NCBI RefSeq assembly: GCF_902498805.1
Contig: NZ_LR701580.1
Span: forward strand, 62,001-126,000
Source: Imperialibacter sp. EC-SDR9
GTDB taxonomy: Bacteria; Bacteroidota; Bacteroidia; Cytophagales; Cyclobacteriaceae
Direction of reading: 5' to 3'
Length of the DNA stretch: 64,000 nucleotides
Shown in pieces: positions 1-64,000 of the stretch. The translations under genes and the position numbers were made by a program. Numbering within the stretch: the first letter of the stretch is position 1; each line of letters starts with the position of its first letter. Under the pieces are notes generated by a model that worked only from the letters and a program-made list of their open reading frames with translations, did not search any database and had not been told where the DNA came from.

Positions 1-2
1 AG

Positions 3-275
3 GCTTATGTTTTTTGGAAAGGATTGTACGACCTGAAATTTCGACAAGGAACACTGTTTGATCCAGCCCCTTCAGGTTTGCCGGGCAATATTTTCAACGT
101 CGATGATAGGAGCGAGCAGGTAGTAGGATATTTTACCGTGTCAGATGTTACAACAAAGGGGGAGTTCATGACTAAAGATTTTATTCCGAGAAATGTAGTC
201 TATACTTACCGATACACAGATGACTGTAGAACCCTGCCGAACAGTACTACTACAGAGCCAGTTTTTTGGCGGTAA
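3..275 (+). CDS. DUF4249 family protein, C-terminal fragment
   Basis: Only the last 90 or so codons are in the window; the frame is open back to base 3, so the start lies upstream. The visible residues include an aromatic FWKGLYDL stretch, then FDPAPSGLPGNIFN and VVGYFTVSDV. This order (Tyr/Trp-rich helix, a Pro-Ser loop followed by GNI.N, then a VxGYF strand) is what I know from the C-terminal part of DUF4249 proteins. These are Bacteroidota envelope lipoproteins usually encoded next to TonB-dependent receptors. The gene ends 21 bases before the next start, which also encodes an envelope protein with a receptor-plug-like segment, so the two probably share a transcript. The role of DUF4249 is not established. 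The N-terminal lipobox cannot be checked here. Confidence 0.72.
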   Translation, partial: AYVFWKGLYDLKFRQGTLFDPAPSGLPGNIFNVDDRSEQVVGYFTVSDVTTKGEFMTKDFIPRNVVYTYRYTDDCRTLPNSTTTEPVFWR

Positions 276-296
276 AAGAAACTGAATCAACGAAAC

Positions 297-2669
297 ATGA
301 AAAAGCTATATGCACTCATTACACTTCTTATTCTTGCCTGCTCAGCTGGTATGGCACAGGATAAAGTAATTGACCAGTTCAAGCTTTTTGCGGCCAACAA
401 AACGCAGGAAAGAGTGTATTTGCACATGACCCAACACTATGCCCAGCCGGGTGGTAGAATATGGTTCAGCGCTTACGTATTTGACGACGCCAATCAGAGG
501 TTGTCGGATGGAAGCAAAGTGCTTTACCTAAATGTGGTAAACAAAGCTGGGGACGTGGTTGTAGATGAAAAGATATCGCTTGAAGCAGGCGTTGGTGAGG
601 GGTATATTGATGTGCCAGCCGACTTCAGCAAAGGGTTGTATGTGGTAAGGGCCTACACCGGGTGGATGAGGAACTTTGGGCCGGAACATTTTTTCAGAGA
701 TTGGCTTTGGGTAAATCAGCAGCCAGGTGAACTGTCCCTTGCTGTGGGCGAGCCACCGCATGTTGATGAAATGGAAGTTGCTATAACTACAGAGGGTAAT
801 TTGCAACCTGTTTCAGGGCTTACATCAAGGTTCACCGTAAGGGTTTTCGACGATCTTGGAGGAGGAACGGAACTTGCAGGCGAGGTGGTGAACAAGGCGC
901 ACGAGTCGCTGGCTACTTTCTCCACCAACAAGCACGGATATGGTGCTTTCATCTTGCGTCCTGAGGCTGGGGAAAAATATGAAGTGATTTTAAAAGATCA
1001 GCATGGTGATGCGATCACTCATTTCTTACCCGAAGTGAAGGCGGAAGGCATCTCGATGCTTGTCACAACGCAGCCCACTGTGGTCAGGGTATCGCTGCAG
1101 AGTAAATTGGGAGCTGTTGAAAGGCAGAGATTCAGGCTCATCCTCCAGTCGAAAGGCACCATTTACCTGGATCGGGGGGTCGATTTTGCTGCCCAGCCTG
1201 CTCAGGCCCTCAGCATACCGACGGCCGGCCTTAAAACAGGTATTTATCAGCTGTCGTTGCTCGATGGGGATGGGATAGAAGTAGGTCAGAGAGTATTTCA
1301 GATATATCCAGCTTCTGGTGAATTAGCGCTGACGCTCGATCAAAGAAGTTTCAAAAGAGGAGAAAAGGTGAGGACGTCTTTCTCTGCCAGCAATGTGGCT
1401 GCCTACTCAGTTACTGTGTCCGACAAGCTGCTCGAAGGTGACTATGTCGCCCCTGCCATTAACCAGGTCTATTATATGGCTGATGCGCTTGCGCCGGATG
1501 CCGCTGAAATGATCAAGTTCTTCGATAGCAGCTTTAAGTCCCCTGAAAACTGGGATTTGTTTTTGCTCACCAAAAAGCTGCCAGCTTATTCCTGGCGGGA
1601 AATAATGTCGTATAAGGCAACCTATCCTAAATGGCCTTACGAAAAGTACATCAGTGCCTATGGGCAAGTACGAACTTCTGATAGCCTGCTGCTAGGCCAG
1701 GAGCTTTTCACATTTTATAGCTTTGCCCACGAGGAAATCATCCCCGCCCGAACCGACGAGTATGGATGGTTTTTGCTTCCTGTTTTTGATTTTTCAGGGC
1801 CTACTAAAATTGTTTGCTTGTCCGATAATACTAGTGTTTCATTTTCAGAGATGAAAATAGACATTGAAAGTGGCCTTCCTTCCACGGCCCTGGAAGTTGA
1901 CATGATGAGAAAGATAGCTCAAAGCGGAATCACCTTTGCGGATCAGAAGAGAGACAAGCTGGTGTTCAAAGGGTCTTACAGAAAGCTGGTGCCTGGGCTT
2001 TATCCTGAGAGGAAGGAGACTGAGGTTAGCAGAGAGTTTTCACCTCTCACAAGGAATACCGAAGACTATCAGCTTGATTTACGCCAATACCTGAGCTTTA
2101 GCAGCCTAAGAGAGGTGTTCATTGAAATAGGTCGTGGTATCGTGGTAAGAGAAAGAGGGGGAAAACGAGTAATCATGATGTATGACCCTGTTAACGCTAC
2201 TTTATTTAATGATCCGGCGCTGATCTTCATCAATGGCATTCCTACGATTGACTATGACCTGGTACTCACGCTGGATCCCGATGTGATTGAAACCATCCAG
2301 CTATATAGGTCTGCCACTGCTCAGGAGCGGTTTGGCGCTATGGCTCGGAACGGTATTCTATCCATTTCCACCAAGGACAAAGCCCTTGAAATTCCCAACC
2401 AGGAGAATATCAGCTTCAGTTTTGAGGGATTTCAGCCCGAAGAAGAATTCACCAATGCCAGCCTGGCGCAGCAAAAAGCGTACTTGCCAGACTTGCGTCA
2501 CCTGCTTTACTGGCGCACCGGAACTAGTCTACCCACTTACATAGAATGTACTTCGTCGGATGTGTTGTCGAACTACGAGGTGAACATTGTTGCAATCACC
2601 CCGGAGGGGAGTTTAAAAACAGGCACTGCGGAGTTTAGTACCCTTCCTGTGGAAATGGCAGGCAACTAA
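297..2669 (+). CDS. Secreted protein with MG2-like and TonB-plug-like domains
   Basis: 790 residues with a clear signal peptide (MKKLYALITLLILACSAGMA, cut before Q21). Residues about 38-140 (YLHMTQHYAQPGGRIWFSAYV onward) look like the MG2-type beta domain of bacterial macroglobulin-like proteins. The middle is beta-rich and has no motif I recognise. Around residues 640-690 the sequence reads PALIFINGIPTIDYD ... IETIQLYRSATAQERFGAMARNGILSISTK, which is the pattern of a TonB-dependent receptor plug (a named loop, then a G..G.I.I.T strand). No beta-barrel follows: the protein ends about 100 residues later, so it is not a transporter. Known relatives in Bacteroidota are annotated as carboxypeptidase-like or plug-domain proteins of unknown role. 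It follows the DUF4249 gene by 21 bases. Its stop codon overlaps the stop of the convergent gene by three bases. Confidence 0.7.
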   Translation: MKKLYALITLLILACSAGMAQDKVIDQFKLFAANKTQERVYLHMTQHYAQPGGRIWFSAYVFDDANQRLSDGSKVLYLNVVNKAGDVVVDEKISLEAGVGEGYIDVPADFSKGLYVVRAYTGWMRNFGPEHFFRDWLWVNQQPGELSLAVGEPPHVDEMEVAITTEGNLQPVSGLTSRFTVRVFDDLGGGTELAGEVVNKAHESLATFSTNKHGYGAFILRPEAGEKYEVILKDQHGDAITHFLPEVKAEGISMLVTTQPTVVRVSLQSKLGAVERQRFRLILQSKGTIYLDRGVDFAAQPAQALSIPTAGLKTGIYQLSLLDGDGIEVGQRVFQIYPASGELALTLDQRSFKRGEKVRTSFSASNVAAYSVTVSDKLLEGDYVAPAINQVYYMADALAPDAAEMIKFFDSSFKSPENWDLFLLTKKLPAYSWREIMSYKATYPKWPYEKYISAYGQVRTSDSLLLGQELFTFYSFAHEEIIPARTDEYGWFLLPVFDFSGPTKIVCLSDNTSVSFSEMKIDIESGLPSTALEVDMMRKIAQSGITFADQKRDKLVFKGSYRKLVPGLYPERKETEVSREFSPLTRNTEDYQLDLRQYLSFSSLREVFIEIGRGIVVRERGGKRVIMMYDPVNATLFNDPALIFINGIPTIDYDLVLTLDPDVIETIQLYRSATAQERFGAMARNGILSISTKDKALEIPNQENISFSFEGFQPEEEFTNASLAQQKAYLPDLRHLLYWRTGTSLPTYIECTSSDVLSNYEVNIVAITPEGSLKTGTAEFSTLPVEMAGN

Positions 2670-4999
2670 TCGATGGCATATTCTGAGATGTCCTTTGTGC
2701 CGGGCATCAAATGGAAGAAGTTGATTTGGTGCTGGATAAGGTCGTGCAATTCTGAAGTCATAAAAGCCTTCTTATTTCTGTAGTAGCTACTGATGTACGA
2801 AAGAGCGTCTCTCGCAAGCGCCATGTGATAGGGATTGGTTGGGTCGTAGTAGTTGTTGAGATAGTAGAGCGATTTCAAATAAAAGCTTAAGGAAATGTTT
2901 TCAATTAGCACGGGGCACAGCCTGCCAGGATCCCTGGCCAGCCTTCTCACAAGCTCCTGCATCTTTTGAATGGGGATGTCTTCATCCAGCCAAAAATTGC
3001 GTAGGGGGTCAAAGCTTTCCACTTGATAGTCAATAAAGTGATAGAGGTCAAATTCCAGAAGCTGATCAGACTGGTTAACCAACCGCAGCATAGTTTCGTC
3101 TTCGTTGATAAAAAGGACTTTGAGAAAGAAGTAGTAGTCAGAATAGGATCCTTTGTAAAAGGAAGGCGGTTCCAGGTTCCCGTTTTCAACAGTTGATTGA
3201 TAAGTCGCTGCGCTTTGCTCAAGTCTTTCAGCGAGACCTTCCACATCTGTTGACCTAAATCGGCGGTTTGCACCTTTGTATGAGTACTCATATGACCTGC
3301 CAGAGTAGCAGCTTACACCAGCGGCCAAATCGGGTGGGAGCTGCTGGAGGAAGGCACAGTGATTAAGCTTAAGAGCATAAAAACCAGGTGTGTTTGGGTA
3401 AGAAAACCGACATAACACGGATGGGCTCAGTGAGCCATTCATGATGTATTTAAAGGTGTAATATTGTAGATCGACGGCCATCCCGTTGAGCATAGTCTTG
3501 GTATTGGCAGCCATGGTTTTCGAATAGAGAAGAGCAATGATATCCTCGTTGGCTGCTTCGAACAGCCGATCCTGGTCAAATTCAGCCAGCTTGTTACGCC
3601 ATACTAGCGAGTCTACCTGAATCGGTCGTTTCCTCTCAAACTGCTCAATGAGCATATACATGAAAAGCACCCGAACGAATGGGGCATTAGGAGCTGCGTT
3701 AACGGCATACACCAACTCATCGCTTGTGATTTCATCGCCCACGTAGATTCTGAAAAGGTAATGAAGAATGCCACTGACCCGTTGCTGGTCGACTGTGCTT
3801 ATATGACCCGACCTGGTGGCTACCACTCTGTAGGCAGTTTGATTCAACACCCTGAAGGCTTTGTCAATCCGCTCTTCTTTGTTAAGCCTTTTGGCCAGCA
3901 CTAATTGCAGTTCGGCTTTTCTCGATTGCTGTAGCAAAGGCTCCAGCCTGGCCAGTAAAAGGGTGTCCTTTTGCAAGGTATCCTTCAACTGGGCTTTTGG
4001 CATGGCTTGAATCCACTTGATAGAATTCTTTTTTGCGAGTGCCACGAGCGCCTCATAACCATCATCAAAGCCAATCGAATCCGCTTCCACTGGGTCGCTG
4101 CTCATTTCATTAAGCATTTTGTAGAGAAATGAAGCCCGCCTTTCCTGTAGGCTGCGGTTCAGGAGGCTGTCGCCTTCCAGTGAAGAATATCCATAAAAAT
4201 CAGCCTTCAAAATGCTGAGGTCGTTATCGTTCAGGTATTTTCTGAGTGAGTCGATCGAGACCGACTCAGGTTCGTATTTGTTTTTTGGAAAGTAGATTCT
4301 CTGCCGTCTTTTGAGAATGTCCTGGTCGTGGCCAGTGTAGGGTTGGTAGGTTATTTTGTCGATGCCGTAGCCCTTGAGCTTTCGTAGTTCGAAGAACCGG
4401 TCGATAGGCACACATTCTATATTTGACAGGGTTGGTAAGTAGGGTAGATTAATTGTGCGCAACTCCTCCAGTGTTAGTCTTGCCACCTTTCTAAAAGGCC
4501 TTTTTACCAGCACAGAGATTTCCGAAGGCACAGCAGTGCCTTCCCACTGTGCCAGAGTAATCCACTGGCTGTAGACCCATCTGCTAGGTCTTTTACCGGT
4601 GGTGAAGCCCAGCAGGTCGTCGTTGTATTTTTGTTGATTTTTCTCATACGTCTGTTCATCCATCGACAACTTGGTTGCCAAGGGAAGTGCGGCCTGCCGA
4701 CTTAAGATGGTTTGTATGACCTGTTTTGGCTTGACTTTTTGTTTGACGCCATTTTCCTCAAGAATAAGTGAAAAGCCCAGGTTTTTGATGTTTGACACGG
4801 GATGTGCCTTCAGGTCGGTTTTTCCATCGGGCGTTGTGGTTAACTGAAGGCGGTGCCGGAGAAGCCGTTTCTCCCACCTGCCCTGTTTTTTGGCTAAGAG
4901 CTCGACTTGGGTGGTGTATGCGTTGTCGCTGATTTGTCCTTTTGAAGGGGTGCAAAGTGCAAGGAATAGAAGACACAGCCAGACGATTTGAATTCTCAT
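2666..4999 (-). CDS. Secreted protein of unknown function with internal OmpA-like domain
   Basis: 777 residues with an N-terminal signal peptide (hydrophobic residues 3-16). I do not recognise the whole family. Residues about 232-300 resemble an OmpA/MotB peptidoglycan-binding domain: a strand RQRIYFPKNKY, an acidic helix, then FYGYSSLEGDSLLNRSLQERRA, which matches the family pattern G-x-[TS]-[DS]-x-x-G-x3-N-x2-L-x3-RA. The usual Asp after the first Gly is replaced by Ser, so ligand binding is uncertain. Residues 300-777 are helical and Leu/Tyr-rich, possibly repeat-like, without an obvious second domain. OmpA domains are normally C-terminal; here about 480 residues follow. The gene is convergent with the plug-domain gene and shares bases 2666-2669 with it. 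An envelope or periplasmic role is inferred only from the signal peptide and this domain. Confidence 0.6.
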   Translation of the reverse strand: MRIQIVWLCLLFLALCTPSKGQISDNAYTTQVELLAKKQGRWEKRLLRHRLQLTTTPDGKTDLKAHPVSNIKNLGFSLILEENGVKQKVKPKQVIQTILSRQAALPLATKLSMDEQTYEKNQQKYNDDLLGFTTGKRPSRWVYSQWITLAQWEGTAVPSEISVLVKRPFRKVARLTLEELRTINLPYLPTLSNIECVPIDRFFELRKLKGYGIDKITYQPYTGHDQDILKRRQRIYFPKNKYEPESVSIDSLRKYLNDNDLSILKADFYGYSSLEGDSLLNRSLQERRASFLYKMLNEMSSDPVEADSIGFDDGYEALVALAKKNSIKWIQAMPKAQLKDTLQKDTLLLARLEPLLQQSRKAELQLVLAKRLNKEERIDKAFRVLNQTAYRVVATRSGHISTVDQQRVSGILHYLFRIYVGDEITSDELVYAVNAAPNAPFVRVLFMYMLIEQFERKRPIQVDSLVWRNKLAEFDQDRLFEAANEDIIALLYSKTMAANTKTMLNGMAVDLQYYTFKYIMNGSLSPSVLCRFSYPNTPGFYALKLNHCAFLQQLPPDLAAGVSCYSGRSYEYSYKGANRRFRSTDVEGLAERLEQSAATYQSTVENGNLEPPSFYKGSYSDYYFFLKVLFINEDETMLRLVNQSDQLLEFDLYHFIDYQVESFDPLRNFWLDEDIPIQKMQELVRRLARDPGRLCPVLIENISLSFYLKSLYYLNNYYDPTNPYHMALARDALSYISSYYRNKKAFMTSELHDLIQHQINFFHLMPGTKDISEYAID

Positions 5000-5090
5000 T
5001 GGTAGTAATTTCCAGAATTACCGCCGGTTAAAAAAAGAAAAGAATGCTTAATTAGTGTTCGGAGGGTGAATTTTTCGAAAAGGTGAAAAG

Positions 5091-5162
5091 TGGTCCCGGC
5101 AGGAATCGAACCTGCACCTCAAGCTCCGGAGGCTTGCATAATATCCATTTTACTACGGGACC
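5091..5162 (-). tRNA. tRNA-Arg (anticodon CCG)
   Basis: Reading the minus strand gives a full cloverleaf of 72 nt. The acceptor stem GGTCCCG pairs with CGGGACC, with A as discriminator. There is a four-pair D stem and an anticodon stem CAAGC/GCTTG around loop CTCCGGA, with the T arm GCAGG-TTCGATT-CCTGC. The anticodon CCG reads the arginine codon CGG. CCA is not encoded. It lies 43 bases downstream of a second tRNA-Arg on the same strand. Confidence 0.95.
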
Positions 5163-5205
5163 GGTAAGAATTGAAAAGCAAATGTCTTAATGCTGCACGA
5201 AGAAG

Positions 5206-5277
5206 TGGTCTCGACAGGAATCGAACCTGTATCTAAAGTTTAGGAAACTTCTATTCTATCCATTGAACTACGAGACC
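5206..5277 (-). tRNA. tRNA-Arg (anticodon CCT)
   Basis: 72-nt cloverleaf on the minus strand. The acceptor stem GGTCTCG pairs with CGAGACC, with discriminator A. The anticodon stem GAAGT/ACTTT surrounds loop TTCCTAA, and the T arm is ACAGG-TTCGATT-CCTGT. The anticodon CCT reads AGG. It sits between hflX and tRNA-Arg(CCG), all on the minus strand, so it may be read from the hflX side. CCA is not encoded. Confidence 0.95.
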
Positions 5278-5314
5278 TTGATGTCTTTTCAACAAAAAGG
5301 AGTGCAAAATTAAA

Positions 5315-6526
5315 TTAATAATTGACGTTTTTCAAGTAATTGGGGTAAATGCTAATGTGATGCTCCAATACTTCTTTGTAGAGAGTTTCCCGCAACTTGC
5401 TGATATCACCCTTGCTCGTGGCTGAAATGAAGATCAGTTTTGTGTCGGGTTTCTCAGTGTAAAGAGCCATGGCACGTTCTCTGGGCGTGGGCTTTTCAGG
5501 CTCCTGAATCTCAAATTCGTCTGCTGTTTCTTCGTGAACCTTCTCGGGTATAAGATCTATTTTATTGAAAATAGTGATAACAGGCTTAGCATCAGCGCCG
5601 ATTTCTTTCAGTGTTGCTTCCACCACCTTTGCATGCTCCTCAAAAGATGGGTGCGATATATCCACAACGTGTAGGAGAATATCTGCTTCCCGTACTTCAT
5701 CAAGTGTAGACTTGAACGACTCGATGAGCGCATGGGGGAGTTTTCTGATAAACCCAACCGTATCTGAGAGCAGGAAAGGGATGTCGTTGATAACTACCTT
5801 TCTGACAGTGGAATCCACGGTGGCAAACAACTTATTTTCGGCCAGCACGTCAGACTTGCTAAGCCTGTTCATAATCGTGGACTTGCCAACGTTGGTGTAG
5901 CCTACCAATGAAACTCTTACCATCTGTCCCCTGGCTTTGCGCTGGGTAATACCTTGTTTTTCTATTTTTTCCAGCCGTTTTTTGAGAACCGTAATCTGAT
6001 CCCGAATGGCCCGGCGGTCAGTTTCTATTTCTTTTTCACCAGCACCACCCCTTGTGCCAGTCCCACCCCTTTGTCTTTCAAGGTGAGTCCACATTCTGGT
6101 AAGCCTTGGCAGCAAATATTCATATCGTGCCAGTTCCACCTGAGTTCTCGCCTGGGAGGTTTGGGCTCTTTCCAGAAAGATGTCGAGGATGAGAAGGCTT
6201 CGGTCGTATATTTTTACTTTTAGCTCGTTTTCCAGGTTCCTAAGCTGAGACGGTGTAAGGTCATCGTCAAAAATGACCACGTCAATTTCTTCCGCCTTCA
6301 CGAAGGTGTTTATTTCTTCTAATTTTCCCTTGCCCACGAACGAGCGGGTGTCGGGTTTGGGGAGCCTTTGAGAAAATTTCCCCTCGATTTCCAGACCAAG
6401 TGTTTGCGCCAGGAACTCCAGTTCATCAAGGAACTCCTCCGCCTTCGATGGCGGCTGATCTTTATTAATCAAAGCCACTAACACAGCTTTGAGTGGAACA
6501 GGGGCCGTAGAGATAAGTTTATCCAT
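5315..6526 (-). CDS. hflX: Ribosome-associated GTPase HflX
   Basis: 403 residues. HflX is a cytoplasmic GTPase/ATPase that binds the 50S subunit and splits stalled or hibernating ribosomes. The N-terminal HflX domain is clear (SFVGKGKLEEI near residues 62-72, DDDLTPSQLRNLE near 87-99, then LLILDIFLERAQTSQARTQVELA). The Gly-rich linker GGTGTRGGAGEKEIETDRR follows. The G domain carries GYTNVGKST (209-217, P-loop), DTVGFI (255-260, G3) and NKID (321-324, G4). Length and domain order are normal for the family. The start ATG gives the usual short N-terminus. Two tRNA-Arg genes lie 37 bases or more downstream on the same strand. Its upstream region is shared with the divergent glycosyltransferase. 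Confidence 0.95.
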   Translation of the reverse strand: MDKLISTAPVPLKAVLVALINKDQPPSKAEEFLDELEFLAQTLGLEIEGKFSQRLPKPDTRSFVGKGKLEEINTFVKAEEIDVVIFDDDLTPSQLRNLENELKVKIYDRSLLILDIFLERAQTSQARTQVELARYEYLLPRLTRMWTHLERQRGGTGTRGGAGEKEIETDRRAIRDQITVLKKRLEKIEKQGITQRKARGQMVRVSLVGYTNVGKSTIMNRLSKSDVLAENKLFATVDSTVRKVVINDIPFLLSDTVGFIRKLPHALIESFKSTLDEVREADILLHVVDISHPSFEEHAKVVEATLKEIGADAKPVITIFNKIDLIPEKVHEETADEFEIQEPEKPTPRERAMALYTEKPDTKLIFISATSKGDISKLRETLYKEVLEHHISIYPNYLKNVNY

Positions 6527-6844
6527 TTGTTGAAGTAACTTGCAAGTAAATCAATAAATAACAATCGTTCATCGAAAAGTTCATCCTGTTCGTCTGAATA
6601 TTAACTTTGCTTTCCTTTTAATTGATACTTTAGACAAGAATAAATGGAATTTAGCCAATAGCGAGCTTCAAACTCCATAAAAAAAGTTTAACTTATTAGA
6701 GGAATAATAATAATTTGCACGACCATTGGAAGCATAGTCAGTCTGTAGCAGTTGGTTTTTGTTTCTCGGTTTTCTTTCAAATATGTTTTAACGAGCTAGA
6801 AACAATTATTTGCATAGACTGTTTATAAACCACCTCGCCTTATT
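6527..6844. other. Intergenic region between divergent hflX and glycosyltransferase genes
   Basis: 318 bases, AT-rich, no open frame worth calling. It must hold the promoter of hflX on the minus strand and of the polysaccharide genes on the plus strand. I see no strong TAnnTTTG box near either start, no long inverted repeat and no clear terminator. Confidence 0.5.
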
Positions 6845-7993
6845 ATGAGAATTGCTATCGTAATCAATTCGTCCTGGAATGTATACAACTTTCGAAAGAA
6901 CCTTATCAAAGCTCTTTTGGAGAGGGGTGATGAAGTGATAGCTATTGCTCCCAAGGATGAGTATTCTAAAAAGTTGGTGGCAATGGGCTGTGAGTTTTAT
7001 CCCGTTCCCATGAATACTACGGGAGTAAACCCCATACGTGACTTACTGCTTCTCTTTCGGCTTATCAGAATATACAAAAAGGTGAAGGCAGATGTTTTTC
7101 TTCACTATACTATTAAGCCAGGCATTTACGGTACTCTCGCCGCCAAATTTGTCGGTCATGCCGCTGTTATTAACAACGTGAGCGGGCTAGGAACTGTTTT
7201 TATCCAGGATAATTGGGTGCTATCTGTAGCGGTGCAACTTTACAAGCACTCGTTCAAGTTTGCCGATCACATTTTTTTCCAGAATCCGGACGACAAAAAG
7301 CTATTCCTTTCTTTAGTCAACCCAGAAGGTCCTTCTACGAGTGTTATTCCTGGTTCTGGTATCGACCACCACAGGTTTTTCCCAAAATTCAATACGAATG
7401 GGCATTTCACTTTTCTGATGGTAGCGAGAATTCTGGTGGAGAAAGGCGTGAAAGAATATGTGGAAGCGGCTAGAATTTTGAAGGGAAAGGGCCTTAATGT
7501 TAAGTTCCTGCTGCTTGGGCAGATTGAGAAAAAGCATTTGAGAGCGATATCTGCGGCTACGGTTCAGCAGTGGCATGATGAAAAGGTCATTGAATATGTA
7601 GGAGTTACCGATAAGGTCGAGGACTGGATTGCCAGGGCCCACGTGGTCGTTCTTCCGTCTTACAGAGAAGGGCTGCCCAAAACCTTGCTTGAAGGTGCCG
7701 CCATGAGCAGGCCCTTGATAGCCTCAGACGTTCCCGGGTGCAACGCCGTCGTTCATGATGGAGTCACCGGGCTGCTTTGCAAAGAAAGGGATGTTGATAG
7801 CCTTGCTGATGCTATGCAGCGAATGATGTTCTTTACCGATGATGAGAGGAGTGCTATGGGCGAAAACGCCAGACAGCATGTTATCACACACTTTGACGAC
7901 AGCTTCGTTGTTGACGAGTACTTAGAGAAAATCAACTACTATACTTCTTCTGAGACACCAAAAACTCATCAATTAAAAGAAGTATTTGGTTGA
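6845..7993 (+). CDS. Glycosyltransferase family 4 (GT-B fold)
   Basis: 382 residues, no signal peptide. The N-terminal half begins MRIAIVINSSWNVYNFRKNLI, a Rossmann strand plus the loop typical of the GT4 donor/acceptor domain. It continues with NNVSGLGTVF, seen in the group that includes PglA- and WbpT-like sugar transferases. The C-terminal half has the GT4 signature VVLPSYREGLPKTLLEGAAMS, with the E-x7-E pair that holds the nucleotide sugar, followed by PLIASDVPGC. It is expected to add a sugar to a lipid-linked oligosaccharide at the cytoplasmic face of the inner membrane. The donor cannot be read from sequence. The next two genes are the polysaccharide export pair, so it likely acts in capsule or exopolysaccharide synthesis. 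No polymerase or flippase gene is present nearby. Confidence 0.88.
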   Translation: MRIAIVINSSWNVYNFRKNLIKALLERGDEVIAIAPKDEYSKKLVAMGCEFYPVPMNTTGVNPIRDLLLLFRLIRIYKKVKADVFLHYTIKPGIYGTLAAKFVGHAAVINNVSGLGTVFIQDNWVLSVAVQLYKHSFKFADHIFFQNPDDKKLFLSLVNPEGPSTSVIPGSGIDHHRFFPKFNTNGHFTFLMVARILVEKGVKEYVEAARILKGKGLNVKFLLLGQIEKKHLRAISAATVQQWHDEKVIEYVGVTDKVEDWIARAHVVVLPSYREGLPKTLLEGAAMSRPLIASDVPGCNAVVHDGVTGLLCKERDVDSLADAMQRMMFFTDDERSAMGENARQHVITHFDDSFVVDEYLEKINYYTSSETPKTHQLKEVFG

Positions 7994-8058
7994 GAATCTT
8001 TACTTTTCCGCATTAATTGACCTCCAGGGTTAACTTTTCTACTTTATAGAAGCATGGT

Positions 8059-8841
8059 ATGAAGAACTGTGGAAGAACAGTTGTTTTTTTAGCGTTACTT
8101 ATTTTGAGTTCCTGCAAGCTCTACAAGCAGGATATCATGTTCAAGATGGACGACAAGTTCACGGAATCAGACCTCGCTCAGGCAGTTTCTTTAGCAGAGA
8201 AGAACTACCATGTTAAGAAAGACGACTATCTTAGGTTAGATGTGTTCACCAATGGAGGCGAAAGAATTGTCGATCCTAATTTTGAGCTTCGCCAGGGGAT
8301 GACAAATCAGAACATGCAAAATACCCGGCAGTTCGTTTATTTGGTCAGACAGGATGGCCTGGTGAAACTGCCGATGGTAGGAGATGTGGATATTCTCGGC
8401 CTTACCATATACGAAGCGGAACAAAAACTTCAAGCACTTTACAGTGAACACTATATTGAGCCTTATGTTGTATTACGCTACGAAAACAGGAGGGTGATTG
8501 TGCTCGGTGCCAACGGCGGACAAGTGATTCCGCTTGTCAATGAAAATACTTCACTTATTGAGGTTATTGCTTTGTCGGGAGGAATTAATCAAGGGGCCAA
8601 AAGTCAGACTGTACGACTAATTAGGGGAAACCTGAACAACCCAGAGGTATATGTGATTGATTTGTCAACCGTAAGTGGAATGCGGTCGTCGATTGTGAGG
8701 CTTGAGCCAGGTGACATCATTTACATTGACCCATGGCGGCGGGTGTGGATAGAGTCGCTCAGAGACGTATCTCCAGTTTTAAGTTTAGTCAGCAGCGTGG
8801 TAACTTTGGTTTTGGTAATAAACAGTATCAATAGTAAGTAA
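8059..8841 (+). CDS. Polysaccharide export lipoprotein, Wza/OPX family
   Basis: 260 residues. Lipoprotein signal MKNCGRTVVFLALLILSSC with lipidated Cys19. Residues about 48-140 form the poly-export domain (KKDDYLRLDVF ... FVYLVRQDGLVKLPMVGDVDILGLTIYEAEQKL). Residues about 145-230 form one SLBB domain (RRVIVLGANGGQVIPL ... SLIEVIALSGGI ... LEPGDIIYIDP). The C-terminus has a hydrophobic segment (VLSLVSSVVTLVLVIN). It is shorter than E. coli Wza (about 380 residues), as usual for Bacteroidota OPX proteins. It is expected to form or gate the outer-membrane exit for polysaccharide together with the Wzc-like kinase encoded 8 bases downstream. Confidence 0.9.
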   Translation: MKNCGRTVVFLALLILSSCKLYKQDIMFKMDDKFTESDLAQAVSLAEKNYHVKKDDYLRLDVFTNGGERIVDPNFELRQGMTNQNMQNTRQFVYLVRQDGLVKLPMVGDVDILGLTIYEAEQKLQALYSEHYIEPYVVLRYENRRVIVLGANGGQVIPLVNENTSLIEVIALSGGINQGAKSQTVRLIRGNLNNPEVYVIDLSTVSGMRSSIVRLEPGDIIYIDPWRRVWIESLRDVSPVLSLVSSVVTLVLVINSINSK

Positions 8842-8849
8842 GGTAGCAA

Positions 8850-11225
8850 TTGACAGAGAACAGCAACACAAGCGGATCAGGTTTAGGTGCGGACGTGAAT
8901 GAATCAGATGCGTTCAACGACCTTGACGTCGAAAAGCTACTTCAGGTAGTAAGGAGTAGTATTTTATATGTGGTAGCCATTTTTGCGGTCGCTGGCACTG
9001 CTTCATACGCTTTTCTCAGGTACACCAAGCCTGTCTACGAATCTGAGTCGCAGTTAAAGCTCAATATTCAGAATGAAGCAGTGATTTTGGGGGTACAAAA
9101 CCCCCTGGAGAATTCGGGTGTGAACTCACTATCCGGTGAAATCGAACTCCTTAAATCAAACCTGTTTTTCAGTCGGGTTGTTGAGGCGATTAACTATAAT
9201 GTGTCTTACCACTACTATGGAAATATCCTTACCGAGGAGCGATACAGGAACAGCCCGTTTGTGGTCAGTTATAAGTTGCATAATACCGGCTTTTTCGATA
9301 GGCCTATCGATATCGAAATTATTTCGGAAAGCGAATTTGAATTGTCATTTGAACCTGCTGAGCAGTCAGGTGCCTCCCGGCATAAATTTGGCGAAACGAT
9401 CAGTACCCCTGACTACAATCTTCTGATTGAGAAGACTGAGAATTTCGCAGAGGATAATGGCATCGGCAAATATTATTTCACTATCAATAGTGAGTCAGCG
9501 TTAATTAGCTTTTTCCAATCAAACGTCACTGTTCAGCCACTCAACTTTAGTGCAAAAACGATAAAGATCTCTTTGAGAGACTTCAATAAGTATAAAGCGA
9601 GAGATTTTGTGACAGCTATTGATACCCTATATCTCAAATATACAACCGAGGAAAAAAACCAGGCTATTGAGCAAAAGCTTTCATTCCTGGATGAGCAACT
9701 GGGAATTACAGAAAGGAAAATAGAGGAGTACGAGGACTATTTTGAAAACTTTACGATAGAGAACCGAACTACGAATATTCAGACAGACTTAGGCCGAACA
9801 ATCGTACTGTTACAGTCGCTCGACTCGCAGCGATACGATCTGCAAAACAAGCTGACCAATATTCAGATGGCACAGGAGCAAATGGACAAGGGCGAGCCGT
9901 TGCTGCTAGCCAACTACAACTCCAGGTCTTTACCAGAGTTCATATCCGGTTCTTTGACAGAATATAACAAGTTGTTCGGAGAGCGGGAAGTGTTGCTGGG
10001 GTCTTACAATGAGAATACCCATGCGGTGTCTCGCATGACTCAGCGGCTGGAGACTTTGAAGAAAAATGTTAGAGGCATCACAGAAGAGTACAAAGAAAAT
10101 CTTGTGAAGGCGCTAAGAGAGTTGGATGTTAGAAGGGCCAACCTCGAGCGAAACTTCGTCGAATTACCTTCCATGGGTACCGAGTTTAACAAAACCAGAA
10201 GGTTTTACAATCTTCAGGAAGAGTTCTACTTTTCTTTGATAAAGAGCAAAGCCGAACTGGAAATAGCCAAGGCGGGAACAGTTCAGGACTTCGACATTCT
10301 GTCGCCAGCATCTTTACCAACGGATCCAGTGCATCCCAAACAACTACTCATTTACGGTGTAGGTGCCGTTAGCGGCCTTTTGTTGAGCCTTCTCTTTGTC
10401 GGCTTAAGATACCTGTTAGACAATAAGATCTCTCACCAAAGAGAGCTTGAGCGTTTGGTTAGCGTGCCAATTCTTGGTTCCATTCCAGTGTACAAGAGAG
10501 AAAAGTTGTTGACCACAAAGCTGTTGGTGCATAAGATTCCTCAGTCAGTAATAAGCGAATCGCTACGCAGTATCAGGACAAACATGGACTTTTTACTCAA
10601 CGGAGGAGACCAGCGGGTAATTGCTGTGACGTCAACCATTAGCGGTGAAGGCAAGACGTTTGTTGCGGTGAACCTGGGAGGTATTTTGGCTAAAACAGGG
10701 CAGAAGGTGCTTGTGGTGGATCTTGATATGCGAAAACCCAAGATACATTTGGCGTTTGGTAGAGAGAAAGATGACAAGGGAATGTCTACTGTCCTTATCG
10801 GGCGGGACAAATTTGAGGATTGTGTGCAGACGACAGAGATTGAGGGGCTTCAATACTTAGGTGCTGGCCCTATTCCTCCAAACCCCTCTGAGCTGATGCT
10901 TGGGGAAAGGTTTGACAATTTTATCAAACAAGCATCCAAAAAGTATGACGTAGTAATACTTGATACGCCTCCTGTTGGCTTGGTGACAGACGGTGTGATT
11001 GTGATGAAAAAAGCGGATTTAACCCTGTACGTCGTAAGGGCCGACTATTCCAGGAAGATATTCTTAAAAACGCTACAGAAGTTGATCAAAATGAACAAGT
11101 TCAACAACATTTCTGTCATTCTGAACTCAGTGAAAATTTTAAATAAGAAAGGATATGGCTACGGCTATGGCTATGGCTATGGTTACGGCTATTACGATGA
11201 GGATCATAAGGGAAAAGCTAAATGA
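8850..11225 (+). CDS. Polysaccharide co-polymerase and tyrosine autokinase, Wzc-like
   Basis: 791 residues from a TTG start. TTG is chosen because it lies 8 bases after the upstream stop, has AAGG just before it, and no in-frame ATG occurs before the first membrane helix. The Wzz chain-length domain has a first TM helix at about 41-60, a long periplasmic coiled-coil part, and a second TM at about 499-522. The cytoplasmic BY-kinase domain has Walker A STISGEGKT (about 595-604), Walker A' VLVVDLDMRKP, and Walker B VVILDTPPVG (about 700-710). The C-terminal tail carries a run of seven Gly-Tyr pairs plus one Tyr, which is the expected autophosphorylation cluster. This protein controls polymer length and export together with the Wza-like protein upstream. 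Confidence 0.92.
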   Translation: MTENSNTSGSGLGADVNESDAFNDLDVEKLLQVVRSSILYVVAIFAVAGTASYAFLRYTKPVYESESQLKLNIQNEAVILGVQNPLENSGVNSLSGEIELLKSNLFFSRVVEAINYNVSYHYYGNILTEERYRNSPFVVSYKLHNTGFFDRPIDIEIISESEFELSFEPAEQSGASRHKFGETISTPDYNLLIEKTENFAEDNGIGKYYFTINSESALISFFQSNVTVQPLNFSAKTIKISLRDFNKYKARDFVTAIDTLYLKYTTEEKNQAIEQKLSFLDEQLGITERKIEEYEDYFENFTIENRTTNIQTDLGRTIVLLQSLDSQRYDLQNKLTNIQMAQEQMDKGEPLLLANYNSRSLPEFISGSLTEYNKLFGEREVLLGSYNENTHAVSRMTQRLETLKKNVRGITEEYKENLVKALRELDVRRANLERNFVELPSMGTEFNKTRRFYNLQEEFYFSLIKSKAELEIAKAGTVQDFDILSPASLPTDPVHPKQLLIYGVGAVSGLLLSLLFVGLRYLLDNKISHQRELERLVSVPILGSIPVYKREKLLTTKLLVHKIPQSVISESLRSIRTNMDFLLNGGDQRVIAVTSTISGEGKTFVAVNLGGILAKTGQKVLVVDLDMRKPKIHLAFGREKDDKGMSTVLIGRDKFEDCVQTTEIEGLQYLGAGPIPPNPSELMLGERFDNFIKQASKKYDVVILDTPPVGLVTDGVIVMKKADLTLYVVRADYSRKIFLKTLQKLIKMNKFNNISVILNSVKILNKKGYGYGYGYGYGYGYYDEDHKGKAK
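11151..11195 (+). repeat. Hexanucleotide repeat coding for (Gly-Tyr)7-Tyr
   Basis: Within the end of the Wzc-like gene, GGNTAY units repeat seven times, most as GGCTAT, followed by one extra TAC. The unit is six bases, so gain or loss of copies keeps the reading frame and only changes the number of tyrosines (eight here). Confidence 0.9.
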
Positions 11226-11473
11226 TTTGTCAATTGACTGACTGTCAATAAATAATAGGTCAACACTTCAATTTGCCATTCAATAGGAATCATTGCTATT
11301 TTTTTTGAAAACCGATCTTTTTATTGGAACACATCCAATTATTTTGATTTTTCTTTGACAGAAATTTAAATAATTGCCTATCTTACATAAACCCTCTGCG
11401 ACATAATGAGCAAAGAAGTTTTTCACTTAGAAAGATTGTTTTCGGGGATTCAATACCCTAGTTTTTTTGTTCC

Positions 11474-11481
11474 TACCTTTG
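11474..11481 (+). promoter_or_regulatory. Candidate Bacteroidota -7 box (TACCTTTG)
   Basis: TACCTTTG matches the TAnnTTTG box of Bacteroidota housekeeping promoters and lies 24 bases before the ATG of the TPR gene. I find no good TTTG or TTG element 19-21 bases upstream of it. The 280 bases between the kinase gene and this gene otherwise show only a weak ATTGAC/GTCAAT hairpin just after the kinase stop. Confidence 0.3.
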
Positions 11482-11505
11482 TCACACTATTAATCATCAC
11501 ATTTA

Positions 11506-12915
11506 ATGGCGGAAGATTTTCGTAAGAAAGAGCTTAAAGAGCTGGTAGAGAAATTTGAGGACTTTGTGAAGGGGAGAGCCAGCCATTATTTTGAGGAAGA
11601 TGACTTCGAGAATATTATCGATTATTACCTTGATAAATTGAAGTTCAGTAAGGCGTTAAAAGCAGTCAATGTAGCATTCGATCAATTTCCATTTTCAGTG
11701 GAATTAATGTTGCGAAAGGCAACTATACTCACCTCGCTTGAAGAGTATGACGAGGCACTCAAATTGCTGGAAACCGCTGAAAATCTACAGCCTGGAGATT
11801 CTGAGATCATTCTTCTTAAAGGAAATATCCTGTCGCTCAATGGAAACTATGATGAAGCAATTGAGGCCTTGAATAACGCCCTTGAATGGATAGAAGACAA
11901 AGATGAGGTGTTTTACAATATCGGGTTGGCATTTCAGGGAAAAGGAGACTACAAGCAGGCGGCTGATAATTACAAGCTAGCCATAGAGTTCAATATCAAT
12001 CATGAGAATGCGCTGTACGAACTGGCTTACTGCCTGGATGTGGCCGGGGAGCTTGAGAGCAGCCTTGACTATTATAAGCAGTTCATTGATAGAGATCCTT
12101 TTTCGGAGTATGCCTGGTATAACCTCGGCATAGTTTACAACAAGCTTGGAAGGCATGTGGAAGCTATTGATGCCTATGAGTACGCCGCTGCCATCGACGA
12201 TAGTTTTAGCTCAGCCTACTTCAATATGGGCAATGCTTACCTTAATATAGAGGAGTACGATAAAGCATTAAAGGCGTTTCAAACAACTGAGGAATTAGAG
12301 GGGCCAAGCTCCGAAACCTATTGCTATATTGGAGCTGCCTATGAAAAATTGGGCGAATTGGATGAGGCGTTGTCTTTCTACAGACGAGCTGCCAAGCTTG
12401 ATGACATGTATGACGAAGCCTATTTTGGTATTGCATCATGTTTGAAGGCCCAGGAAAGGTGGTTTGAATCTATTCATTTCTATAATAAAGCACTGAAACT
12501 CAACGCTGAAAACCCCGATTATTGGTTGGCCGTGGCTGAGGCTGAGTACAAAGTGGGCAACATCGTTTCCAGTATGGATGCTTTTGAGGAGGCAACCATT
12601 CTTGATCCCAAAAACCCTATGGCCTGGCTTGGCTGGTCGCACATTTATTTTGAGCAGGGCCAGTATGAGAAGGCTATCGACACTGTTTCTTCTGGCATGG
12701 ATGAATGCCCCGAGGAGTCCGATTTATACTACAGAGCTACCGTGTATCTAATAACTGCAGGCCGATTCAAAGAGGCCTTTGCAATTTTGGAAAATGCCTT
12801 AACTTTGGATTTTGAAAATCACGTCGTCCTCTTTGAGTTTTTTCCAAAACTTGAGACACAGAAGGCATTATACAAAATCATTGAACGCTATAAGTCTAAT
12901 AATAAAGATAAATAA
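11506..12915 (+). CDS. Cytoplasmic tetratricopeptide-repeat protein
   Basis: 469 residues, no signal peptide and no membrane helix. From about residue 50 to 440 it is a chain of 34-residue TPR units with the usual W/L-x2-L/G-x2-Y-x8-A...A...P spacing, for example AWYNLGIVYNKLGRHVEAIDAY and AYFNMGNAYLNIEEYDKALKAF. I count about eleven units. The N-terminal 45 residues are acidic and helical. TPR chains bind protein partners; no enzyme domain is present, so no specific job can be given. It has its own spacer upstream, and a terminator follows it, so it is probably a single-gene unit. Confidence 0.85.
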   Translation: MAEDFRKKELKELVEKFEDFVKGRASHYFEEDDFENIIDYYLDKLKFSKALKAVNVAFDQFPFSVELMLRKATILTSLEEYDEALKLLETAENLQPGDSEIILLKGNILSLNGNYDEAIEALNNALEWIEDKDEVFYNIGLAFQGKGDYKQAADNYKLAIEFNINHENALYELAYCLDVAGELESSLDYYKQFIDRDPFSEYAWYNLGIVYNKLGRHVEAIDAYEYAAAIDDSFSSAYFNMGNAYLNIEEYDKALKAFQTTEELEGPSSETYCYIGAAYEKLGELDEALSFYRRAAKLDDMYDEAYFGIASCLKAQERWFESIHFYNKALKLNAENPDYWLAVAEAEYKVGNIVSSMDAFEEATILDPKNPMAWLGWSHIYFEQGQYEKAIDTVSSGMDECPEESDLYYRATVYLITAGRFKEAFAILENALTLDFENHVVLFEFFPKLETQKALYKIIERYKSNNKDK

Positions 12916-12941
12916 GAATTGCCTTTTTTTAAGGTTGTTTG

Positions 12942-12973
12942 AAAGCCATGCCTTGTGTGTATTGGCTTTTTTT
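12942..12973 (+). terminator. Rho-independent terminator after the TPR gene
   Basis: AAAGCCA pairs with TGGCTTT across a 14-base loop and runs directly into a T tract. It lies 27 bases after the TPR stop codon. Confidence 0.65.
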
Positions 12974-12996
12974 GTTTGGAATTTTAGGAAATTGAG

Positions 12997-13767
12997 ATGT
13001 TAGAAAACTATGCATTAAGTAAGGTTCCGGAGAGAACTAAGAAGCCACGACAGACAGGTTTTACCATGGTGATGGATAAAGGGAGCAGTCTTAGAGAAGC
13101 AGCGGATTTGCTTGAAACATGTGGTGAGTATGTCGATATTATTAAGTTAGGCTGGGCGACTTCATACGTGTTCCCAAAACTAAAAGAGAAAATTGACCTC
13201 TATCAGTCGGCGGGTATACCTGTATATCTTGGAGGCACTTTGTTTGAAGCCTTTGTAATCAGGGATCAATTTGATGACTATAGAAAGGTTTTGGACAAAT
13301 ACGGATTGAAGTATGCAGAGGTGTCGGACGGCTCTATTACCCTCGATCATGACAGAAAATGCGAATACATTCAGCAGTTGTCTAGCCAGGTAACTGTATT
13401 GTCAGAAGTCGGATCAAAGGATGCTGCCAAGATCATCCCACCTTATAAATGGATTGAGCAGATGCAGACGGAGTTGGACGCCGGTGCCTGGAAAGTGATT
13501 GGGGAGGCCAGAGAAGGAGGAAACGTTGGTTTGTTCAGAGATTCTGGAGAAGTACGCCAGGGTCTGGTGGAGGAAATTTTAACGAAAATTCCGTTTGAGC
13601 GGATTATATGGGAGGCACCTCAAAAGGCACAGCAAGTTTGGTTTATTAAGTTGCTGGGGGCCAATGTGAACCTGGGAAATATTGCCCCCCAAGAGGTAAT
13701 TCCGTTAGAAACGATAAGACTGGGCTTGAGAGGAGATACGTTTGATCATTTCCTGGGCCAGTTTTAA
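12997..13767 (+). CDS. comA: Phosphosulfolactate synthase (ComA family)
   Basis: 256 residues, soluble. ComA-type enzymes add sulfite to phosphoenolpyruvate to give (2R)-phospho-3-sulfolactate. This is the first step of archaeal coenzyme M synthesis and of sulfolactate synthesis in Bacillus. The barrel strands read as in the family: GFTMVMDKG, YVDIIKLGWATSYVF, IPVYLGGTLFEAF, YAEVSDGSITLDHDRK, VLSEVGSKD, VIGEAREGGNVGLF, IIWEAPQKAQQVWFI, GANVNLGNIAPQEVIPLETIRLGLRGDT. The length is normal. It lies between two terminators, so it is transcribed alone. Its purpose in Bacteroidota is unclear; a link to sulfonate or sulfonolipid synthesis is an inference. The ComB phosphatase and ComC dehydrogenase partners are not in this window. 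Confidence 0.88.
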   Translation: MLENYALSKVPERTKKPRQTGFTMVMDKGSSLREAADLLETCGEYVDIIKLGWATSYVFPKLKEKIDLYQSAGIPVYLGGTLFEAFVIRDQFDDYRKVLDKYGLKYAEVSDGSITLDHDRKCEYIQQLSSQVTVLSEVGSKDAAKIIPPYKWIEQMQTELDAGAWKVIGEAREGGNVGLFRDSGEVRQGLVEEILTKIPFERIIWEAPQKAQQVWFIKLLGANVNLGNIAPQEVIPLETIRLGLRGDTFDHFLGQF

Positions 13768-13784
13768 CTATATGATTTTATTGG

Positions 13785-13817
13785 GAGGTCATTTCTTAAA
13801 TAGAAATGACCTCTTTT
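13785..13817 (+). terminator. Rho-independent terminator after comA
   Basis: Perfect 12-bp stem GAGGTCATTTCT / AGAAATGACCTC with a five-base loop, followed by TTTT. It lies 17 bases after the comA stop and 23 bases before the DUF368 start. Confidence 0.85.
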
Positions 13818-13840
13818 GTCAACACCTGGACGTCATTTAA

Positions 13841-14782
13841 ATGCCTAGAAAGTTAACTGACTATTTTTTGCTCTTTTTGAAGGGCCTGGCTATGGGAAGT
13901 GCGGATGTGATACCTGGAGTCTCCGGCGGAACAATTGCCTTCATCACAGGTATTTATGAAGAGCTATTGGACACTATCAAAGCATTTGACCTAACGGCGC
14001 TGAGGTTGCTTACAGGCTTCAAAATCAAGGAGCTTTGGCGCCACGTCAATGGTAGTTTTCTTGTGACCCTGCTTTCCGGTATCGGGTTGAGCATCATCAT
14101 CTTTGCGCAGGTGATCACACATTTGCTTGAACTGTATCCGATCTATGTGTGGTCTTTTTTCTTCGGCCTCATTATCATTTCCTCCATTACCATTGCCAGG
14201 CAGATCAAGAGCTGGTCTCCCGGCGTAGTGGTGGCATTCGTAGTAGGACTGGCTTCCGCTTACATCATTGTTTCATCTACCCCAGCCACCACACCAACGG
14301 CCTGGTGGTTTATCGTCCTGAGTGGAATGGTAGCCATTACCGCCATGATACTTCCTGGTATTTCCGGCAGCTTTATTTTGCTGATCATGGGCAAATACGA
14401 GTATGTGTTGAGGGCGCTTAAGGAGCTAAACTATCTTGTTATTGCTCTCTTCGCTGCCGGGTGTATTATAGGGCTTTTGTCATTTTCACGGGCGATTTCC
14501 TGGTTTTTAAAAAAGTACCACAATATGGCCATCGGACTGCTTTCCGGCTTTATGGTGGGGTCTCTGTACAAGATATGGCCCTGGAAACGGGTGGTGCAGT
14601 TTCGGTTGAATAGTGCAGGCGAACAGGTGCCCTTTATTGAAAGCAATGTATGGCCGCATTACTATCATAAGCTGACAGGGCAGGATCCTCAAATTCTGTT
14701 CGCACTGCTTTTCATTGCTCTTGGCTTTGGTGTTGTTGTGGTAATTGAAAAGATTGCACACACAAGTATCAAGAAAAAGTAA
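13841..14782 (+). CDS. DUF368 membrane protein, polyprenyl-phosphate transporter (PopT-like)
   Basis: 313 residues, with about eight to ten hydrophobic helices. The N-terminus has the DUF368 hallmark GLAMGSADVIPGVSGGTIAFITGIYEEL. A related motif recurs inside (MILPGISGSFILLIMGKYEYVL near residue 170), consistent with inverted repeats. DUF368 proteins have been shown in other bacteria to return undecaprenyl phosphate across the inner membrane so that the carrier can be reused for wall and polysaccharide synthesis. That role fits a genome with an exopolysaccharide cluster a few kilobases away. The stop codon TAA shares its last base with the ATG of aroE, so the two are co-translated. Confidence 0.85.
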   Translation: MPRKLTDYFLLFLKGLAMGSADVIPGVSGGTIAFITGIYEELLDTIKAFDLTALRLLTGFKIKELWRHVNGSFLVTLLSGIGLSIIIFAQVITHLLELYPIYVWSFFFGLIIISSITIARQIKSWSPGVVVAFVVGLASAYIIVSSTPATTPTAWWFIVLSGMVAITAMILPGISGSFILLIMGKYEYVLRALKELNYLVIALFAAGCIIGLLSFSRAISWFLKKYHNMAIGLLSGFMVGSLYKIWPWKRVVQFRLNSAGEQVPFIESNVWPHYYHKLTGQDPQILFALLFIALGFGVVVVIEKIAHTSIKKK

Positions 14783-15534
14783 TGTCTAGGCTGTTTGGTC
14801 TGATTGGTTTTCCTCTTACACATTCATTCTCGAAGAAATATTTTACACAAAAGTTTCTCGAAGAAGGAATCAACGACACGTCTTACGAGTTGTTCGAGAT
14901 GGAGGCCGCCGCTGGCTTTGCATCGTTGTTTAAAGAGAACGCCGACCTGGTAGGCATAAACGTCACCATCCCGCATAAAAAGGCAGTCATTCCTCTGCTG
15001 ACCAAGCTTGACCAGAGTGCGTCAAGAGTCGGGGCAGTCAATGTGATCAGAAAAGAGCCGGATGGAAGCCTGACAGGATTTAACTCGGACTACATAGGTT
15101 TTTTGCGCTCGTTGCAAAATTGGGCCGGCGATGAAATAGTTGGAGCAAAAGCCCTGGTGCTGGGCACAGGTGGAGCGGCTTCTGCCGTAAAAGTGGCGCT
15201 GGAGGACCTGAAGATTGAATTCCTTCAGGTGTCAAGGTCTGCCGGGAATGGTGTTATAACCTATGAAGGTTTGAAAAAAGAGCCCGGGATTATTGAGCAG
15301 CGGAGGCTTATTATTAATACGACACCATTAGGCACATACCCGGATATTGGAAAATGCCCGGACATTGGGTTTGATCAGATTGGTGCCGGCCATTTATTGT
15401 ATGACCTGGTCTACAATCCAGCCCAGACACTTTTTATGAAAAAAGGCCTACAGAACGGAGCCAAAGTAAAAAACGGATACGACATGCTGGTTTTGCAAGC
15501 CGAGCGAGCCTGGGAAATATGGAATCAAAAGTGA
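14782..15534 (+). CDS. aroE: Shikimate dehydrogenase
   Basis: 250 residues. It reduces 3-dehydroshikimate to shikimate with NADPH in aromatic amino-acid synthesis. The N-terminal substrate domain begins FGLIGFPLTHSFSKKYF, with the Ser pair that holds shikimate. The catalytic Lys is in GINVTIPHKKAVI and the Asp in TGFNSDYIGF. The NADP site is VLGTGGAASAVK. The end GYDMLVLQAERAWEIW is also standard. The length is that of the short Bacteroidota form. The start overlaps the stop of the DUF368 gene by one base, so coupling is expected. Confidence 0.94.
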   Translation: MSRLFGLIGFPLTHSFSKKYFTQKFLEEGINDTSYELFEMEAAAGFASLFKENADLVGINVTIPHKKAVIPLLTKLDQSASRVGAVNVIRKEPDGSLTGFNSDYIGFLRSLQNWAGDEIVGAKALVLGTGGAASAVKVALEDLKIEFLQVSRSAGNGVITYEGLKKEPGIIEQRRLIINTTPLGTYPDIGKCPDIGFDQIGAGHLLYDLVYNPAQTLFMKKGLQNGAKVKNGYDMLVLQAERAWEIWNQK

Positions 15535-15575
15535 TGATTATTTCGTTTATTCGTTGACCAACAAATTTCTACTCT

Positions 15576-17594
15576 TTGGACTTCGAACTAACTTCTGAAT
15601 ACCAACCCACCGGCGACCAGCCCAAGGCAATTGCTGAGCTTGTAAAAGGTTTAAATGCTAACGAGCCCGCCCAGACGCTGCTGGGAGTGACGGGCTCCGG
15701 AAAAACCTTCACCGTAGCCAACGTGATCAAGGAAGTGAACAGACCAGCCCTTGTCCTCAGCCACAACAAAACATTGGCTGCTCAGCTATTCGGCGAACTG
15801 AAGCAGTTCTTCCCTAACAATGCTGTTGAGTACTTCATTTCCTACTATGACTACTACCAGCCGGAAGCGTTCATTCCAACCACAGGACTTTACATAGAGA
15901 AGGATCTTTCCATCAACGAAGAAATTGAAAAGCTACGGCTAAGTGCTACTTCGGCGCTGCTAAGCGGAAGGCGGGACGTGATAGTGGTTGCTTCCGTCTC
16001 CTGCATATACGGTATAGGAAATCCGGATGAGTTTGGCAAAAATGTTATCCGGCTGGAAGAGGGGCAGCGGCTGACACGAAATCAGCTCCTTTTCAATTTT
16101 GTAGATATTTTGTACAGCCGAACAGAGGTGGAGTTCAAGCGGGGTAATTTTCGGGTGAAGGGTGATACGGTCGATATTTTCGTTGCTTATGCCGACTTTG
16201 CCTACCGCATTATTTTCTGGGGAGACGAAATTGAGTCTATTCAGCGAATTGATCCTCAGTCGGGCAAAAAGCTCAGCGACGAGAAAATCATCACAATATT
16301 TCCTGCAAACCTGTTTGTAACAGGGAAAGACGTGATCCAGCAGGCCATTATTGAAATACAGGACGACATGATGGCCCAGGTCAACTATTTTGAAAGCGAG
16401 CGTAGGTTTCTCGAAGCAAAACGGTTGAAAGAGCGAACAGAGTTTGACCTTGAAATGATCAGGGAGCTCGGCTATTGCTCAGGAGTGGAGAACTATAGCC
16501 GCTATTTCGACAGGCGGCAATCAGGCCAAAGACCGTTCTGTTTGCTTGACTATTTCCCTGAGGATTTTGTGATGGTGATTGACGAAAGCCATGTAACTGT
16601 GCCTCAGATCAGGGCCATGTGGGGAGGTGACAGATCAAGGAAAGTGAATCTGGTCGACTACGGTTTCAGGCTTCCATCGGCGCTGGACAACAGGCCGCTG
16701 ACGTTTAACGAGTTTGAAGGGATGTTGAGTCAGGTGATTTTTGTTAGTGCCACTCCGGCTGAGTACGAACTCCGAAAGTCAGAGGGTGTAGTTGTTGAGC
16801 AGATCATCAGGCCAACCGGCCTTCTTGACCCGGAGATTGATGTCAGGCCAAGTATCAATCAGATTGATGATCTGCTGGAAGAGATTGATGAGCGGGTGAA
16901 AAAAGAAGAACGGGTACTGGTAACAACGCTTACTAAAAGAATGGCGGAGGAGCTACAGAAGTACCTTGAGAGGGCTGGCGTGAAGTCACGCTATATCCAC
17001 TCAGAGGTGAATGCGCTCGACAGAGTAGAAATTCTTAGAGAGCTAAGACTAGGCGTTTTCGATGTCCTCGTAGGCGTCAACCTTCTGCGTGAGGGCCTCG
17101 ACTTACCGGAGGTTTCGCTGGTAGCTATTTTGGATGCGGACAAAGAGGGTTTTCTTCGGAACCAGCGGTCTCTGGTTCAGACAATTGGACGGGCGGCCAG
17201 AAATGAAAGCGGAAAGGTGATTATGTATGCCGATAAGGTTACTGACTCCATGCGTGAGGCCATTGACGAAACCTATCGGAGGAGAGACATCCAAATTGCT
17301 TACAACAAAGAGCACGGTATTACCCCCCGATCTGTTAAAAAGAATATCGGCTCAATTATGGGTCAAACTAAAGTGGCTGACTCCAAAAAGGACGGAAGGA
17401 AGTACTACGTTGAAAATGAGGAGCCAAGTATTGCCGCCGACCCGATTGTTCAATACATGCCAAAGCCTGAGCTCGAAAAGCTGATCAAGCAAACACAAAA
17501 AGCCATGGAAAAAGCTGCCAAGGAGCTGGATTTTATTGACGCAGCCAGATTGAGAGATGAATTGAGCGACCTGAAAAAACTTTACGAAAAATAG
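15576..17594 (+). CDS. uvrB: Excinuclease ABC subunit B
   Basis: 672 residues from a TTG start. TTG fits because the protein then begins MDFELTSEYQPTGDQPKAI, exactly where UvrB proteins begin, and no ATG is available. Walker A is GVTGSGKTF (37-45). The damage-clamping beta hairpin follows (YYDYYQPEAFIPTTGLYIEKD). The DEAD-like motif is VMVIDESHV. Helicase motifs V and VI are seen in GVNLLREGLDLPEVSLV and QTIGRAARN. The C-terminal UVR motif (about 632-667) contacts UvrC. UvrB is the damage-verification subunit of nucleotide excision repair, working with UvrA and UvrC, neither of which is in this window. It stands alone, 41 bases after aroE. Confidence 0.97.
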   Translation: MDFELTSEYQPTGDQPKAIAELVKGLNANEPAQTLLGVTGSGKTFTVANVIKEVNRPALVLSHNKTLAAQLFGELKQFFPNNAVEYFISYYDYYQPEAFIPTTGLYIEKDLSINEEIEKLRLSATSALLSGRRDVIVVASVSCIYGIGNPDEFGKNVIRLEEGQRLTRNQLLFNFVDILYSRTEVEFKRGNFRVKGDTVDIFVAYADFAYRIIFWGDEIESIQRIDPQSGKKLSDEKIITIFPANLFVTGKDVIQQAIIEIQDDMMAQVNYFESERRFLEAKRLKERTEFDLEMIRELGYCSGVENYSRYFDRRQSGQRPFCLLDYFPEDFVMVIDESHVTVPQIRAMWGGDRSRKVNLVDYGFRLPSALDNRPLTFNEFEGMLSQVIFVSATPAEYELRKSEGVVVEQIIRPTGLLDPEIDVRPSINQIDDLLEEIDERVKKEERVLVTTLTKRMAEELQKYLERAGVKSRYIHSEVNALDRVEILRELRLGVFDVLVGVNLLREGLDLPEVSLVAILDADKEGFLRNQRSLVQTIGRAARNESGKVIMYADKVTDSMREAIDETYRRRDIQIAYNKEHGITPRSVKKNIGSIMGQTKVADSKKDGRKYYVENEEPSIAADPIVQYMPKPELEKLIKQTQKAMEKAAKELDFIDAARLRDELSDLKKLYEK

Positions 17595-17741
17595 TGGACA
17601 GGGGCGGCGCAGAGGCATGTGAACTAGTTGACAAGAACTAACTTTCTTGAAATACCGTTGACTAAACGCATCCCTAAGCGTGAGTCGTTTCAAGAAGCTT
17701 GCCGCCGATAAAATTGCGAAAAATATTTCCGGTTTTAATCG

Positions 17742-17749
17742 TACCTTTG
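17742..17749 (+). promoter_or_regulatory. Candidate -7 box (TACCTTTG) upstream of the desaturase
   Basis: TACCTTTG matches the TAnnTTTG consensus and lies about 61 bases before the desaturase ATG. The upstream element is not clear. The spacer of about 215 bases between uvrB and the desaturase holds no other feature I can support. Confidence 0.35.
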
Positions 17750-17810
17750 TCAACTCAAATTATCAAGGTGCAAAAGGTTTCTTTTGTACTGTAAAATAAC
17801 AAGAACTCTA

Positions 17811-18875
17811 ATGAGTGCACCGAAATTTTCATCTCAGGGAAATTCCTTTTATGGCGAACTGAGGTCAAGAATAAACGAATACTTTCAAGAGGCAGGAAAG
17901 CCGTCGACTGGTAACTATAAGCTCTACTTCAAGGCCGTTGTTCTGGTATTGAGCTGGGTGGGTTTTTATATCCATTTAGTGTTTTTTACTCCGGGCACAT
18001 GGTTGGCCCTCACAGAATCAGTAATAATGGGAGGTTTAACGGCTGCCATCGGATTTAATGTGATGCATGATGGCTCACATGGAAGTTTTAGCCGCAAGGA
18101 GTGGGTGAATAAGCTCGCAGGTTTATCGCTCAATTTTCTTGGAGCCAATGTGTTTATGTGGAATACCAAGCACAACGTTATTCATCACACCTACACCAAT
18201 ATTGATGAAATTGACGATGATATTGATGCCAGGCCGTTCCTGCGACTTTGCTCTACGCAGCGTCACCGAAAAATTCATCGCTATCAGCATATCTATGGCT
18301 GGTTTGCTTACTCGTTGCTTTACTTGTATTGGGTATTCTTTACAGATTATAAGAAGTACTTTACCCAGAAGGTAGGCTCTATGCCGCTAATGAAGATGAA
18401 GCCTAAGGATCATATCAGCTTTTGGGGTTTCAAAGTCATTCATGCGGTCGTTTACATGGCGCTGCCAATTTATATGGTGGGTTTCCTGCCATGGTTAACC
18501 GGCTTCCTGGTAATGGGTCTGTTTGCCGGATTAGTACTTACGCTTGTATTTCAATTGGCGCACACGGTAGAACACACTCATTTTCCTGTCCCGAATGAAT
18601 TGAATAAGCTTGAAGACGAGTGGGCGATTCATCAGATAAAGACGACAGCGAATTTTGCTACTAAAAACAAGCTAATTACCTGGTGGGTGGGTGGATTGAA
18701 CTACCAAATTGAGCACCACTTGTTCCCCAAGATTTCACATATCCACTACCCTGAGATCAGTAAGATCATCAAGAAGGTGTGTGAGGAGAATGGTATCGTG
18801 TATATTGAATACCCCCGCATGCGGATCGCCCTTGGCTCTCATGCAGCCTATTTAAAGGCCATGGGTCAGGCATAA
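17811..18875 (+). CDS. Membrane fatty-acid desaturase (acyl-lipid/acyl-CoA type)
   Basis: 354 residues from ATG 17811. An in-frame TTG nine codons earlier is possible, but MSAPKF is the more usual beginning. The three di-iron histidine boxes are present: HDGSH (86-90), HNVIHH (121-126), and QIEHHLFP near the C-terminus. The extra HTVEHTHF stretch seen in this subfamily is also there. Two pairs of hydrophobic helices surround them. The enzyme puts a double bond into a fatty acyl chain at the inner membrane, using oxygen and an electron donor such as a ferredoxin or cytochrome b5-like partner. No donor gene is adjacent. Regiospecificity cannot be read here; the HxxxH/HxxHH/QxxHH pattern resembles front-end and linoleoyl-CoA desaturase-like proteins. 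A terminator follows. Confidence 0.9.
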   Translation: MSAPKFSSQGNSFYGELRSRINEYFQEAGKPSTGNYKLYFKAVVLVLSWVGFYIHLVFFTPGTWLALTESVIMGGLTAAIGFNVMHDGSHGSFSRKEWVNKLAGLSLNFLGANVFMWNTKHNVIHHTYTNIDEIDDDIDARPFLRLCSTQRHRKIHRYQHIYGWFAYSLLYLYWVFFTDYKKYFTQKVGSMPLMKMKPKDHISFWGFKVIHAVVYMALPIYMVGFLPWLTGFLVMGLFAGLVLTLVFQLAHTVEHTHFPVPNELNKLEDEWAIHQIKTTANFATKNKLITWWVGGLNYQIEHHLFPKISHIHYPEISKIIKKVCEENGIVYIEYPRMRIALGSHAAYLKAMGQA

Positions 18876-18880
18876 AAGAA

Positions 18881-18909
18881 AGCCCTTCTCCATGGAGAAG
18901 GGCTTTTTT
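18881..18909. terminator. Bidirectional terminator between desaturase and oxidoreductase genes
   Basis: AGCCCTTCTCC and GGAGAAGGGCT form a near-perfect palindrome centred on CCATGG. It is followed by six T on the plus strand and preceded by AAAAGAAA, which gives a U-rich run on the minus strand. It lies between two convergent genes and can end both. Confidence 0.85.
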
Positions 18910-18911
18910 GA

Positions 18912-20261
18912 TTAAACCTTCGGCAAAGTCCATCCATTATTGTATTTCGCTTTCATCAGGGCGTTGGCTTCGGCATCGTTCTTGAATTGCCCGTTCGCTG
19001 CATCCCAGAAAACTTTCCTCCCGGTTTTGTAAGCGATATTGCCCATTTGCGCATTAATGGCCGCAATGCTGCCTGTTTCGATCCCGCACTTGAGCTTCGA
19101 CGAGTCGTTTGCCTTGATAGCGTCAACAAAATTCCGGGTGTGAAGATCAAGGGCATTGCCTTGCGGGCGTTGGTCAGGCACATCATCCATTTTCCAGGCA
19201 GTCATTCCGTCTTTCTGTTGGGTTTCGGGGATGATCTCCCAGCCACCTCTGTTGACTACCAGCGTGCCGTTGTTGCCAATAAAAGCGATGCCTTCCGTCT
19301 TGCCGTAGTTGCCGCCGTCAATTCCCGTGGCGTGCTCCCACAGCATATTGAACCCGTCGTATTCAAATACCGTTTGCAGTGTGTCTGGCGTTTCTGAGGC
19401 GTCATCCGGGTAGGCAAACTTACCACCTGAGGCCATCACTGATTTGGGTGCCTTCACACCCATGGCATAAAGAGCAATGTCGATTTCGTGCACTCCCCAG
19501 TCGGTCATCAGGCCTCCGGCGTAGTCCCAAAACCAGCGGAAGTTGAAGTGGAAACGGTTGGCATTGAAAGGCCGTTTCGGAGCGGGCCCGAGCCACATGT
19601 CGTAGTTAACGCCGGCAGGTACGGCTGTGTCGGGCAAAACCGGCACGGGCTTCATCCAACCCTGGTAGGCCCACACTTTCACAAGCCTGATCTGCCCCAG
19701 CTTGCCTGAGCGAACCACATCGAGCGCTTGCTCGTAATGTGGACCGCTGCGCTGCCACTGCCCAACTTGCACGATTTTTCCATATTTTTTAGCTGCTGCC
19801 ACCATCAGGTTGCACTCTTCCATGGTGTTGGCGATGGGCTTCTCCACATACACGTGCTTTCCTGCCTGCACAGCATCCACCATGGTTTTACAATGCCAGT
19901 GGTCTGGCGTGCCGATGATAACAACATCGATGTCTTTGTTTTCCAGCATTTTGCGGTAGTCACCGTACTGGGCGGGTTTTTTACCCCTCATTTTCTCCAC
20001 GTCAGCGGAGCGTCTGTCAAGCACGCTTTGGTCAACGTCGCATAGTGCGATGCAGTCGACCTCGTCCATATTGAGGTGGGAGCGCATGTCGCTCCAGCCC
20101 ATGCCGTTGCAGCCGATCACACCATAGCGCAGCTTGTCGGCTGCTGCGACCGGCTTCCGTACGCCGGCGAATGACGAAAAAGGCATTTGGCTAAGTGCCA
20201 GCCCGCCCGCAGCGGCCATGCCGGTCTTTTGTATAAATGTTCTTCTGGATGTTGAACTCAT
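18912..20261 (-). CDS. Gfo/Idh/MocA-family oxidoreductase with Tat signal
   Basis: 449 residues. The N-terminus SSTSRRTFIQKTGMAAAGG is a twin-arginine signal (SRRTFI), so the folded, cofactor-loaded protein is exported. The Rossmann domain starts LRYGVIGCNGMGWSDM and continues DVVIIGTPDHWHCKTMVDAVQAGKHVYVEKP, with the catalytic Lys of the EKP motif. The C-terminal substrate domain includes RFHFNFRWFWDYAGGLMTDWGVHEIDIA, with the usual Trp/His pair. Members oxidise or reduce sugars and inositols with NAD(P). Exported Bacteroidota members are often linked to glycan breakdown, including glycoside hydrolysis through NAD. No sugar-related gene is next to it, so the substrate is unknown. Confidence 0.9.
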   Translation of the reverse strand: MSSTSRRTFIQKTGMAAAGGLALSQMPFSSFAGVRKPVAAADKLRYGVIGCNGMGWSDMRSHLNMDEVDCIALCDVDQSVLDRRSADVEKMRGKKPAQYGDYRKMLENKDIDVVIIGTPDHWHCKTMVDAVQAGKHVYVEKPIANTMEECNLMVAAAKKYGKIVQVGQWQRSGPHYEQALDVVRSGKLGQIRLVKVWAYQGWMKPVPVLPDTAVPAGVNYDMWLGPAPKRPFNANRFHFNFRWFWDYAGGLMTDWGVHEIDIALYAMGVKAPKSVMASGGKFAYPDDASETPDTLQTVFEYDGFNMLWEHATGIDGGNYGKTEGIAFIGNNGTLVVNRGGWEIIPETQQKDGMTAWKMDDVPDQRPQGNALDLHTRNFVDAIKANDSSKLKCGIETGSIAAINAQMGNIAYKTGRKVFWDAANGQFKNDAEANALMKAKYNNGWTLPKV

Positions 20262-20365
20262 AATAGTAGGTATGTTTTGAATCGTTTATTTCTCAATATC
20301 CTAATTCGATACCTAAAAAGGAAGGGCTAATTGCGTGGTCAGGCATATGGGTTGTTCGATGGGCA

Positions 20366-20396
20366 ATAAAAAAGCCCCTCCGTTGCTGGAAGGGCT
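20366..20396 (-). terminator. Rho-independent terminator of sodA
   Basis: On the minus strand AGCCCTTCC pairs with GGAGGGGCT, one pair being G-T, across an eight-base loop, and then runs into TTTTTT. It lies 26 bases after the sodA stop. Confidence 0.75.
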
Positions 20397-20421
20397 CTGA
20401 TATTTAGTAGCAACTGGCTAA

Positions 20422-21024
20422 TTATTTTGCCGCTGCAAAGCGCTTGGCAACTGCATCCCAATCTACCACATTGTAGAAAGCTGCAACGTAGTCAGGTCTT
20501 CTGTTCTGGTAGTTGAGGTAGTAAGCATGCTCCCAAACATCAAGACCAAGAATAGGTGTACCACTGCAACCTGCGTCAGGCATCAATGGATTGTCCTGGT
20601 TGGCAGTAGAGCATATTTCAAGCTTGCCGCCTTTCACACAAAGCCATGCCCAGCCTGAGCCGAACCTGGTAGCTGCTGCCGCAGAAAACTTTTCTTTGAA
20701 GCCGTCGAATGAACCGAAGGCAGCGTTGATAGCATCCGCCAAAGCACCTGAAGGCTGGCCGCCTTTGCCAGGGCCCATAACTGTCCAGAAAAGAGAGTGG
20801 TTCCAGTGACCGCCGCCGTTGTTGCGCACAGCTGGCACGTTAGAGTGGCTTTTCAGCAATTCTTCGAGCGACTTGCCAGCCATTTCAGTGCCTTCGATGG
20901 CTTTATTTAAGTTCGTCACGTAAGCATTGTGATGCTTGCCGTGGTGTATTTCCATGGTGCGGGCGTCGATATGCGGCTCCAGCGCATTGGTTGCATATGG
21001 TAATGCTGGTAATTCGAATGCCAT
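20422..21024 (-). CDS. sodA: Superoxide dismutase, Mn type
   Basis: 200 residues, no signal peptide, cytoplasmic. It converts superoxide to oxygen and hydrogen peroxide. Metal ligands are in IEIHHGKHH-like [13 protein letters not shown] (His), [10 protein letters not shown] (His), and DVWEHAYYL (Asp and His). Metal type is judged from two places. NNGGGHWNH has Gly-Gly where Fe enzymes have Ala-Gln. [10 protein letters not shown] has the Gln-Asp pair typical of Mn enzymes, where Fe enzymes have Asn-Ala-Gly. Cambialistic use cannot be excluded. It is a single-gene unit with its own terminator. Confidence 0.93.
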
Positions 21025-21161
21025 AATTATTGATTTGTTTTATGGTTGAACATTTATCTTACTGAACAGTAAATCTACTAAGAACTGCCCAAATAAATAA
21101 CGCCAAAAGGTGGGTATAGTTCCTTGATGTAATAGATATGTATATTGAAGTATCGATGAGT

Positions 21162-21620
21162 TTATTCCTTCCCCCTCAGCTTTTTGAAAAAGGTGTTGAT
21201 CAGCTGTCGGCATTCGTCTTCGAGGACTCCCGACGAGACCTTCGTCTTTGGGTGCAGCACGTTTTCAGTCAGCAGTGAATAGCCTCTTTGTAAATCGGAG
21301 GCCCCGTAAACGATTCTGCCTATTTGCGTCCAGTGCAGAGCACCCGCACACATCACACAGGGTTCGAGTGTCACGTACAATGTGCAATCTGTGAGGTACT
21401 TGGAGCTGAGGTAGTTTTCCGCTGAAGTGATCGCCAGCATTTCCGCATGGGCTGTCACGTCAGTAAGCTTTTCCGTGTGATTGTAGCCTTTGGCAATGAC
21501 TTTGTTTTGGCAAACGATGACGGCGCCAACAGGAATTTCATCTTCCTCCAGCGCTCTTTCGGCCTCACGCAAAGCGACTTTCATGAAATGATCGTCGCTG
21601 AAAACTGTGAGCCCACTCAC
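21162..21620 (-). CDS. tadA: tRNA-specific adenosine deaminase TadA
   Basis: 152 residues from a GTG start at 21620. I prefer this GTG because it overlaps the TGA stop of the upstream gene as GTGA and gives the usual N-terminus (MSGLTVFSDDHFMKVAL). A longer reading from 21677 would add 19 unusual residues inside the upstream gene. The zinc deaminase motifs are HAE (58-60) and PCVMC (87-91). TadA converts A34 to inosine in tRNA-Arg(ACG). Supporting residues such as IPVGAV and HWTQIGRIVYGA agree with TadA rather than cytidine or guanine deaminases. Translation is probably coupled to the upstream secreted protein. Confidence 0.9.
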   Translation of the reverse strand: MSGLTVFSDDHFMKVALREAERALEEDEIPVGAVIVCQNKVIAKGYNHTEKLTDVTAHAEMLAITSAENYLSSKYLTDCTLYVTLEPCVMCAGALHWTQIGRIVYGASDLQRGYSLLTENVLHPKTKVSSGVLEDECRQLINTFFKKLRGKE

Positions 21621-22174
21621 TTGAAGTTCTTTTTGATGGATACGCTTTGCATGATCTGTGGTGCCAAATCCTTCCATTTTCTCATATGCTGGTAAGGCGA
21701 TGAAAGCGTGAACACGAGCGTTTGGTTGTTGACAATGGTGTACTGAATATAGCTGTAAGTACGGAGCGCTGATTCGTTGGTAATGGCGTCTTCCTCAGGT
21801 TTAACTATTGCAACAAACTCAAATACAGCAAACTCCCGGCCGTTGATAGTTTCGATGGCGTCTTTGGTGAAACTCACTTCATCGTAAAGAGAAGAAATGT
21901 TGGCTTTATAAAAATCCTTCAGAATGTTTAAGTCACCCTGGGCCCATTGGTTGTTACCTCTGTTGATGCCAAAATCGACCGTGACACCGTAGTCAGTGTA
22001 CAGAGCCATCGGTCTGCGGGTATACACATACTTACTGTTGATCTCCTGCTCGTTCATCGGACGAAAGTCGGAAGGAAGGCTCACGGTGATGTAGTCAGTT
22101 ACTTTGGTGGGGCTTAGTTGGGCTTTAACGGTAAAGGTGACCAAAAAAAGGAACAGGCAATATGATGATCTCAT
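21617..22174 (-). CDS. Secreted protein of unknown function
   Basis: 185 residues with a signal peptide (MRSSYCLFLFLVTFTVKAQ). The rest is a mixed alpha/beta domain with a pattern like PsbP/DcrB-type proteins: an early strand YITVSLPSDFRPM, a central helix, then FAVFEFVAIV, RTYSYIQYTIVNNQTLVFTLSSP, and a final helix APQIMQSVSI. That resemblance is by eye and weak. No catalytic motif is seen. It is expected in the periplasm or outside. Its stop overlaps the GTG start of tadA by four bases. Confidence 0.6.
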   Translation of the reverse strand: MRSSYCLFLFLVTFTVKAQLSPTKVTDYITVSLPSDFRPMNEQEINSKYVYTRRPMALYTDYGVTVDFGINRGNNQWAQGDLNILKDFYKANISSLYDEVSFTKDAIETINGREFAVFEFVAIVKPEEDAITNESALRTYSYIQYTIVNNQTLVFTLSSPYQHMRKWKDLAPQIMQSVSIKKNFK

Positions 22175-22251
22175 GGGCTTAAATAGCGTTCTGGTTCATA
22201 CAAAACTAGGGAAAATATCAGGCTCTTGTCATTCTATTCGAAAAGACGATT

Positions 22252-22551
22252 TTATTTCTGTCTTTTCAGCCATATACGAGGACTTTTCTTTGTGTGTAAC
22301 ACAGCGTGGACGATAATTTTTTCCTTTTCAATTGTGAAGTGAACGCAGAAAGGGAATCGTTTTAATTTTGCCATTCGAACCAACTTATATCTGGGTTGGT
22401 AAATGAGAGGACGAGTCTCCAATCTCAAAAACATAGTCTCCAGGGCATCCAAAAAATCTCTCCCCAGTCCAGTTACTTTCTTTTCATACCAGATGGCACT
22501 TTCAGAAATATCCCTTTCGGCGTCTGGCTTGATAACCACCTCAAAGGTCAT
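22252..22551 (-). CDS. ParE/RelE-family toxin
   Basis: 99 residues. The fold pattern is typical: MTFEVVIKPDAERDISESAIWYEKK (strand, then helix with the AxxDI motif), GLGRDFLDALETMFLRLETRP (second helix), then strands YKLVRMAKLKRFPFCVHFTIEKEKIIVHAVLHTKKSP. The Arg/Lys-rich strand followed by the FPF-VHF motif is the family core. ParE proteins poison DNA gyrase and RelE proteins cut mRNA on the ribosome; the sequence does not decide which. It is encoded directly after its presumed antitoxin with an ATGA overlap. The final residues WLKRQK are basic. Confidence 0.85.
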   Translation of the reverse strand: MTFEVVIKPDAERDISESAIWYEKKVTGLGRDFLDALETMFLRLETRPLIYQPRYKLVRMAKLKRFPFCVHFTIEKEKIIVHAVLHTKKSPRIWLKRQK

Positions 22552-22778
22552 ATCCTCTTTTCTATTCTTTTTCTGACTTCTTGCCAGGAAGAGCCGGACG
22601 TTGGGTTTTTCTCATGTTCATCGAGCCTGTTGTCAAGGAGTTCTTTGTGCTCGCTAGATAGCGCATAGTCAGCTTCTGTTTCTTCAGATTTTAGCACACC
22701 CAGTACAATTCTTAGAGACTGCTCATCAGCATTTTCTATCAACTGATGAAGCTCATCCTTTATGTTTTCGGCACTCAT
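22548..22778 (-). CDS. Antitoxin of the addiction-module component family
   Basis: 76 residues, acidic and helical. The C-terminal half KELLDNRLDEHEKNPTSG followed by SSWQEVRKRI matches the Unstb_antitox pattern (L-x2-R-x2-E-H-x2-x-P-x2-G-x-S-W-x-E-V), the usual partner of ParE-like toxins. It lies first in the operon and overlaps the toxin start by four bases, so the antitoxin is made first. It is divergent from aspS, with about 120 bases between them. The N-terminal half may be the dimer or DNA-binding part, but no helix-turn-helix is obvious. Confidence 0.82.
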   Translation of the reverse strand: MSAENIKDELHQLIENADEQSLRIVLGVLKSEETEADYALSSEHKELLDNRLDEHEKNPTSGSSWQEVRKRIEKRI

Positions 22779-22867
22779 AATAAATGTTTGATTAAAGATA
22801 ACAGCTTTAACGGATATATGGATTTGAAATAGGTACAGAATTGAAATTCATTTGACCAAAGTATTGC

Positions 22868-22875
22868 TAACTTTG
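22868..22875 (+). promoter_or_regulatory. Candidate -7 box (TAACTTTG) of aspS
   Basis: TAACTTTG fits TAnnTTTG and lies 26 bases before the aspS ATG, in the spacer between the divergent antitoxin and aspS genes. The nearest TTTG lies only 13 bases upstream, so the upstream element is doubtful. Confidence 0.4.
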
Positions 22876-22901
22876 CCTCCCAAAATTCAAAACGACTTGC
22901 A

Positions 22902-24653
22902 ATGCTTCGAACTCACACTTGTGGCGAATTAAGACTTGAACACGTAGGAACTACCGTAACACTTTGCGGGTGGGTGCAACGCCTCCGGGACAAAGGCGGC
23001 ATGGCCTGGATCGACTTGAGGGATCGCTATGGCTTGACACAGCTCATGTTTGATGAAGGATCAACTGCTGCCGACATTCAGAAAATGGCACAGGGTGTGG
23101 GTCGTGAGTTTGTGCTGAAAGCTACCGGCGAAGTGATAGAAAGGGTGTCGAAAAACCCTAAAATGCCGACTGGCGACATAGAAATCAGAGTGACGGCGAT
23201 GGAGGTGTTAAATCCCGCCAAGGTACCTCCGTTTATTATAGAGGACGAAACCGATGGTGGCGATGAACTTCGCATGAAGTACCGCTACCTGGATCTGCGT
23301 AGAAACTCCGTAAGGAGCAACCTCGAGCTGCGCCACCGCATGATGCAGTACACCCGCCGCTATCTGGATGGCAACCAGTTCATCGAAGTGGAAACCCCGG
23401 TACTCATCAAGTCTACGCCTGAAGGTGCCCGTGACTTTGTGGTGCCCTCCCGTATGAACCCGGGGGAGTTTTACGCCTTGCCACAGAGCCCCCAGACTTT
23501 CAAGCAGCTGCTGATGGTGTCTGGCTTCGACCGCTACTTCCAGATCGTGAAATGTTTCCGTGACGAAGATCTTCGGGCAGACCGCCAGCCTGAGTTTACC
23601 CAGATCGACTGCGAGATGTCGTTTGTTGGGCAGGAGGATATACTCAACATCTTTGAGGGGCTGGTTAAGTCTCTTTTTAAAGAAGAAAAAGGGCTGGAGT
23701 TCGGTGCTTTTCCCCGTATGCGCTACGATGAAGCCATGGCAAAATATGGCAGTGACAAGCCAGATATTCGCTTTGGTATGGAGTTCGTGGAGCTGAATGC
23801 GCTTACCCAGGGCAAAGGCTTCCAGGTGTTCGATGCCGCAGAATTGGTGGTGGGCATTTGTGCCAAAGGTTGCGCCGAGTACACCCGCAAGGAGCTGGAC
23901 GGATTGACCGATTTTGTCAGACGACCACAGGTTGGAGCTAAAGGCATGGTTTACCTCAAATGCAATACCGATGGCACTTTCAAATCTTCGGTAGACAAAT
24001 TCTACTCAGAGGATCAGCTGAAGGAATGGGCCTCAGCCTGCGGTGCCGAGGCTGGCGACCTGATATTAGTATTGGCTGGAGACAAAAACCAGACCCGCAA
24101 AGCCATGAATGAGCTGAGGCTGGAGATGGGGAACAAACTAGGGCTTAGAAAAAGGGACGATTTCAAACCTCTTTGGGTACTCGACTTTCCATTGCTTGAG
24201 TGGGATGAGGACACAAAACGCTTCCATGCGATGCACCACCCTTTTACCGCACCGAAGAAAGAAGACATGAAGCTGCTGGAAAGCGACCCAGGTGCCATCA
24301 GGGCCAATGCCTACGACATGGTGATCAATGGTGTTGAAGTGGGAGGTGGCTCTATCCGTATCCACGACAGGCCAACGCAGCAGTTGATGTTCAAAACGCT
24401 TGGCTTTACAGATGAAGAGGCCAAGAAGCAGTTCGGCTTCCTGATGGAAGCTTTCGAATATGGCGCACCTCCGCATGGTGGTATTGCCTTCGGCTTCGAC
24501 AGGCTTTGTTCCTTGTTTGGTGGGGTAGATTCCATCCGTGACTTTATTGCATTCCCTAAAAACAACTCGGGCAGGGACGTAATGATTGATTCGCCTTCTA
24601 CCATTTCTGGAGAGCAGTTGAAGGAGCTGAATATTTCTGTTGGTAAGGCGTAA
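22902..24653 (+). CDS. aspS: Aspartyl-tRNA synthetase
   Basis: 583 residues, the normal length for the bacterial form with the GAD insertion. It charges tRNA-Asp. An N-terminal OB-fold anticodon domain begins [24 protein letters not shown]. The class II core follows, with [47 protein letters not shown] and the motif 2 region [24 protein letters not shown]. The GAD domain lies about 290-420. Motif 3 is [15 protein letters not shown]. The start is 26 bases after a TAnnTTTG box. The next gene begins one base after the stop. Confidence 0.97.
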
Positions 24654-24654
24654 G

Positions 24655-25764
24655 ATGAAGGGTTCTTACCTTCTTTTTCTACTGGTTCTGTTGGCACCAT
24701 GGGCTGGGCTAAGTCAGACCGTGGAAAAGGTGGATTCGGTTGCCAGAAAAAAAGGGAAGGTCATTGCGGCTCCTATTTTGGGCTATTCGCCCGAGTCAAG
24801 GTTCTTTGGCGGATTTATGGGCATGTGGATTTTGCCCAAAAAGGGGGTAGACACAAGTAGCTTCAAGCGACCCAGCACACTGGCTCCGATATTCATTTAC
24901 ACGGCCAACAAGCAAGTGATCAGCTCGCTGCGGTCGGAGCAATACTTTAAGAATGCTACCTACCTGAGCAATACCCTGAGGGTGCGTAACTACCCTGACT
25001 TTTTTTTCGGCATCGGAAATGACAAGCACCCGGATGACCTGGAAATGTTTCTGGATCAGTTTGGCCAGCTGAACGGTCGGTGGATGAAGATCAGGGACGA
25101 AAAATACTTTTTTGGATTGTCGTACGACTTCAGGTATGACAAGCTAAGCGACTTCAAAGATGGGGCAGTGCTGGAGACTGGAGCAGTATCGGGAACCGAT
25201 GGCGGCTGGACGAATGGTTTGGGGCCGATATTTATCTACGACACCAGAGACAATGTCCTTTACCCTTCAAAAGGATGGTACGTGACCAGCAACCTCCATT
25301 ACTTTAGTAAAGTGGTGGGCAGCAACTATTCCTTTGCACAGTTGAACATCGATTCAAGGTACTTTCGGGAAGTGATCTCGCCAAAGCATGTTTTGGGTCT
25401 GCAGCTTGTTATTAACTCTGTGGCTGGTAATAAAATCCCGTTTTACAGGCTTCCGCAGCTAGGCGGAAACGACAGGCTGAGGGGAATTAAGAATGAAAAC
25501 CTGTACCGTGACAAAGTCTCGTGGTATTTTCAGGTGGAGGGGAGAAGAACGCTTTTTTGGAGGCTGGGAGGCGTGCTTTTTGCAGGTGTTGGAAATGTTT
25601 CCCCGGGCATAGCTTCGGCTTTTCAAACCCCGGTGAAGGCTGTGGTTGGCGCTGGCGGGCGATTCAGGCCGATAAAGGATCAAAAGCTCAACCTCCGACT
25701 CGATTTCGGCGTGGCAACAGATGGCTTCTATGCTGTTTATCTCAACGTTGCGGAGGCATTTTGA
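24655..25764 (+). CDS. Outer-membrane beta-barrel protein, BamA/TamA (surface antigen) family
   Basis: 369 residues from ATG 24655, one base after the aspS stop. Signal peptide MKGSYLLFLLVLLAPWAGLSQ. The mature part is rich in alternating aromatic strands. It carries the C-terminal marks of the Omp85 barrel: GLGPIFIYDTRDNVLYPSKGWYV, then LPQLGGNDRLRGIKNENLYRDK (the loop 6 R-G motif, here as RLRG), and a final aromatic strand ending EAF. No POTRA domains fit in this length, so it is a barrel-only member. Such proteins are common in Bacteroidota and their cargo is unknown. The tight spacing suggests co-transcription with aspS. Confidence 0.82.
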   Translation: MKGSYLLFLLVLLAPWAGLSQTVEKVDSVARKKGKVIAAPILGYSPESRFFGGFMGMWILPKKGVDTSSFKRPSTLAPIFIYTANKQVISSLRSEQYFKNATYLSNTLRVRNYPDFFFGIGNDKHPDDLEMFLDQFGQLNGRWMKIRDEKYFFGLSYDFRYDKLSDFKDGAVLETGAVSGTDGGWTNGLGPIFIYDTRDNVLYPSKGWYVTSNLHYFSKVVGSNYSFAQLNIDSRYFREVISPKHVLGLQLVINSVAGNKIPFYRLPQLGGNDRLRGIKNENLYRDKVSWYFQVEGRRTLFWRLGGVLFAGVGNVSPGIASAFQTPVKAVVGAGGRFRPIKDQKLNLRLDFGVATDGFYAVYLNVAEAF

Positions 25765-25800
25765 CCACCTAATTGCTTAAATTATCCTCAAATCTCTGTT

Positions 25801-26679
25801 ATGCTAAAGTATATCCTTGGTGGGCTCGGCCTGATCGCTGTCGGGTTAGCTTGGTTCTTCTGGCCAGTAATGGCAAACAATATGGAATCTCACACAATTG
25901 ACGACATCAAAGAAAAGGACTTCATCATCGTGGGGCATCGTGGTGCGGCCGGTCATGCTCCTGAGAACACCATGGCATCGTTCCGTAAGGCAATAGAGTT
26001 GGGAGCTGATGTGATCGAACTCGACGTGCACAGAAGTAAAGACGGGCATCTCATAGTCATACACGATGCCACAGTGAACAGAACCACCAATGGCTCAGGC
26101 GCTATTTCAGCCATGACTTTTGACGAGATTCGTGCGCTGGACGCAGGCAGCTGGTTTGGCGAGGCATTCAAGGGTGAGTTGGCACCCTCACTGGCGGAAG
26201 TCATTGTAGGCATCAACGGTGAAGTGAAGGTTTTGATCGAAATCAAATGGCCAAAAGAAGGGCTTTACGATGGGCTTGGAAAGCAGGTGGCTGAGGAAGT
26301 GCACAAGTATGGAGCCGAAGAGTGGTGCATCATTCAGTCGTTTGACTCAAAATATTTGGAGGAGGCACATGCCAGCGGTTATAATATTCCCTTGCAAAAG
26401 CTGCTTGTCAGCCAGACCTCACTTTTCTTCGTTCCGTTTCATCAGGATAACAGGTTCCGGCTAGGACGGGCCTCTACGACCCACGTGGAGTCAATAAACT
26501 ACTACCACAAAATGATCAATGCGTCGCTTGTTCAACGGCATCACGAAGAAGGCTTGACTGTTATTCCTTACACAGTTAATACAACCGATGAAATGATTAA
26601 GGTACTTGGCATGGGCGTAGACGGGGTGATTACGAACTACCCTGATGTTGCGTTGGCCCTGAGAAACGAATTAAAGTAG
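25801..26679 (+). CDS. Glycerophosphodiester phosphodiesterase
   Basis: 292 residues. One N-terminal hydrophobic helix (residues 3-22) suggests a membrane anchor or uncleaved signal, with the enzyme outside the cytoplasm. The GDPD barrel is clear: HRG (46-48), PENT (54-57), ELDVH (73-77), and VIHD-T-NRTTNGSG (86-100). These give the catalytic His pair and the metal-binding Glu/Asp residues. The enzyme frees glycerol-3-phosphate from deacylated phospholipids. The last nine bases overlap the end of the convergent TPR lipoprotein gene. It lies 36 bases after the barrel gene and may belong to the aspS transcript. Confidence 0.9.
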   Translation: MLKYILGGLGLIAVGLAWFFWPVMANNMESHTIDDIKEKDFIIVGHRGAAGHAPENTMASFRKAIELGADVIELDVHRSKDGHLIVIHDATVNRTTNGSGAISAMTFDEIRALDAGSWFGEAFKGELAPSLAEVIVGINGEVKVLIEIKWPKEGLYDGLGKQVAEEVHKYGAEEWCIIQSFDSKYLEEAHASGYNIPLQKLLVSQTSLFFVPFHQDNRFRLGRASTTHVESINYYHKMINASLVQRHHEEGLTVIPYTVNTTDEMIKVLGMGVDGVITNYPDVALALRNELK

Positions 26680-27717
26680 CGCCTGTAGGTTGGTTAGCTC
26701 CACCTCAGAGGCAATGTACCCAAAGGCAGACCAGCTTTCCCCGTCGACCACCTTCTGCAGAATGTCCCTGCCCTTTTCGATGTTGCCATTGAGCAGGTAC
26801 CAGTTAGCCACCCCATAGCCCTGTGTGGCGAGTTGAACCCCATCTTCCTCGTCAGTGCTAAGTACATCTTCTGGCTGTAGGAGACCTTTGTACATGAGAA
26901 GGCGCTTGTGGTAGGAGTCGTTCTCTATGATCTTCATTTTTGGTTTGATAGCCTCAAGCACTTTGTCAGCGGCTTGCAGATTTCCCAGCTTCCTGTAGGT
27001 AATGTACATCCAGTCGGAGGTAGCCACCAGCAGGTCATCGTTGGTGGAGAACTCCATACATTTTTTGTAAGCAGAAATAGCCTTGTCGTAGTTGCCTTTC
27101 AAATAGTAAGCAAGTCCAAGGTGATACCAAACATTGAACTGCGTACTTGATAACGGTATGTTAAGCTTATTCGGGATACCATCTTTTTCGATCATGGCTT
27201 CTTCGCCACGCATATAAAACGCCGCTTTCTCCAAATCCCTGATGGCGTCGTCAAACTGCCTTATGGAAATAAACCGGTGGCCCCTGTGGCGGTAGATCCT
27301 GTACGAATCAGGAAATTCTCTTAGTCCGTCGGTGTATACCTGTATGGCCTCTTTGTACATCGACATGTAGGCAAGTCTTCTACCATACCAAATGATGAAG
27401 TCCAGGCTGTCAGGATACGCTTCGAAATTTGCCTTAGCCTTAGCCAGATTTTCTTCAAGTGCCGCTCGCTGTTTGTCAGCAAGCTCCGGTCTTTTTAGTT
27501 TTTTGCCCAGAAGAGAAAGAGCCTCGAAGGGTTCTGCATCAGTTTCTACTGAAGCTTGACCTGTCTCTACTGTCCTGTCTTTTTTCCCTTCGCTGCTCGG
27601 TTCAGTGGGGATACAACCGAATAAAAGAACCTGTAGGACTGCAAAAGTGACTATCGCTGAAAGAGGAAACTTTTCAAAAATAGGTTTTGGTAAAAAGGGT
27701 TGGTCAGGGATACGCAT
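26671..27717 (-). CDS. TPR-containing lipoprotein
   Basis: 348 residues. A long N-terminal region leads to the lipobox LLFGC (Cys35), so it is likely a lipoprotein. Residues about 95-260 carry TPR-like units, for example [32 protein letters not shown]-like stretches near 140-165 and [28 protein letters not shown] near 205-232. No enzyme motif is seen. It probably works as a scaffold at the envelope. Its 3' end overlaps the convergent GDPD gene by nine bases. An upstream spacer of 127 bases separates it from the amidohydrolase gene, which has the same orientation. Confidence 0.75.
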   Translation of the reverse strand: [348 protein letters not shown]

Positions 27718-27844
27718 TTAATAATACTATAATATAGGCGATGCTTCAAATAATCTTCATAATACTAAAAAATCTTGAAAAAAGATAATTTTAACAGGTT
27801 TACTTCGTTTCTAAGCAGTTATTAAATGCTCTGGTGCTAAAATT

Positions 27845-29455
27845 TTAGTTGACGCCCGGTTGTTTGATGGTCTTACCGGTTGCCTCTTTGGATTCCGTCA
27901 CCATCGTTTTCACGTCCTCGAGTAGTTGCCTGGCATCGTAAACAATGCCGTCTTTGATCGTATACTTCACGCCGCCAACTCTTACAACTTCATTGTCTTC
28001 CGTCAATTTGATGGCACCTGTTCCGTAAAGTACCTGAAGGTTTTGCAATGGATTTTCTTCTACTATCACAAGGTCGGCCAGCTTACCCACTTCGATGCTA
28101 CCAATCTCCTTTTCCATGCCTAGGGCCTGCGCTCCATACAAAGTGGCCGAGCGGATCACCTCCAGAGGGTGGAAGCCCGCTTCTCTCAGCAGTTCCATTT
28201 CTCTGATATAGGCAAAGCCGTACAATTGGAATATAAACCCTGAGTCCGAACCGGTAGTTACCCTGCCACCTCTGTTCTTGTATTCATTTACAAAAGTCAT
28301 CCAAAGGCGGTAATTCTCTTTCCACTGAATTTCTTCTTCGGTGCCCCAGTAGTGCCAGTATGACCCATGTGATTGTTTGCTGGGCTGGTAGAAATCCCAT
28401 AGCGAGGGAAGGGTGTAGTCCTGATGCCATTCTGCAGTTCGGGCCCTCATCAAATCACGGTTGGCTTCGTAAATATTGAAGGTGGGATCTAATGTGAAGT
28501 CGAGCTCAATGAGTGAGTCCATCACTGCGTTCCATTTTTCTGAATGGGGTGCCGCTGCCTGTTTCCAAAGCTTTCCGGCTTCGCCGAAGCGGTGCTGTTC
28601 GTTTTGATAGTTGTAGTCGAGTCGGAAGTCCTGAATGGTGCGGTTGTCGAACATAGCCTCGGGAAGTCCATACCAGTGCTCCATGCTGGTGAGGCCCCAG
28701 CTGGCAGTGTTGAGCACATTGGCCCGGGCCACGTCCATTTGGGCATGGTGGCAGGCAGCTCTCAGACCAAGCCGCTTATTCTCTCGCAGTGCAGCTTCCA
28801 TAATGTCGGGGCTGGCACCAAAAAATTTGATGCCGTCTGCTCCTTTTTTAGCATTTTCCTGCACCCAAAGCCTGGCTTCTTCCGGGCTATTGATACCCCC
28901 TTCTTTACCCATCCCAAACGCCGTGTAAGCTAGGATACGGGGAGCAGTGATTTCGTTTTTCAGGCTTTTTCGTTTGTGCTCAAGTGTCCAGTCCAGGCCG
29001 TTGCCGGCCGAAGGTTCTCGAATCGTTGTGATGCCATGCGCCATCCAGAGTTTGAAGACATACTCAGCTGGAGTTCCCTGCGTCACGCCGCCGATATGCC
29101 CGTGCATATCGATAAACCCGGGAAGCACATACATGCCCGCTGCATCGATTTCCTTCCCGCCCTCTTTGAGTTTTGGGCGTCTTTCGGCGTTGATCTCAAC
29201 ACCAGGATAGCCAACGGTCTGGATACTTTTGATTTTATTTTGTTCGATAACGATGTCCACCGGCCCGATTGGAGGCGCCCCGGTGCCGTTGACCATGATG
29301 GCACCACGGATAATAAGTTGTGTGTAGGGGCCGTCGCCCTCCGCTCTGGCTGGCGATGGGGTAATACTTCTCCTTTGAGCAGAAACGCCAATGGAAAATA
29401 TTTGAAAAAGCGCTAAAGCTGAAATGAATATGGTCTGTTTCTTAAGTCGCCTCAT
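27845..29455 (-). CDS. Secreted amidohydrolase (imidazolonepropionase-like)
   Basis: 536 residues with a signal peptide (cut near SAQ, residues 25-27). The metal-dependent hydrolase fold is shown by GFIDMHGHIGG (HGH at 118-120), the candidate carboxylated Lys in GADGIKFFGAS, the His-rich CHHAQMD, MEHWYG, and a late Asp in TTGSDSGF. The beginning (LIIRGAIMVNGTGAPPIGPVDIVIEQNKI) and end (GSIEVGKLADLVIVEENPL) form the small beta domain of amidohydrolases. Members cleave amide or peptide-like bonds. The substrate of this exported group is not known; peptidase-like (Xaa-Pro/Xaa-Arg) activity has been reported for some relatives. Upstream lies the MITE-like element. Confidence 0.88.
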   Translation of the reverse strand: MRRLKKQTIFISALALFQIFSIGVSAQRRSITPSPARAEGDGPYTQLIIRGAIMVNGTGAPPIGPVDIVIEQNKIKSIQTVGYPGVEINAERRPKLKEGGKEIDAAGMYVLPGFIDMHGHIGGVTQGTPAEYVFKLWMAHGITTIREPSAGNGLDWTLEHKRKSLKNEITAPRILAYTAFGMGKEGGINSPEEARLWVQENAKKGADGIKFFGASPDIMEAALRENKRLGLRAACHHAQMDVARANVLNTASWGLTSMEHWYGLPEAMFDNRTIQDFRLDYNYQNEQHRFGEAGKLWKQAAAPHSEKWNAVMDSLIELDFTLDPTFNIYEANRDLMRARTAEWHQDYTLPSLWDFYQPSKQSHGSYWHYWGTEEEIQWKENYRLWMTFVNEYKNRGGRVTTGSDSGFIFQLYGFAYIREMELLREAGFHPLEVIRSATLYGAQALGMEKEIGSIEVGKLADLVIVEENPLQNLQVLYGTGAIKLTEDNEVVRVGGVKYTIKDGIVYDARQLLEDVKTMVTESKEATGKTIKQPGVN

Positions 29456-29588
29456 GGTTTGGATATACTAAGTTTTCGAAGATGTTCATCAAGATAGAGA
29501 TAAGTGGCGACCCACCCAACAGGGCTTTTTACAGAAGGTAATTTTAACGTATTTATTAGTTTTCAGAACTTTTTACTTGTTTAGGTCT

Positions 29589-29803
29589 TTAAGTAACGTG
29601 AGTTCGGTATAAAAATGTTGCAAAACATCACCAAGGGGCGTCATTGCGGAAATTTTCTTCAGATATTTTTCTGATCTGAAGAAAATTATCCGCAATCTCC
29701 GCCTCAAGACATTTAAGATTCCGGATAAATATTGGCCCATTTTCATTTTAGGCCAATATTTTCCGGAATGACGACATTCTTATATCGAACTCACGTTAAG
29801 TAA
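29589..29803. mobile_element. MITE-like palindromic element with 8-bp target duplication
   Basis: The element spans 29597-29795 (199 bases) and codes for nothing. Its ends are inverted repeats CGTGAGTTCGGTATAA and TTATATCGAACTCACG, with one mismatch. The direct repeat TTAAGTAA flanks it on both sides (29589-29596 and 29796-29803), as expected of a target duplication. Inside are two long hairpins: a 22-bp stem (29643-29664 with 29674-29696, one bulged base) and a 19-20 bp stem (29718-29737 with 29751-29769, one bulge). There is also a small ATGTT-GCAA-AACAT hairpin at 29615-29628. The strands could fold into a branched structure. It fills the spacer between divergent amidohydrolase and thioredoxin-like genes. 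No transposase is present, so it would need one acting in trans. The parent family is unknown. Confidence 0.75.
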
Positions 29804-29817
29804 ATAAAAGTCAAAAG

Positions 29818-30378
29818 ATGGCCAGTACTTATTCTACGATGCTCCCGCTGGGAACCAAAGCCCCGGATTTTAAACTTTTAGATACCGTTTCTGACAAGCT
29901 CCTTTCGCTAAGCAATGTCAAAGCTGAGAAAGGCACCGTGGTGATGTTTATTTGTAACCATTGTCCCTATGTCATTCACGTATTGGACGAGGTGCTGGCG
30001 ATTGCTGGCGAATATCAATCGAAGGGCATCAGTTTTGTGGCCATCAGCTCAAACGACGTGGTGAACTATCCCGAGGATGGGCCTGAGCAAATGAAAATCA
30101 AGGCAAAGGAGAAAGCCTTTTCCTTTCCCTATTTGTATGATGAAACCCAGGAGATTGCCAAAGCCTATCAGGCTGCCTGCACGCCAGATTTTTACGTGTT
30201 TGACAGCGAAGTGAAGTGTGTTTACAGGGGGCGGCTTGATGCCAGCACACCGAGAAATGGACAGCCACTGACTGGAAAAGACTTACGAAATGCGCTGGAT
30301 GCTGTTTTGCTTGGCGACACCGTGAAGGAAGACGAGCAGATGCCGTCGCTGGGTTGCAATATTAAGTGGAAGAGCTAG
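29818..30378 (+). CDS. Thioredoxin-like (AhpC/TSA-type) redox protein
   Basis: 186 residues, no signal peptide. The AhpC/TSA-like fold begins LPLGTKAPDFKLLDT. The redox site is CNHCP (Cys46 and Cys49) after VVMFI, with an extra conserved-looking YVIHVLDE. The later cis-Pro loop is ACTPDFYVFD. The C-terminal part DEQMPSLGCNIKWK carries a further Cys of this subfamily, in which SxGCNIKW is common. The family (thioredoxin family protein, about 180-190 residues) is widespread but its target is not defined; peroxide or disulfide handling is likely. It begins 14 bases after the MITE-like element. Its stop overlaps that of the convergent response regulator by three bases. Confidence 0.88.
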   Translation: MASTYSTMLPLGTKAPDFKLLDTVSDKLLSLSNVKAEKGTVVMFICNHCPYVIHVLDEVLAIAGEYQSKGISFVAISSNDVVNYPEDGPEQMKIKAKEKAFSFPYLYDETQEIAKAYQAACTPDFYVFDSEVKCVYRGRLDASTPRNGQPLTGKDLRNALDAVLLGDTVKEDEQMPSLGCNIKWKS

Positions 30379-31097
30379 ACCGACAGCAGTTTTACGGCTG
30401 CTGCCAAAACCAGTGACACCATTCCCACTATTTTCTTGTCAATGGCCAGCTTCACGGCCGAGGCTCGACTGTGCACATGAAGTTTCCTGTAGATGTTCTT
30501 GATGTGTGTTTTTACGGTATGAGGGCTGATAAAGAGCCCTTCAGCTATACCGAGGTAGTTGTTTCCGTCCACAAGCCGCTGGATTATTTTCACTTCCTGC
30601 TCAGAGAGTCCGTATTCCTGAATGGCCTGATCTTTCAGTTTCGAATCCTCGCCGAGGTTTGGGTCTGAACTAATCAAGCCGATCATTTTGCGGGCGATAG
30701 TTCTCGACATCGGAGCACCGCCCTCCAGCAGTTCTTCAATAGCTTTTACAATATTAGCTGGGCTTTCATCCTTCAGCATGTAGCCCACCGCCCCGGCTTT
30801 CAGCGAGCTGAATATTTTGTCGGGCTGCTCAAACACCGTGAGCATCATTACTTCAATATCTGGCAGCGACTGTTTAAGGCGGCTGGTCGTTTCTATTCCA
30901 TCGATGCCGGGCAATTCAATGTCCATGAGAACAACCTGTGGAAGTTCTTGTGCGGAGGATTGCTCCATTTTGTTGAGAAAGTCCTCCCCGGTTGGACTGA
31001 CAATTACCAGGTCAATACTCTGGAAATATTTAAAGTTGTCGATGAATCGCTTTCGCAGCGACGGATTATCCTCAACCAATGCAATACGAATAGCCAT
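30375..31097 (-). CDS. LuxR/NarL-type response regulator
   Basis: 240 residues from the ATG giving MAIRIALVEDN. An ATG seven codons earlier (31118) is also in frame but adds MTLNKKA, which is unusual. The receiver domain has the acidic pair in LVEDN, the phospho-acceptor Asp59 in VVLMDIELPG, and Lys in YMLKDES. The LuxR helix-turn-helix is LSEQEVKIIQRLVDGNNYLGIAEGLFISPHTVKTHIKNIYRKLHV. After the HTH the protein ends with an unusually hydrophobic tail, IVGMVSLVLAAAVKLLSV. It follows the TPR sensor kinase gene on the same strand and should be its partner. Targets are unknown. Confidence 0.9.
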   Translation of the reverse strand: MAIRIALVEDNPSLRKRFIDNFKYFQSIDLVIVSPTGEDFLNKMEQSSAQELPQVVLMDIELPGIDGIETTSRLKQSLPDIEVMMLTVFEQPDKIFSSLKAGAVGYMLKDESPANIVKAIEELLEGGAPMSRTIARKMIGLISSDPNLGEDSKLKDQAIQEYGLSEQEVKIIQRLVDGNNYLGIAEGLFISPHTVKTHIKNIYRKLHVHSRASAVKLAIDKKIVGMVSLVLAAAVKLLSV

Positions 31098-31164
31098 AGC
31101 TTTTTTGTTCAGTGTCAAAGGTGGGGTAAAGAACCAATTGGCCCAATACCCAATTTGGGGTAAA

Positions 31165-33060
31165 TCAAACTGTGAGGCTAATGGTAGACCCCTGATCTTT
31201 TACGGATGAGATACTAAAGCCCCCTCCAATTTCCTCCATACGTCGTTTCATATTTTCAATGCCATAGTGTTCGCCTTTAGCCATGGCTTCGGTATCGAAT
31301 CCCACTCCGTCGTCGGAAATTCTTATCACCAGGGAATCCTTCAAGGACAAGTCCAAGATGATGCGACGAGCCTGAGAGTGTTTGGTAATGTTTTGAATAC
31401 TCTCCTGCACTACCCGTGTAATGTTGAGCGCTTCCCTTGGGGCGAGCTTGTAGGGATAGGCTATGTGGTTGATAATTTCAAACGAAAGATCCGGCCTGTA
31501 CTTAAGGGTGCTGGAAAGATACCTCTCTACGTGGTCGACGAAATCTGCCAGGGTTATTTCGCTCTGATGCAGGCTCCAGATGCTGTCACGAAGGCTTGTG
31601 AGCGTGTCCTGCGCATCTGCTTTCAGACTGCTCACGATTTTTTGCACTTCTTCATCTTTCCTGAATCCCTCAATTTGATCCGTAATCTGCAGGCCAGAGA
31701 GAATACTTGTCAGCTGAGCGCCTACGTGGTCGTGGAGGTCGCTTGAAATGCGTTCTCGCTCTGACTGAATTTTTTGAACCAGTTCCAGTTGCTGCACCCT
31801 TCGCTGTAGTTTTAGTCTGTTGTAGCCCAGGTACAAAAGGATAAGCAAAACGACCACTCCACCAATGAATGCGTAAAGCTGGAGATTCTTTTGTTGGATA
31901 AGCAAAGCCTGCTCGGCAAGCTGCAAATCTCTGATCTGTATTTCCTGCTCCTTCTTTTCGGTTTCATATTTTGTTTGCATTTCTGCTAGCGCCTCCGACT
32001 GAGCTTTCGCATAGGAAGAGTCTTTTTCAACACCCCACTTCCTGTATAATTCTGTCGCTCGCTGAAAGTTTCCGGCCGCCACATAGTTCAAGGCAAGTGC
32101 CTCATATATGTTTTCAATCTTGTAGTCTACCTGATCGTCCTCAGCCAGTTTTAATGCTCTATTGCCATACTCAATGCCTTTCGATGGGTTTTTGAGCTTG
32201 GCATAAATGTTGGAAATATTGGTCAGGTCGGCTATTTGCATAGCAGTGCCGGGCACTTTCTCACGTATTTTTTCTGCTGTCAAGAATGTCTCCAGTGCCC
32301 TGTTATAGTCATCCGCTGACTCGTAAACCGTTCCCAGGATGTGCAAGCCGTTTGCTTCCGCATGCAGGTTGTTGGTTGCTCTGGCCCGTTCTATACCCCA
32401 CGTGACAAAGTATTCGGCTGAGTCGTAACGAGACAGGCTACCATAACAAGAGCCGATGTTGTTGAGCACCACAGGATGTGGTTCCGGAATTTTTGGTAAA
32501 GCCTTTTTGAAGTTGGAGATCGCCTTAGCATACTGATGCAGTTCCATAAATACAAGACCAATATTATTGAGAGCAGCCATTTCTCCATAAGGGTTTCCAG
32601 CTTCTTCGTGGCTTCTCAGCACGTCATAAAATATGTTGACTGCCTCCTCAAACCTTCTTTTCGATATCAGATAAAGGCCCCTGCTGTTCATGGTGAGGGT
32701 GTGGTATTTTTTGTCGCCGAGCGAATCAGAGAGGTGCAGGGATTTTTCGAAATAGTATTGAAGTGAGTCTTCGCTTCGGTAGGTCTCGTAATAAATAGCC
32801 AGATTATACATGGATCTGGTGAGACCTGGAGCGAACGCTTTGGTCAGTGCTTTTGCCCTGGCCGAATGACTGTACTGGTAGATCTTTTCCGGATTGGAGT
32901 AGCGGTATTTTTCGGCCAGCTCGTTGAGGATGTTGATCCGGCTGGTGTCCGGAATATCGGTTTTCAGTACATTTTCAAGACTGTCAATGTAGGCGGGTTG
33001 GCTGCTTGAGCTTAGGGAGAAAAAAAGCATCAATGCGGCAAGACACAATTTCGGTCGCAT
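31165..33060 (-). CDS. TPR-sensor histidine kinase (HisKA_3 type)
   Basis: 631 residues. A signal peptide (MRPKLCLAALMLFFSLSSS) puts the N-terminal sensor outside the cytoplasm. Residues about 40-370 are TPR units (for example AALNNIGLVFMELHQYAKAISNFKKAL). A coiled coil follows, then one TM helix (AFIGGVVVLLILLYLGY, about 404-420). The kinase part has the H-box SERERISSDLHDHVGAQL (phospho-His near 441) and an HATPase_c domain with N-box REALNITRVVQESIQNITKHS and G-box ISDDGVGFD. This is the NarX/DegS-like kinase class that pairs with LuxR-type regulators, and such a regulator is encoded about 70 bases downstream. The signal sensed by the TPR domain is unknown. Confidence 0.92.
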   Translation of the reverse strand: MRPKLCLAALMLFFSLSSSSQPAYIDSLENVLKTDIPDTSRINILNELAEKYRYSNPEKIYQYSHSARAKALTKAFAPGLTRSMYNLAIYYETYRSEDSLQYYFEKSLHLSDSLGDKKYHTLTMNSRGLYLISKRRFEEAVNIFYDVLRSHEEAGNPYGEMAALNNIGLVFMELHQYAKAISNFKKALPKIPEPHPVVLNNIGSCYGSLSRYDSAEYFVTWGIERARATNNLHAEANGLHILGTVYESADDYNRALETFLTAEKIREKVPGTAMQIADLTNISNIYAKLKNPSKGIEYGNRALKLAEDDQVDYKIENIYEALALNYVAAGNFQRATELYRKWGVEKDSSYAKAQSEALAEMQTKYETEKKEQEIQIRDLQLAEQALLIQQKNLQLYAFIGGVVVLLILLYLGYNRLKLQRRVQQLELVQKIQSERERISSDLHDHVGAQLTSILSGLQITDQIEGFRKDEEVQKIVSSLKADAQDTLTSLRDSIWSLHQSEITLADFVDHVERYLSSTLKYRPDLSFEIINHIAYPYKLAPREALNITRVVQESIQNITKHSQARRIILDLSLKDSLVIRISDDGVGFDTEAMAKGEHYGIENMKRRMEEIGGGFSISSVKDQGSTISLTV

Positions 33061-33238
33061 GAAGATTTACGGTATAAGTTGTTGGCTCCGGTAAGATAGG
33101 CTTTTATTGGTTTTTTTCCTTTTAGAATAGTACTAATCAAATATTTTGTAAAACAGCCTGCCAGTTGAACGGACTTCTTTTTCGGGAAAAGGTTAGTGTA
33201 ATATACCCCGAAGACGGTATTTCGGACGGTCTTGGCCT

Positions 33239-33273
33239 GGTCTAATTTTAGGATGTTAAAATCCAATTAGACC
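33239..33273 (+). promoter_or_regulatory. Inverted repeat in the leader of the giant adhesin gene
   Basis: GGTCTAATT (33239-33247) and AATTAGACC (33265-33273) are perfect inverted repeats with a 17-base spacer, ending 15 bases before the ATG. It could be an operator or an mRNA hairpin near the ribosome site. No T tract follows, so it is not a standard terminator. Confidence 0.35.
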
Positions 33274-33288
33274 GAAAGACCTGTTGAA

Positions 33289-36200
33289 ATGAAAGCTGTT
33301 ATCAAGATTTTTGTTATTGCCGCCCTGTTTTTTTCATCAATGACTGCCTGGGCGTTAGGTGCCGAGAACTTTTCCTCGCCTGACTTAAATGCTCACAATT
33401 CTACAGTCGTCCTGTTCACAGGAGAGGGCATAGTTACAGGCTCAGCTACAAGTTCTTTCAACAGCGGATTTGATTTTTCAAGAGAAGAAACTGCAGGCAA
33501 AGAGGACGATGCCGATTACCTTGTCGACTTTGTATTTGTGAGCAATGAAGGAGTGAACCTTGGTAACGAGGGAAGCACTTCGCTTAACTCCACTGGCAGA
33601 CGGTTTTTGCTAATAGGCACCGGAGACATCGAATCCGTCACAGAAGTGGCTGAAAGAACCAATGCTTCACCCTGGGTGACGGTGTCATGGGATTGGCCTG
33701 ACGGAACACAGGGTGCTCCTATTTCGGTAGGGCAACTGTGGGGAGTATACACACGTGAAGGCCATTATGCCGTAATGGAGATCACAGGTCTTCCTGATGG
33801 CGGATTTGGCACTTCTTTTACATTCGACTACAAATATCAGCCTGATGGGAGCAGGTTTTTTGATGGCGGTGGTTCTTCCGATCCGGAGGTCGTAGTCACC
33901 TCACCAACATCAGCCTCCAATTGGGAAATAGGCACCAGCCAATTCATCACCTGGGAAAGTACCAACGTCGACGCCGCTTCGGGTAGCACGGGCGGGGTTA
34001 ATCTTTACTACAATACCGGCTCGGGCGATGTGGTGATAGCCGAAAATGTGGATTCTCCTGATGGCGAAAACAGTTATGAGTGGACAGTGACTGGTTCAGC
34101 GGTGTCAACTGCCCAGGTTAGAGTGGAGGCAGACCAGGATGCGGGCGTTTTCGACCTATCCGACGAATTTACTATTTCTCCGCAGGGTGATATCACCATT
34201 TTAAGCCCGCTTGGCACAGAAGAAAAGAAGTTTGGTGAAACACTAACGGTGTCATGGAAGAATAACGCTACCTATCTCAATTCCAACTACTTCTATCTTC
34301 ACTATCGTGTGGATGGCGGCAGCTGGTATGTTATTACGCAAGGAAGTGGCACCTCATTCAATCCTTCGGGTAATCAGATGAGCTACAATTGGACGCTGCC
34401 TGATTTGGGAACCAATTTGGACAGCGACATAGAAGTGAGGGTGTGGAACAACAATCAGGGATACTATGGTTACGGCCCGGCTTTTCGGCTTTACTTCGAA
34501 TCTTCGTTGGCGATCGATGCTCCAACCGGTGCTGAAGAAAAGAAATTTGGGCAAACCCAACTAGTGGAGTGGACGAACGGCGACCATAAAACCAGTGACT
34601 ACTTCTACCTGCAGTACCGGGTAAACGGAGGTAGCTGGTATGCCATCACACAAGGCAGTGGCACGTCCTTCAGTCCTGAGGGTAACCAAATGAGCTACAA
34701 TTGGACATTGCCCGATTTGGGCACCAATCTGGACAGCGACGTAGAAGTGAGGGTGTGGAACAACTCCCGCAATGTCGAGGATATCAGTAACTCGTTCAGG
34801 CTCTATTTCGAATCTTCGTTAGCTATTGATACGCCAACCGGCGCTGAGGAAAAGAAATTTGGGCAAACGCAGCTGGTAGAGTGGACGAACGGCGACCATA
34901 AAACAAGTGATTACTTCTACTTACAGTACCGGGTAGACGGAGGCAGCTGGTATGCCATCACACAAGGCAGTGGCACGTCCTTCAGCCCTGTGGGTAACCA
35001 AATGAGCTACAATTGGACATTGCCCGATTTGGGAACCAATCTGGACAGCGACATAGAGGTGAGGGTATGGAACAACTCCCGCAATGTCGAGGATATCAGT
35101 AGCTCATTCAGGCTTTACTACGAATCTTCCTTAGCTATTGATACACCAACCGGCGCTGAGGAAAAGAAATTCGGGCAAACCCAGCTGGTAGAGTGGACGA
35201 ACGGCGACCATAAAACCAGTGACTATTTCTACCTGCAGTACCGGGTAAACGGAAGCAGCTGGTATGCCATTACACAAGGCAGTGGCACGTCATTCAGTCC
35301 TGTGGGCAACCAAATGAGCTACAACTGGACACTGCCGGATTTGGGAACCAACCTGGACAGCGACATAGAGGTGAGGGTGTGGAACAACTCCCGCAACGTC
35401 GAGGATATCAGCAGTCCATTCAGGCTGTATTACGAATCTTCTGTAAGTATTACCTCCCCTCTAGGCGGAGAGTACAAAGCTGTAGGGAGCCCCTTTAGTA
35501 TTGTTTGGGAAAATGGGGATCACAAAACTTCTGACTATTTCTATATCTACTACAGAATCAATGGAGGGAGTTGGTTATCTGTTGCTCAAGGGTCAGGGAC
35601 TTCATTCAACCCCGTTGGCAACGTCATGACACGGGCATGGACCATTCCAAATCCTGGCACTGGAGTAGACGCAAATGTTCAAGTGAGAGTTTGGAACAAC
35701 TCCCGCAATAAAGAAGACATGAGCAACTCGTTTGTTGTTTGTACTAACTGCGAGCCAGTGGCACTTTCGTATCCGAACGGAGGCGAAAGCTTTTTCGTCG
35801 GCGATGAGGTAAGCATTTCCTGGGCACTTTCTGATGCCTGGAATAGCTCCGACAATATCGTGATCAGCTACAATGCAGGGGCAGGAGACCAAACCATATT
35901 TTCTGGATTGTACTCGGCTGTTCCCGGTAATTCATATGTGTGGACAGTACCTGATGATGTGAATTCAGACGTAAAGGTGAAAATCACCAACACAACCACT
36001 GTAGAATCTGATGAAAGCGACAGCTTTTTCAGTATTGTGCCTGTTCCAGTCAGGGCGGTTGAATTTTCCAGTCCATCAGGTGATGTGGTGTACCTGGGTG
36101 GCTCGGTCGCTGTCGAGTTTTTGCCTTCGGAAATTGCGGAAACTGATGTGCTTACTTTTGAGCTGTCGACCAACGGCGGCGTAAGTTTCCCTTATACAAT

Positions 36201-39200
36201 CCAAACGGCCGCACTGAATACCCTGGACAATATTGCCGGGTCATATTTCTTCGATTTTGTGCCGACCAATCCTTCGTTTATTTCTGAGTCCTGTATCATC
36301 AGAGCTAAGTATGGAACAACTGTTCTGGGGGCTTCCGACATATTTTACATTGCCAGCCCAGCCATTTATAACCTGGCCGTCAGCTACCCTCAGGAAGGTG
36401 GAAATGTTCTTGTGTACGATCTTCCCGTTGATATCACTTTCACGAATGACGGACTCAGCGCTTTTGACCTCTATTATGTGGTGCCCGGGCAGACTCAGGT
36501 GCTCATCGAGGACGCTATTGATATTTCTGCTGACTTTGATGTCACCTATAGCTACACACCCGATTTTGTCGGTGAAAATGCCAAATTCAGAATCGTTGGA
36601 GGAGGGCAAACCATCGAAACAGAAACGTTTGATGTGGTGTATCCTGTGGTTGCGACCGATGAGGGATACGACCTTGTCAGCCTTGTAGACTTTGGCATCA
36701 GGCAAGCGAGCACGTCAACGGTGTTATCTTATCTGCTGAATGTAACCAACGTTGGCGTAACTGTCACTTCAACTAGCCCAGACGATTTTGAGATTTCGCT
36801 GAGTGACGAATCCGGCTTTACGAACAGTTTGGTGATAGCACCACAAGCTGGTATCCGGAGCATTCCTGTGTATGTGAAGTTTGCCCCTGCTGCCAATAAT
36901 GGAGCACTTTCGCAGGGCGTCGTAAGAAACCGATTTGTCGATTCCAACCTATCAAACATTGATGTAAATGTAAGCGTGCAAGGTAGAGCAGCCACTTCAG
37001 GCCCCTCTCTTGTGATGTTTGCTCCGGAAAATGCCGCTGAACTTATTGCCAATAGTGTCACCACCATTCGATGGGGTAGTACGTTGGTTGATCTGCTTGG
37101 TGTTGAGTACTCGCTTGATGCTGGATCCACCTGGTTCCTGATAGAAGACGACCTGTCTCCCTCATTCACCGAATTCGACTGGCTGGTTCCCGAAGTTGCC
37201 TCCCAAACCAACGCCGTCATCCGCCTTGTGGATCAGTCAGGCGTTGCAGCAATCGCCAGCGCTGAAGTATCAATCCTTCCTGCTCCTTCCATCAGCTCGC
37301 TTACGTTGATCAACAGCGGCGCCGATCTTCAAATTGACGGAAGCGGCTTTTCATCTATTGCCAATCACAACCAAATCACCTTCCCTGGTTTTCCGGATAT
37401 AAACACCTATCCAACGTCCGCCTCGGCTACTCAGCTGGTGGTTGAAGTGCCACAGGGAGCGGTTTCTGGCTTCATCAAAGTGAATGTTTCCGGCAAAGGA
37501 ACGGCCATTTCGCCGAGTCAGCTCGTGCTTTCGGGAATTACCCTTACTCCAGACCAGGGGCAGGTGGGCAACACTATCTTTATCAACGGTAGTGGTATTG
37601 ATTTCGATGCGGCCACATCTGTTTCGGTAACATTTACAAATGGCATTTTAGGAGCTGTGGCAGCAACCTCTGTAGTGGTGGAAAGTGCTGATTTGCTTTC
37701 AGTAGTGGTTCCAACAGGCGTGGAAGCTACCGGCCCAGTGGAGGTGGATGTTGATGGAACCGTTTATACATCCGCACAGGAGTTTAAAATTCAGTCGATT
37801 GATTTCACACCAAAAATGGCCGGCATTTTTGAAACTGTCACCATTTCAGGTGTGAATACATCATTCCTCAACAACAACACCCAGGTATTTATCAACGGCC
37901 TGGCTGCTACCGCATCCGTAGTGTCAAACAACCAAATCAGTGTGACCGTGCCCCAGGGAGCCAGCACTGGCAAGGTGACTGTGAGTACTAACAATGGATT
38001 CTTCGAGGCGTCGGATGACCTCACAGTTGAGCAACACAAGATCACATCCTTGTCTGCTACCAAAATCACCAAGGGGCAATCGCTGGTCATCACCGGGGAT
38101 AATTTCACAGGAGCCAGTTCGGTAAAAATTAACGGACAAAGCATCACCTATCAATACTATTACTTCGGAAATCCATATTTCACTATAGACTCTGATCAAC
38201 AGATCACCGTGCATATTTCGCCATCTTCCATTGCGGGTACCGGAAAAGTGAGCGTGACCAAAGGTGGCCTGGAGGTTGAAAGTTTGGAAGACGTGACTGT
38301 TATTCCAGCAATTACCTCGCTGAGTACGCTTCAGGCGGCACCGGGTGCACAGGTAACTGTATATGGCTCGTACTTCAGTGGCGTCGACAACACAGTATAT
38401 TTTAATCAGAATAAGCCTGCGGCTATTGTTTCGCAGAATACGTCGGCAATCACAGTCATAGTACCGCAGGGCGCTATTGATGGTTCAGTGACTGTCGTTA
38501 ATAACGATGTGTCTCAGCAAGGTGTGTCTTCCGCCAGCTTCGATGTGGTGGCTGCGCCGGTGTTTGCGAGCTTCTCTCCTTTGAAAGCCACTTCCGGTCA
38601 GGTAGTGACCATCACAGGGCAAAACTTCCAGAGCCCGGCACCAAGCAGTTTATTGGTTAATGGGAACAGCGTCTCGTTTAGTGTCGTTGACAATAGCACC
38701 ATGCAGTTTACCGTCCCCACCTGGATTTACGGTGCGGGAAAGATTGAACTCACGAAAGGAGGCGTGACAGTTGAAGGGTCACAACAGTTTACTGTTTTGC
38801 CAAAGATAACATCATTCACGCTTGCCACCGGAGCGGTTGAGGGAGCGAGTGTGTCTATTTCTGGAACAGGCTTTAATCCTACCGCTTCCAACAACCTTGT
38901 TACTTTCTACAACAACAAGCAGGCAACTATTTCCAATGGAAGCAGCACCTCTCTGAACGTAACAGTTCCGGTTGGGGCTGTCACAGGCAAATTGCGGGTG
39001 ACCAACCAGACCATTTTGGAGAGCGGTGAGAGTGCCAGCGACTTTATTGTCGTACCTCACGCCATCATTTCGTCATTTGCGCCGGCAAGTGGCCAGGTAA
39101 CGAAAACAGAAGTAACCATTACCGGCGAGCATTTCAGTAGTCCGGCTGTTTCCGCTGTCAGATTCAGCGGCACCAACGCTACTTTCAATGTGGTCTCAGA

Positions 39201-42200
39201 CACGGAAATAAAGGCTACGGTACCTTCCATCTTCAACAATGGAGCCATCAGCGTTACCAGGGCAGGTGAAACGGTCACGTCCACCAATAATTTTGAAATT
39301 GTCCCCGACATTACGAGCCTTTCTGCTTCAACCCTTGCTTCGGGAGCCACACTCAACGTTGGTGGCACTTTCCTTAATGCTGTTTCACAGGTAAAGGTCG
39401 GTGGCACCGTTGCCACCATCATAAGCAATAACAACTACTACGGCGTGTCGATTGCAGTGCCTGCCATGACTCCAGGTAACTATAAAGTTACTGTGACTAA
39501 AAATGGTCTGAGCGATGAGAGCGATGCAGAGCTGACAGTTGTTGCACCGCACACGATCACCAATTTCACTCAGGTAGCCGGGTTGGAGCAGGATGTGACA
39601 ATCACTGGGACTAATTTTACGTCGCCAGCAGTTACGTCTGTCACACTCAACGGCGTGGCTGCTGCGGTCCAGTCGGCTACGGCTACGCAGCTTGTCGTGA
39701 AAGTGCCGAACAGCATGAACTTCGCCGGCCAGGGCAAGGTGGCGATCACACGTGCCGGACTAACGATCCAGAGTACTTCCGATTTCTATGTACGCCATGG
39801 TATTTCCACCACTTTTAATACACAAAACTATGTGGTAGGTCAGCAGATAAGCGTCTCAGGCAGTAACTTCTACTATCCTTCTGTCAGCCAGGTAAAGGTG
39901 AATGGCGTGAATGCGACCTTCTCCATTGCAGGTGATGGTTCGCTAAGCGTGACCATTCCCAACGCTGTGGGAACTGGCAAGGTAGAAGTGATCAAGCCGA
40001 GTCCTGTGGGCACGGTAGAAAGCACAACCGACATCACAATAGTGCCAAGAGCAGTCCTGAGTTCCTTCAGCCCAACAATTCAGGCGATCGGCGGAACATT
40101 GACAATGACCGGCCAGAACTTCACCAGTCCGGCGGTGTCTTCTGTCATCATCAACAATACTTCAGTAAGTTCATTTACAATCAATAGCGCCACGGAAATA
40201 ACGGCCACGGTGCCCAATATTTCCAATTTCAATGCACAGGGAAATGTGCAGATTACCAGAGCAGGCCTCACTCAGTCGCTGGGGACATTTACTGTGAAGC
40301 ATACATTCAGCAGTTTGTCGGCTTCTACCGTGGCAGCAGGTGCTTCCGTAACGGTAAATGGCACGTTTCTTACTTCGCCTTCTGCAACTTTGACACTGGG
40401 TGGACAGGCTGTGTCTGTGTCGTCCATCAACGCCAATAGTCTTACTTTTACTGTGCCGACTAATACCACGCCAGGCAGCCACGAAATAGTCCTTACCAGG
40501 TTGGGCGAACAGGTGTCTGCTGGCAACATCACCGTGCTGGCGCCACACACTATCGCCTCACTTGACAGCGACAGAAAAGGAAAAACGGAGTCGCTGACTA
40601 TTACCGGCACTAATTTCGATAACACACCTCAGGTGTATCTCAACGATGTGCTGGTAAGCTCAACGGTTAACAGCAGCAGTGAAATTAGTCTTACCGTTCC
40701 GTCCAATATCACCGGGGGTACAGTTTCGCTAAAGATAGCAAGAGGAGGCCTGACGGTATCAGGGTTTGACGGATCGGACGTAGATTTCTCGGGCACAGCT
40801 CAGTTCTACATGAAGCCATCGGTGACTACAGATGTTGCTGCTTCCACCTATGTTATTGGGCAAACTTTGACGCTTAGCGGTAGCAACTTCTCTGCTCCTG
40901 GTGTCAATTCGGTGGTGCTCATCGATGGAGGCAATGAAACAACCGTCCAAAGCACAGTGCTAAGCGACAACGCCCTGCAGCTGGTGTTGACGGCCCAAAG
41001 CGGCCCGGCCTTGACAGCTACCAGCTACGATGTGAAGCTGGTGAAGACGGTGACAAGCGCAGAAGGTAATATAGAAGTGACACTCGCCGATCAGCTGACC
41101 CTTGACGATCAGGGTGCCATCACTGAGATTACCGAGGCAAGTGCTCCGGCGGGTTCTTTTGTGACCATCACCGGGTCAGGCTTTACGTCCCCCGATGTTA
41201 CATCCGTGAAAATAAACAGTGCTTTTGTGGGTGGGGGTAACTTCACTGTCGACGATGACAATACCATCACGGCCAAGGTGCCTTCGGGTGCTGCTGCTTA
41301 CGCAGATGGGACATCGAACAATATCGAACTCATCAGGGGTGGGCTTACCATTTTCGCCATGGACGAGTTTGTGGTGGAACACAAAATCCTGGGCTTCCTA
41401 AAATCAGATTTTACCGGCCTCACTCCTGCCACCGAAAGGGTGGTAGAAGGACAAACAATATATGTGGAGGGCAGTCACTTCGAAAGCCTGGGTAGCATCA
41501 GTGGTATGACCGTAAATGACGTGGCAGTGACACCAATCTTTGTCAATGGCAACAGGCTACAGATCGTGGTTCCGTCCGGCTCGCAGGGAGTCGGCAAAGT
41601 GGCCGTTACCCGCAGAGGTATTTTGGCAGAGAGTGCCCAGGCGCTGATCGTTTCTCCTGCAGCAAGTATTACTGCAATCGATCCGGCAGCCAGAATTGCC
41701 GGTGGCACTATTACTATCAGCGGAGACCATTTCAGCCTGCCAAACGTAACCACGGTGACCGTTAACGGAGCCGCTGCTACTTTTGACATTCTCAATGATG
41801 ACAATATCAAAGCAACGGTGCCTTCGAATGCTGCTGCGACCGGAAATGTGACTGTGACAAGAGGAGGCGTGACGTCCAATACAATTGCCTTTAGTGTTGT
41901 GCCAAAGATTTTCAGCTTCACCAACACAGGCCTGGAGGGAAGCATCGTGACGATCAACGGCTCCCATTTCGGCTCGACTATCGGTACCAACGAAGTTTAC
42001 TTCACAGGGGTGGCTGACTTTGTTCAGGCGACTGTTTCTGGTGCCAACAGCAATAGTCTTACAGTGACGGTGCCTGTTGGTGCAATCACTGGGCCGATAA
42101 AAGTTATCAACACAACCTCTTCTCAGCAGGTGCTGAGTAGTGCTAACTTCAACTTGCTTCCGTCACCAGGCAGCTTCAGCATCAATCCAGCCAGTGGGCC

Positions 42201-45200
42201 GGTTGCCTCCCAGTTTACTATCAGCGGCGTTAATATGAATGGGGCCAATGAGGTGAAAGTAAATGGAGTATCTGCCAATTCTTTCACCGTCGACCCTGAT
42301 GGTACCAGCATTACGGTTACGGTACCTTCATCAGCAACATCCGGCGATGTGGTCATCAAAAAGGCTGGGCAGTCGTTTACGGCAGGCACATTTAACGTGA
42401 CACCAAAGGTGATCAGCTTCCCTGCATTGGCTGTGGTAGGCAGCCAGATCACCATCAATGGAAAAACATTTACCGGAGCGACAAGCGTGACAATCAATAG
42501 CACAGCTGCTACGATTGACCAGGTCTCTTCTGACTTCGTCAAAGTAACGACGGTTGCAGAAAATGTCGGAATTGGCAACATAGTGGTGACGACGCCTTCG
42601 GGTTCAGGAACCAGCAGCAGCAGCACCATCGAAATAAAGGGCCAGCCGTCGATTGCAAGCTTTAGCCCTGTGTCGGGTGGCTCAGGCGATGTGGTGACCA
42701 TTTCGGGTGCCAATCTGTCAACAGTAACTTTTGTAAAATTCAACAATACTAATGCCTCCTTCACAGTCTCCAGTGATAACGAGCTCAGTGCCATAGTGCC
42801 TTCGGGAGCTTCGACCGGAAAAATATCGTTGGGATTGGGAGGCATTACCATACAATCCGTTGGTAACTTCAGCATTGTACCGAAGATTACCACTTTCACA
42901 GCTGCAGCTATAACAGGTGCCATTATTCAGATCAACGGTACTAATTTCAGTGGTGCCACTCAGGTAGCATTTGCCGGAGCCACGGCGGTGCCATTCTCAG
43001 TTTCTGCTAATTCTCTATCGGTAACTGTGCCTGCTGGTGCGGCTACTGGTTCACTTACGGTTACTACCCCTTCGGGCACCTCGGCAGCGACGGCCAATAG
43101 TTTTGTAGTGCTCCCCTCCATTTCCTCCGGAGGGTTCTCGCCAGCCAAAGGAGCGATAGGTTCTACCTTGACGATTGCCGGCACGGGCTTTATAGCCGCA
43201 AATGCTTCCCAAAATGTGGTGAATTTCAATGGGGGTGTAACTGCTACGGTGAGTGCTGCCACAGCCTCCAGTCTGACTGTGCTGGTGCCGGAAGGCGCCA
43301 TTACAGGGGCGCTTAACGTAACATCCAATGGGACCACCACCGGACCATTTTCAGCGGCGAGCTTTGTTATAGTACCGCAAATTGATGCAGCCGGCCTTTC
43401 GATTACGTCCGGTTATGGTGGAGAAAGTTTGACGATCACCGGCAAGGGCTTTAGCTCAATTGCAGCCAACAACACAGTCAACTTTGGAGGAGGAGTTTCT
43501 GCGCTGACCTTCTCCGCTACAACCACATCTTTGGAAGTGACGGTGCCCGCTGGCTTTACCACTGGTGCGTTAACAGTAACTACATCAGGAGAAGCAAGTG
43601 CCGCAAGTGCGCAGACATTTATCCGCAAATCGGTGGTGGTGACAGCGCCAAATGGAGGAGAAACCTTTAATCTGGGAGATTCTTACGCTATTACGTGGAC
43701 TGAGGAAGGACTGGATGCTGACTCGCCTTTGATCATCAGTTACTCGGCTGACGGTGGGGTCAGCTACACAGAAATTGTTGCAGGTGTTGTAGGTGACTTC
43801 TCTGGTACATTCGATTGGACCCCAGAAGGTGACCCAACTACTGCCGCCAGAATAAAAGTCGCAGTTGATGGCGATAAGGCGTCTGATGAAAGTGATGATG
43901 ACTTCACGGTAAGAATCAAGCCATTGCTTACTGTGGTTTACCCTAACGGAGGAGAAACAGTTCGCTTTGGGAAGCCTGCGCAAATTGAGTTTACGACTGA
44001 AGGACTTGCCGGAGCTACTTCTCTGCTGTTCGAGTATTCTCTTGATAATGGAACGACCTACCAGGAGTTGGGTGTAGGCACTATCGGAGAACTGGCGGGC
44101 GTCTATGACTTGGTGATGGAAGAGGCATACAGCGATGAGGCACTTGTCAGAATCAGTACGGAGACTGGGGAGTCAGTAAGCGATGTGTCTGACGAAGTTT
44201 TCACAAGTTTGCCAAAGCCCGTGTTGGCTTTCACAAGTCCGACTGAAGGCGAGACCTTGTTTATTGGCGAATCACATGATGTGACCTGGATCGCACAGTA
44301 CTTGCTTGATTCGGACGAGCTGGAGCTGCTTTACTCGGCGGATAACGGCACAACATTTAGCTCAAAAGGAACCGGGCTTGCTTCAGAACTCGCCGGTAAA
44401 ATGACGGTAACGATAGAAGGTCCCGTCTCTCAGGAAGCCCAGTTTAAGCTGGTGAATGCTGGCAATGACGTTTCAGCAACCTCAGCGACATTTAGCGTAG
44501 TACCAGCTCCATCCATTGTCGTTACCTCTCCGGAAAGCGGTGAAGTACTTTCGGGCGGAGTGGTGAAGCAAGTGACGTGGACGACGACATCCGTTGATCA
44601 GAGTGCCGAACTTGTTGTGGAATATTCAGCCGACGGCGGAGCCACTTATGAATCCCTGACCTCAGGAACGGTGGCTGCCCTGAATGACTCGTTCGATTGG
44701 AGTGTGCCTAACGCAGCCACAGCCAATGGATTTGTGAGGGTGAGAACAGCAGACGGCACAGTAAGCGATACCAACGACGAAGCCTTAATTATTCAGGCCC
44801 AGGTGACCAGCCTGAGTATTTCAGGGCTGCTGGTGACACCAGGCGGATCCGCAGTGAATGTGGCTGAAGTGCTTCTTTACAAAGCCAATGCAGCTGGCGG
44901 CTGGGACATTGTGAGCACTGATGAGTTGATACTGGCAGAAAACCACAATACATTCAGTTTCGTCAATCTTGAGCCTGCCGACTACCTGATTTTTGCCAAG
45001 CCTGACCGGGCAAGGTTCCCTAATCTGAGAAATACCTGGTTCGGAAATACGCTCCTTGTAAGGGAGGCTGTTACCCTTTCGCTTTCAGCTACCCGGAGTG
45101 ATGTTGACATAGAAGTGGTCGAGGTGGCACCTGCACCTACAGGACGGGGTGTCGTGAGAGGTAAGCTGGTCAATACCAGCGGCAACAGTCGGGTGAGTGG

Positions 45201-45786
45201 CCTTGAGATTGGCCGGATTCTGGATGAGGGAGACCCACTTGCTGGCGTAACAGTCAACCTGCTGAATGCCGCAACCGGGGCTTATGTGACAGACGCAGAA
45301 ACTGATGAAAATGGCCTCTTCACCATGAGAGGGTTGGTTGTTGGTCAGTACATGCTAAGTGTGGAATTGGCAGGCGTGCCGATGGATTTCGGCTCGGCAG
45401 TCATCGACCTTGTTAATGAAACTGATCAAGTGGCCTTAACTGCCATTGTTACAGAAGACGGAACGGTGCTGGTGAGGATTGATGAAGTGGTGGCAGGGAT
45501 AAACGATCCGCTGGTTGTCGAAAAGCTGGTAGCCTACCCAATGCCGGTGCAAAATGAGCTGACCCTTGAAGTTTCAAATAAAAAGGCTGGCGACGTGAAG
45601 TTCGTCATCTTTAACCTGGCGGGGTTGCAGGTTTTTGAGTCTCAACTTTTGAAAACTGACAAGGGGAACCACCAATGGATCTTCGACGTCTCCCATCTGA
45701 AAAATGGCATGTATATGGGTAAGTTTGTAAGAGCGGAAACAAATGAGATCTTACCTTATCAGATAAAAGTCATGATTGCTAAATAG
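33289..45786 (+). CDS. Giant T9SS-secreted IPT/TIG-repeat surface protein
   Basis: 4165 residues. Signal peptide (MKAVIKIFVIAALFFSSMTAWA). Residues about 24-200 are a unique beta domain. Around 300-820 are five tandem units of 104-105 residues (EEKKFGQTQLVEWTNGDHKTSDYFY type, Kre9/KNH-like), the central three almost identical. A HYDIN-like beta domain lies about 1122-1235. Residues about 1330-3447 hold about 25 IPT/TIG repeats of about 85 residues (pattern I-x-S-F-x-P-x5-G-x3-T-I-x-G-x-x-F ... V-P-x-G-A-x-T-G). Four more Kre9-like repeats (P-N-G-G-E-T) cover about 3448-3840, then SdrD/CnaB-like beta domains (about 3850-4050, with AGVTVNLLNAATGAYV). The last 87 residues from KLVAYPMPVQNELTLEV are a type IX sorting domain (A type). 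It is expected to be moved across the outer membrane by T9SS and attached to the cell surface. Adhesion or matrix binding is inferred from the repeats. Confidence 0.92.
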   Translation: MKAVIKIFVIAALFFSSMTAWALGAENFSSPDLNAHNSTVVLFTGEGIVTGSATSSFNSGFDFSREETAGKEDDADYLVDFVFVSNEGVNLGNEGSTSLNSTGRRFLLIGTGDIESVTEVAERTNASPWVTVSWDWPDGTQGAPISVGQLWGVYTREGHYAVMEITGLPDGGFGTSFTFDYKYQPDGSRFFDGGGSSDPEVVVTSPTSASNWEIGTSQFITWESTNVDAASGSTGGVNLYYNTGSGDVVIAENVDSPDGENSYEWTVTGSAVSTAQVRVEADQDAGVFDLSDEFTISPQGDITILSPLGTEEKKFGETLTVSWKNNATYLNSNYFYLHYRVDGGSWYVITQGSGTSFNPSGNQMSYNWTLPDLGTNLDSDIEVRVWNNNQGYYGYGPAFRLYFESSLAIDAPTGAEEKKFGQTQLVEWTNGDHKTSDYFYLQYRVNGGSWYAITQGSGTSFSPEGNQMSYNWTLPDLGTNLDSDVEVRVWNNSRNVEDISNSFRLYFESSLAIDTPTGAEEKKFGQTQLVEWTNGDHKTSDYFYLQYRVDGGSWYAITQGSGTSFSPVGNQMSYNWTLPDLGTNLDSDIEVRVWNNSRNVEDISSSFRLYYESSLAIDTPTGAEEKKFGQTQLVEWTNGDHKTSDYFYLQYRVNGSSWYAITQGSGTSFSPVGNQMSYNWTLPDLGTNLDSDIEVRVWNNSRNVEDISSPFRLYYESSVSITSPLGGEYKAVGSPFSIVWENGDHKTSDYFYIYYRINGGSWLSVAQGSGTSFNPVGNVMTRAWTIPNPGTGVDANVQVRVWNNSRNKEDMSNSFVVCTNCEPVALSYPNGGESFFVGDEVSISWALSDAWNSSDNIVISYNAGAGDQTIFSGLYSAVPGNSYVWTVPDDVNSDVKVKITNTTTVESDESDSFFSIVPVPVRAVEFSSPSGDVVYLGGSVAVEFLPSEIAETDVLTFELSTNGGVSFPYTIQTAALNTLDNIAGSYFFDFVPTNPSFISESCIIRAKYGTTVLGASDIFYIASPAIYNLAVSYPQEGGNVLVYDLPVDITFTNDGLSAFDLYYVVPGQTQVLIEDAIDISADFDVTYSYTPDFVGENAKFRIVGGGQTIETETFDVVYPVVATDEGYDLVSLVDFGIRQASTSTVLSYLLNVTNVGVTVTSTSPDDFEISLSDESGFTNSLVIAPQAGIRSIPVYVKFAPAANNGALSQGVVRNRFVDSNLSNIDVNVSVQGRAATSGPSLVMFAPENAAELIANSVTTIRWGSTLVDLLGVEYSLDAGSTWFLIEDDLSPSFTEFDWLVPEVASQTNAVIRLVDQSGVAAIASAEVSILPAPSISSLTLINSGADLQIDGSGFSSIANHNQITFPGFPDINTYPTSASATQLVVEVPQGAVSGFIKVNVSGKGTAISPSQLVLSGITLTPDQGQVGNTIFINGSGIDFDAATSVSVTFTNGILGAVAATSVVVESADLLSVVVPTGVEATGPVEVDVDGTVYTSAQEFKIQSIDFTPKMAGIFETVTISGVNTSFLNNNTQVFINGLAATASVVSNNQISVTVPQGASTGKVTVSTNNGFFEASDDLTVEQHKITSLSATKITKGQSLVITGDNFTGASSVKINGQSITYQYYYFGNPYFTIDSDQQITVHISPSSIAGTGKVSVTKGGLEVESLEDVTVIPAITSLSTLQAAPGAQVTVYGSYFSGVDNTVYFNQNKPAAIVSQNTSAITVIVPQGAIDGSVTVVNNDVSQQGVSSASFDVVAAPVFASFSPLKATSGQVVTITGQNFQSPAPSSLLVNGNSVSFSVVDNSTMQFTVPTWIYGAGKIELTKGGVTVEGSQQFTVLPKITSFTLATGAVEGASVSISGTGFNPTASNNLVTFYNNKQATISNGSSTSLNVTVPVGAVTGKLRVTNQTILESGESASDFIVVPHAIISSFAPASGQVTKTEVTITGEHFSSPAVSAVRFSGTNATFNVVSDTEIKATVPSIFNNGAISVTRAGETVTSTNNFEIVPDITSLSASTLASGATLNVGGTFLNAVSQVKVGGTVATIISNNNYYGVSIAVPAMTPGNYKVTVTKNGLSDESDAELTVVAPHTITNFTQVAGLEQDVTITGTNFTSPAVTSVTLNGVAAAVQSATATQLVVKVPNSMNFAGQGKVAITRAGLTIQSTSDFYVRHGISTTFNTQNYVVGQQISVSGSNFYYPSVSQVKVNGVNATFSIAGDGSLSVTIPNAVGTGKVEVIKPSPVGTVESTTDITIVPRAVLSSFSPTIQAIGGTLTMTGQNFTSPAVSSVIINNTSVSSFTINSATEITATVPNISNFNAQGNVQITRAGLTQSLGTFTVKHTFSSLSASTVAAGASVTVNGTFLTSPSATLTLGGQAVSVSSINANSLTFTVPTNTTPGSHEIVLTRLGEQVSAGNITVLAPHTIASLDSDRKGKTESLTITGTNFDNTPQVYLNDVLVSSTVNSSSEISLTVPSNITGGTVSLKIARGGLTVSGFDGSDVDFSGTAQFYMKPSVTTDVAASTYVIGQTLTLSGSNFSAPGVNSVVLIDGGNETTVQSTVLSDNALQLVLTAQSGPALTATSYDVKLVKTVTSAEGNIEVTLADQLTLDDQGAITEITEASAPAGSFVTITGSGFTSPDVTSVKINSAFVGGGNFTVDDDNTITAKVPSGAAAYADGTSNNIELIRGGLTIFAMDEFVVEHKILGFLKSDFTGLTPATERVVEGQTIYVEGSHFESLGSISGMTVNDVAVTPIFVNGNRLQIVVPSGSQGVGKVAVTRRGILAESAQALIVSPAASITAIDPAARIAGGTITISGDHFSLPNVTTVTVNGAAATFDILNDDNIKATVPSNAAATGNVTVTRGGVTSNTIAFSVVPKIFSFTNTGLEGSIVTINGSHFGSTIGTNEVYFTGVADFVQATVSGANSNSLTVTVPVGAITGPIKVINTTSSQQVLSSANFNLLPSPGSFSINPASGPVASQFTISGVNMNGANEVKVNGVSANSFTVDPDGTSITVTVPSSATSGDVVIKKAGQSFTAGTFNVTPKVISFPALAVVGSQITINGKTFTGATSVTINSTAATIDQVSSDFVKVTTVAENVGIGNIVVTTPSGSGTSSSSTIEIKGQPSIASFSPVSGGSGDVVTISGANLSTVTFVKFNNTNASFTVSSDNELSAIVPSGASTGKISLGLGGITIQSVGNFSIVPKITTFTAAAITGAIIQINGTNFSGATQVAFAGATAVPFSVSANSLSVTVPAGAATGSLTVTTPSGTSAATANSFVVLPSISSGGFSPAKGAIGSTLTIAGTGFIAANASQNVVNFNGGVTATVSAATASSLTVLVPEGAITGALNVTSNGTTTGPFSAASFVIVPQIDAAGLSITSGYGGESLTITGKGFSSIAANNTVNFGGGVSALTFSATTTSLEVTVPAGFTTGALTVTTSGEASAASAQTFIRKSVVVTAPNGGETFNLGDSYAITWTEEGLDADSPLIISYSADGGVSYTEIVAGVVGDFSGTFDWTPEGDPTTAARIKVAVDGDKASDESDDDFTVRIKPLLTVVYPNGGETVRFGKPAQIEFTTEGLAGATSLLFEYSLDNGTTYQELGVGTIGELAGVYDLVMEEAYSDEALVRISTETGESVSDVSDEVFTSLPKPVLAFTSPTEGETLFIGESHDVTWIAQYLLDSDELELLYSADNGTTFSSKGTGLASELAGKMTVTIEGPVSQEAQFKLVNAGNDVSATSATFSVVPAPSIVVTSPESGEVLSGGVVKQVTWTTTSVDQSAELVVEYSADGGATYESLTSGTVAALNDSFDWSVPNAATANGFVRVRTADGTVSDTNDEALIIQAQVTSLSISGLLVTPGGSAVNVAEVLLYKANAAGGWDIVSTDELILAENHNTFSFVNLEPADYLIFAKPDRARFPNLRNTWFGNTLLVREAVTLSLSATRSDVDIEVVEVAPAPTGRGVVRGKLVNTSGNSRVSGLEIGRILDEGDPLAGVTVNLLNAATGAYVTDAETDENGLFTMRGLVVGQYMLSVELAGVPMDFGSAVIDLVNETDQVALTAIVTEDGTVLVRIDEVVAGINDPLVVEKLVAYPMPVQNELTLEVSNKKAGDVKFVIFNLAGLQVFESQLLKTDKGNHQWIFDVSHLKNGMYMGKFVRAETNEILPYQIKVMIAK
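34186..35748 (+). repeat. Five tandem repeats of about 312 bases in the giant adhesin gene
   Basis: Units begin near 34186, 34501, 34813, 35125 and 35437. The period is exactly 312 bases between the units at 34501, 34813 and 35125, and 315 for the first. Units two to four are almost identical at DNA level, with long shared stretches such as the one starting GAAAAGAAATTTGGGCAAAC. Units one and five are diverged. This points to recent duplication or gene conversion and makes copy-number change by recombination likely. Confidence 0.92.
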
Positions 45787-45810
45787 GTCACAACAACAGT
45801 TTTCGGCAAC

Positions 45811-45860
45811 AACCCCTTCCTCCTGATCACTATCAGGTTGGTTGGGGTTTTTGTTTTTTT
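45811..45860 (+). terminator. Rho-independent terminator after the giant adhesin gene
   Basis: AACCCC...CCTGAT pairs with ATCAGG...GGGGTT around a CACT loop, with a few mismatches. It is followed by TTTTTGTTTTTTT. It starts 24 bases after the stop codon. Confidence 0.75.
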
Positions 45861-45903
45861 AAACTATTTGCGTCCTATCTTTTGTTAAGAGGGAATCAAA
45901 TTT

Positions 45904-45915
45904 CTTATCGATAAG
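45904..45915. promoter_or_regulatory. 12-bp palindrome upstream of panB
   Basis: CTTATCGATAAG is a perfect palindrome 33 bases before the panB ATG. It could be a repressor site overlapping the promoter. No matching palindrome was noticed elsewhere in the window. Confidence 0.25.
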
Positions 45916-45948
45916 GCTTTTCTTTAATTTTCACCCAAAATCAGCAAA

Positions 45949-46770
45949 ATGCCATCAGCCCGTTCCACGAATCTTAAGAAGATAACCACCCACCAGCTTC
46001 AGGAAATGAAGAACAGGGGGGAGAAAATAGCCATGCTTACCGCCTATGACTATTCCATGGCCAAAATATTGGACGGCTCAGGCATAGACGTCATTCTTGT
46101 TGGGGATTCCGCTTCCAATGTCATGGCGGGCAACGATACCACTTTGCCCATTACACTGGATCAGATGATTTATCACGCCACAAGTGTGGTTCGTGCTGTG
46201 GTTCGTGCCCTGGTCATTGTCGACATTCCGTTTGGCTCCTATCAGGGCAACTCCACTGAGGCGCTGCGATCCGCCATCAGGATCATGAAGGAGTCGGGCG
46301 GACACGGCGTGAAGATGGAGGGTGGCAGCGAGATCAAGGAAAGCATTGTGAGGGTGCTGAGCGCAGGCGTGCCGGTAATGGGGCACCTTGGCCTAACACC
46401 GCAGTCTATTTTCAAATTTGGTACCTACACCGTCCGGGCAAGGGAAGAAGCTGAAGCACAGAAGCTTATCGAAGACGCCAGGCTGCTGGAAGAAACAGGC
46501 TGCTTTGCCATCGTGTTGGAAAAAATTCCAGCCAAGCTGGCTAAAAAAGTAGCCGAGGCTGTCAGCATCCCGATTATTGGCATTGGTGCCGGGCCTGATG
46601 TAGACGGTCAGGTGCTTGTTGTGCACGATATGCTGGGCATCACCAAGGAATTTCAGCCAAGGTTCTTGCGCCGCTATGCCGACCTCGACAGCGTGATGAC
46701 TTCTGCGGTGGAAAACTACATTGACGATGTGAAAAAGAACGACTTCCCAACGCAAGAGGAGAGTTATTAA
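45949..46770 (+). CDS. panB: 3-methyl-2-oxobutanoate hydroxymethyltransferase
   Basis: 273 residues, soluble. It transfers a hydroxymethyl group from 5,10-methylene-tetrahydrofolate to alpha-ketoisovalerate to make ketopantoate, the first step of pantothenate synthesis. The barrel reads [35 protein letters not shown] (metal-binding Asp in GDS), then [53 protein letters not shown] (catalytic Glu), and [24 protein letters not shown]. All are standard and the length is normal. panC and panD are not nearby. The next gene starts 19 bases on but has no metabolic link. Confidence 0.96.
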
Positions 46771-46789
46771 TTTTCATTAGATTTATAGT

Positions 46790-47281
46790 ATGATATCAAT
46801 AATATACCCTGAAGGAGACTACTCGTCTTCGGACTTAGCTATCAGGCTTCAAGCATTGGCGCAAAGCCAGGGTAAGAATACTATTTATGTTGTCCCTAAA
46901 CACCTGGGGAGAAACCCGGAGGCAATATATAAGAAACTGTCCAAGTCAAGCACGGCTTTATTGTTAATGCATGACAAGACTGGATTGGACAAAGGGACAG
47001 AAGAAGAGATAAGGTATCTTCTAGGCCGCTCGAAAAACATCCATGCCATTTTGCCTTCGAATGTTGTACTGCCAAAGGATATTGAAAAGAAAATAAATGT
47101 TCTGCCCTATGGGGGAGGAACCAACAAGGCGTTTGCCGATATTGTCCAGGAAACTGTTCGGCAACTGGAGCCAAAAAACGGTGCAAAGAGTGAAAGCGGG
47201 AATGACTTTGCAGTTCTTTTGGCCTTGTTGGCAATGGTTATTCTCTTTATCGGACTTTCGTCAGACGATGGGAATAAGTAG
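46790..47281 (+). CDS. Membrane-tethered Rossmann-like protein of unknown function
   Basis: 163 residues. I do not recognise the family. Residues 1-130 alternate strands and helices: MISIIYPEGD, LAIRLQALAQ, NTIYVVPKHL, STALLLMHDKTGLDKGTEEEIRYLL, NIHAILPSN. This resembles small Rossmann-like sensors or NAD-handling folds (TIR or deoxyribosyltransferase-like), but no diagnostic motif is certain. The acidic EEE at 71-73 after the third strand is the only candidate active-site group. Residues 140-156 (FAVLLALLAMVILFIGL) form one C-terminal membrane helix, leaving the soluble domain in the cytoplasm if the N-terminus is inside. The last 14 bases overlap the start of the PIN-domain gene, so the two form one unit. 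The coding sequence is more AT-rich than panB. Confidence 0.6.
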   Translation: MISIIYPEGDYSSSDLAIRLQALAQSQGKNTIYVVPKHLGRNPEAIYKKLSKSSTALLLMHDKTGLDKGTEEEIRYLLGRSKNIHAILPSNVVLPKDIEKKINVLPYGGGTNKAFADIVQETVRQLEPKNGAKSESGNDFAVLLALLAMVILFIGLSSDDGNK

Positions 47282-47762
47282 ATATCGATCAATACTGTTA
47301 ATTGATAATGACGTCTTAGTAAATCTTTCTTTACTTATTGAAGCTGGCAGAAAGGACAGCTTCATGAAAGTAATCTCATTTCTCGCAATTACTTACACTG
47401 CTATTTGGATTCCAGCGACAGTTAGATACGAGTTTCTCATTAAGCGCAGGGATAAGAAAAGAAACAGAGTTCTAAAATGGATAATGAAGGAATTTAGTGT
47501 AGTTACGCTGTGTCCGATCAAAGTGAGTAAGAAGGAAATAGAGATTTTCGTGGGTAGCAATGACGAGAATGCTGGCGAGGCTGATGCAATAATCCAATGT
47601 CAAAAGGCCAAATCGAGTGATAGCTTTGCCTTTTCTGATATTGTCTTCTTTTCAAATGACAAAAAGGCGTTAACCAGAGCGGAAGGCTTTGATATATCTC
47701 TTCTAAGATATTCAACTTTCAGAGAGAGAATGTTAGAAGCTGGAATAGAGATTCCCATCTAA
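47268..47762 (+). CDS. PIN-domain nuclease-like protein
   Basis: 164 residues from ATG 47268. The frame is open further upstream, but only by running inside the previous gene, so this ATG is preferred. The PIN acidic residues are in place: Asp13 in ILLIDNDVLVNL, Glu55 in VRYEFL, Glu104 and Asp106 in NAGEADAII, Asp131 in FFSNDKKAL. The order and spacing match PIN RNases (D-x-N ... E ... GE-x-D ... D-D/N-K). Such proteins act as toxins or as RNA-processing nucleases. The start overlaps the upstream membrane-tethered protein by 14 bases, instead of an AbrB/Phd-type antitoxin, so the partner is unusual. Codon use is AT-rich. Confidence 0.7.
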   Translation: MGISRYRSILLIDNDVLVNLSLLIEAGRKDSFMKVISFLAITYTAIWIPATVRYEFLIKRRDKKRNRVLKWIMKEFSVVTLCPIKVSKKEIEIFVGSNDENAGEADAIIQCQKAKSSDSFAFSDIVFFSNDKKALTRAEGFDISLLRYSTFRERMLEAGIEIPI

Positions 47763-47901
47763 AGAAGGGATGAAGCCTCGTTTTAGGTGCTGAACGTCAT
47801 CAATCTCTAGCCTTCCTCCATGACTTTGATCATAGATGATGCTTCGGCCTTTTTTCTCTTTTCCCTTTGATGTATATTGAATCAAAAACCAACCCTGATC
47901 T

Positions 47902-48450
47902 ATGATTTTTTACATTATCATGGGGGCGGCGGTCGTCCTCTTCCTCTACACCATCAGTGTTTACAATCGGCTTGTTAAGAACAAAAACATGGCTGAAGAG
48001 GCCTGGAGCGGTATCGACGTTCAGCTCAAGAAGCGCTACGACCTGATACCGGCCCTTGTCAATACTGTGAAAGGCTATGCCAGCCATGAAAAGGAGACAC
48101 TTGAAAACGTGATCAAATGGCGGAACATGGGCGTGTCGGCCAACACAGTAAAAGACCAGGAGAACGCAGAAGTGGGCCTAAGCGCCGTGCTGGGTCGCCT
48201 GATTGCTTTGTCCGAAAACTACCCGGATCTGAAAGCCAACGCTAATTTTCAAGACCTTCAAAAGCAGCTTTCCGAGATCGAAAATGCTATTCAGCTTTCT
48301 CGTCGATATTACAACGGTGTGGTGCGTGACTTGAATATCACTATCGAGTCTTTTCCAAGCAACCTTGTGGCTTCCTCTTTTGCTTTTAGCAAAAAAGACT
48401 ATTTCGAAATGGACAACGCCCAGCGGGAAGCTCCGGAGGTAAAATTCTGA
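47902..48450 (+). CDS. lemA: LemA family protein
   Basis: 182 residues. One N-terminal membrane helix (FYIIMGAAVVLFLYTISVYNRLV), then the LemA helical domain: NKNMAEEAWSGIDVQLKKRYDLIPALVNTVKGYASHEKETLENV, and later ENYPDLKANANFQDLQKQLSEIENAIQLSRRYYNGVVRDLN and FPSNLVASSF. This is the family pattern throughout. The role of LemA is not settled; it is commonly paired with a DUF2207 (YciQ-like) membrane protein, as here, three bases downstream. Confidence 0.94.
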   Translation: MIFYIIMGAAVVLFLYTISVYNRLVKNKNMAEEAWSGIDVQLKKRYDLIPALVNTVKGYASHEKETLENVIKWRNMGVSANTVKDQENAEVGLSAVLGRLIALSENYPDLKANANFQDLQKQLSEIENAIQLSRRYYNGVVRDLNITIESFPSNLVASSFAFSKKDYFEMDNAQREAPEVKF

Positions 48451-48453
48451 ACC

Positions 48454-50358
48454 ATGAAGAAGCTGGTAACGCTATTGCTGGGAGGCCTGTTCTTTTCGGG
48501 CCTTGCAGCACAGGAAAGCATCATTTCTCCTCATCAGGAGCATGTCATTTCTTATGAAAGTGACATCACGATAAACCAGGATGCTTCCATCGATGTAGTG
48601 GAAACGATTAAAGTTTATGCCAATGGTAATGAGATAAGGAGGGGCATTTACCGGGCGTACCCAACAGAATACACAGATAGCGACGGTTTTTCGATGTCTG
48701 TTGGCTTCGAAGTATTGGAAGTGCTGAAAGATGGGGAGAGAGCGCCTTACCACACTGAAGGCAGCAGAAATGGGGAAGTGGTTTATATAGGTGAGGAAAA
48801 TGTGTTTCTTGAGCCAGGCGAATATACTTACACCATTAAGTACCGGTCGGAAAATCAGTTGGGTTTTTTCGACGGTTATGATGAACTCTACTACAACATC
48901 AATGGTAATGGCTGGATTTTTCCTATGGGAAAAGTTTCAGCTACTATCCATTTGCCGCCTGATGCGGACATTACACAATACAGTGGCTATACCGGTTTCG
49001 AAGGCGACGATGGCAAGGACTTCGAGGTGACAGAGGAGGGCAATCAAATCACCTTTACCACGACCCGCCCGTTTCAGGCCTACGAGAACTTAACCATAGC
49101 TGTTGCCTGGCCAAAAGGAATAGTCACGGAGCCTGAACGGCCGCTGAAAGCTTTCTATATTTGGTTGGATCAATGGGGCATTTATATCAGCGCCGGCCTT
49201 CTTGGGCTGCTTTTGATTTATTGGCTAAGAGCGTGGAATCAGGTAGGGGTCGATCCTAAAAAGGGAGCCATCATTCCTTTATTTGAACCCCCAAATGGTT
49301 TTTCGCCCGCCGACTGTTATTATGTCTATCACGAAGGGTATGGACAGAAAGGACTTGCAGCCGACTTGGTCGATATGGGCGTCAAAGGCCTTTTAACAAT
49401 TGACTACGAGGACAAGAAGTTCAGCCTCCATAAGAACGACGAAAACCAAATCAAAGTGGCCTCTACTGCTCAAAGGGTGCTGTTTGATAAAATTTTCGGC
49501 ACATACCGAAAAAAGTTGGTGTTGGAGCAGGAAAACCATAGTACGATTAGCGCTGCCATAGCCGCCCACCAAAAAGGGGTTAAAAGTGAGCTTGACGGGG
49601 TCTATTTTAGAATGAACAGTTCATATATATGGCTGGCATTTCTGATCACAATTATCGGGATGCTTGCCATGGTGCCATGGGGAAGGTATGGAGCAGGCTT
49701 CCTTATATTTTGGCTTCCCCTGGTTAGCCTTCCTGTGATTGGCCTGGTAGCCGGAAGCATCAGCTCGGGAATGACTTTCGTTGAAAAACGATACGGCCTG
49801 GGAGCATTCATCGCTTTCATGATCTTTACTATCCCAGGTTTATTGGGTTACTTGTTTGTCATATATTATAACCTGGAGAGCGCACTCATGCTAGTCATCG
49901 CTCTCGGGTACATCATAGTGAATGGTATGTTCATCTACCTGATCAAAGCGCCGACTGTCGAGGGAAGGAAGATACTGGATCAGCTGGAGGGGTTACGATT
50001 GTTTATGAAAACAGCGGAAGAGGACAGGTTCAACCGGCTCCAAAGCAAAGGGTCAGCGTTGGAGCTTTTCGAAAAACTACTTCCTTTTTCCATTGCTCTT
50101 GGTGTGGAAAACGAGTGGGGTGAGCATTTTGAGTCTTACCTGAAAGCCACGTCGAACGATGGCATGGATTATCACCCAATTTGGTATCACAATGCCTCAA
50201 TGAGACACTTCAGTAGCAGCACATTTAGTAGCAGCATCAGCTCGAGTTTGACCTCCAACATTAGTAGCTCATCCACTGCTCCTGGTAGTAGTTCAGGCAG
50301 CGGGGGCGGTGGCTCATCGGGCGGCGGCGGTGGCGGCGGTGGTGGCGGTGGCTGGTAA
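48454..50358 (+). CDS. DUF2207 (YciQ-like) membrane protein
   Basis: 634 residues. Signal peptide (MKKLVTLLLGGLFFSGLAAQ). The DUF2207 extracytoplasmic beta domain (about 25-225) begins VISYESDITINQDASIDVVETIKV and includes GIYRAYPTEY and NGNGWIFPMGKVSATI. A TM helix follows near 245, then a cytoplasmic-type domain (KAFYIW, FSPADCYYV, GLAADLVDMGVKGLLTIDY), with more TM helices at about 390-495. The tail is Ser-rich and then a Gly run ending GGGW, as in other DUF2207 proteins. It is the standard partner of LemA; the function is unknown. Confidence 0.9.
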   Translation: MKKLVTLLLGGLFFSGLAAQESIISPHQEHVISYESDITINQDASIDVVETIKVYANGNEIRRGIYRAYPTEYTDSDGFSMSVGFEVLEVLKDGERAPYHTEGSRNGEVVYIGEENVFLEPGEYTYTIKYRSENQLGFFDGYDELYYNINGNGWIFPMGKVSATIHLPPDADITQYSGYTGFEGDDGKDFEVTEEGNQITFTTTRPFQAYENLTIAVAWPKGIVTEPERPLKAFYIWLDQWGIYISAGLLGLLLIYWLRAWNQVGVDPKKGAIIPLFEPPNGFSPADCYYVYHEGYGQKGLAADLVDMGVKGLLTIDYEDKKFSLHKNDENQIKVASTAQRVLFDKIFGTYRKKLVLEQENHSTISAAIAAHQKGVKSELDGVYFRMNSSYIWLAFLITIIGMLAMVPWGRYGAGFLIFWLPLVSLPVIGLVAGSISSGMTFVEKRYGLGAFIAFMIFTIPGLLGYLFVIYYNLESALMLVIALGYIIVNGMFIYLIKAPTVEGRKILDQLEGLRLFMKTAEEDRFNRLQSKGSALELFEKLLPFSIALGVENEWGEHFESYLKATSNDGMDYHPIWYHNASMRHFSSSTFSSSISSSLTSNISSSSTAPGSSSGSGGGGSSGGGGGGGGGGGW

Positions 50359-52897
<2,539 letters not shown>

Positions 52898-52952
52898 TCT
52901 GGTGTGGGGTTATTGGTTAAGGAGTTAGCCGATAATAAAATTTATGCAGACG

Positions 52953-52987
52953 TCAGGATTGTCTAAGGTTGATGATCCTGATTTTTT
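52953..52987 (+). terminator. Candidate terminator after icd
   Basis: TCAGGAT pairs with ATCCTGA across a 15-base loop and is followed by six T. It lies 55 bases after the icd stop. Confidence 0.55.
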
Positions 52988-53121
52988 GTTTCTGAGCCCC
53001 ATGGATGATTTGTATTCAGAGAACAGAACGCATTCCTAATTGTTATATAAAAAACCGTCCTATGTTGTCGAGTTTTTTATTTTGTCAACCTTTCGTATGT
53101 TGACGCATACTACCGATTGAG

Positions 53122-53754
53122 ATGATTGAAAAGGAACTTCCGTTATTCCCTCTCAACCTCGTAGCCTATCCCGGCGAGGAGCTGAACCTGCACATTTTTG
53201 AGCCAAGGTACAGGCAGCTTATTACGGAGTGTGTCAATACCAACACTACCTTTGGTGTTCCGTCTTACGTTCTCAGCAAGATCGAGTATGGCACCGAAGT
53301 AAAAATTGTGAAGCTTGAAAAAACCTACGATGATGGCCGAATGGACGTTCGAACCGTCGGCATGGGTATTTTCAAAGTACTCGATTTTGTCAGCCCATGG
53401 CCAGGCAAACTGTATTCCGGTGGCACGGTCGAAATGGTTAAAACCATGCCGGATGGCGATGTAGTTTTGCAGGAAGAGCTATTTAAGTTGGTCAACGACC
53501 TGTTTGAGTGGCTTGGCATGGAGGGGCTCGTGAAATTTGATCAAAAAATGCTCACCTACGCCATCGCTCACAAGATCGGCCTGAGCAAAGAGCAGGAATA
53601 CGAGCTGCTGAAGACCACCTCTGAAAAGAAGAGGCAGGAGTTCCTCATTAATTACTTGAAGCTAACAATCCCCATTGTTAAGCAAATGGAGCAGGCCAAA
53701 GACCGTATTCGCCAGAACGGTCATTTCAAACACCTGGATGCACTTGATTTTTAG
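53122..53754 (+). CDS. Lon-protease substrate-binding-domain protein
   Basis: 210 residues, soluble. The N-terminal 110 residues match the Lon N-terminal (LAN) domain: ELPLFPLNLVAYPGEELNLHIFEPRYRQLITECV, then TTFGVPSYV and YDDGRMDVRTVGMGIFKVLDF. The C-terminal part is helical (KMLTYAIAHKIGLSKEQEYELLKTTSEKKRQEFLINYL), also as in the family. No ATPase or protease domain is present, so it is the stand-alone form, of unknown role. Upstream is a small GTCAAC/GTTGAC inverted repeat (53084-53104). A REP-like hairpin lies 40 bases downstream. Confidence 0.85.
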   Translation: MIEKELPLFPLNLVAYPGEELNLHIFEPRYRQLITECVNTNTTFGVPSYVLSKIEYGTEVKIVKLEKTYDDGRMDVRTVGMGIFKVLDFVSPWPGKLYSGGTVEMVKTMPDGDVVLQEELFKLVNDLFEWLGMEGLVKFDQKMLTYAIAHKIGLSKEQEYELLKTTSEKKRQEFLINYLKLTIPIVKQMEQAKDRIRQNGHFKHLDALDF

Positions 53755-53793
53755 GTGGTTCTTCATTCAAAGAATATCAGTATAAGAAACGTC

Positions 53794-53813
53794 ATGCCTG
53801 CGAAAGCAGGCAT
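53794..53813. repeat. REP-like palindrome with GAAA loop
   Basis: ATGCCTGC-GAAA-GCAGGCAT is a perfect 8-bp stem with a GNRA tetraloop, within GTC...ATCT context. The shape CGTCATxCCxGCGAAAGCxGGxATC is common in many bacterial genomes as a dispersed intergenic palindrome. No second copy is seen in this window. No T tract follows. Confidence 0.55.
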
Positions 53814-53943
53814 CTCTGTTAATTGCCTACAACACATCAGCGTGAATGACTCATCTTTCGAACGACGATGTTCCAACCAGTTCAATCCATTAATTTAGTG
53901 CATCATTGGTCTACATCAGTTACTTTAGCATAAAAAGACCTCT

Positions 53944-54456
53944 ATGCCCGAGCTTTCAGGATTTGGCACCATACTATTATTTATCATAGGAGGCTTCGTC
54001 TTCGTGCTGCTTTCCGTAGGCTTTGCTATGCTTGTCAGGCCCAACAGACCCAATATCGAAAAGCTCACCACCTACGAATGTGGTGAGAATCCATCGACAA
54101 GCGCCTGGGGCAAATTCAATGTCCGATTCTACATCGTAGCACTTATTTTTCTCCTGTTCGAAGTAGAACTGGTCTTTCTTTTCCCATGGGCAACCGTTTT
54201 TGGGCAAAAAGAACTCGTCGACGCTACCGGTGGGCTATGGGGCTGGTTTGCACTTGGAGAAATGACGGTCTTCGTATTAATACTGGCGCTTGGGCTTGTG
54301 TTTGCCTGGGCCAAAGGTTATCTGGAGTGGGAGAGGCCAGTTGTGGAAGCCACCCGGATGGATTCAAAAGTGCCGGATAAGCTGTATGAGGCAGTGAGTA
54401 AAAAAGTAAAAAGTATTCGGGCAGAAGTACCTGTAGTAAAAGAGGAGGTTGTATAA
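53944..54456 (+). CDS. nuoA: NADH-quinone oxidoreductase subunit A
   Basis: 170 residues. Three TM helices: about 8-30, 62-85 and 96-122. The NuoA loop [41 protein letters not shown] contains the conserved Cys and the Glu/Asp-rich membrane segment of the family. The C-terminal tail is about 45 residues longer than E. coli-type NuoA and rich in Lys/Glu/Val. It is a small membrane subunit of complex I near the quinone channel. The stop codon shares one base with the start of nuoB. Confidence 0.94.
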
Positions 54457-54992
54457 TGGGACTACTTGATCAGCAACTAGGGCAAGGCGGAGTGATTATC
54501 ACTAGAGTGGACGACTTGATCAACTGGGCCCGGCTTTCGTCCATTTGGCCCATGGGTTTTGGACTGGCCTGCTGTGCCATCGAAATGATGGGGTCCATGG
54601 CCTCCAATTACGACCTCGACAGGCTGGGTGTGTTTCCTCGCCCTTCTCCAAGGCAGTCCGATGTGATGATAGTGGCAGGGACAGTTACCTTCAAAATGGC
54701 CGATAGGGTTCGCAGACTTTATGAGCAAATGGCCGAACCGCGCTATGTCATCTCCATGGGTTCATGCTCCAACTGTGGAGGCCCCTACTGGGAACACGGC
54801 TACCATGTGGTGAAAGGGGTCGATCGCATCATTCCAGTGGACGTTTACGTGCCCGGGTGCCCCCCAAGGCCAGAAGCATTGATTGGGGGCATATTGAAAC
54901 TTCAGGAAAAAATTAGAGGTGAGAGCCTGATGGCTCCTGCGGCACTTGAAAGACTGATGGCAAAAAAAGCTGAAAAAGCAACGCAGGCTTAA
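54456..54992 (+). CDS. nuoB: NADH-quinone oxidoreductase subunit B
   Basis: 178 residues. It carries the N2 iron-sulfur cluster of complex I next to the quinone site. The Cys ligands appear in [10 protein letters not shown] (two adjacent Cys), [16 protein letters not shown] and [20 protein letters not shown]. The stretch [24 protein letters not shown] is also standard. It starts inside the nuoA stop (TAATG). The next complex I gene, nuoC, is 1.8 kb away because a two-gene cassette is placed between them. Confidence 0.97.
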
Positions 54993-55029
54993 TCCATACC
55001 CTCCAGGCGGCTCTAAGCTCCCGGAGCGG

Positions 55030-55060
55030 TTGTCAGGTATTACCAGAAATCCTATATTTT
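55030..55060 (+). promoter_or_regulatory. Candidate promoter for the ATPase/TOPRIM cassette
   Basis: TTG (55030-55032), 20 bases, then TATATTTT (55053-55060), one base short of TAnnTTTG. It lies about 85 bases before the ATPase ATG, in the 152-base spacer after nuoB. The same TTG-N20-TATATTT geometry occurs at 58603-58633. It would let the cassette be expressed apart from nuoAB. The rest of the spacer holds nothing clear. Confidence 0.35.
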
Positions 55061-55144
55061 CGTAGATTAGCGAAAGGTACTGCCATTTGGTGCCCACAGC
55101 GTTAGCTGGTGGCAACAACTGGCTCGCCAATCAATTAGAAAAAA

Positions 55145-56173
55145 ATGGCTGGAGAAAATCATTTAACCTATTTCAAAGTCGAGAACTTCAAGCGCTTCAA
55201 AGAGCTTGAGGTGAAAGACATTGGGCAGTTCAATTTGGTGCTGGGGGATAATAATGTAGGGAAGACGAGTTTTTTGGAGGCTTTGTTGTTCGAGTCTTGG
55301 TATTCTGATTGGTCATTTCTCAATTTTAAATGGGCGCTAATCCAAAAAAATGCAGATGCTTCTTACAAAGGCGACGTAATGTATGCCTACCTAAATAGAG
55401 AACAGGTTGGAAAATATAGTGAAGAACTGATAAAATATAGGTTTGAGTTTGCGTCGGGAGACTTTGATGACAGGAAAGGCAAAGATTTCCAAATAAACGT
55501 GAGCGGCGGGGGATTTGTAGTTGAGCCGCCGATTACGAGCCCGTTATTACAATATGAAAGTGATGCCTCTAAAAGGCTAGAACTATCTCCAGATTTCAAA
55601 GCTCCTTTGATTCCTTTTTCTTTAGCCTATAAAGATGATCTCGTTTATCAATATTCGAAGGACATTCAGGAAGATAAGTATTCTAAGAATGCCTTGATTA
55701 ATGGGCTAAAAATAATAGTCCCAAGCATCAATGATATCGAAGTCAGCTTGAAACAAAAAGATTCGCCTTCTTTGCTTATTAAAAGGAGCGATTATAGATT
55801 TTCAATGCCGCTTGTTTCTTTCGGAGACGGTGTAAACAAGCTTTTTCGGATTTTATGTGACATCATTTGGTTTCGTGGGAAACGTCTAATGATCGACGAA
55901 ATCGACACAGGCATCCACTACAGCCGGATGAAGGATTTCTGGGAGACAATACTCCTGGCAGCAAAAGAAAACGATGTGCAGCTTTTTGCTTCGACGCATA
56001 ATCTTGAGTGTATTAAATATTTTAAAGAAGCCTTGGAAGAATTATCTGATTTGCAAGATAAGGCTAGGACTATAACGCTTGTTGAACATCTTCAGACTAA
56101 AGATATTTTGGCTCACACCAATCATTTTGATGTGCTGGAATCCGAACTCGCTTTGGGTAATGAGGTAAGGTGA
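55145..56173 (+). CDS. OLD/AAA-family ATPase of a two-gene cassette
   Basis: 342 residues, soluble. The SMC/ABC-like ATPase head reads LTYFKVENFKRFKELEVKDI, Walker A GDNNVGKTS (34-42), a signature-like SFGDGVNKL (225-233), Walker B RLMIDEID (247-254), and the H-loop STHN (283-286). The insert between Walker A and signature is about 180 residues, with no coiled coil. This is the AAA_15/AAA_21 (OLD-like) type; unlike OLD, the TOPRIM part is not fused but is encoded one base downstream. Base use is AT-rich: 19 of 60 bases are G or C at 55381-55440, against 28 of 60 in a nuoD stretch (57541-57600). It lies within the complex I operon, suggesting insertion. By analogy with PARIS, AbiL and Gabija, an anti-phage or DNA-metabolism role is possible but not shown. 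Confidence 0.82.
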   Translation: MAGENHLTYFKVENFKRFKELEVKDIGQFNLVLGDNNVGKTSFLEALLFESWYSDWSFLNFKWALIQKNADASYKGDVMYAYLNREQVGKYSEELIKYRFEFASGDFDDRKGKDFQINVSGGGFVVEPPITSPLLQYESDASKRLELSPDFKAPLIPFSLAYKDDLVYQYSKDIQEDKYSKNALINGLKIIVPSINDIEVSLKQKDSPSLLIKRSDYRFSMPLVSFGDGVNKLFRILCDIIWFRGKRLMIDEIDTGIHYSRMKDFWETILLAAKENDVQLFASTHNLECIKYFKEALEELSDLQDKARTITLVEHLQTKDILAHTNHFDVLESELALGNEVR

Positions 56174-56174
56174 A

Positions 56175-56774
56175 ATGAAAGACACTTACATTTTTGTTGA
56201 GGGGGATACCGACGAGAAGTTTCTTCAAGCTATTTTCCTGAGGCACTATTCTGATGGGGATCGAGTACAGTTTATCTCACTTGGAGGCAATTATAAAAGG
56301 CTGGAAGAGAAAAAGAGGGTTGAGCAATTAAAAGACGGACGTAGGAACCTTATTATCGTAGACGCAGACGTCAACAATTTCAACCAGGTTAAATCCGGCG
56401 TTCAGGTACTGCTTGACCGGATTGCAGAAGAGCAAGAACGTTTAAATATACCTTTTCAGGCAGATTCATTTCTATTTCCAAATGATATCTTGGACGGCAA
56501 TCTGGAATCACTGGTGAGAAACTTAGCTCCATTGAATAAAAGTGACATATGGAATTGTATTGATGGTTACTCAAAATGTGTGGAGCAAATTCAAACTCCT
56601 GGCTTTCGAGCAATTGACGCTAAAACAAAGATATATATCTACGTAAATGCACATGATCACGTAAAATGGAATGCTCAGGAGTGGTTGCTTGATACCGAGA
56701 TTTGGAATCTTGAATCGAATAGCCTCGATAATTTATTAGCCTTTTTGGACAAGTATTTTACAAGAAATCAATGA
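56175..56774 (+). CDS. DUF3226-like TOPRIM protein of the ATPase cassette
   Basis: 199 residues, soluble. The TOPRIM acidic groups are visible: VEGDTDEKFL (Glu9, Asp13) on the first strand and NLIIVDADVNNF (Asp63, Asp65) on the third. The family-specific part is FLFPNDILDGNLESLV (about 99-114) and the end TEIWNLESNSLDNLLAFLDKYF, as I know from DUF3226 proteins. TOPRIM domains act as metal-dependent nucleases or in DNA and RNA cleavage. The gene starts one base after the ATPase stop. Its own TGA overlaps the ATG of nuoC as ATGA, so nuoC translation is likely coupled to it. AT-rich like the ATPase gene. An alternative relation is DUF4435 (AriB of PARIS); the motif order favours DUF3226. Confidence 0.75.
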   Translation: MKDTYIFVEGDTDEKFLQAIFLRHYSDGDRVQFISLGGNYKRLEEKKRVEQLKDGRRNLIIVDADVNNFNQVKSGVQVLLDRIAEEQERLNIPFQADSFLFPNDILDGNLESLVRNLAPLNKSDIWNCIDGYSKCVEQIQTPGFRAIDAKTKIYIYVNAHDHVKWNAQEWLLDTEIWNLESNSLDNLLAFLDKYFTRNQ

Positions 56775-57271
56775 CCCACACCGACATTAAATCTCGTATC
56801 GAAGCTGAATTTGGGGCCTCATCCGTGCTGGATACCATCGAAAACGCCACACCAAAGGGCCTCGTTGTGTCAATTGACAATTTGCAGGACGTATGCCTTT
56901 TCCTGCGTGACAACGAGCAAACCTATTTTGACTCTCTCTCCTGCCTGACAGCTATCGATAATGGCGTGGAGGCCAATACAATCGAGGTGAATTATAACCT
57001 TTATTCCATTCCTTACAACTTTCATTTACTTCTTCGAGTAATTGTCGCCAGAAACCAGGAGGAGGCGGACCTGCCAGTTATCCCCACAGTCAGCGATGTT
57101 TGGAAAACTGCCGAGTGGCATGAGCGGGAAGCTTTTGACCTTGTCGGAATTACTTTCGAAGGTCATCCGGATTTGCGTCGCATTCTTTTGCCAACCGACT
57201 GGCAGGGCCATCCGCTACGAAAGGATTATTCGACCCAGGAATACTACCACGGAATGAAAGTTGACTACTAA
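56771..57271 (+). CDS. nuoC: NADH-quinone oxidoreductase subunit C
   Basis: 166 residues. It is the 30-kDa type subunit of the complex I peripheral arm. Family marks: YFDSLSCLTAIDNG, EVNYNLYSIPYNFHLLLRVIV, and the signature VSDVWKTAEWHEREAFDLVGITFEGHPDLRRILLPTDWQGHPLRKDY. The ATG is inside the stop of the TOPRIM gene (ATGA), an unusual coupling for this gene. It is a separate gene, not a nuoCD fusion. nuoD follows 39 bases later. Confidence 0.95.
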   Translation: MTHTDIKSRIEAEFGASSVLDTIENATPKGLVVSIDNLQDVCLFLRDNEQTYFDSLSCLTAIDNGVEANTIEVNYNLYSIPYNFHLLLRVIVARNQEEADLPVIPTVSDVWKTAEWHEREAFDLVGITFEGHPDLRRILLPTDWQGHPLRKDYSTQEYYHGMKVDY

Positions 57272-57310
57272 TGAAAATCAGAACACGATTAACTAATAAC
57301 AGGTAACCAC

Positions 57311-58525
57311 TTGAGTACCGTTCAATACACATACGACCCCAAGCACCTCGAAGCCTCAGAGCCTACGAAATACAAACCGGAAGACCTGACGGAAGAGCAA
57401 ATGCTCATCAACATCGGCCCTCAGCACCCGTCCACTCATGGTGTTTTGCGTTTTGAGGTAATTACCGATGGCGAGGTAGTGGTCGACGTTGTGCCTCACC
57501 TGGGCTATTTGCACCGCTGCTTCGAAAAGCACGCTGAGAGCATGCCTTTCAACCAAGTCATTCCTTATGTAGACAGGCTCGATTACGTGGGGGCAATGAA
57601 TAACGAGCATGCCTATGTAATGGGAGTGGAGCGCATGCTGGGCATTGAAAACGATATTCCAAAAAGAACTGAATACATCCGGGTACTTGTGGCAGAGCTC
57701 AACCGTCTGGCCTCTCACTTTGTGGCCATTGGCACCTACGGACTGGATATTGGTGCAGTCACCCCCTTCCTCTGGATGATGCGTGACCGGGAACACATCC
57801 TGCGCATGCTCGAGTGGGTGAGCGGTGCTCGCATGCTTTATAATTACATCTGGATAGGCGGCCTGTTCTACGACCTGCCTGTAGGTTTCGAAGAGCGTTG
57901 CAAGGAATTTGTCACCTACTTGAAGCCGAAGCTGGTGGAAACGAGAGACCTGTTGCTGAGCAATAAAATCTACGTTGAGCGTACCGCCAATGTAGGGGTG
58001 CTGTCCCGTGACCTGGCCATCAATTACGGAGTGACCGGGCCGATGCTAAGGGCTTCCGGGCTTCGCTTTGACCTACGCCGGATAGATGGCTATAGCGTAT
58101 ACCCGGAGCTTGATTTTGAAATTCCGGTTGGAGAAGGCACCGTCGGAACGGTAGGCGACTGCTGGGATCGGACTTGGGTGCGCTACAGGGAATGTGAGGA
58201 GTCTGTCAAGATTATTGAACAGTGTCTGGAAGTGCTTACAAAAGAGCACAAGCGCACCCGTGATTATGATCCACGAGCCATGGTTCCGAAAAAGATCAGG
58301 CCCCAGGCGCAGGACTTCTATGTTCGTGCAGAAAACCCAAAGGGAGAGCTTGGCTTCTATTTCCGTGCCGATGGCCGGAATGACGTGCCCGTTCGCTGCA
58401 AGGCTCGCTCTTGTTGTTTTTCCAACTTGTCAGTCGTTCCTGAAATATCGAGAGGCGTCCTTATTGCCGACTTCATTGCCATAGTTGGCTCAGTAGATTT
58501 TGTGCTGGGAGAGGTTGATAGGTGA
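57311..58525 (+). CDS. nuoD: NADH-quinone oxidoreductase subunit D
   Basis: 404 residues from a TTG start. The first ATG in frame is 30 codons later at 57401, just before INIGPQHPSTHGVLRFEV, and would remove a conserved-length leader. The 49-kDa subunit shapes the quinone pocket (GPQHPSTHG, then HLGYLHRCFEKHAE, YVDRLDYVGAMNNE, LASHFVAIGTYGLDIGAVTPFLW, REHILRMLEWVSGARMLYNYIWIGG). The end SCCFSNLSVVPEISRG and FIAIVGSVDFVLGEVDR are standard. No nuoE or later genes follow; an unrelated gene begins 130 bases on. Confidence 0.95.
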   Translation: MSTVQYTYDPKHLEASEPTKYKPEDLTEEQMLINIGPQHPSTHGVLRFEVITDGEVVVDVVPHLGYLHRCFEKHAESMPFNQVIPYVDRLDYVGAMNNEHAYVMGVERMLGIENDIPKRTEYIRVLVAELNRLASHFVAIGTYGLDIGAVTPFLWMMRDREHILRMLEWVSGARMLYNYIWIGGLFYDLPVGFEERCKEFVTYLKPKLVETRDLLLSNKIYVERTANVGVLSRDLAINYGVTGPMLRASGLRFDLRRIDGYSVYPELDFEIPVGEGTVGTVGDCWDRTWVRYRECEESVKIIEQCLEVLTKEHKRTRDYDPRAMVPKKIRPQAQDFYVRAENPKGELGFYFRADGRNDVPVRCKARSCCFSNLSVVPEISRGVLIADFIAIVGSVDFVLGEVDR

Positions 58526-58602
58526 CTTTTTAGACCGTTTGCCAGTCATAATAGCTGCAAAACCTATTTTGCTAAATATTTTACTAATTAAAGCTAAATA
58601 TG

Positions 58603-58633
58603 TTGACATTATAATTGTCACTTGCTATATTTG
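58603..58633 (+). promoter_or_regulatory. Candidate promoter and operator of the 2H phosphoesterase-dinB unit
   Basis: TTG at 58603-58605, 20 bases, then TATATTTG (58626-58633), an exact TAnnTTTG match. The dyad TGACA-N7-TGTCA (58604-58620) overlaps the upstream element, as a repressor site would. The ATG is 21 bases after the box. SOS-type control is an inference from the downstream dinB. Confidence 0.5.
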
Positions 58634-58640
58634 ATAGTAT

Positions 58641-58650
58641 AAAAGGAGGT
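58641..58650 (+). promoter_or_regulatory. Strong Shine-Dalgarno site
   Basis: AAAAGGAGGT ends four bases before the ATG at 58655. Most genes in this window lack such a site, as usual for Bacteroidota, so this near-perfect one stands out and fixes the start. Confidence 0.6.
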
Positions 58651-58654
58651 TATT

Positions 58655-59287
58655 ATGGTGACATACAAAATTCAGATATATCCTTCCCAGTCCATAACGG
58701 ACTATGTGAGGGATCGTAAAACACAAATACTTGACGAGTTTGGGCAGTACAAGTTTTACAATTCCCATCCTCACGTTAGTTTGTTTTCTTTTCAGGCAGA
58801 CATCTCTCACGAACATCTTATCACTAAGGCATTAAGGGAGACGTCTGTTTTTGTCGACTCATTTGACATCTCACTCAACGGATTTGCCTACCTGAAGAGC
58901 AACAGAGCCATTTACCTCAAGATCGGAAATGGGTCGCAGGTGGCCCGGATCAATCAGCTATTTTATCAGAAATTTAGAGAGTCTGCCAAAAGCTTCGGTG
59001 TTAGGGTGATCGATCCTGTGTTTGCTAAATATCCGCACATGATTATTGGAAGTGAGTTTGAGCAGAAGGCCTTTTTAAAAATACACCAAACGTTCGTTGA
59101 CCAAAAATATAAGGAGACCTTTCAGGTTGATCAGGTGCGCTTACTCAGAGACATAGGCAATGGCAAAAATGACTCGGTAGAAGCCATTGCTCTATTAGAG
59201 AAAGCTGCTATCAGTTTGAAGTGGCCGGAAGAGAAAGTTTGGATGGTAAATGAGCCGCAGATGTCTTTGTTTTCGCATGTAGCCTAA
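58655..59287 (+). CDS. 2H phosphoesterase (2'-5' RNA ligase-like) with clamp-binding-like tail
   Basis: 210 residues, soluble. The two half-motifs of the 2H superfamily are HVS (40-42, in SHPHVSLFSF) and HMI (128-130, in KYPHMIIGSEF), a looser second motif than the usual HxT. The family includes tRNA 2'-5' ligases, cyclic phosphodiesterases and anti-toxin-like enzymes; the substrate is unknown. The last 15 residues include QMSLF (202-206), the shape of a sliding-clamp binding peptide (Q-L/M-S-L-F). The next gene is DNA polymerase IV, 56 bases downstream on the same strand, which carries QINLF itself. A strong ribosome site and a candidate regulated promoter precede the gene. Confidence 0.72.
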   Translation: MVTYKIQIYPSQSITDYVRDRKTQILDEFGQYKFYNSHPHVSLFSFQADISHEHLITKALRETSVFVDSFDISLNGFAYLKSNRAIYLKIGNGSQVARINQLFYQKFRESAKSFGVRVIDPVFAKYPHMIIGSEFEQKAFLKIHQTFVDQKYKETFQVDQVRLLRDIGNGKNDSVEAIALLEKAAISLKWPEEKVWMVNEPQMSLFSHVA

Positions 59288-59343
59288 CGAGCACATCTAT
59301 TTTTTAGTCGGCTCTTTTCCCGAAGTCTTTCACCCTTAACTAT

Positions 59344-60555
59344 ATGGCTACTATGTGGTCACCTGCAACTGATCATCGCTCTATTATCCATATGGATTTG
59401 GATAGCTTCTTCGTATCTGTGGAGCGGCTACAAAACGACTATTTCGTTGGGAAGCCACTCCTGATTGGTGGCGGTAGCGACCGTGGAGTTGTGGCTTCTT
59501 GTAGCTACGAAGCCAGGGCATTTGGTGTACACTCTGCCATGCCCATGCGACTTGCGAAACAGTTGTGCCCCGAAGCTATCGTTGTTCGTGGCGACATGGA
59601 GAGGTATTCTCAGTACTCGCAGATGGTTACCGAGATCGTGCATGAAGCCGTCCCTTCCTACGAGAAATCATCTATCGATGAGTTTTATGTTGATTTAACA
59701 GGCATGGAAAAGTTCTTCGGCTGCATGAAGCTGGCCACCGAACTAAAAGCACGGATCAGAAAAGAAACCGGTTTGCCTATTTCCTTTGGGCTTTCTGAAA
59801 ATAAGACTGTCTCAAAGGTAGCCACCAACGAGTCGAAGCCCGATGGACAGAGGCAAATAGCCTATGGCACCGAGAAGGGTTTTCTTTCTCCTCTGACAGT
59901 AGATAAAATTCCGATGGTGGGTGAGAAGACGGCCTACACGTTGCGAAAAATGGGTGTGCAGAAAATCCATACCCTGCAGCAAGTGCCAGTGGAAATGCTC
60001 GCTGCGGTTTTTGGAAAAATGGGCAGGGTTATTTCCGAGAAAGCGAACGGCATTGACCGTACGCCCATTGTGCCTTATTCAGAGAGAAAGTCTATTTCCA
60101 CTGAGAATACCTTCGAGCAAGACACCATCGACGTAAAAAAACTGGAGTCGATACTTGTTGCCATGACTGAGCAGCTAGCGTTTAAGCTTCGGAAGGAACA
60201 GCAACTGACCTCTTGTGTCACAGTCAAAATTCGCTACTCTGATTTTGATACCCATACCTTGCAGCGGAAAATGCCCTACACCTCGGCAGACCACGTGCTG
60301 ATTCCTATGGTGAAGGAGCTTTTCAAAAAAGCCTATAGCCGCAGGATGCTCATTCGCCTTATTGGGGTTCGCTTCAGCGGCTTGGTGCATGGCAATTACC
60401 AGATCAACCTTTTTGAAGACACCGAAGAGGGCATCAAGCTCTACCAGGCAATGGACAAGCTTCGTCAAAGGCATGGGGATAAGGCCGTTGTTCGTGCTGT
60501 AGGCATGGGCGTATCTAGGAGGAGTTTCAATCCATTCAATGGTGCTGCTGCGTGA
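59344..60555 (+). CDS. dinB: DNA polymerase IV (Y family)
   Basis: 403 residues. Translesion polymerase. Catalytic residues: IIHMDLDSFFVSVE (Asp at 18 and 20), YEARAFGVHSAMPMRLAKQLCP, and SIDEFYVDLTG (Asp112, Glu113). The helix-hairpin-helix (VDKIPMVGEKTAYTLRKMGV) and little-finger domain follow. QINLF at 353-357 is the expected sliding-clamp motif, and about 45 residues follow it with the tail DKLRQRHGDKAVVRA found in this subgroup. The gene is 56 bases after the 2H phosphoesterase gene and probably shares its promoter. The two may be induced together by DNA damage; this is inferred, not shown. Confidence 0.95.
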   Translation: MATMWSPATDHRSIIHMDLDSFFVSVERLQNDYFVGKPLLIGGGSDRGVVASCSYEARAFGVHSAMPMRLAKQLCPEAIVVRGDMERYSQYSQMVTEIVHEAVPSYEKSSIDEFYVDLTGMEKFFGCMKLATELKARIRKETGLPISFGLSENKTVSKVATNESKPDGQRQIAYGTEKGFLSPLTVDKIPMVGEKTAYTLRKMGVQKIHTLQQVPVEMLAAVFGKMGRVISEKANGIDRTPIVPYSERKSISTENTFEQDTIDVKKLESILVAMTEQLAFKLRKEQQLTSCVTVKIRYSDFDTHTLQRKMPYTSADHVLIPMVKELFKKAYSRRMLIRLIGVRFSGLVHGNYQINLFEDTEEGIKLYQAMDKLRQRHGDKAVVRAVGMGVSRRSFNPFNGAAA

Positions 60556-60664
60556 TCAGCACCACCATGCAGGCGCTTTCAAGGTGATATATGCCTTTCC
60601 TGTAATTGCGGTAACTTGCTAGTAGTCAAGACCGTAACGGTAATAGGACTAATCTCAATTACTT

Positions 60665-61156
60665 ATGCTAACAAGAAAGAGCTTTATTAAGGGAGTCGTT
60701 GCAAGTTCAGCGCTACTAATTCCCGGAGTATCGGCCATTGGCGGCACGGCGCAGAACAGGCCAACACCTATCGATAGTGCGCTTGTGAAAGATTTCGTTT
60801 CTAAAGGCCATACCGACCTGGACGGGACCAAACAGATGTTGGCGGAAATACCGACCATACTCAACGCTACCTGGGATTGGGGGAATGGCGACTACGAAAC
60901 GGCATTAGGTGGGGCTTCCCACATGGGGAGGCCTGACATCGCTCAGTACTTAATAGACAAAGGAGCAAGACTGGATATCTTCACGGCAGCCATGATGGGA
61001 AAGTTAGATTTAGTGAAGTTGATTGTGGCTACCTATCCAGCCTCACTCACCAGCGCCGGGCCTCATGGCATTACTTTGATGAAACATGCTGTGATGGGAG
61101 GAGAGGCGGCAGTAGAAGTGGTCGAATACCTTAAGTCTCAGGGAATAGCGAAATAG
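60665..61156 (+). CDS. Exported ankyrin-repeat protein
   Basis: 163 residues. The N-terminus LTRKSFIKGVVASSALLIPGVSA looks like a signal peptide; RKSFIKG resembles a Tat motif with Lys in place of the second Arg. Three ankyrin-like units follow: ETALGGASHMGRPDIAQYLIDKGA (about 78-101), IFTAAMMGKLDLVKLIVATYP, and ITLMKHAVMGGEAAVEVVEYLKSQG. Ankyrin units bind proteins; no enzyme domain is present. It has its own spacer and no clear partner gene. Confidence 0.75.
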   Translation: MLTRKSFIKGVVASSALLIPGVSAIGGTAQNRPTPIDSALVKDFVSKGHTDLDGTKQMLAEIPTILNATWDWGNGDYETALGGASHMGRPDIAQYLIDKGARLDIFTAAMMGKLDLVKLIVATYPASLTSAGPHGITLMKHAVMGGEAAVEVVEYLKSQGIAK

Positions 61157-61197
61157 GAGGACAAGTTAGAGGCCTTCGTTGTTACAAAGGCGTATGA

Positions 61198-61518
61198 TTA
61201 TTGCCGAGGCCTTTTCCCGCTAAATCTTCTAAACATTCTTTTTTCGAACTCCCAAAAGAAATTGAACTGCCCAAAAATGAAGCCGTAAAAAAGCAGGATG
61301 AGGTTGTAGATAGGTAGTATCAAGATGTAGTAGAGAATAGTCAGTAGCGTGTAGTATTCCTCTGATGCGTGGATAAGACGAAAGAGGGGCTTTTTCAGAA
61401 AAAGAACTGTAAAGCCAGTGCATGCAAATACAATCAACACGATTGCTACCTGCCAGCCGCTTTTCAGGTTCCATCTGTCCTGTAGTCGGGTTAACCAGCT
61501 TTCTTTTTCTTTACTCAT
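61198..61518 (-). CDS. Small membrane protein (DUF6787-like)
   Basis: 106 residues from ATG 61518, which overlaps the TGA of the RluA-type gene upstream (ATGA). An ATG five codons earlier is possible. It has an N-terminal amphipathic part (ESWLTRLQDRWNLKSGWQVAIVLIVFACTGFTVLFLKKPLF) with one TM helix, and a second hydrophobic helix pair (TILYYILILPIYNLILLFYGFIFGQF). The last part is basic (KRMFRRFSGKR). It resembles the small Bacteroidota proteins annotated as DUF6787; I am not certain of that name. Function unknown. Co-translated with the pseudouridine synthase. Confidence 0.6.
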   Translation of the reverse strand: MSKEKESWLTRLQDRWNLKSGWQVAIVLIVFACTGFTVLFLKKPLFRLIHASEEYYTLLTILYYILILPIYNLILLFYGFIFGQFNFFWEFEKRMFRRFSGKRPRQ

Positions 61519-62192
61519 GAAACTGCCTGCCAATAACTTTTGATAGGTAACGGAGCGTCCACTGTCATTGTTTCTTTTGTGACCGGGTGAGCAAATATCA
61601 ACGTTTTTGCGTGTAAGTTGATACAGGAATCCTCGTTCGGAAACTGCTGTCCATATTTACGATCGCCTTTAATGGGGCAACCCATCTTGCTCAGCTGAGC
61701 CCTTATCTGGTGAGGTCGGCCAGTCACCGGCCTTACTTCAAGCAGACAATAGTCGTGGAATACCTTCAGAACTTTGAACGACAACTCGGAGCGCTGCGCA
61801 CTGCCTTTTTCCTTGTTGTAAGCTGTTACGGTATTTTTTTTTGAGTCTTTTTCAAGCCAGTGAACCAGCGTAGCTTCCTCTTTGGGAGGCCTCCTGGTAA
61901 CTACTGCCCAGTAAATCTTCTCAATGGTTCTTTCCCTGAAAGCTTTGGTCATACGCTCCAGGGCCTTTGACGTTTTGGTGAGCATTACCACTCCGCTTAC
62001 CGGCCGGTCTATCCTATGCACCAGCCCCATAAATACTGCTCCTGGCTTGTTGTATTTATCCTTAACATAGTCCTTTGCATAGTCGACAAGCGACTGGTCG
62101 CCAGTTTCATCACCTTGCACCAACATGCCCCCGGGTTTGTTCACGATGAGCAGGTGGTTATCTTCGAACAGAATTAGTTTTCTAAAATCCAC
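61515..62192 (-). CDS. RluA-family pseudouridine synthase
   Basis: 225 residues from a GTG start, which gives the usual beginning (MDFRKLILFEDNHLLIVNKPGGML). The catalytic Asp62 is in HRIDRPVSGVVML. Other family stretches: FRERTIEKIYWAVV, ELSFKVLKVFHDYCLLEVRPVTGRPHQIRAQL, GCPIKGDRKYG, and INLHAKTLIFAHPVTKE. There is no S4 domain, so it is a short form of the RluA/RluC/RluD/TruC group that modifies rRNA or tRNA; the target site cannot be read. The start is only 12 bases from the divergent nitrilase-like gene. Confidence 0.92.
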   Translation of the reverse strand: MDFRKLILFEDNHLLIVNKPGGMLVQGDETGDQSLVDYAKDYVKDKYNKPGAVFMGLVHRIDRPVSGVVMLTKTSKALERMTKAFRERTIEKIYWAVVTRRPPKEEATLVHWLEKDSKKNTVTAYNKEKGSAQRSELSFKVLKVFHDYCLLEVRPVTGRPHQIRAQLSKMGCPIKGDRKYGQQFPNEDSCINLHAKTLIFAHPVTKETMTVDAPLPIKSYWQAVS

Positions 62193-62204
62193 AAGTTTTT
62201 TCTA

Positions 62205-63347
62205 ATGATCAAAGGTAGAAATTTATTGGTCAGCGCTGTGCTGGTTTTTTTAGTTCTTTGTGGAGCCTATTATTGGTGGATTCAGTCCGGCAGATCTTAC
62301 GCTGAATTTGAAATGACATCGGAGCGCTCTGTTTTTGTCAAAGCGGGCACCTACACCAAAGGCAATATCGTTGGCATTCAGCCCTATATGGTGCCGGCAG
62401 ACTACCGGTCGGCCGATGCGCTCTATGCTAAGTTGAACCGTTACCTTTCAATAGCAAAAAAGAACGGATGCTTCACTGCAGCTACCGTGGTCGTTTTTCC
62501 TGAATACATTGGAACATGGCTGGTGGCCATCAATGAAAAGGCCTCAGTGTATACAGCAGAAAAGGCTGAAGACGCCCTACGTACAGCGGCTTATTCTCAT
62601 CCGATGTCTTTCTTGAACAACTATTTTGCGTCGGATGCTAAAGATCGGGCAACTGCGGCTCTTTTTTTATCGAAGGCGGTTGAAATGGCAGAAGCTTATC
62701 AGCGGGTGTTCAGCAGGCTGGCAACTGAATACCAGGCCACGGTGGTGGCAGGATCTATTGTTTTACCTTCGCCGTCGGTAGAAGCTGACGTGCTGCGGGT
62801 GGGTAAAGGGCCCTTGCTTAACGTGTCGGCCACCTTTGATGCCACGGGCAAGTTGGTGGCTCCACTGACAGTGAAGAATTTTTTGACATCCGAGGAAACG
62901 GCTTTTACCGTGGCTGGAAATAGTGGCCAACTGCCTATAGTTGGTACGTCGGCCGGGAAGGCAGCAACGTTGATCTGCGCAGATTCGTGGTATGATGATG
63001 CATATCGGGTCATTGCAGACAAGGAAGTCGATTTTGTGGTGGTGCCCTCTTTTTTGGCTGGCGAAAATGTGTGGAACCAAACATGGAAGGGATACAATGG
63101 AGGCCAGCCTCCTGCCAATGTCAGTCCCGATGACATCGGCACACTGACAGAAGGTCAAGCCTGGCAGAAATATGGCATGCTTGGCCGGGCGCCGGAATTT
63201 GGCATCCAAACGGGGCTCAACATTTTTCTGAGAGGCCAGCTATGGAACCTTGGCACCAACGGAAACCCCCTTGTGCTGTCTGAAGGCCAGCCCGAAATGA
63301 TTGAAATTCCTGCAGATGGGGCTGCCATCGTTAATCTTCAGTTTTAG
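62205..63347 (+). CDS. Membrane-anchored nitrilase-superfamily hydrolase
   Basis: 380 residues. An N-terminal hydrophobic helix (about 7-26) followed by WIQSGR suggests a membrane anchor or signal, with the enzyme outside. The nitrilase-type triad is seen: Glu100 in VVVFPEYIG, a likely Lys224 in TVKNFLTSEE, and Cys258 in ATLICADSW. Members cleave carbon-nitrogen bonds (amidases, N-acyltransferases). The residues around Cys (ICADSWYDD) are unlike those of the well-known amidase groups, so the substrate is unknown. The length is longer than typical amidases (about 270-320), with extra segments after residue 110. The gene start is 12 bases from the divergent RluA gene. Confidence 0.82.
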   Translation: MIKGRNLLVSAVLVFLVLCGAYYWWIQSGRSYAEFEMTSERSVFVKAGTYTKGNIVGIQPYMVPADYRSADALYAKLNRYLSIAKKNGCFTAATVVVFPEYIGTWLVAINEKASVYTAEKAEDALRTAAYSHPMSFLNNYFASDAKDRATAALFLSKAVEMAEAYQRVFSRLATEYQATVVAGSIVLPSPSVEADVLRVGKGPLLNVSATFDATGKLVAPLTVKNFLTSEETAFTVAGNSGQLPIVGTSAGKAATLICADSWYDDAYRVIADKEVDFVVVPSFLAGENVWNQTWKGYNGGQPPANVSPDDIGTLTEGQAWQKYGMLGRAPEFGIQTGLNIFLRGQLWNLGTNGNPLVLSEGQPEMIEIPADGAAIVNLQF

Positions 63348-63390
63348 GTAATTCTGACATCTTGTCACAACTATTGCCCCGAAAACCACT

Positions 63391-63406
63391 TGGCACAACC
63401 CTTGTT
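63391..63406 (+). promoter_or_regulatory. Candidate sigma-54-like promoter of dnaK
   Basis: TGGCAC-AACCC-TTGTT matches the -24/-12 pattern TGGCAC-N5-TTGCW, except for T instead of C in the second half. It lies 49 bases before the dnaK ATG. Spacing from GG to the -12 element is right for sigma-54. No CIRCE element was seen. Confidence 0.4.
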
Positions 63407-63428
63407 TAGCTAAGTGAGTACGGATTGA

Positions 63429-64000
<572 letters not shown>

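Follow-up and report, generated by a model that had tools for sequence, protein, structure and literature searches.

A probable defence gene pair between nuoB and nuoC in Imperialibacter sp. EC-SDR9 and its turnover at operon gene boundaries

The window analysed here is a stretch of 64,000 nucleotides of Imperialibacter sp. EC-SDR9 in which two genes, P1 for an ATPase and P2 for a TOPRIM protein, lie between nuoB and nuoC, a junction written below as nuoB|C (Table 1). ORF coordinates and Pfam matches (AAA_15/AAA_21 for P1, DUF3226 for P2) bear out a preliminary description of this DNA that had placed such a pair there. P1 and P2 are separated by 1 nt and the TGA of P2 shares bases with the ATG of nuoC, forming the ATGA overlap reported before. 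The placement inside a complex I operon holds as far as nuoB and nuoC are concerned, but the operon is here a short nuoA-D cluster, the sole nuoH match being located on a different contig.

Table 1. Features of the P1-P2 locus; positions are those of the window.
Feature	Position	Strand	Evidence
nuoA	53944-54456	+	complex I family match, Pfam
nuoB, host gene upstream of the cassette	54456-54992	+	Pfam Oxidored_q6, 3.8e-28
Spacer nuoB-P1, 152 nt	54993-55144	+	ORF coordinates
30-nt repeat in the nuoB-P1 spacer	55088-55117	+	10 places listed in the genome, its own included
P1, SMC/OLD-type ATPase, AbiLi/PDC-M38A-like, 342 aa	55145-56173	+	Pfam, PADLOC, motifs, predicted fold
P2, DUF3226 TOPRIM protein, PDC-M38B/AbiLii-like, 199 aa	56175-56774	+	Pfam, PADLOC, motifs, predicted fold
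ATGA, P2 stop overlapping nuoC start	56771-56774	+	ORF coordinates
nuoC, host gene downstream of the cassette	56771-57271	+	Pfam Complex1_30kDa, 5.2e-43
nuoD, final gene of the nuoA-D cluster	57311-58525	+	Pfam Complex1_49kDa, 6.4e-87

Both genes are AT-rich against their neighbours, as noted earlier (about 39% against 48-53% G+C; in particular, P1 39.2% and P2 38.7% against nuoB 52.9%, nuoC 47.9%, and nuoD 52.1%). AT-richness was considered as a sign of recent arrival and dropped, since P1 and P2 lie about 3-17 points below their nuo neighbours in all nine copies checked. The spacer ahead of P1 measures 152 nt in the window against 12-30 nt in five other nuoB|C cassettes, and could carry a promoter of its own, so that the window copy could differ in expression. 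The candidate promoter proposed in the preliminary description proved weak: the site, TTGTCA-17-TATATT at 55030-55058, is one of 11 such sites in the stretch against 6.7 +/- 2.6 in shuffles, and a consensus of this type fits Bacteroidota poorly. The 30-nt element in the same spacer is a dispersed repeat, with nine further places listed in the genome (88-97% identical). Elsewhere, the window holds a giant surface or secreted protein of 4165 aa with 17 TIG/IPT stretches and a Por secretion tail (33289-45786), and two adjacent tRNA-Arg genes with anticodons ccg and cct (5090-5162 and 5205-5277).

P1 matches AAA_15 (1.4e-16) and AAA_21 (6e-15) in Pfam and, among the PADLOC models, AbiLi (1.1e-42), PDC-M38A (1.2e-41), and AriA (5e-20). 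The three motifs of an ABC/SMC-type ATPase are present, namely Walker A (GDNNVGKT), Walker B (LMIDEID), and the H-loop (THN), and residues G34, K40, D251, E252, and H285 are invariant in 43 of 43 aligned P1 sequences. Structure prediction, which the preliminary description had suggested for both proteins, assigns P1 a Septu/SMC-head fold: in the AlphaFold2 model (pLDDT 86), built like that of P2 from alignments of the loci collected in this analysis, the nearest Foldseek matches are Septu PtuA and SMC heads. At the sequence level, the PDB returned mainly P-loop stretches together with one unrelated-looking match, RGS5. NCBIfam gave no family over cut-off for either protein, and the relatives tried also match the AbiL and/or PDC-M38 models of PADLOC.

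The DUF3226 match of P2 extends over almost the entire protein (7.6e-14, 52.4 bits, cut-off 27). P2 of the other five nuoB|C copies belongs to DUF3226 as well (five of five); no Pfam family was matched by P2 of another locus, L147. The PADLOC matches of the window's P2, judged without the thresholds of that database, are weak: PDC-M38B at 3.5e-6 (24.9 bits) and AbiLii at 0.012. Glu9, Asp13, Asp63, and Asp65 are invariant in 37 of 37 aligned sequences. The top five PDB matches of the AlphaFold2 model (pLDDT 88) are the C-terminal regions of OLD proteins of Burkholderia and Xanthomonas, with E values of 9e-4 to 4e-3 and modest TM-scores of 0.38-0.48 (Foldseek ranks 1-5); no sequence relative was found in the PDB at E up to 1. 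The predicted OLD-like TOPRIM region and the conserved E and DxD (E9, D63, and D65 in 37/37) together identify P2 as a TOPRIM protein.

One of the known systems close to the pair is AbiL, a lactococcal, plasmid-borne system that likewise consists of a separate ATPase and a small second gene; P1 matches its ATPase strongly, but P2 matches AbiLii only marginally in the window and at 2.8e-7 (L075) to 5e-4 in five relatives. Both genes of the window match PDC-M38, which is a PADLOC candidate only, with the difference that the relative L133 has no M38B match at E 0.01. PARIS, a Class 4 OLD system that is triggered by a phage anti-restriction protein and cleaves tRNA, shares the split ATPase and TOPRIM and the AriA match of P1, but P2 is a DUF3226 protein and falls short of DUF4435, which we take to be the AriB-type family of PARIS (16.8 bits against a cut-off of 27); no PARIS structure was present among the 50 PDB matches listed for the P1 or P2 model. 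The separate ATPase and TOPRIM genes of PARIS are described in PMC10568477 and PMC12796447, and tRNA cleavage by AriB in PMC12409363. In Gabija the ATPase and TOPRIM are fused and accompanied by the UvrD-like GajB, whereas here they are separate genes followed by nuoC; in Septu the partner is the HNH nuclease PtuB, here a DUF3226/TOPRIM protein. The defence-like identity proposed earlier is supported by the AbiLi and PDC-M38A matches (about 1e-42 and 1e-41), by the OLD TOPRIM fold of P2, and by the patchy presence of the pair.

That the pair was inserted, as first supposed, is indicated by a congener, G001, whose nuoB and nuoC are 99 and 86% identical to those of the window and whose nuoB-nuoC gap is 32 nt without a cassette; the comparison of gene order in relatives, proposed in the preliminary description, thus supports insertion. 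In a sample of the family, this nuoB is found in 143 of 295 genomes and a P1-like match at 1e-12 in 12 of 295. Five of the 12 are close (7e-59 or better), belong to five genera, and are all situated at nuoB|C with the ATGA overlap, which amounts to 5 of the 143 nuoB-bearing genomes; the remaining seven are away from nuoB by position or in genomes without a nuoB match. Four of these copies have P1 and P2 100% identical to those of named loci, from a CG12 Cytophagales MAG, Fulvivirga imtechensis, Marinoscillum furvescens, and a Flammeovirgaceae MAG; a sixth copy, L087, belongs to a Cyclobacteriaceae MAG in which the P2 stop lies 2 nt ahead of the nuoC start. Since five other genomes also carry a related pair between these two genes, the order nuoB-P1-P2-nuoC is not due to chance. 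The congeners examined of the five genera (n = 1, 5, 4, 14, and 16) are all empty at this junction. Housekeeping-like conservation at nuoB|C, named beforehand as a result that would refute the preliminary interpretation, was not observed: recurrence is patchy, and among five of the six copies (all except L087) identity is 38-48% for P1 and 29-42% for P2.

The form of the empty junctions was surveyed in 83 loci, 11 more of the initial 94 having been dropped because nuoB was out of reach; 60 junctions had been chosen by hand, congeners of occupied genomes first. Of the 83 junctions, 5 are occupied and 78 cassette-free. In the latter, a -4 overlap of the nuoB stop with the nuoC start is found in 39 of 78 and a gap of at most 32 nt in 72 of 78. 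ATGA is thus the commonest form of the empty junction, and the coupling belongs to the site. The six other cassette-free junctions hold 78-813 nt of other sequence (813, 406, 365, and 338 nt in L016, L009, L208, and L212). On a host tree of nuoC+nuoD with 78 of 95 sequences (16 were without nuoC or nuoD of the set length and L021 duplicates L088), six changes are required to account for the six occupied genomes, and shuffles do not require more; together with the empty congeners, this indicates that nuoB|C has been filled in a scattered fashion.

A filled genome (G161) and its empty near-sister (G125) give a closer view of one such event. Their DNA homology breaks off 11 nt upstream of the nuoC start in G125 and is regained within the gene, 120 nt from its start in G125 and 132 nt in G161, and the two NuoC proteins match at 10 of 34 aligned positions in residues 1-40 and at 115 of 120 in residues 41-160. 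This is what recombination inside nuoC would leave and may be read as a sign of it, in a single clear case that makes no rule: so sharply replaced a nuoC start is found in one of five occupied/empty pairs, the nuoC N-termini of the other four also varying faster, less sharply.

Turnover in place was observed at a second junction, nuoE|F, where seven of ten copies were compared. In L131 and L137, nuoE and nuoF are 98 and 99% identical, P1 72% and P2 30%; in L127 and L130 the values are 94 and 99% for the host genes, 66% for P1 and 65% for P2. P2 is 85% identical between L131 and L136, and L137 and L153 share P1 at 68% and P2 at 90%; in these four loci, P2 types were swapped independently of P1 between related nuo operons. 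Judged by these identities, the cassette at a given junction varies faster than its flanks, as does P2 independently of P1, and such rapid turnover would be more in keeping with defence genes than with a complex I partner.

In the P1 tree (80 of 81 P1 sequences, L144 being too short), several sites form a clade of their own and others do not: the ten nuoE|F rows group with support 98 and the two gatB rows with 100, while those at M42 are scattered. The tree of P1+P2 (25 of 27 rows; L089 and L131 had no P2 picked by the rule) places the six nuoB|C cassettes together, joined by just three relatives from outside nuo operons (support 100/99). The AU test does not reject one nuoB|C clade at the 5% level (p 0.053 for P1+P2 and 0.076 for P1); a quick tree had split the copies into two groups, and nuoB|C monophyly, neither shown nor rejected by the AU test, was therefore not used as proof of one insertion. 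This near-grouping would suit an old vertical inheritance, in which one ancestral nuoB|C insertion drifted fast and was lost independently very many times with no transfer, and defence genes are often lost. Such a history needs 25 losses on the midpoint-rooted host tree against 6 gains on its 78 rows, does not account for P1 and P2 of nuoE|F that diverge far more than their 98-99% identical flanks, and is at odds with the replaced nuoC start of G161; we hold it unlikely, while granting it more weight than the other alternatives.

Related pairs also have other genomic homes. Eighty loci of named genomes, the best of 125 found with two peptide patterns, include 5 at nuoB|C, 10 at nuoE|F (Flavobacterium, Chryseobacterium, and one Flavobacteriaceae MAG) and 1 at nuoF|G (a Chitinophagales MAG), that is, 16 in complex I operons; nuoE, nuoF, and nuoG were assigned by Pfam in L131, L127, and L133, as were gatB and the epimerase in the loci tried. 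Others occupy non-respiratory junctions, downstream of a methionine synthase (metH) piece or of ugd, or upstream of gatB or an M42 peptidase gene, and further loci lie elsewhere. In 17 of the 80 loci, P1 is fused to an N-terminal part of about 1200 aa, mostly with a separate P2 adjacent; the one such part scanned (L142:2356-7065) has weak AAA_22 and UvrD_C matches. In a Flavobacterium-like genus, delimited by nuoF identity to L131, nuoF is present in 193 of 219 genomes and the nuoE|F-type P1 in 5 of 219, without exception at the nuoE|F junction. In G680, this junction is empty and reads nuoE-TAA, one base, ATG-nuoF, and the cassette of L131 lies between the same two codons with 3 and 2 added bases, flank identity to G680 (89-91%) reaching up to the codons. 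The nuoE-P1 gap is 2-9 nt in nine of the ten nuoE|F copies, that of L148 not being cleanly called.

The 63 loci with a stand-alone P1 make up 32 site clusters, roughly defined by BLAST of the nearest neighbours, and 3 of the 32, one being the seed, are in complex I operons; enrichment in complex I was set aside as strong evidence. For two of the 31 other clusters, random insertion with an assumed 13 junctions in 2800-4000 gives a Poisson probability of about 0.005-0.009. The locus set was seeded with nuo-located queries, and the recurrence in complex I operons is only suggestive. The complex I events may be just two, since P1 of nuoF|G is nearest to that of nuoE|F in one tree (support 80), not in the other. 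At the level of the order, 27 of 390 genomes matched, and when nuoA-D were sought in the short flanks of 30 order-level loci, only those of the window and G008 had them; a class-level match sits at ugd.

These data bear on a second alternative, a regulatory or quality-control partner of complex I that reacts to the state of respiration or restricts nuo mRNA and whose position in the operon serves that function. The occupation of three junctions (nuoB|C, nuoE|F, and nuoF|G) by 16 of the best 80 of 125 loci and the low Poisson chance would agree with it, but 138 of 143 family genomes have no P1-like match beside nuoB, at least 188 of the 193 Flavobacterium-like genomes with nuoF lack a close P1, relatives occupy unrelated operons, nuoA-D are rare in the short flanks of the order-level loci, a class-level match lies at ugd, and the nuo-seeded set may reflect two complex I events only. 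We consider such a partner very unlikely. The earlier proposal that placement could tie the pair to respiration is not supported, considering the equal overlap at 39 of 78 cassette-free junctions and the relatives placed tightly beside metH, ugd, gatB, and M42-peptidase genes; a functional tie is possible, and the evidence favours hitch-hiking in the host operon.

Tight spacing is a feature of the wider group. A codirectional gene follows within 10 nt in 29 of 58 stand-alone-P1 loci against 85 of 405 neighbouring pairs of those loci (Fisher p 7e-6), and -4 overlaps occur in 11 of 58 against 13 of 405 (p 3e-5); these p values are too small because the loci share descent, and the gene caller takes the longest ORF, so that overlaps are miscounted both for cassettes and for background pairs. 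Operon residence is not universal, since a codirectional downstream gene (43/58) is hardly more frequent than in the background (285/405); upstream the count is 55 of 61.

As for the route of arrival, Pfam gave no integrase, transposase, or phage family in the five genes of the cassette region and ten more window genes (47902-62192), and P1 had no match at E 1e-6 among 50,697 phage records; integration by a mobile element was accordingly discarded. With no phage match and plasmid matches limited to 7 distant ones (24-26% identity), mobility of the cassette can only be inferred. Defence genes between fixed core genes are also found in cDHS1/2 of Pseudomonas aeruginosa, which differ in being large, diverse islands near tRNA/tmRNA genes and not one gene pair inside an operon; for these, exchange through transduction and homologous recombination in conserved flanks is proposed in PMC10250203. 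OLD-type ATPase/TOPRIM proteins can also be non-defensive, as in the archaeal Cran1 (PMC12796447), and the pair might be a genome-maintenance or cell-cycle enzyme of this kind parked by chance in the operon. Cran1, according to the same source, shows conservation throughout Sulfolobales and resisted deletion, whereas the window pair is rare and patchy, which makes this reading extremely improbable.

Altogether, the pair is probably a two-gene anti-phage cassette of abortive-infection type, similar to AbiL/PDC-M38, expressed from the operon and turning over at gene boundaries by recombination in the flanks; a defence function in itself is likely, judging from family, motifs, and predicted folds. 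By analogy with PARIS, the SMC-head ATPase P1 would sense infection and hold or activate P2, and the TOPRIM nuclease P2 would then cut nucleic acid, stopping the cell or the phage. On the simplest reading, both genes would be expressed from the nuo transcript, since most complex I copies are too tightly packed to leave much space, if any, for a separate promoter. At the junction in the window, the stop of P2 would replace that of nuoB in the usual overlap with the nuoC start, so that nuoC would stay translated. Cassettes of one clade repeatedly return to, or are exchanged at, the same gene boundary. The likeliest route would be homologous recombination within the conserved nuo genes on either side, not the action of an integrase. 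Both in the window and in Flavobacterium, the limits of the insert coincide with the codons, and recombination would account for this only with a donor of like arrangement.

No description of an ATPase-TOPRIM pair between nuo genes, and none of DUF3226 or PDC-M38, was found in the literature searched, whose scope left out most subscription papers and bioRxiv. The preliminary view of the arrangement as undescribed stands to that extent; split ATPase/TOPRIM systems as such are known from PARIS. Within the scope of these searches, both the type of system and the type of exchange are already known; the novelty is the location within respiratory operons, which recurs at one and the same junction and also at different ones.

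The cassette is real and represents more than a single insertion, being patchy, recurrent, and fast-changing at fixed operon boundaries. A bolder and distinctly doubtful extension would regard it as one of a class niched at gene boundaries in essential operons, codon-bounded, free of integrases and expressed only from the host operon, that refills the same junctions many times and swaps its nuclease in place, with complex I favoured since loss of the message would disable respiration in the manner of an addiction system or a trip-wire. Searches for defence genes usually turn to islands, prophages, and plasmids; the present pair is embedded in a core respiratory operon, and one genome pair has 98-99% identical flanks around a replaced effector. 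If this is general, searches based on islands or mobile elements would overlook systems of this kind, and the exchange of cassettes at a single junction would offer a natural allelic series for studying ATPase sensing and TOPRIM cutting.
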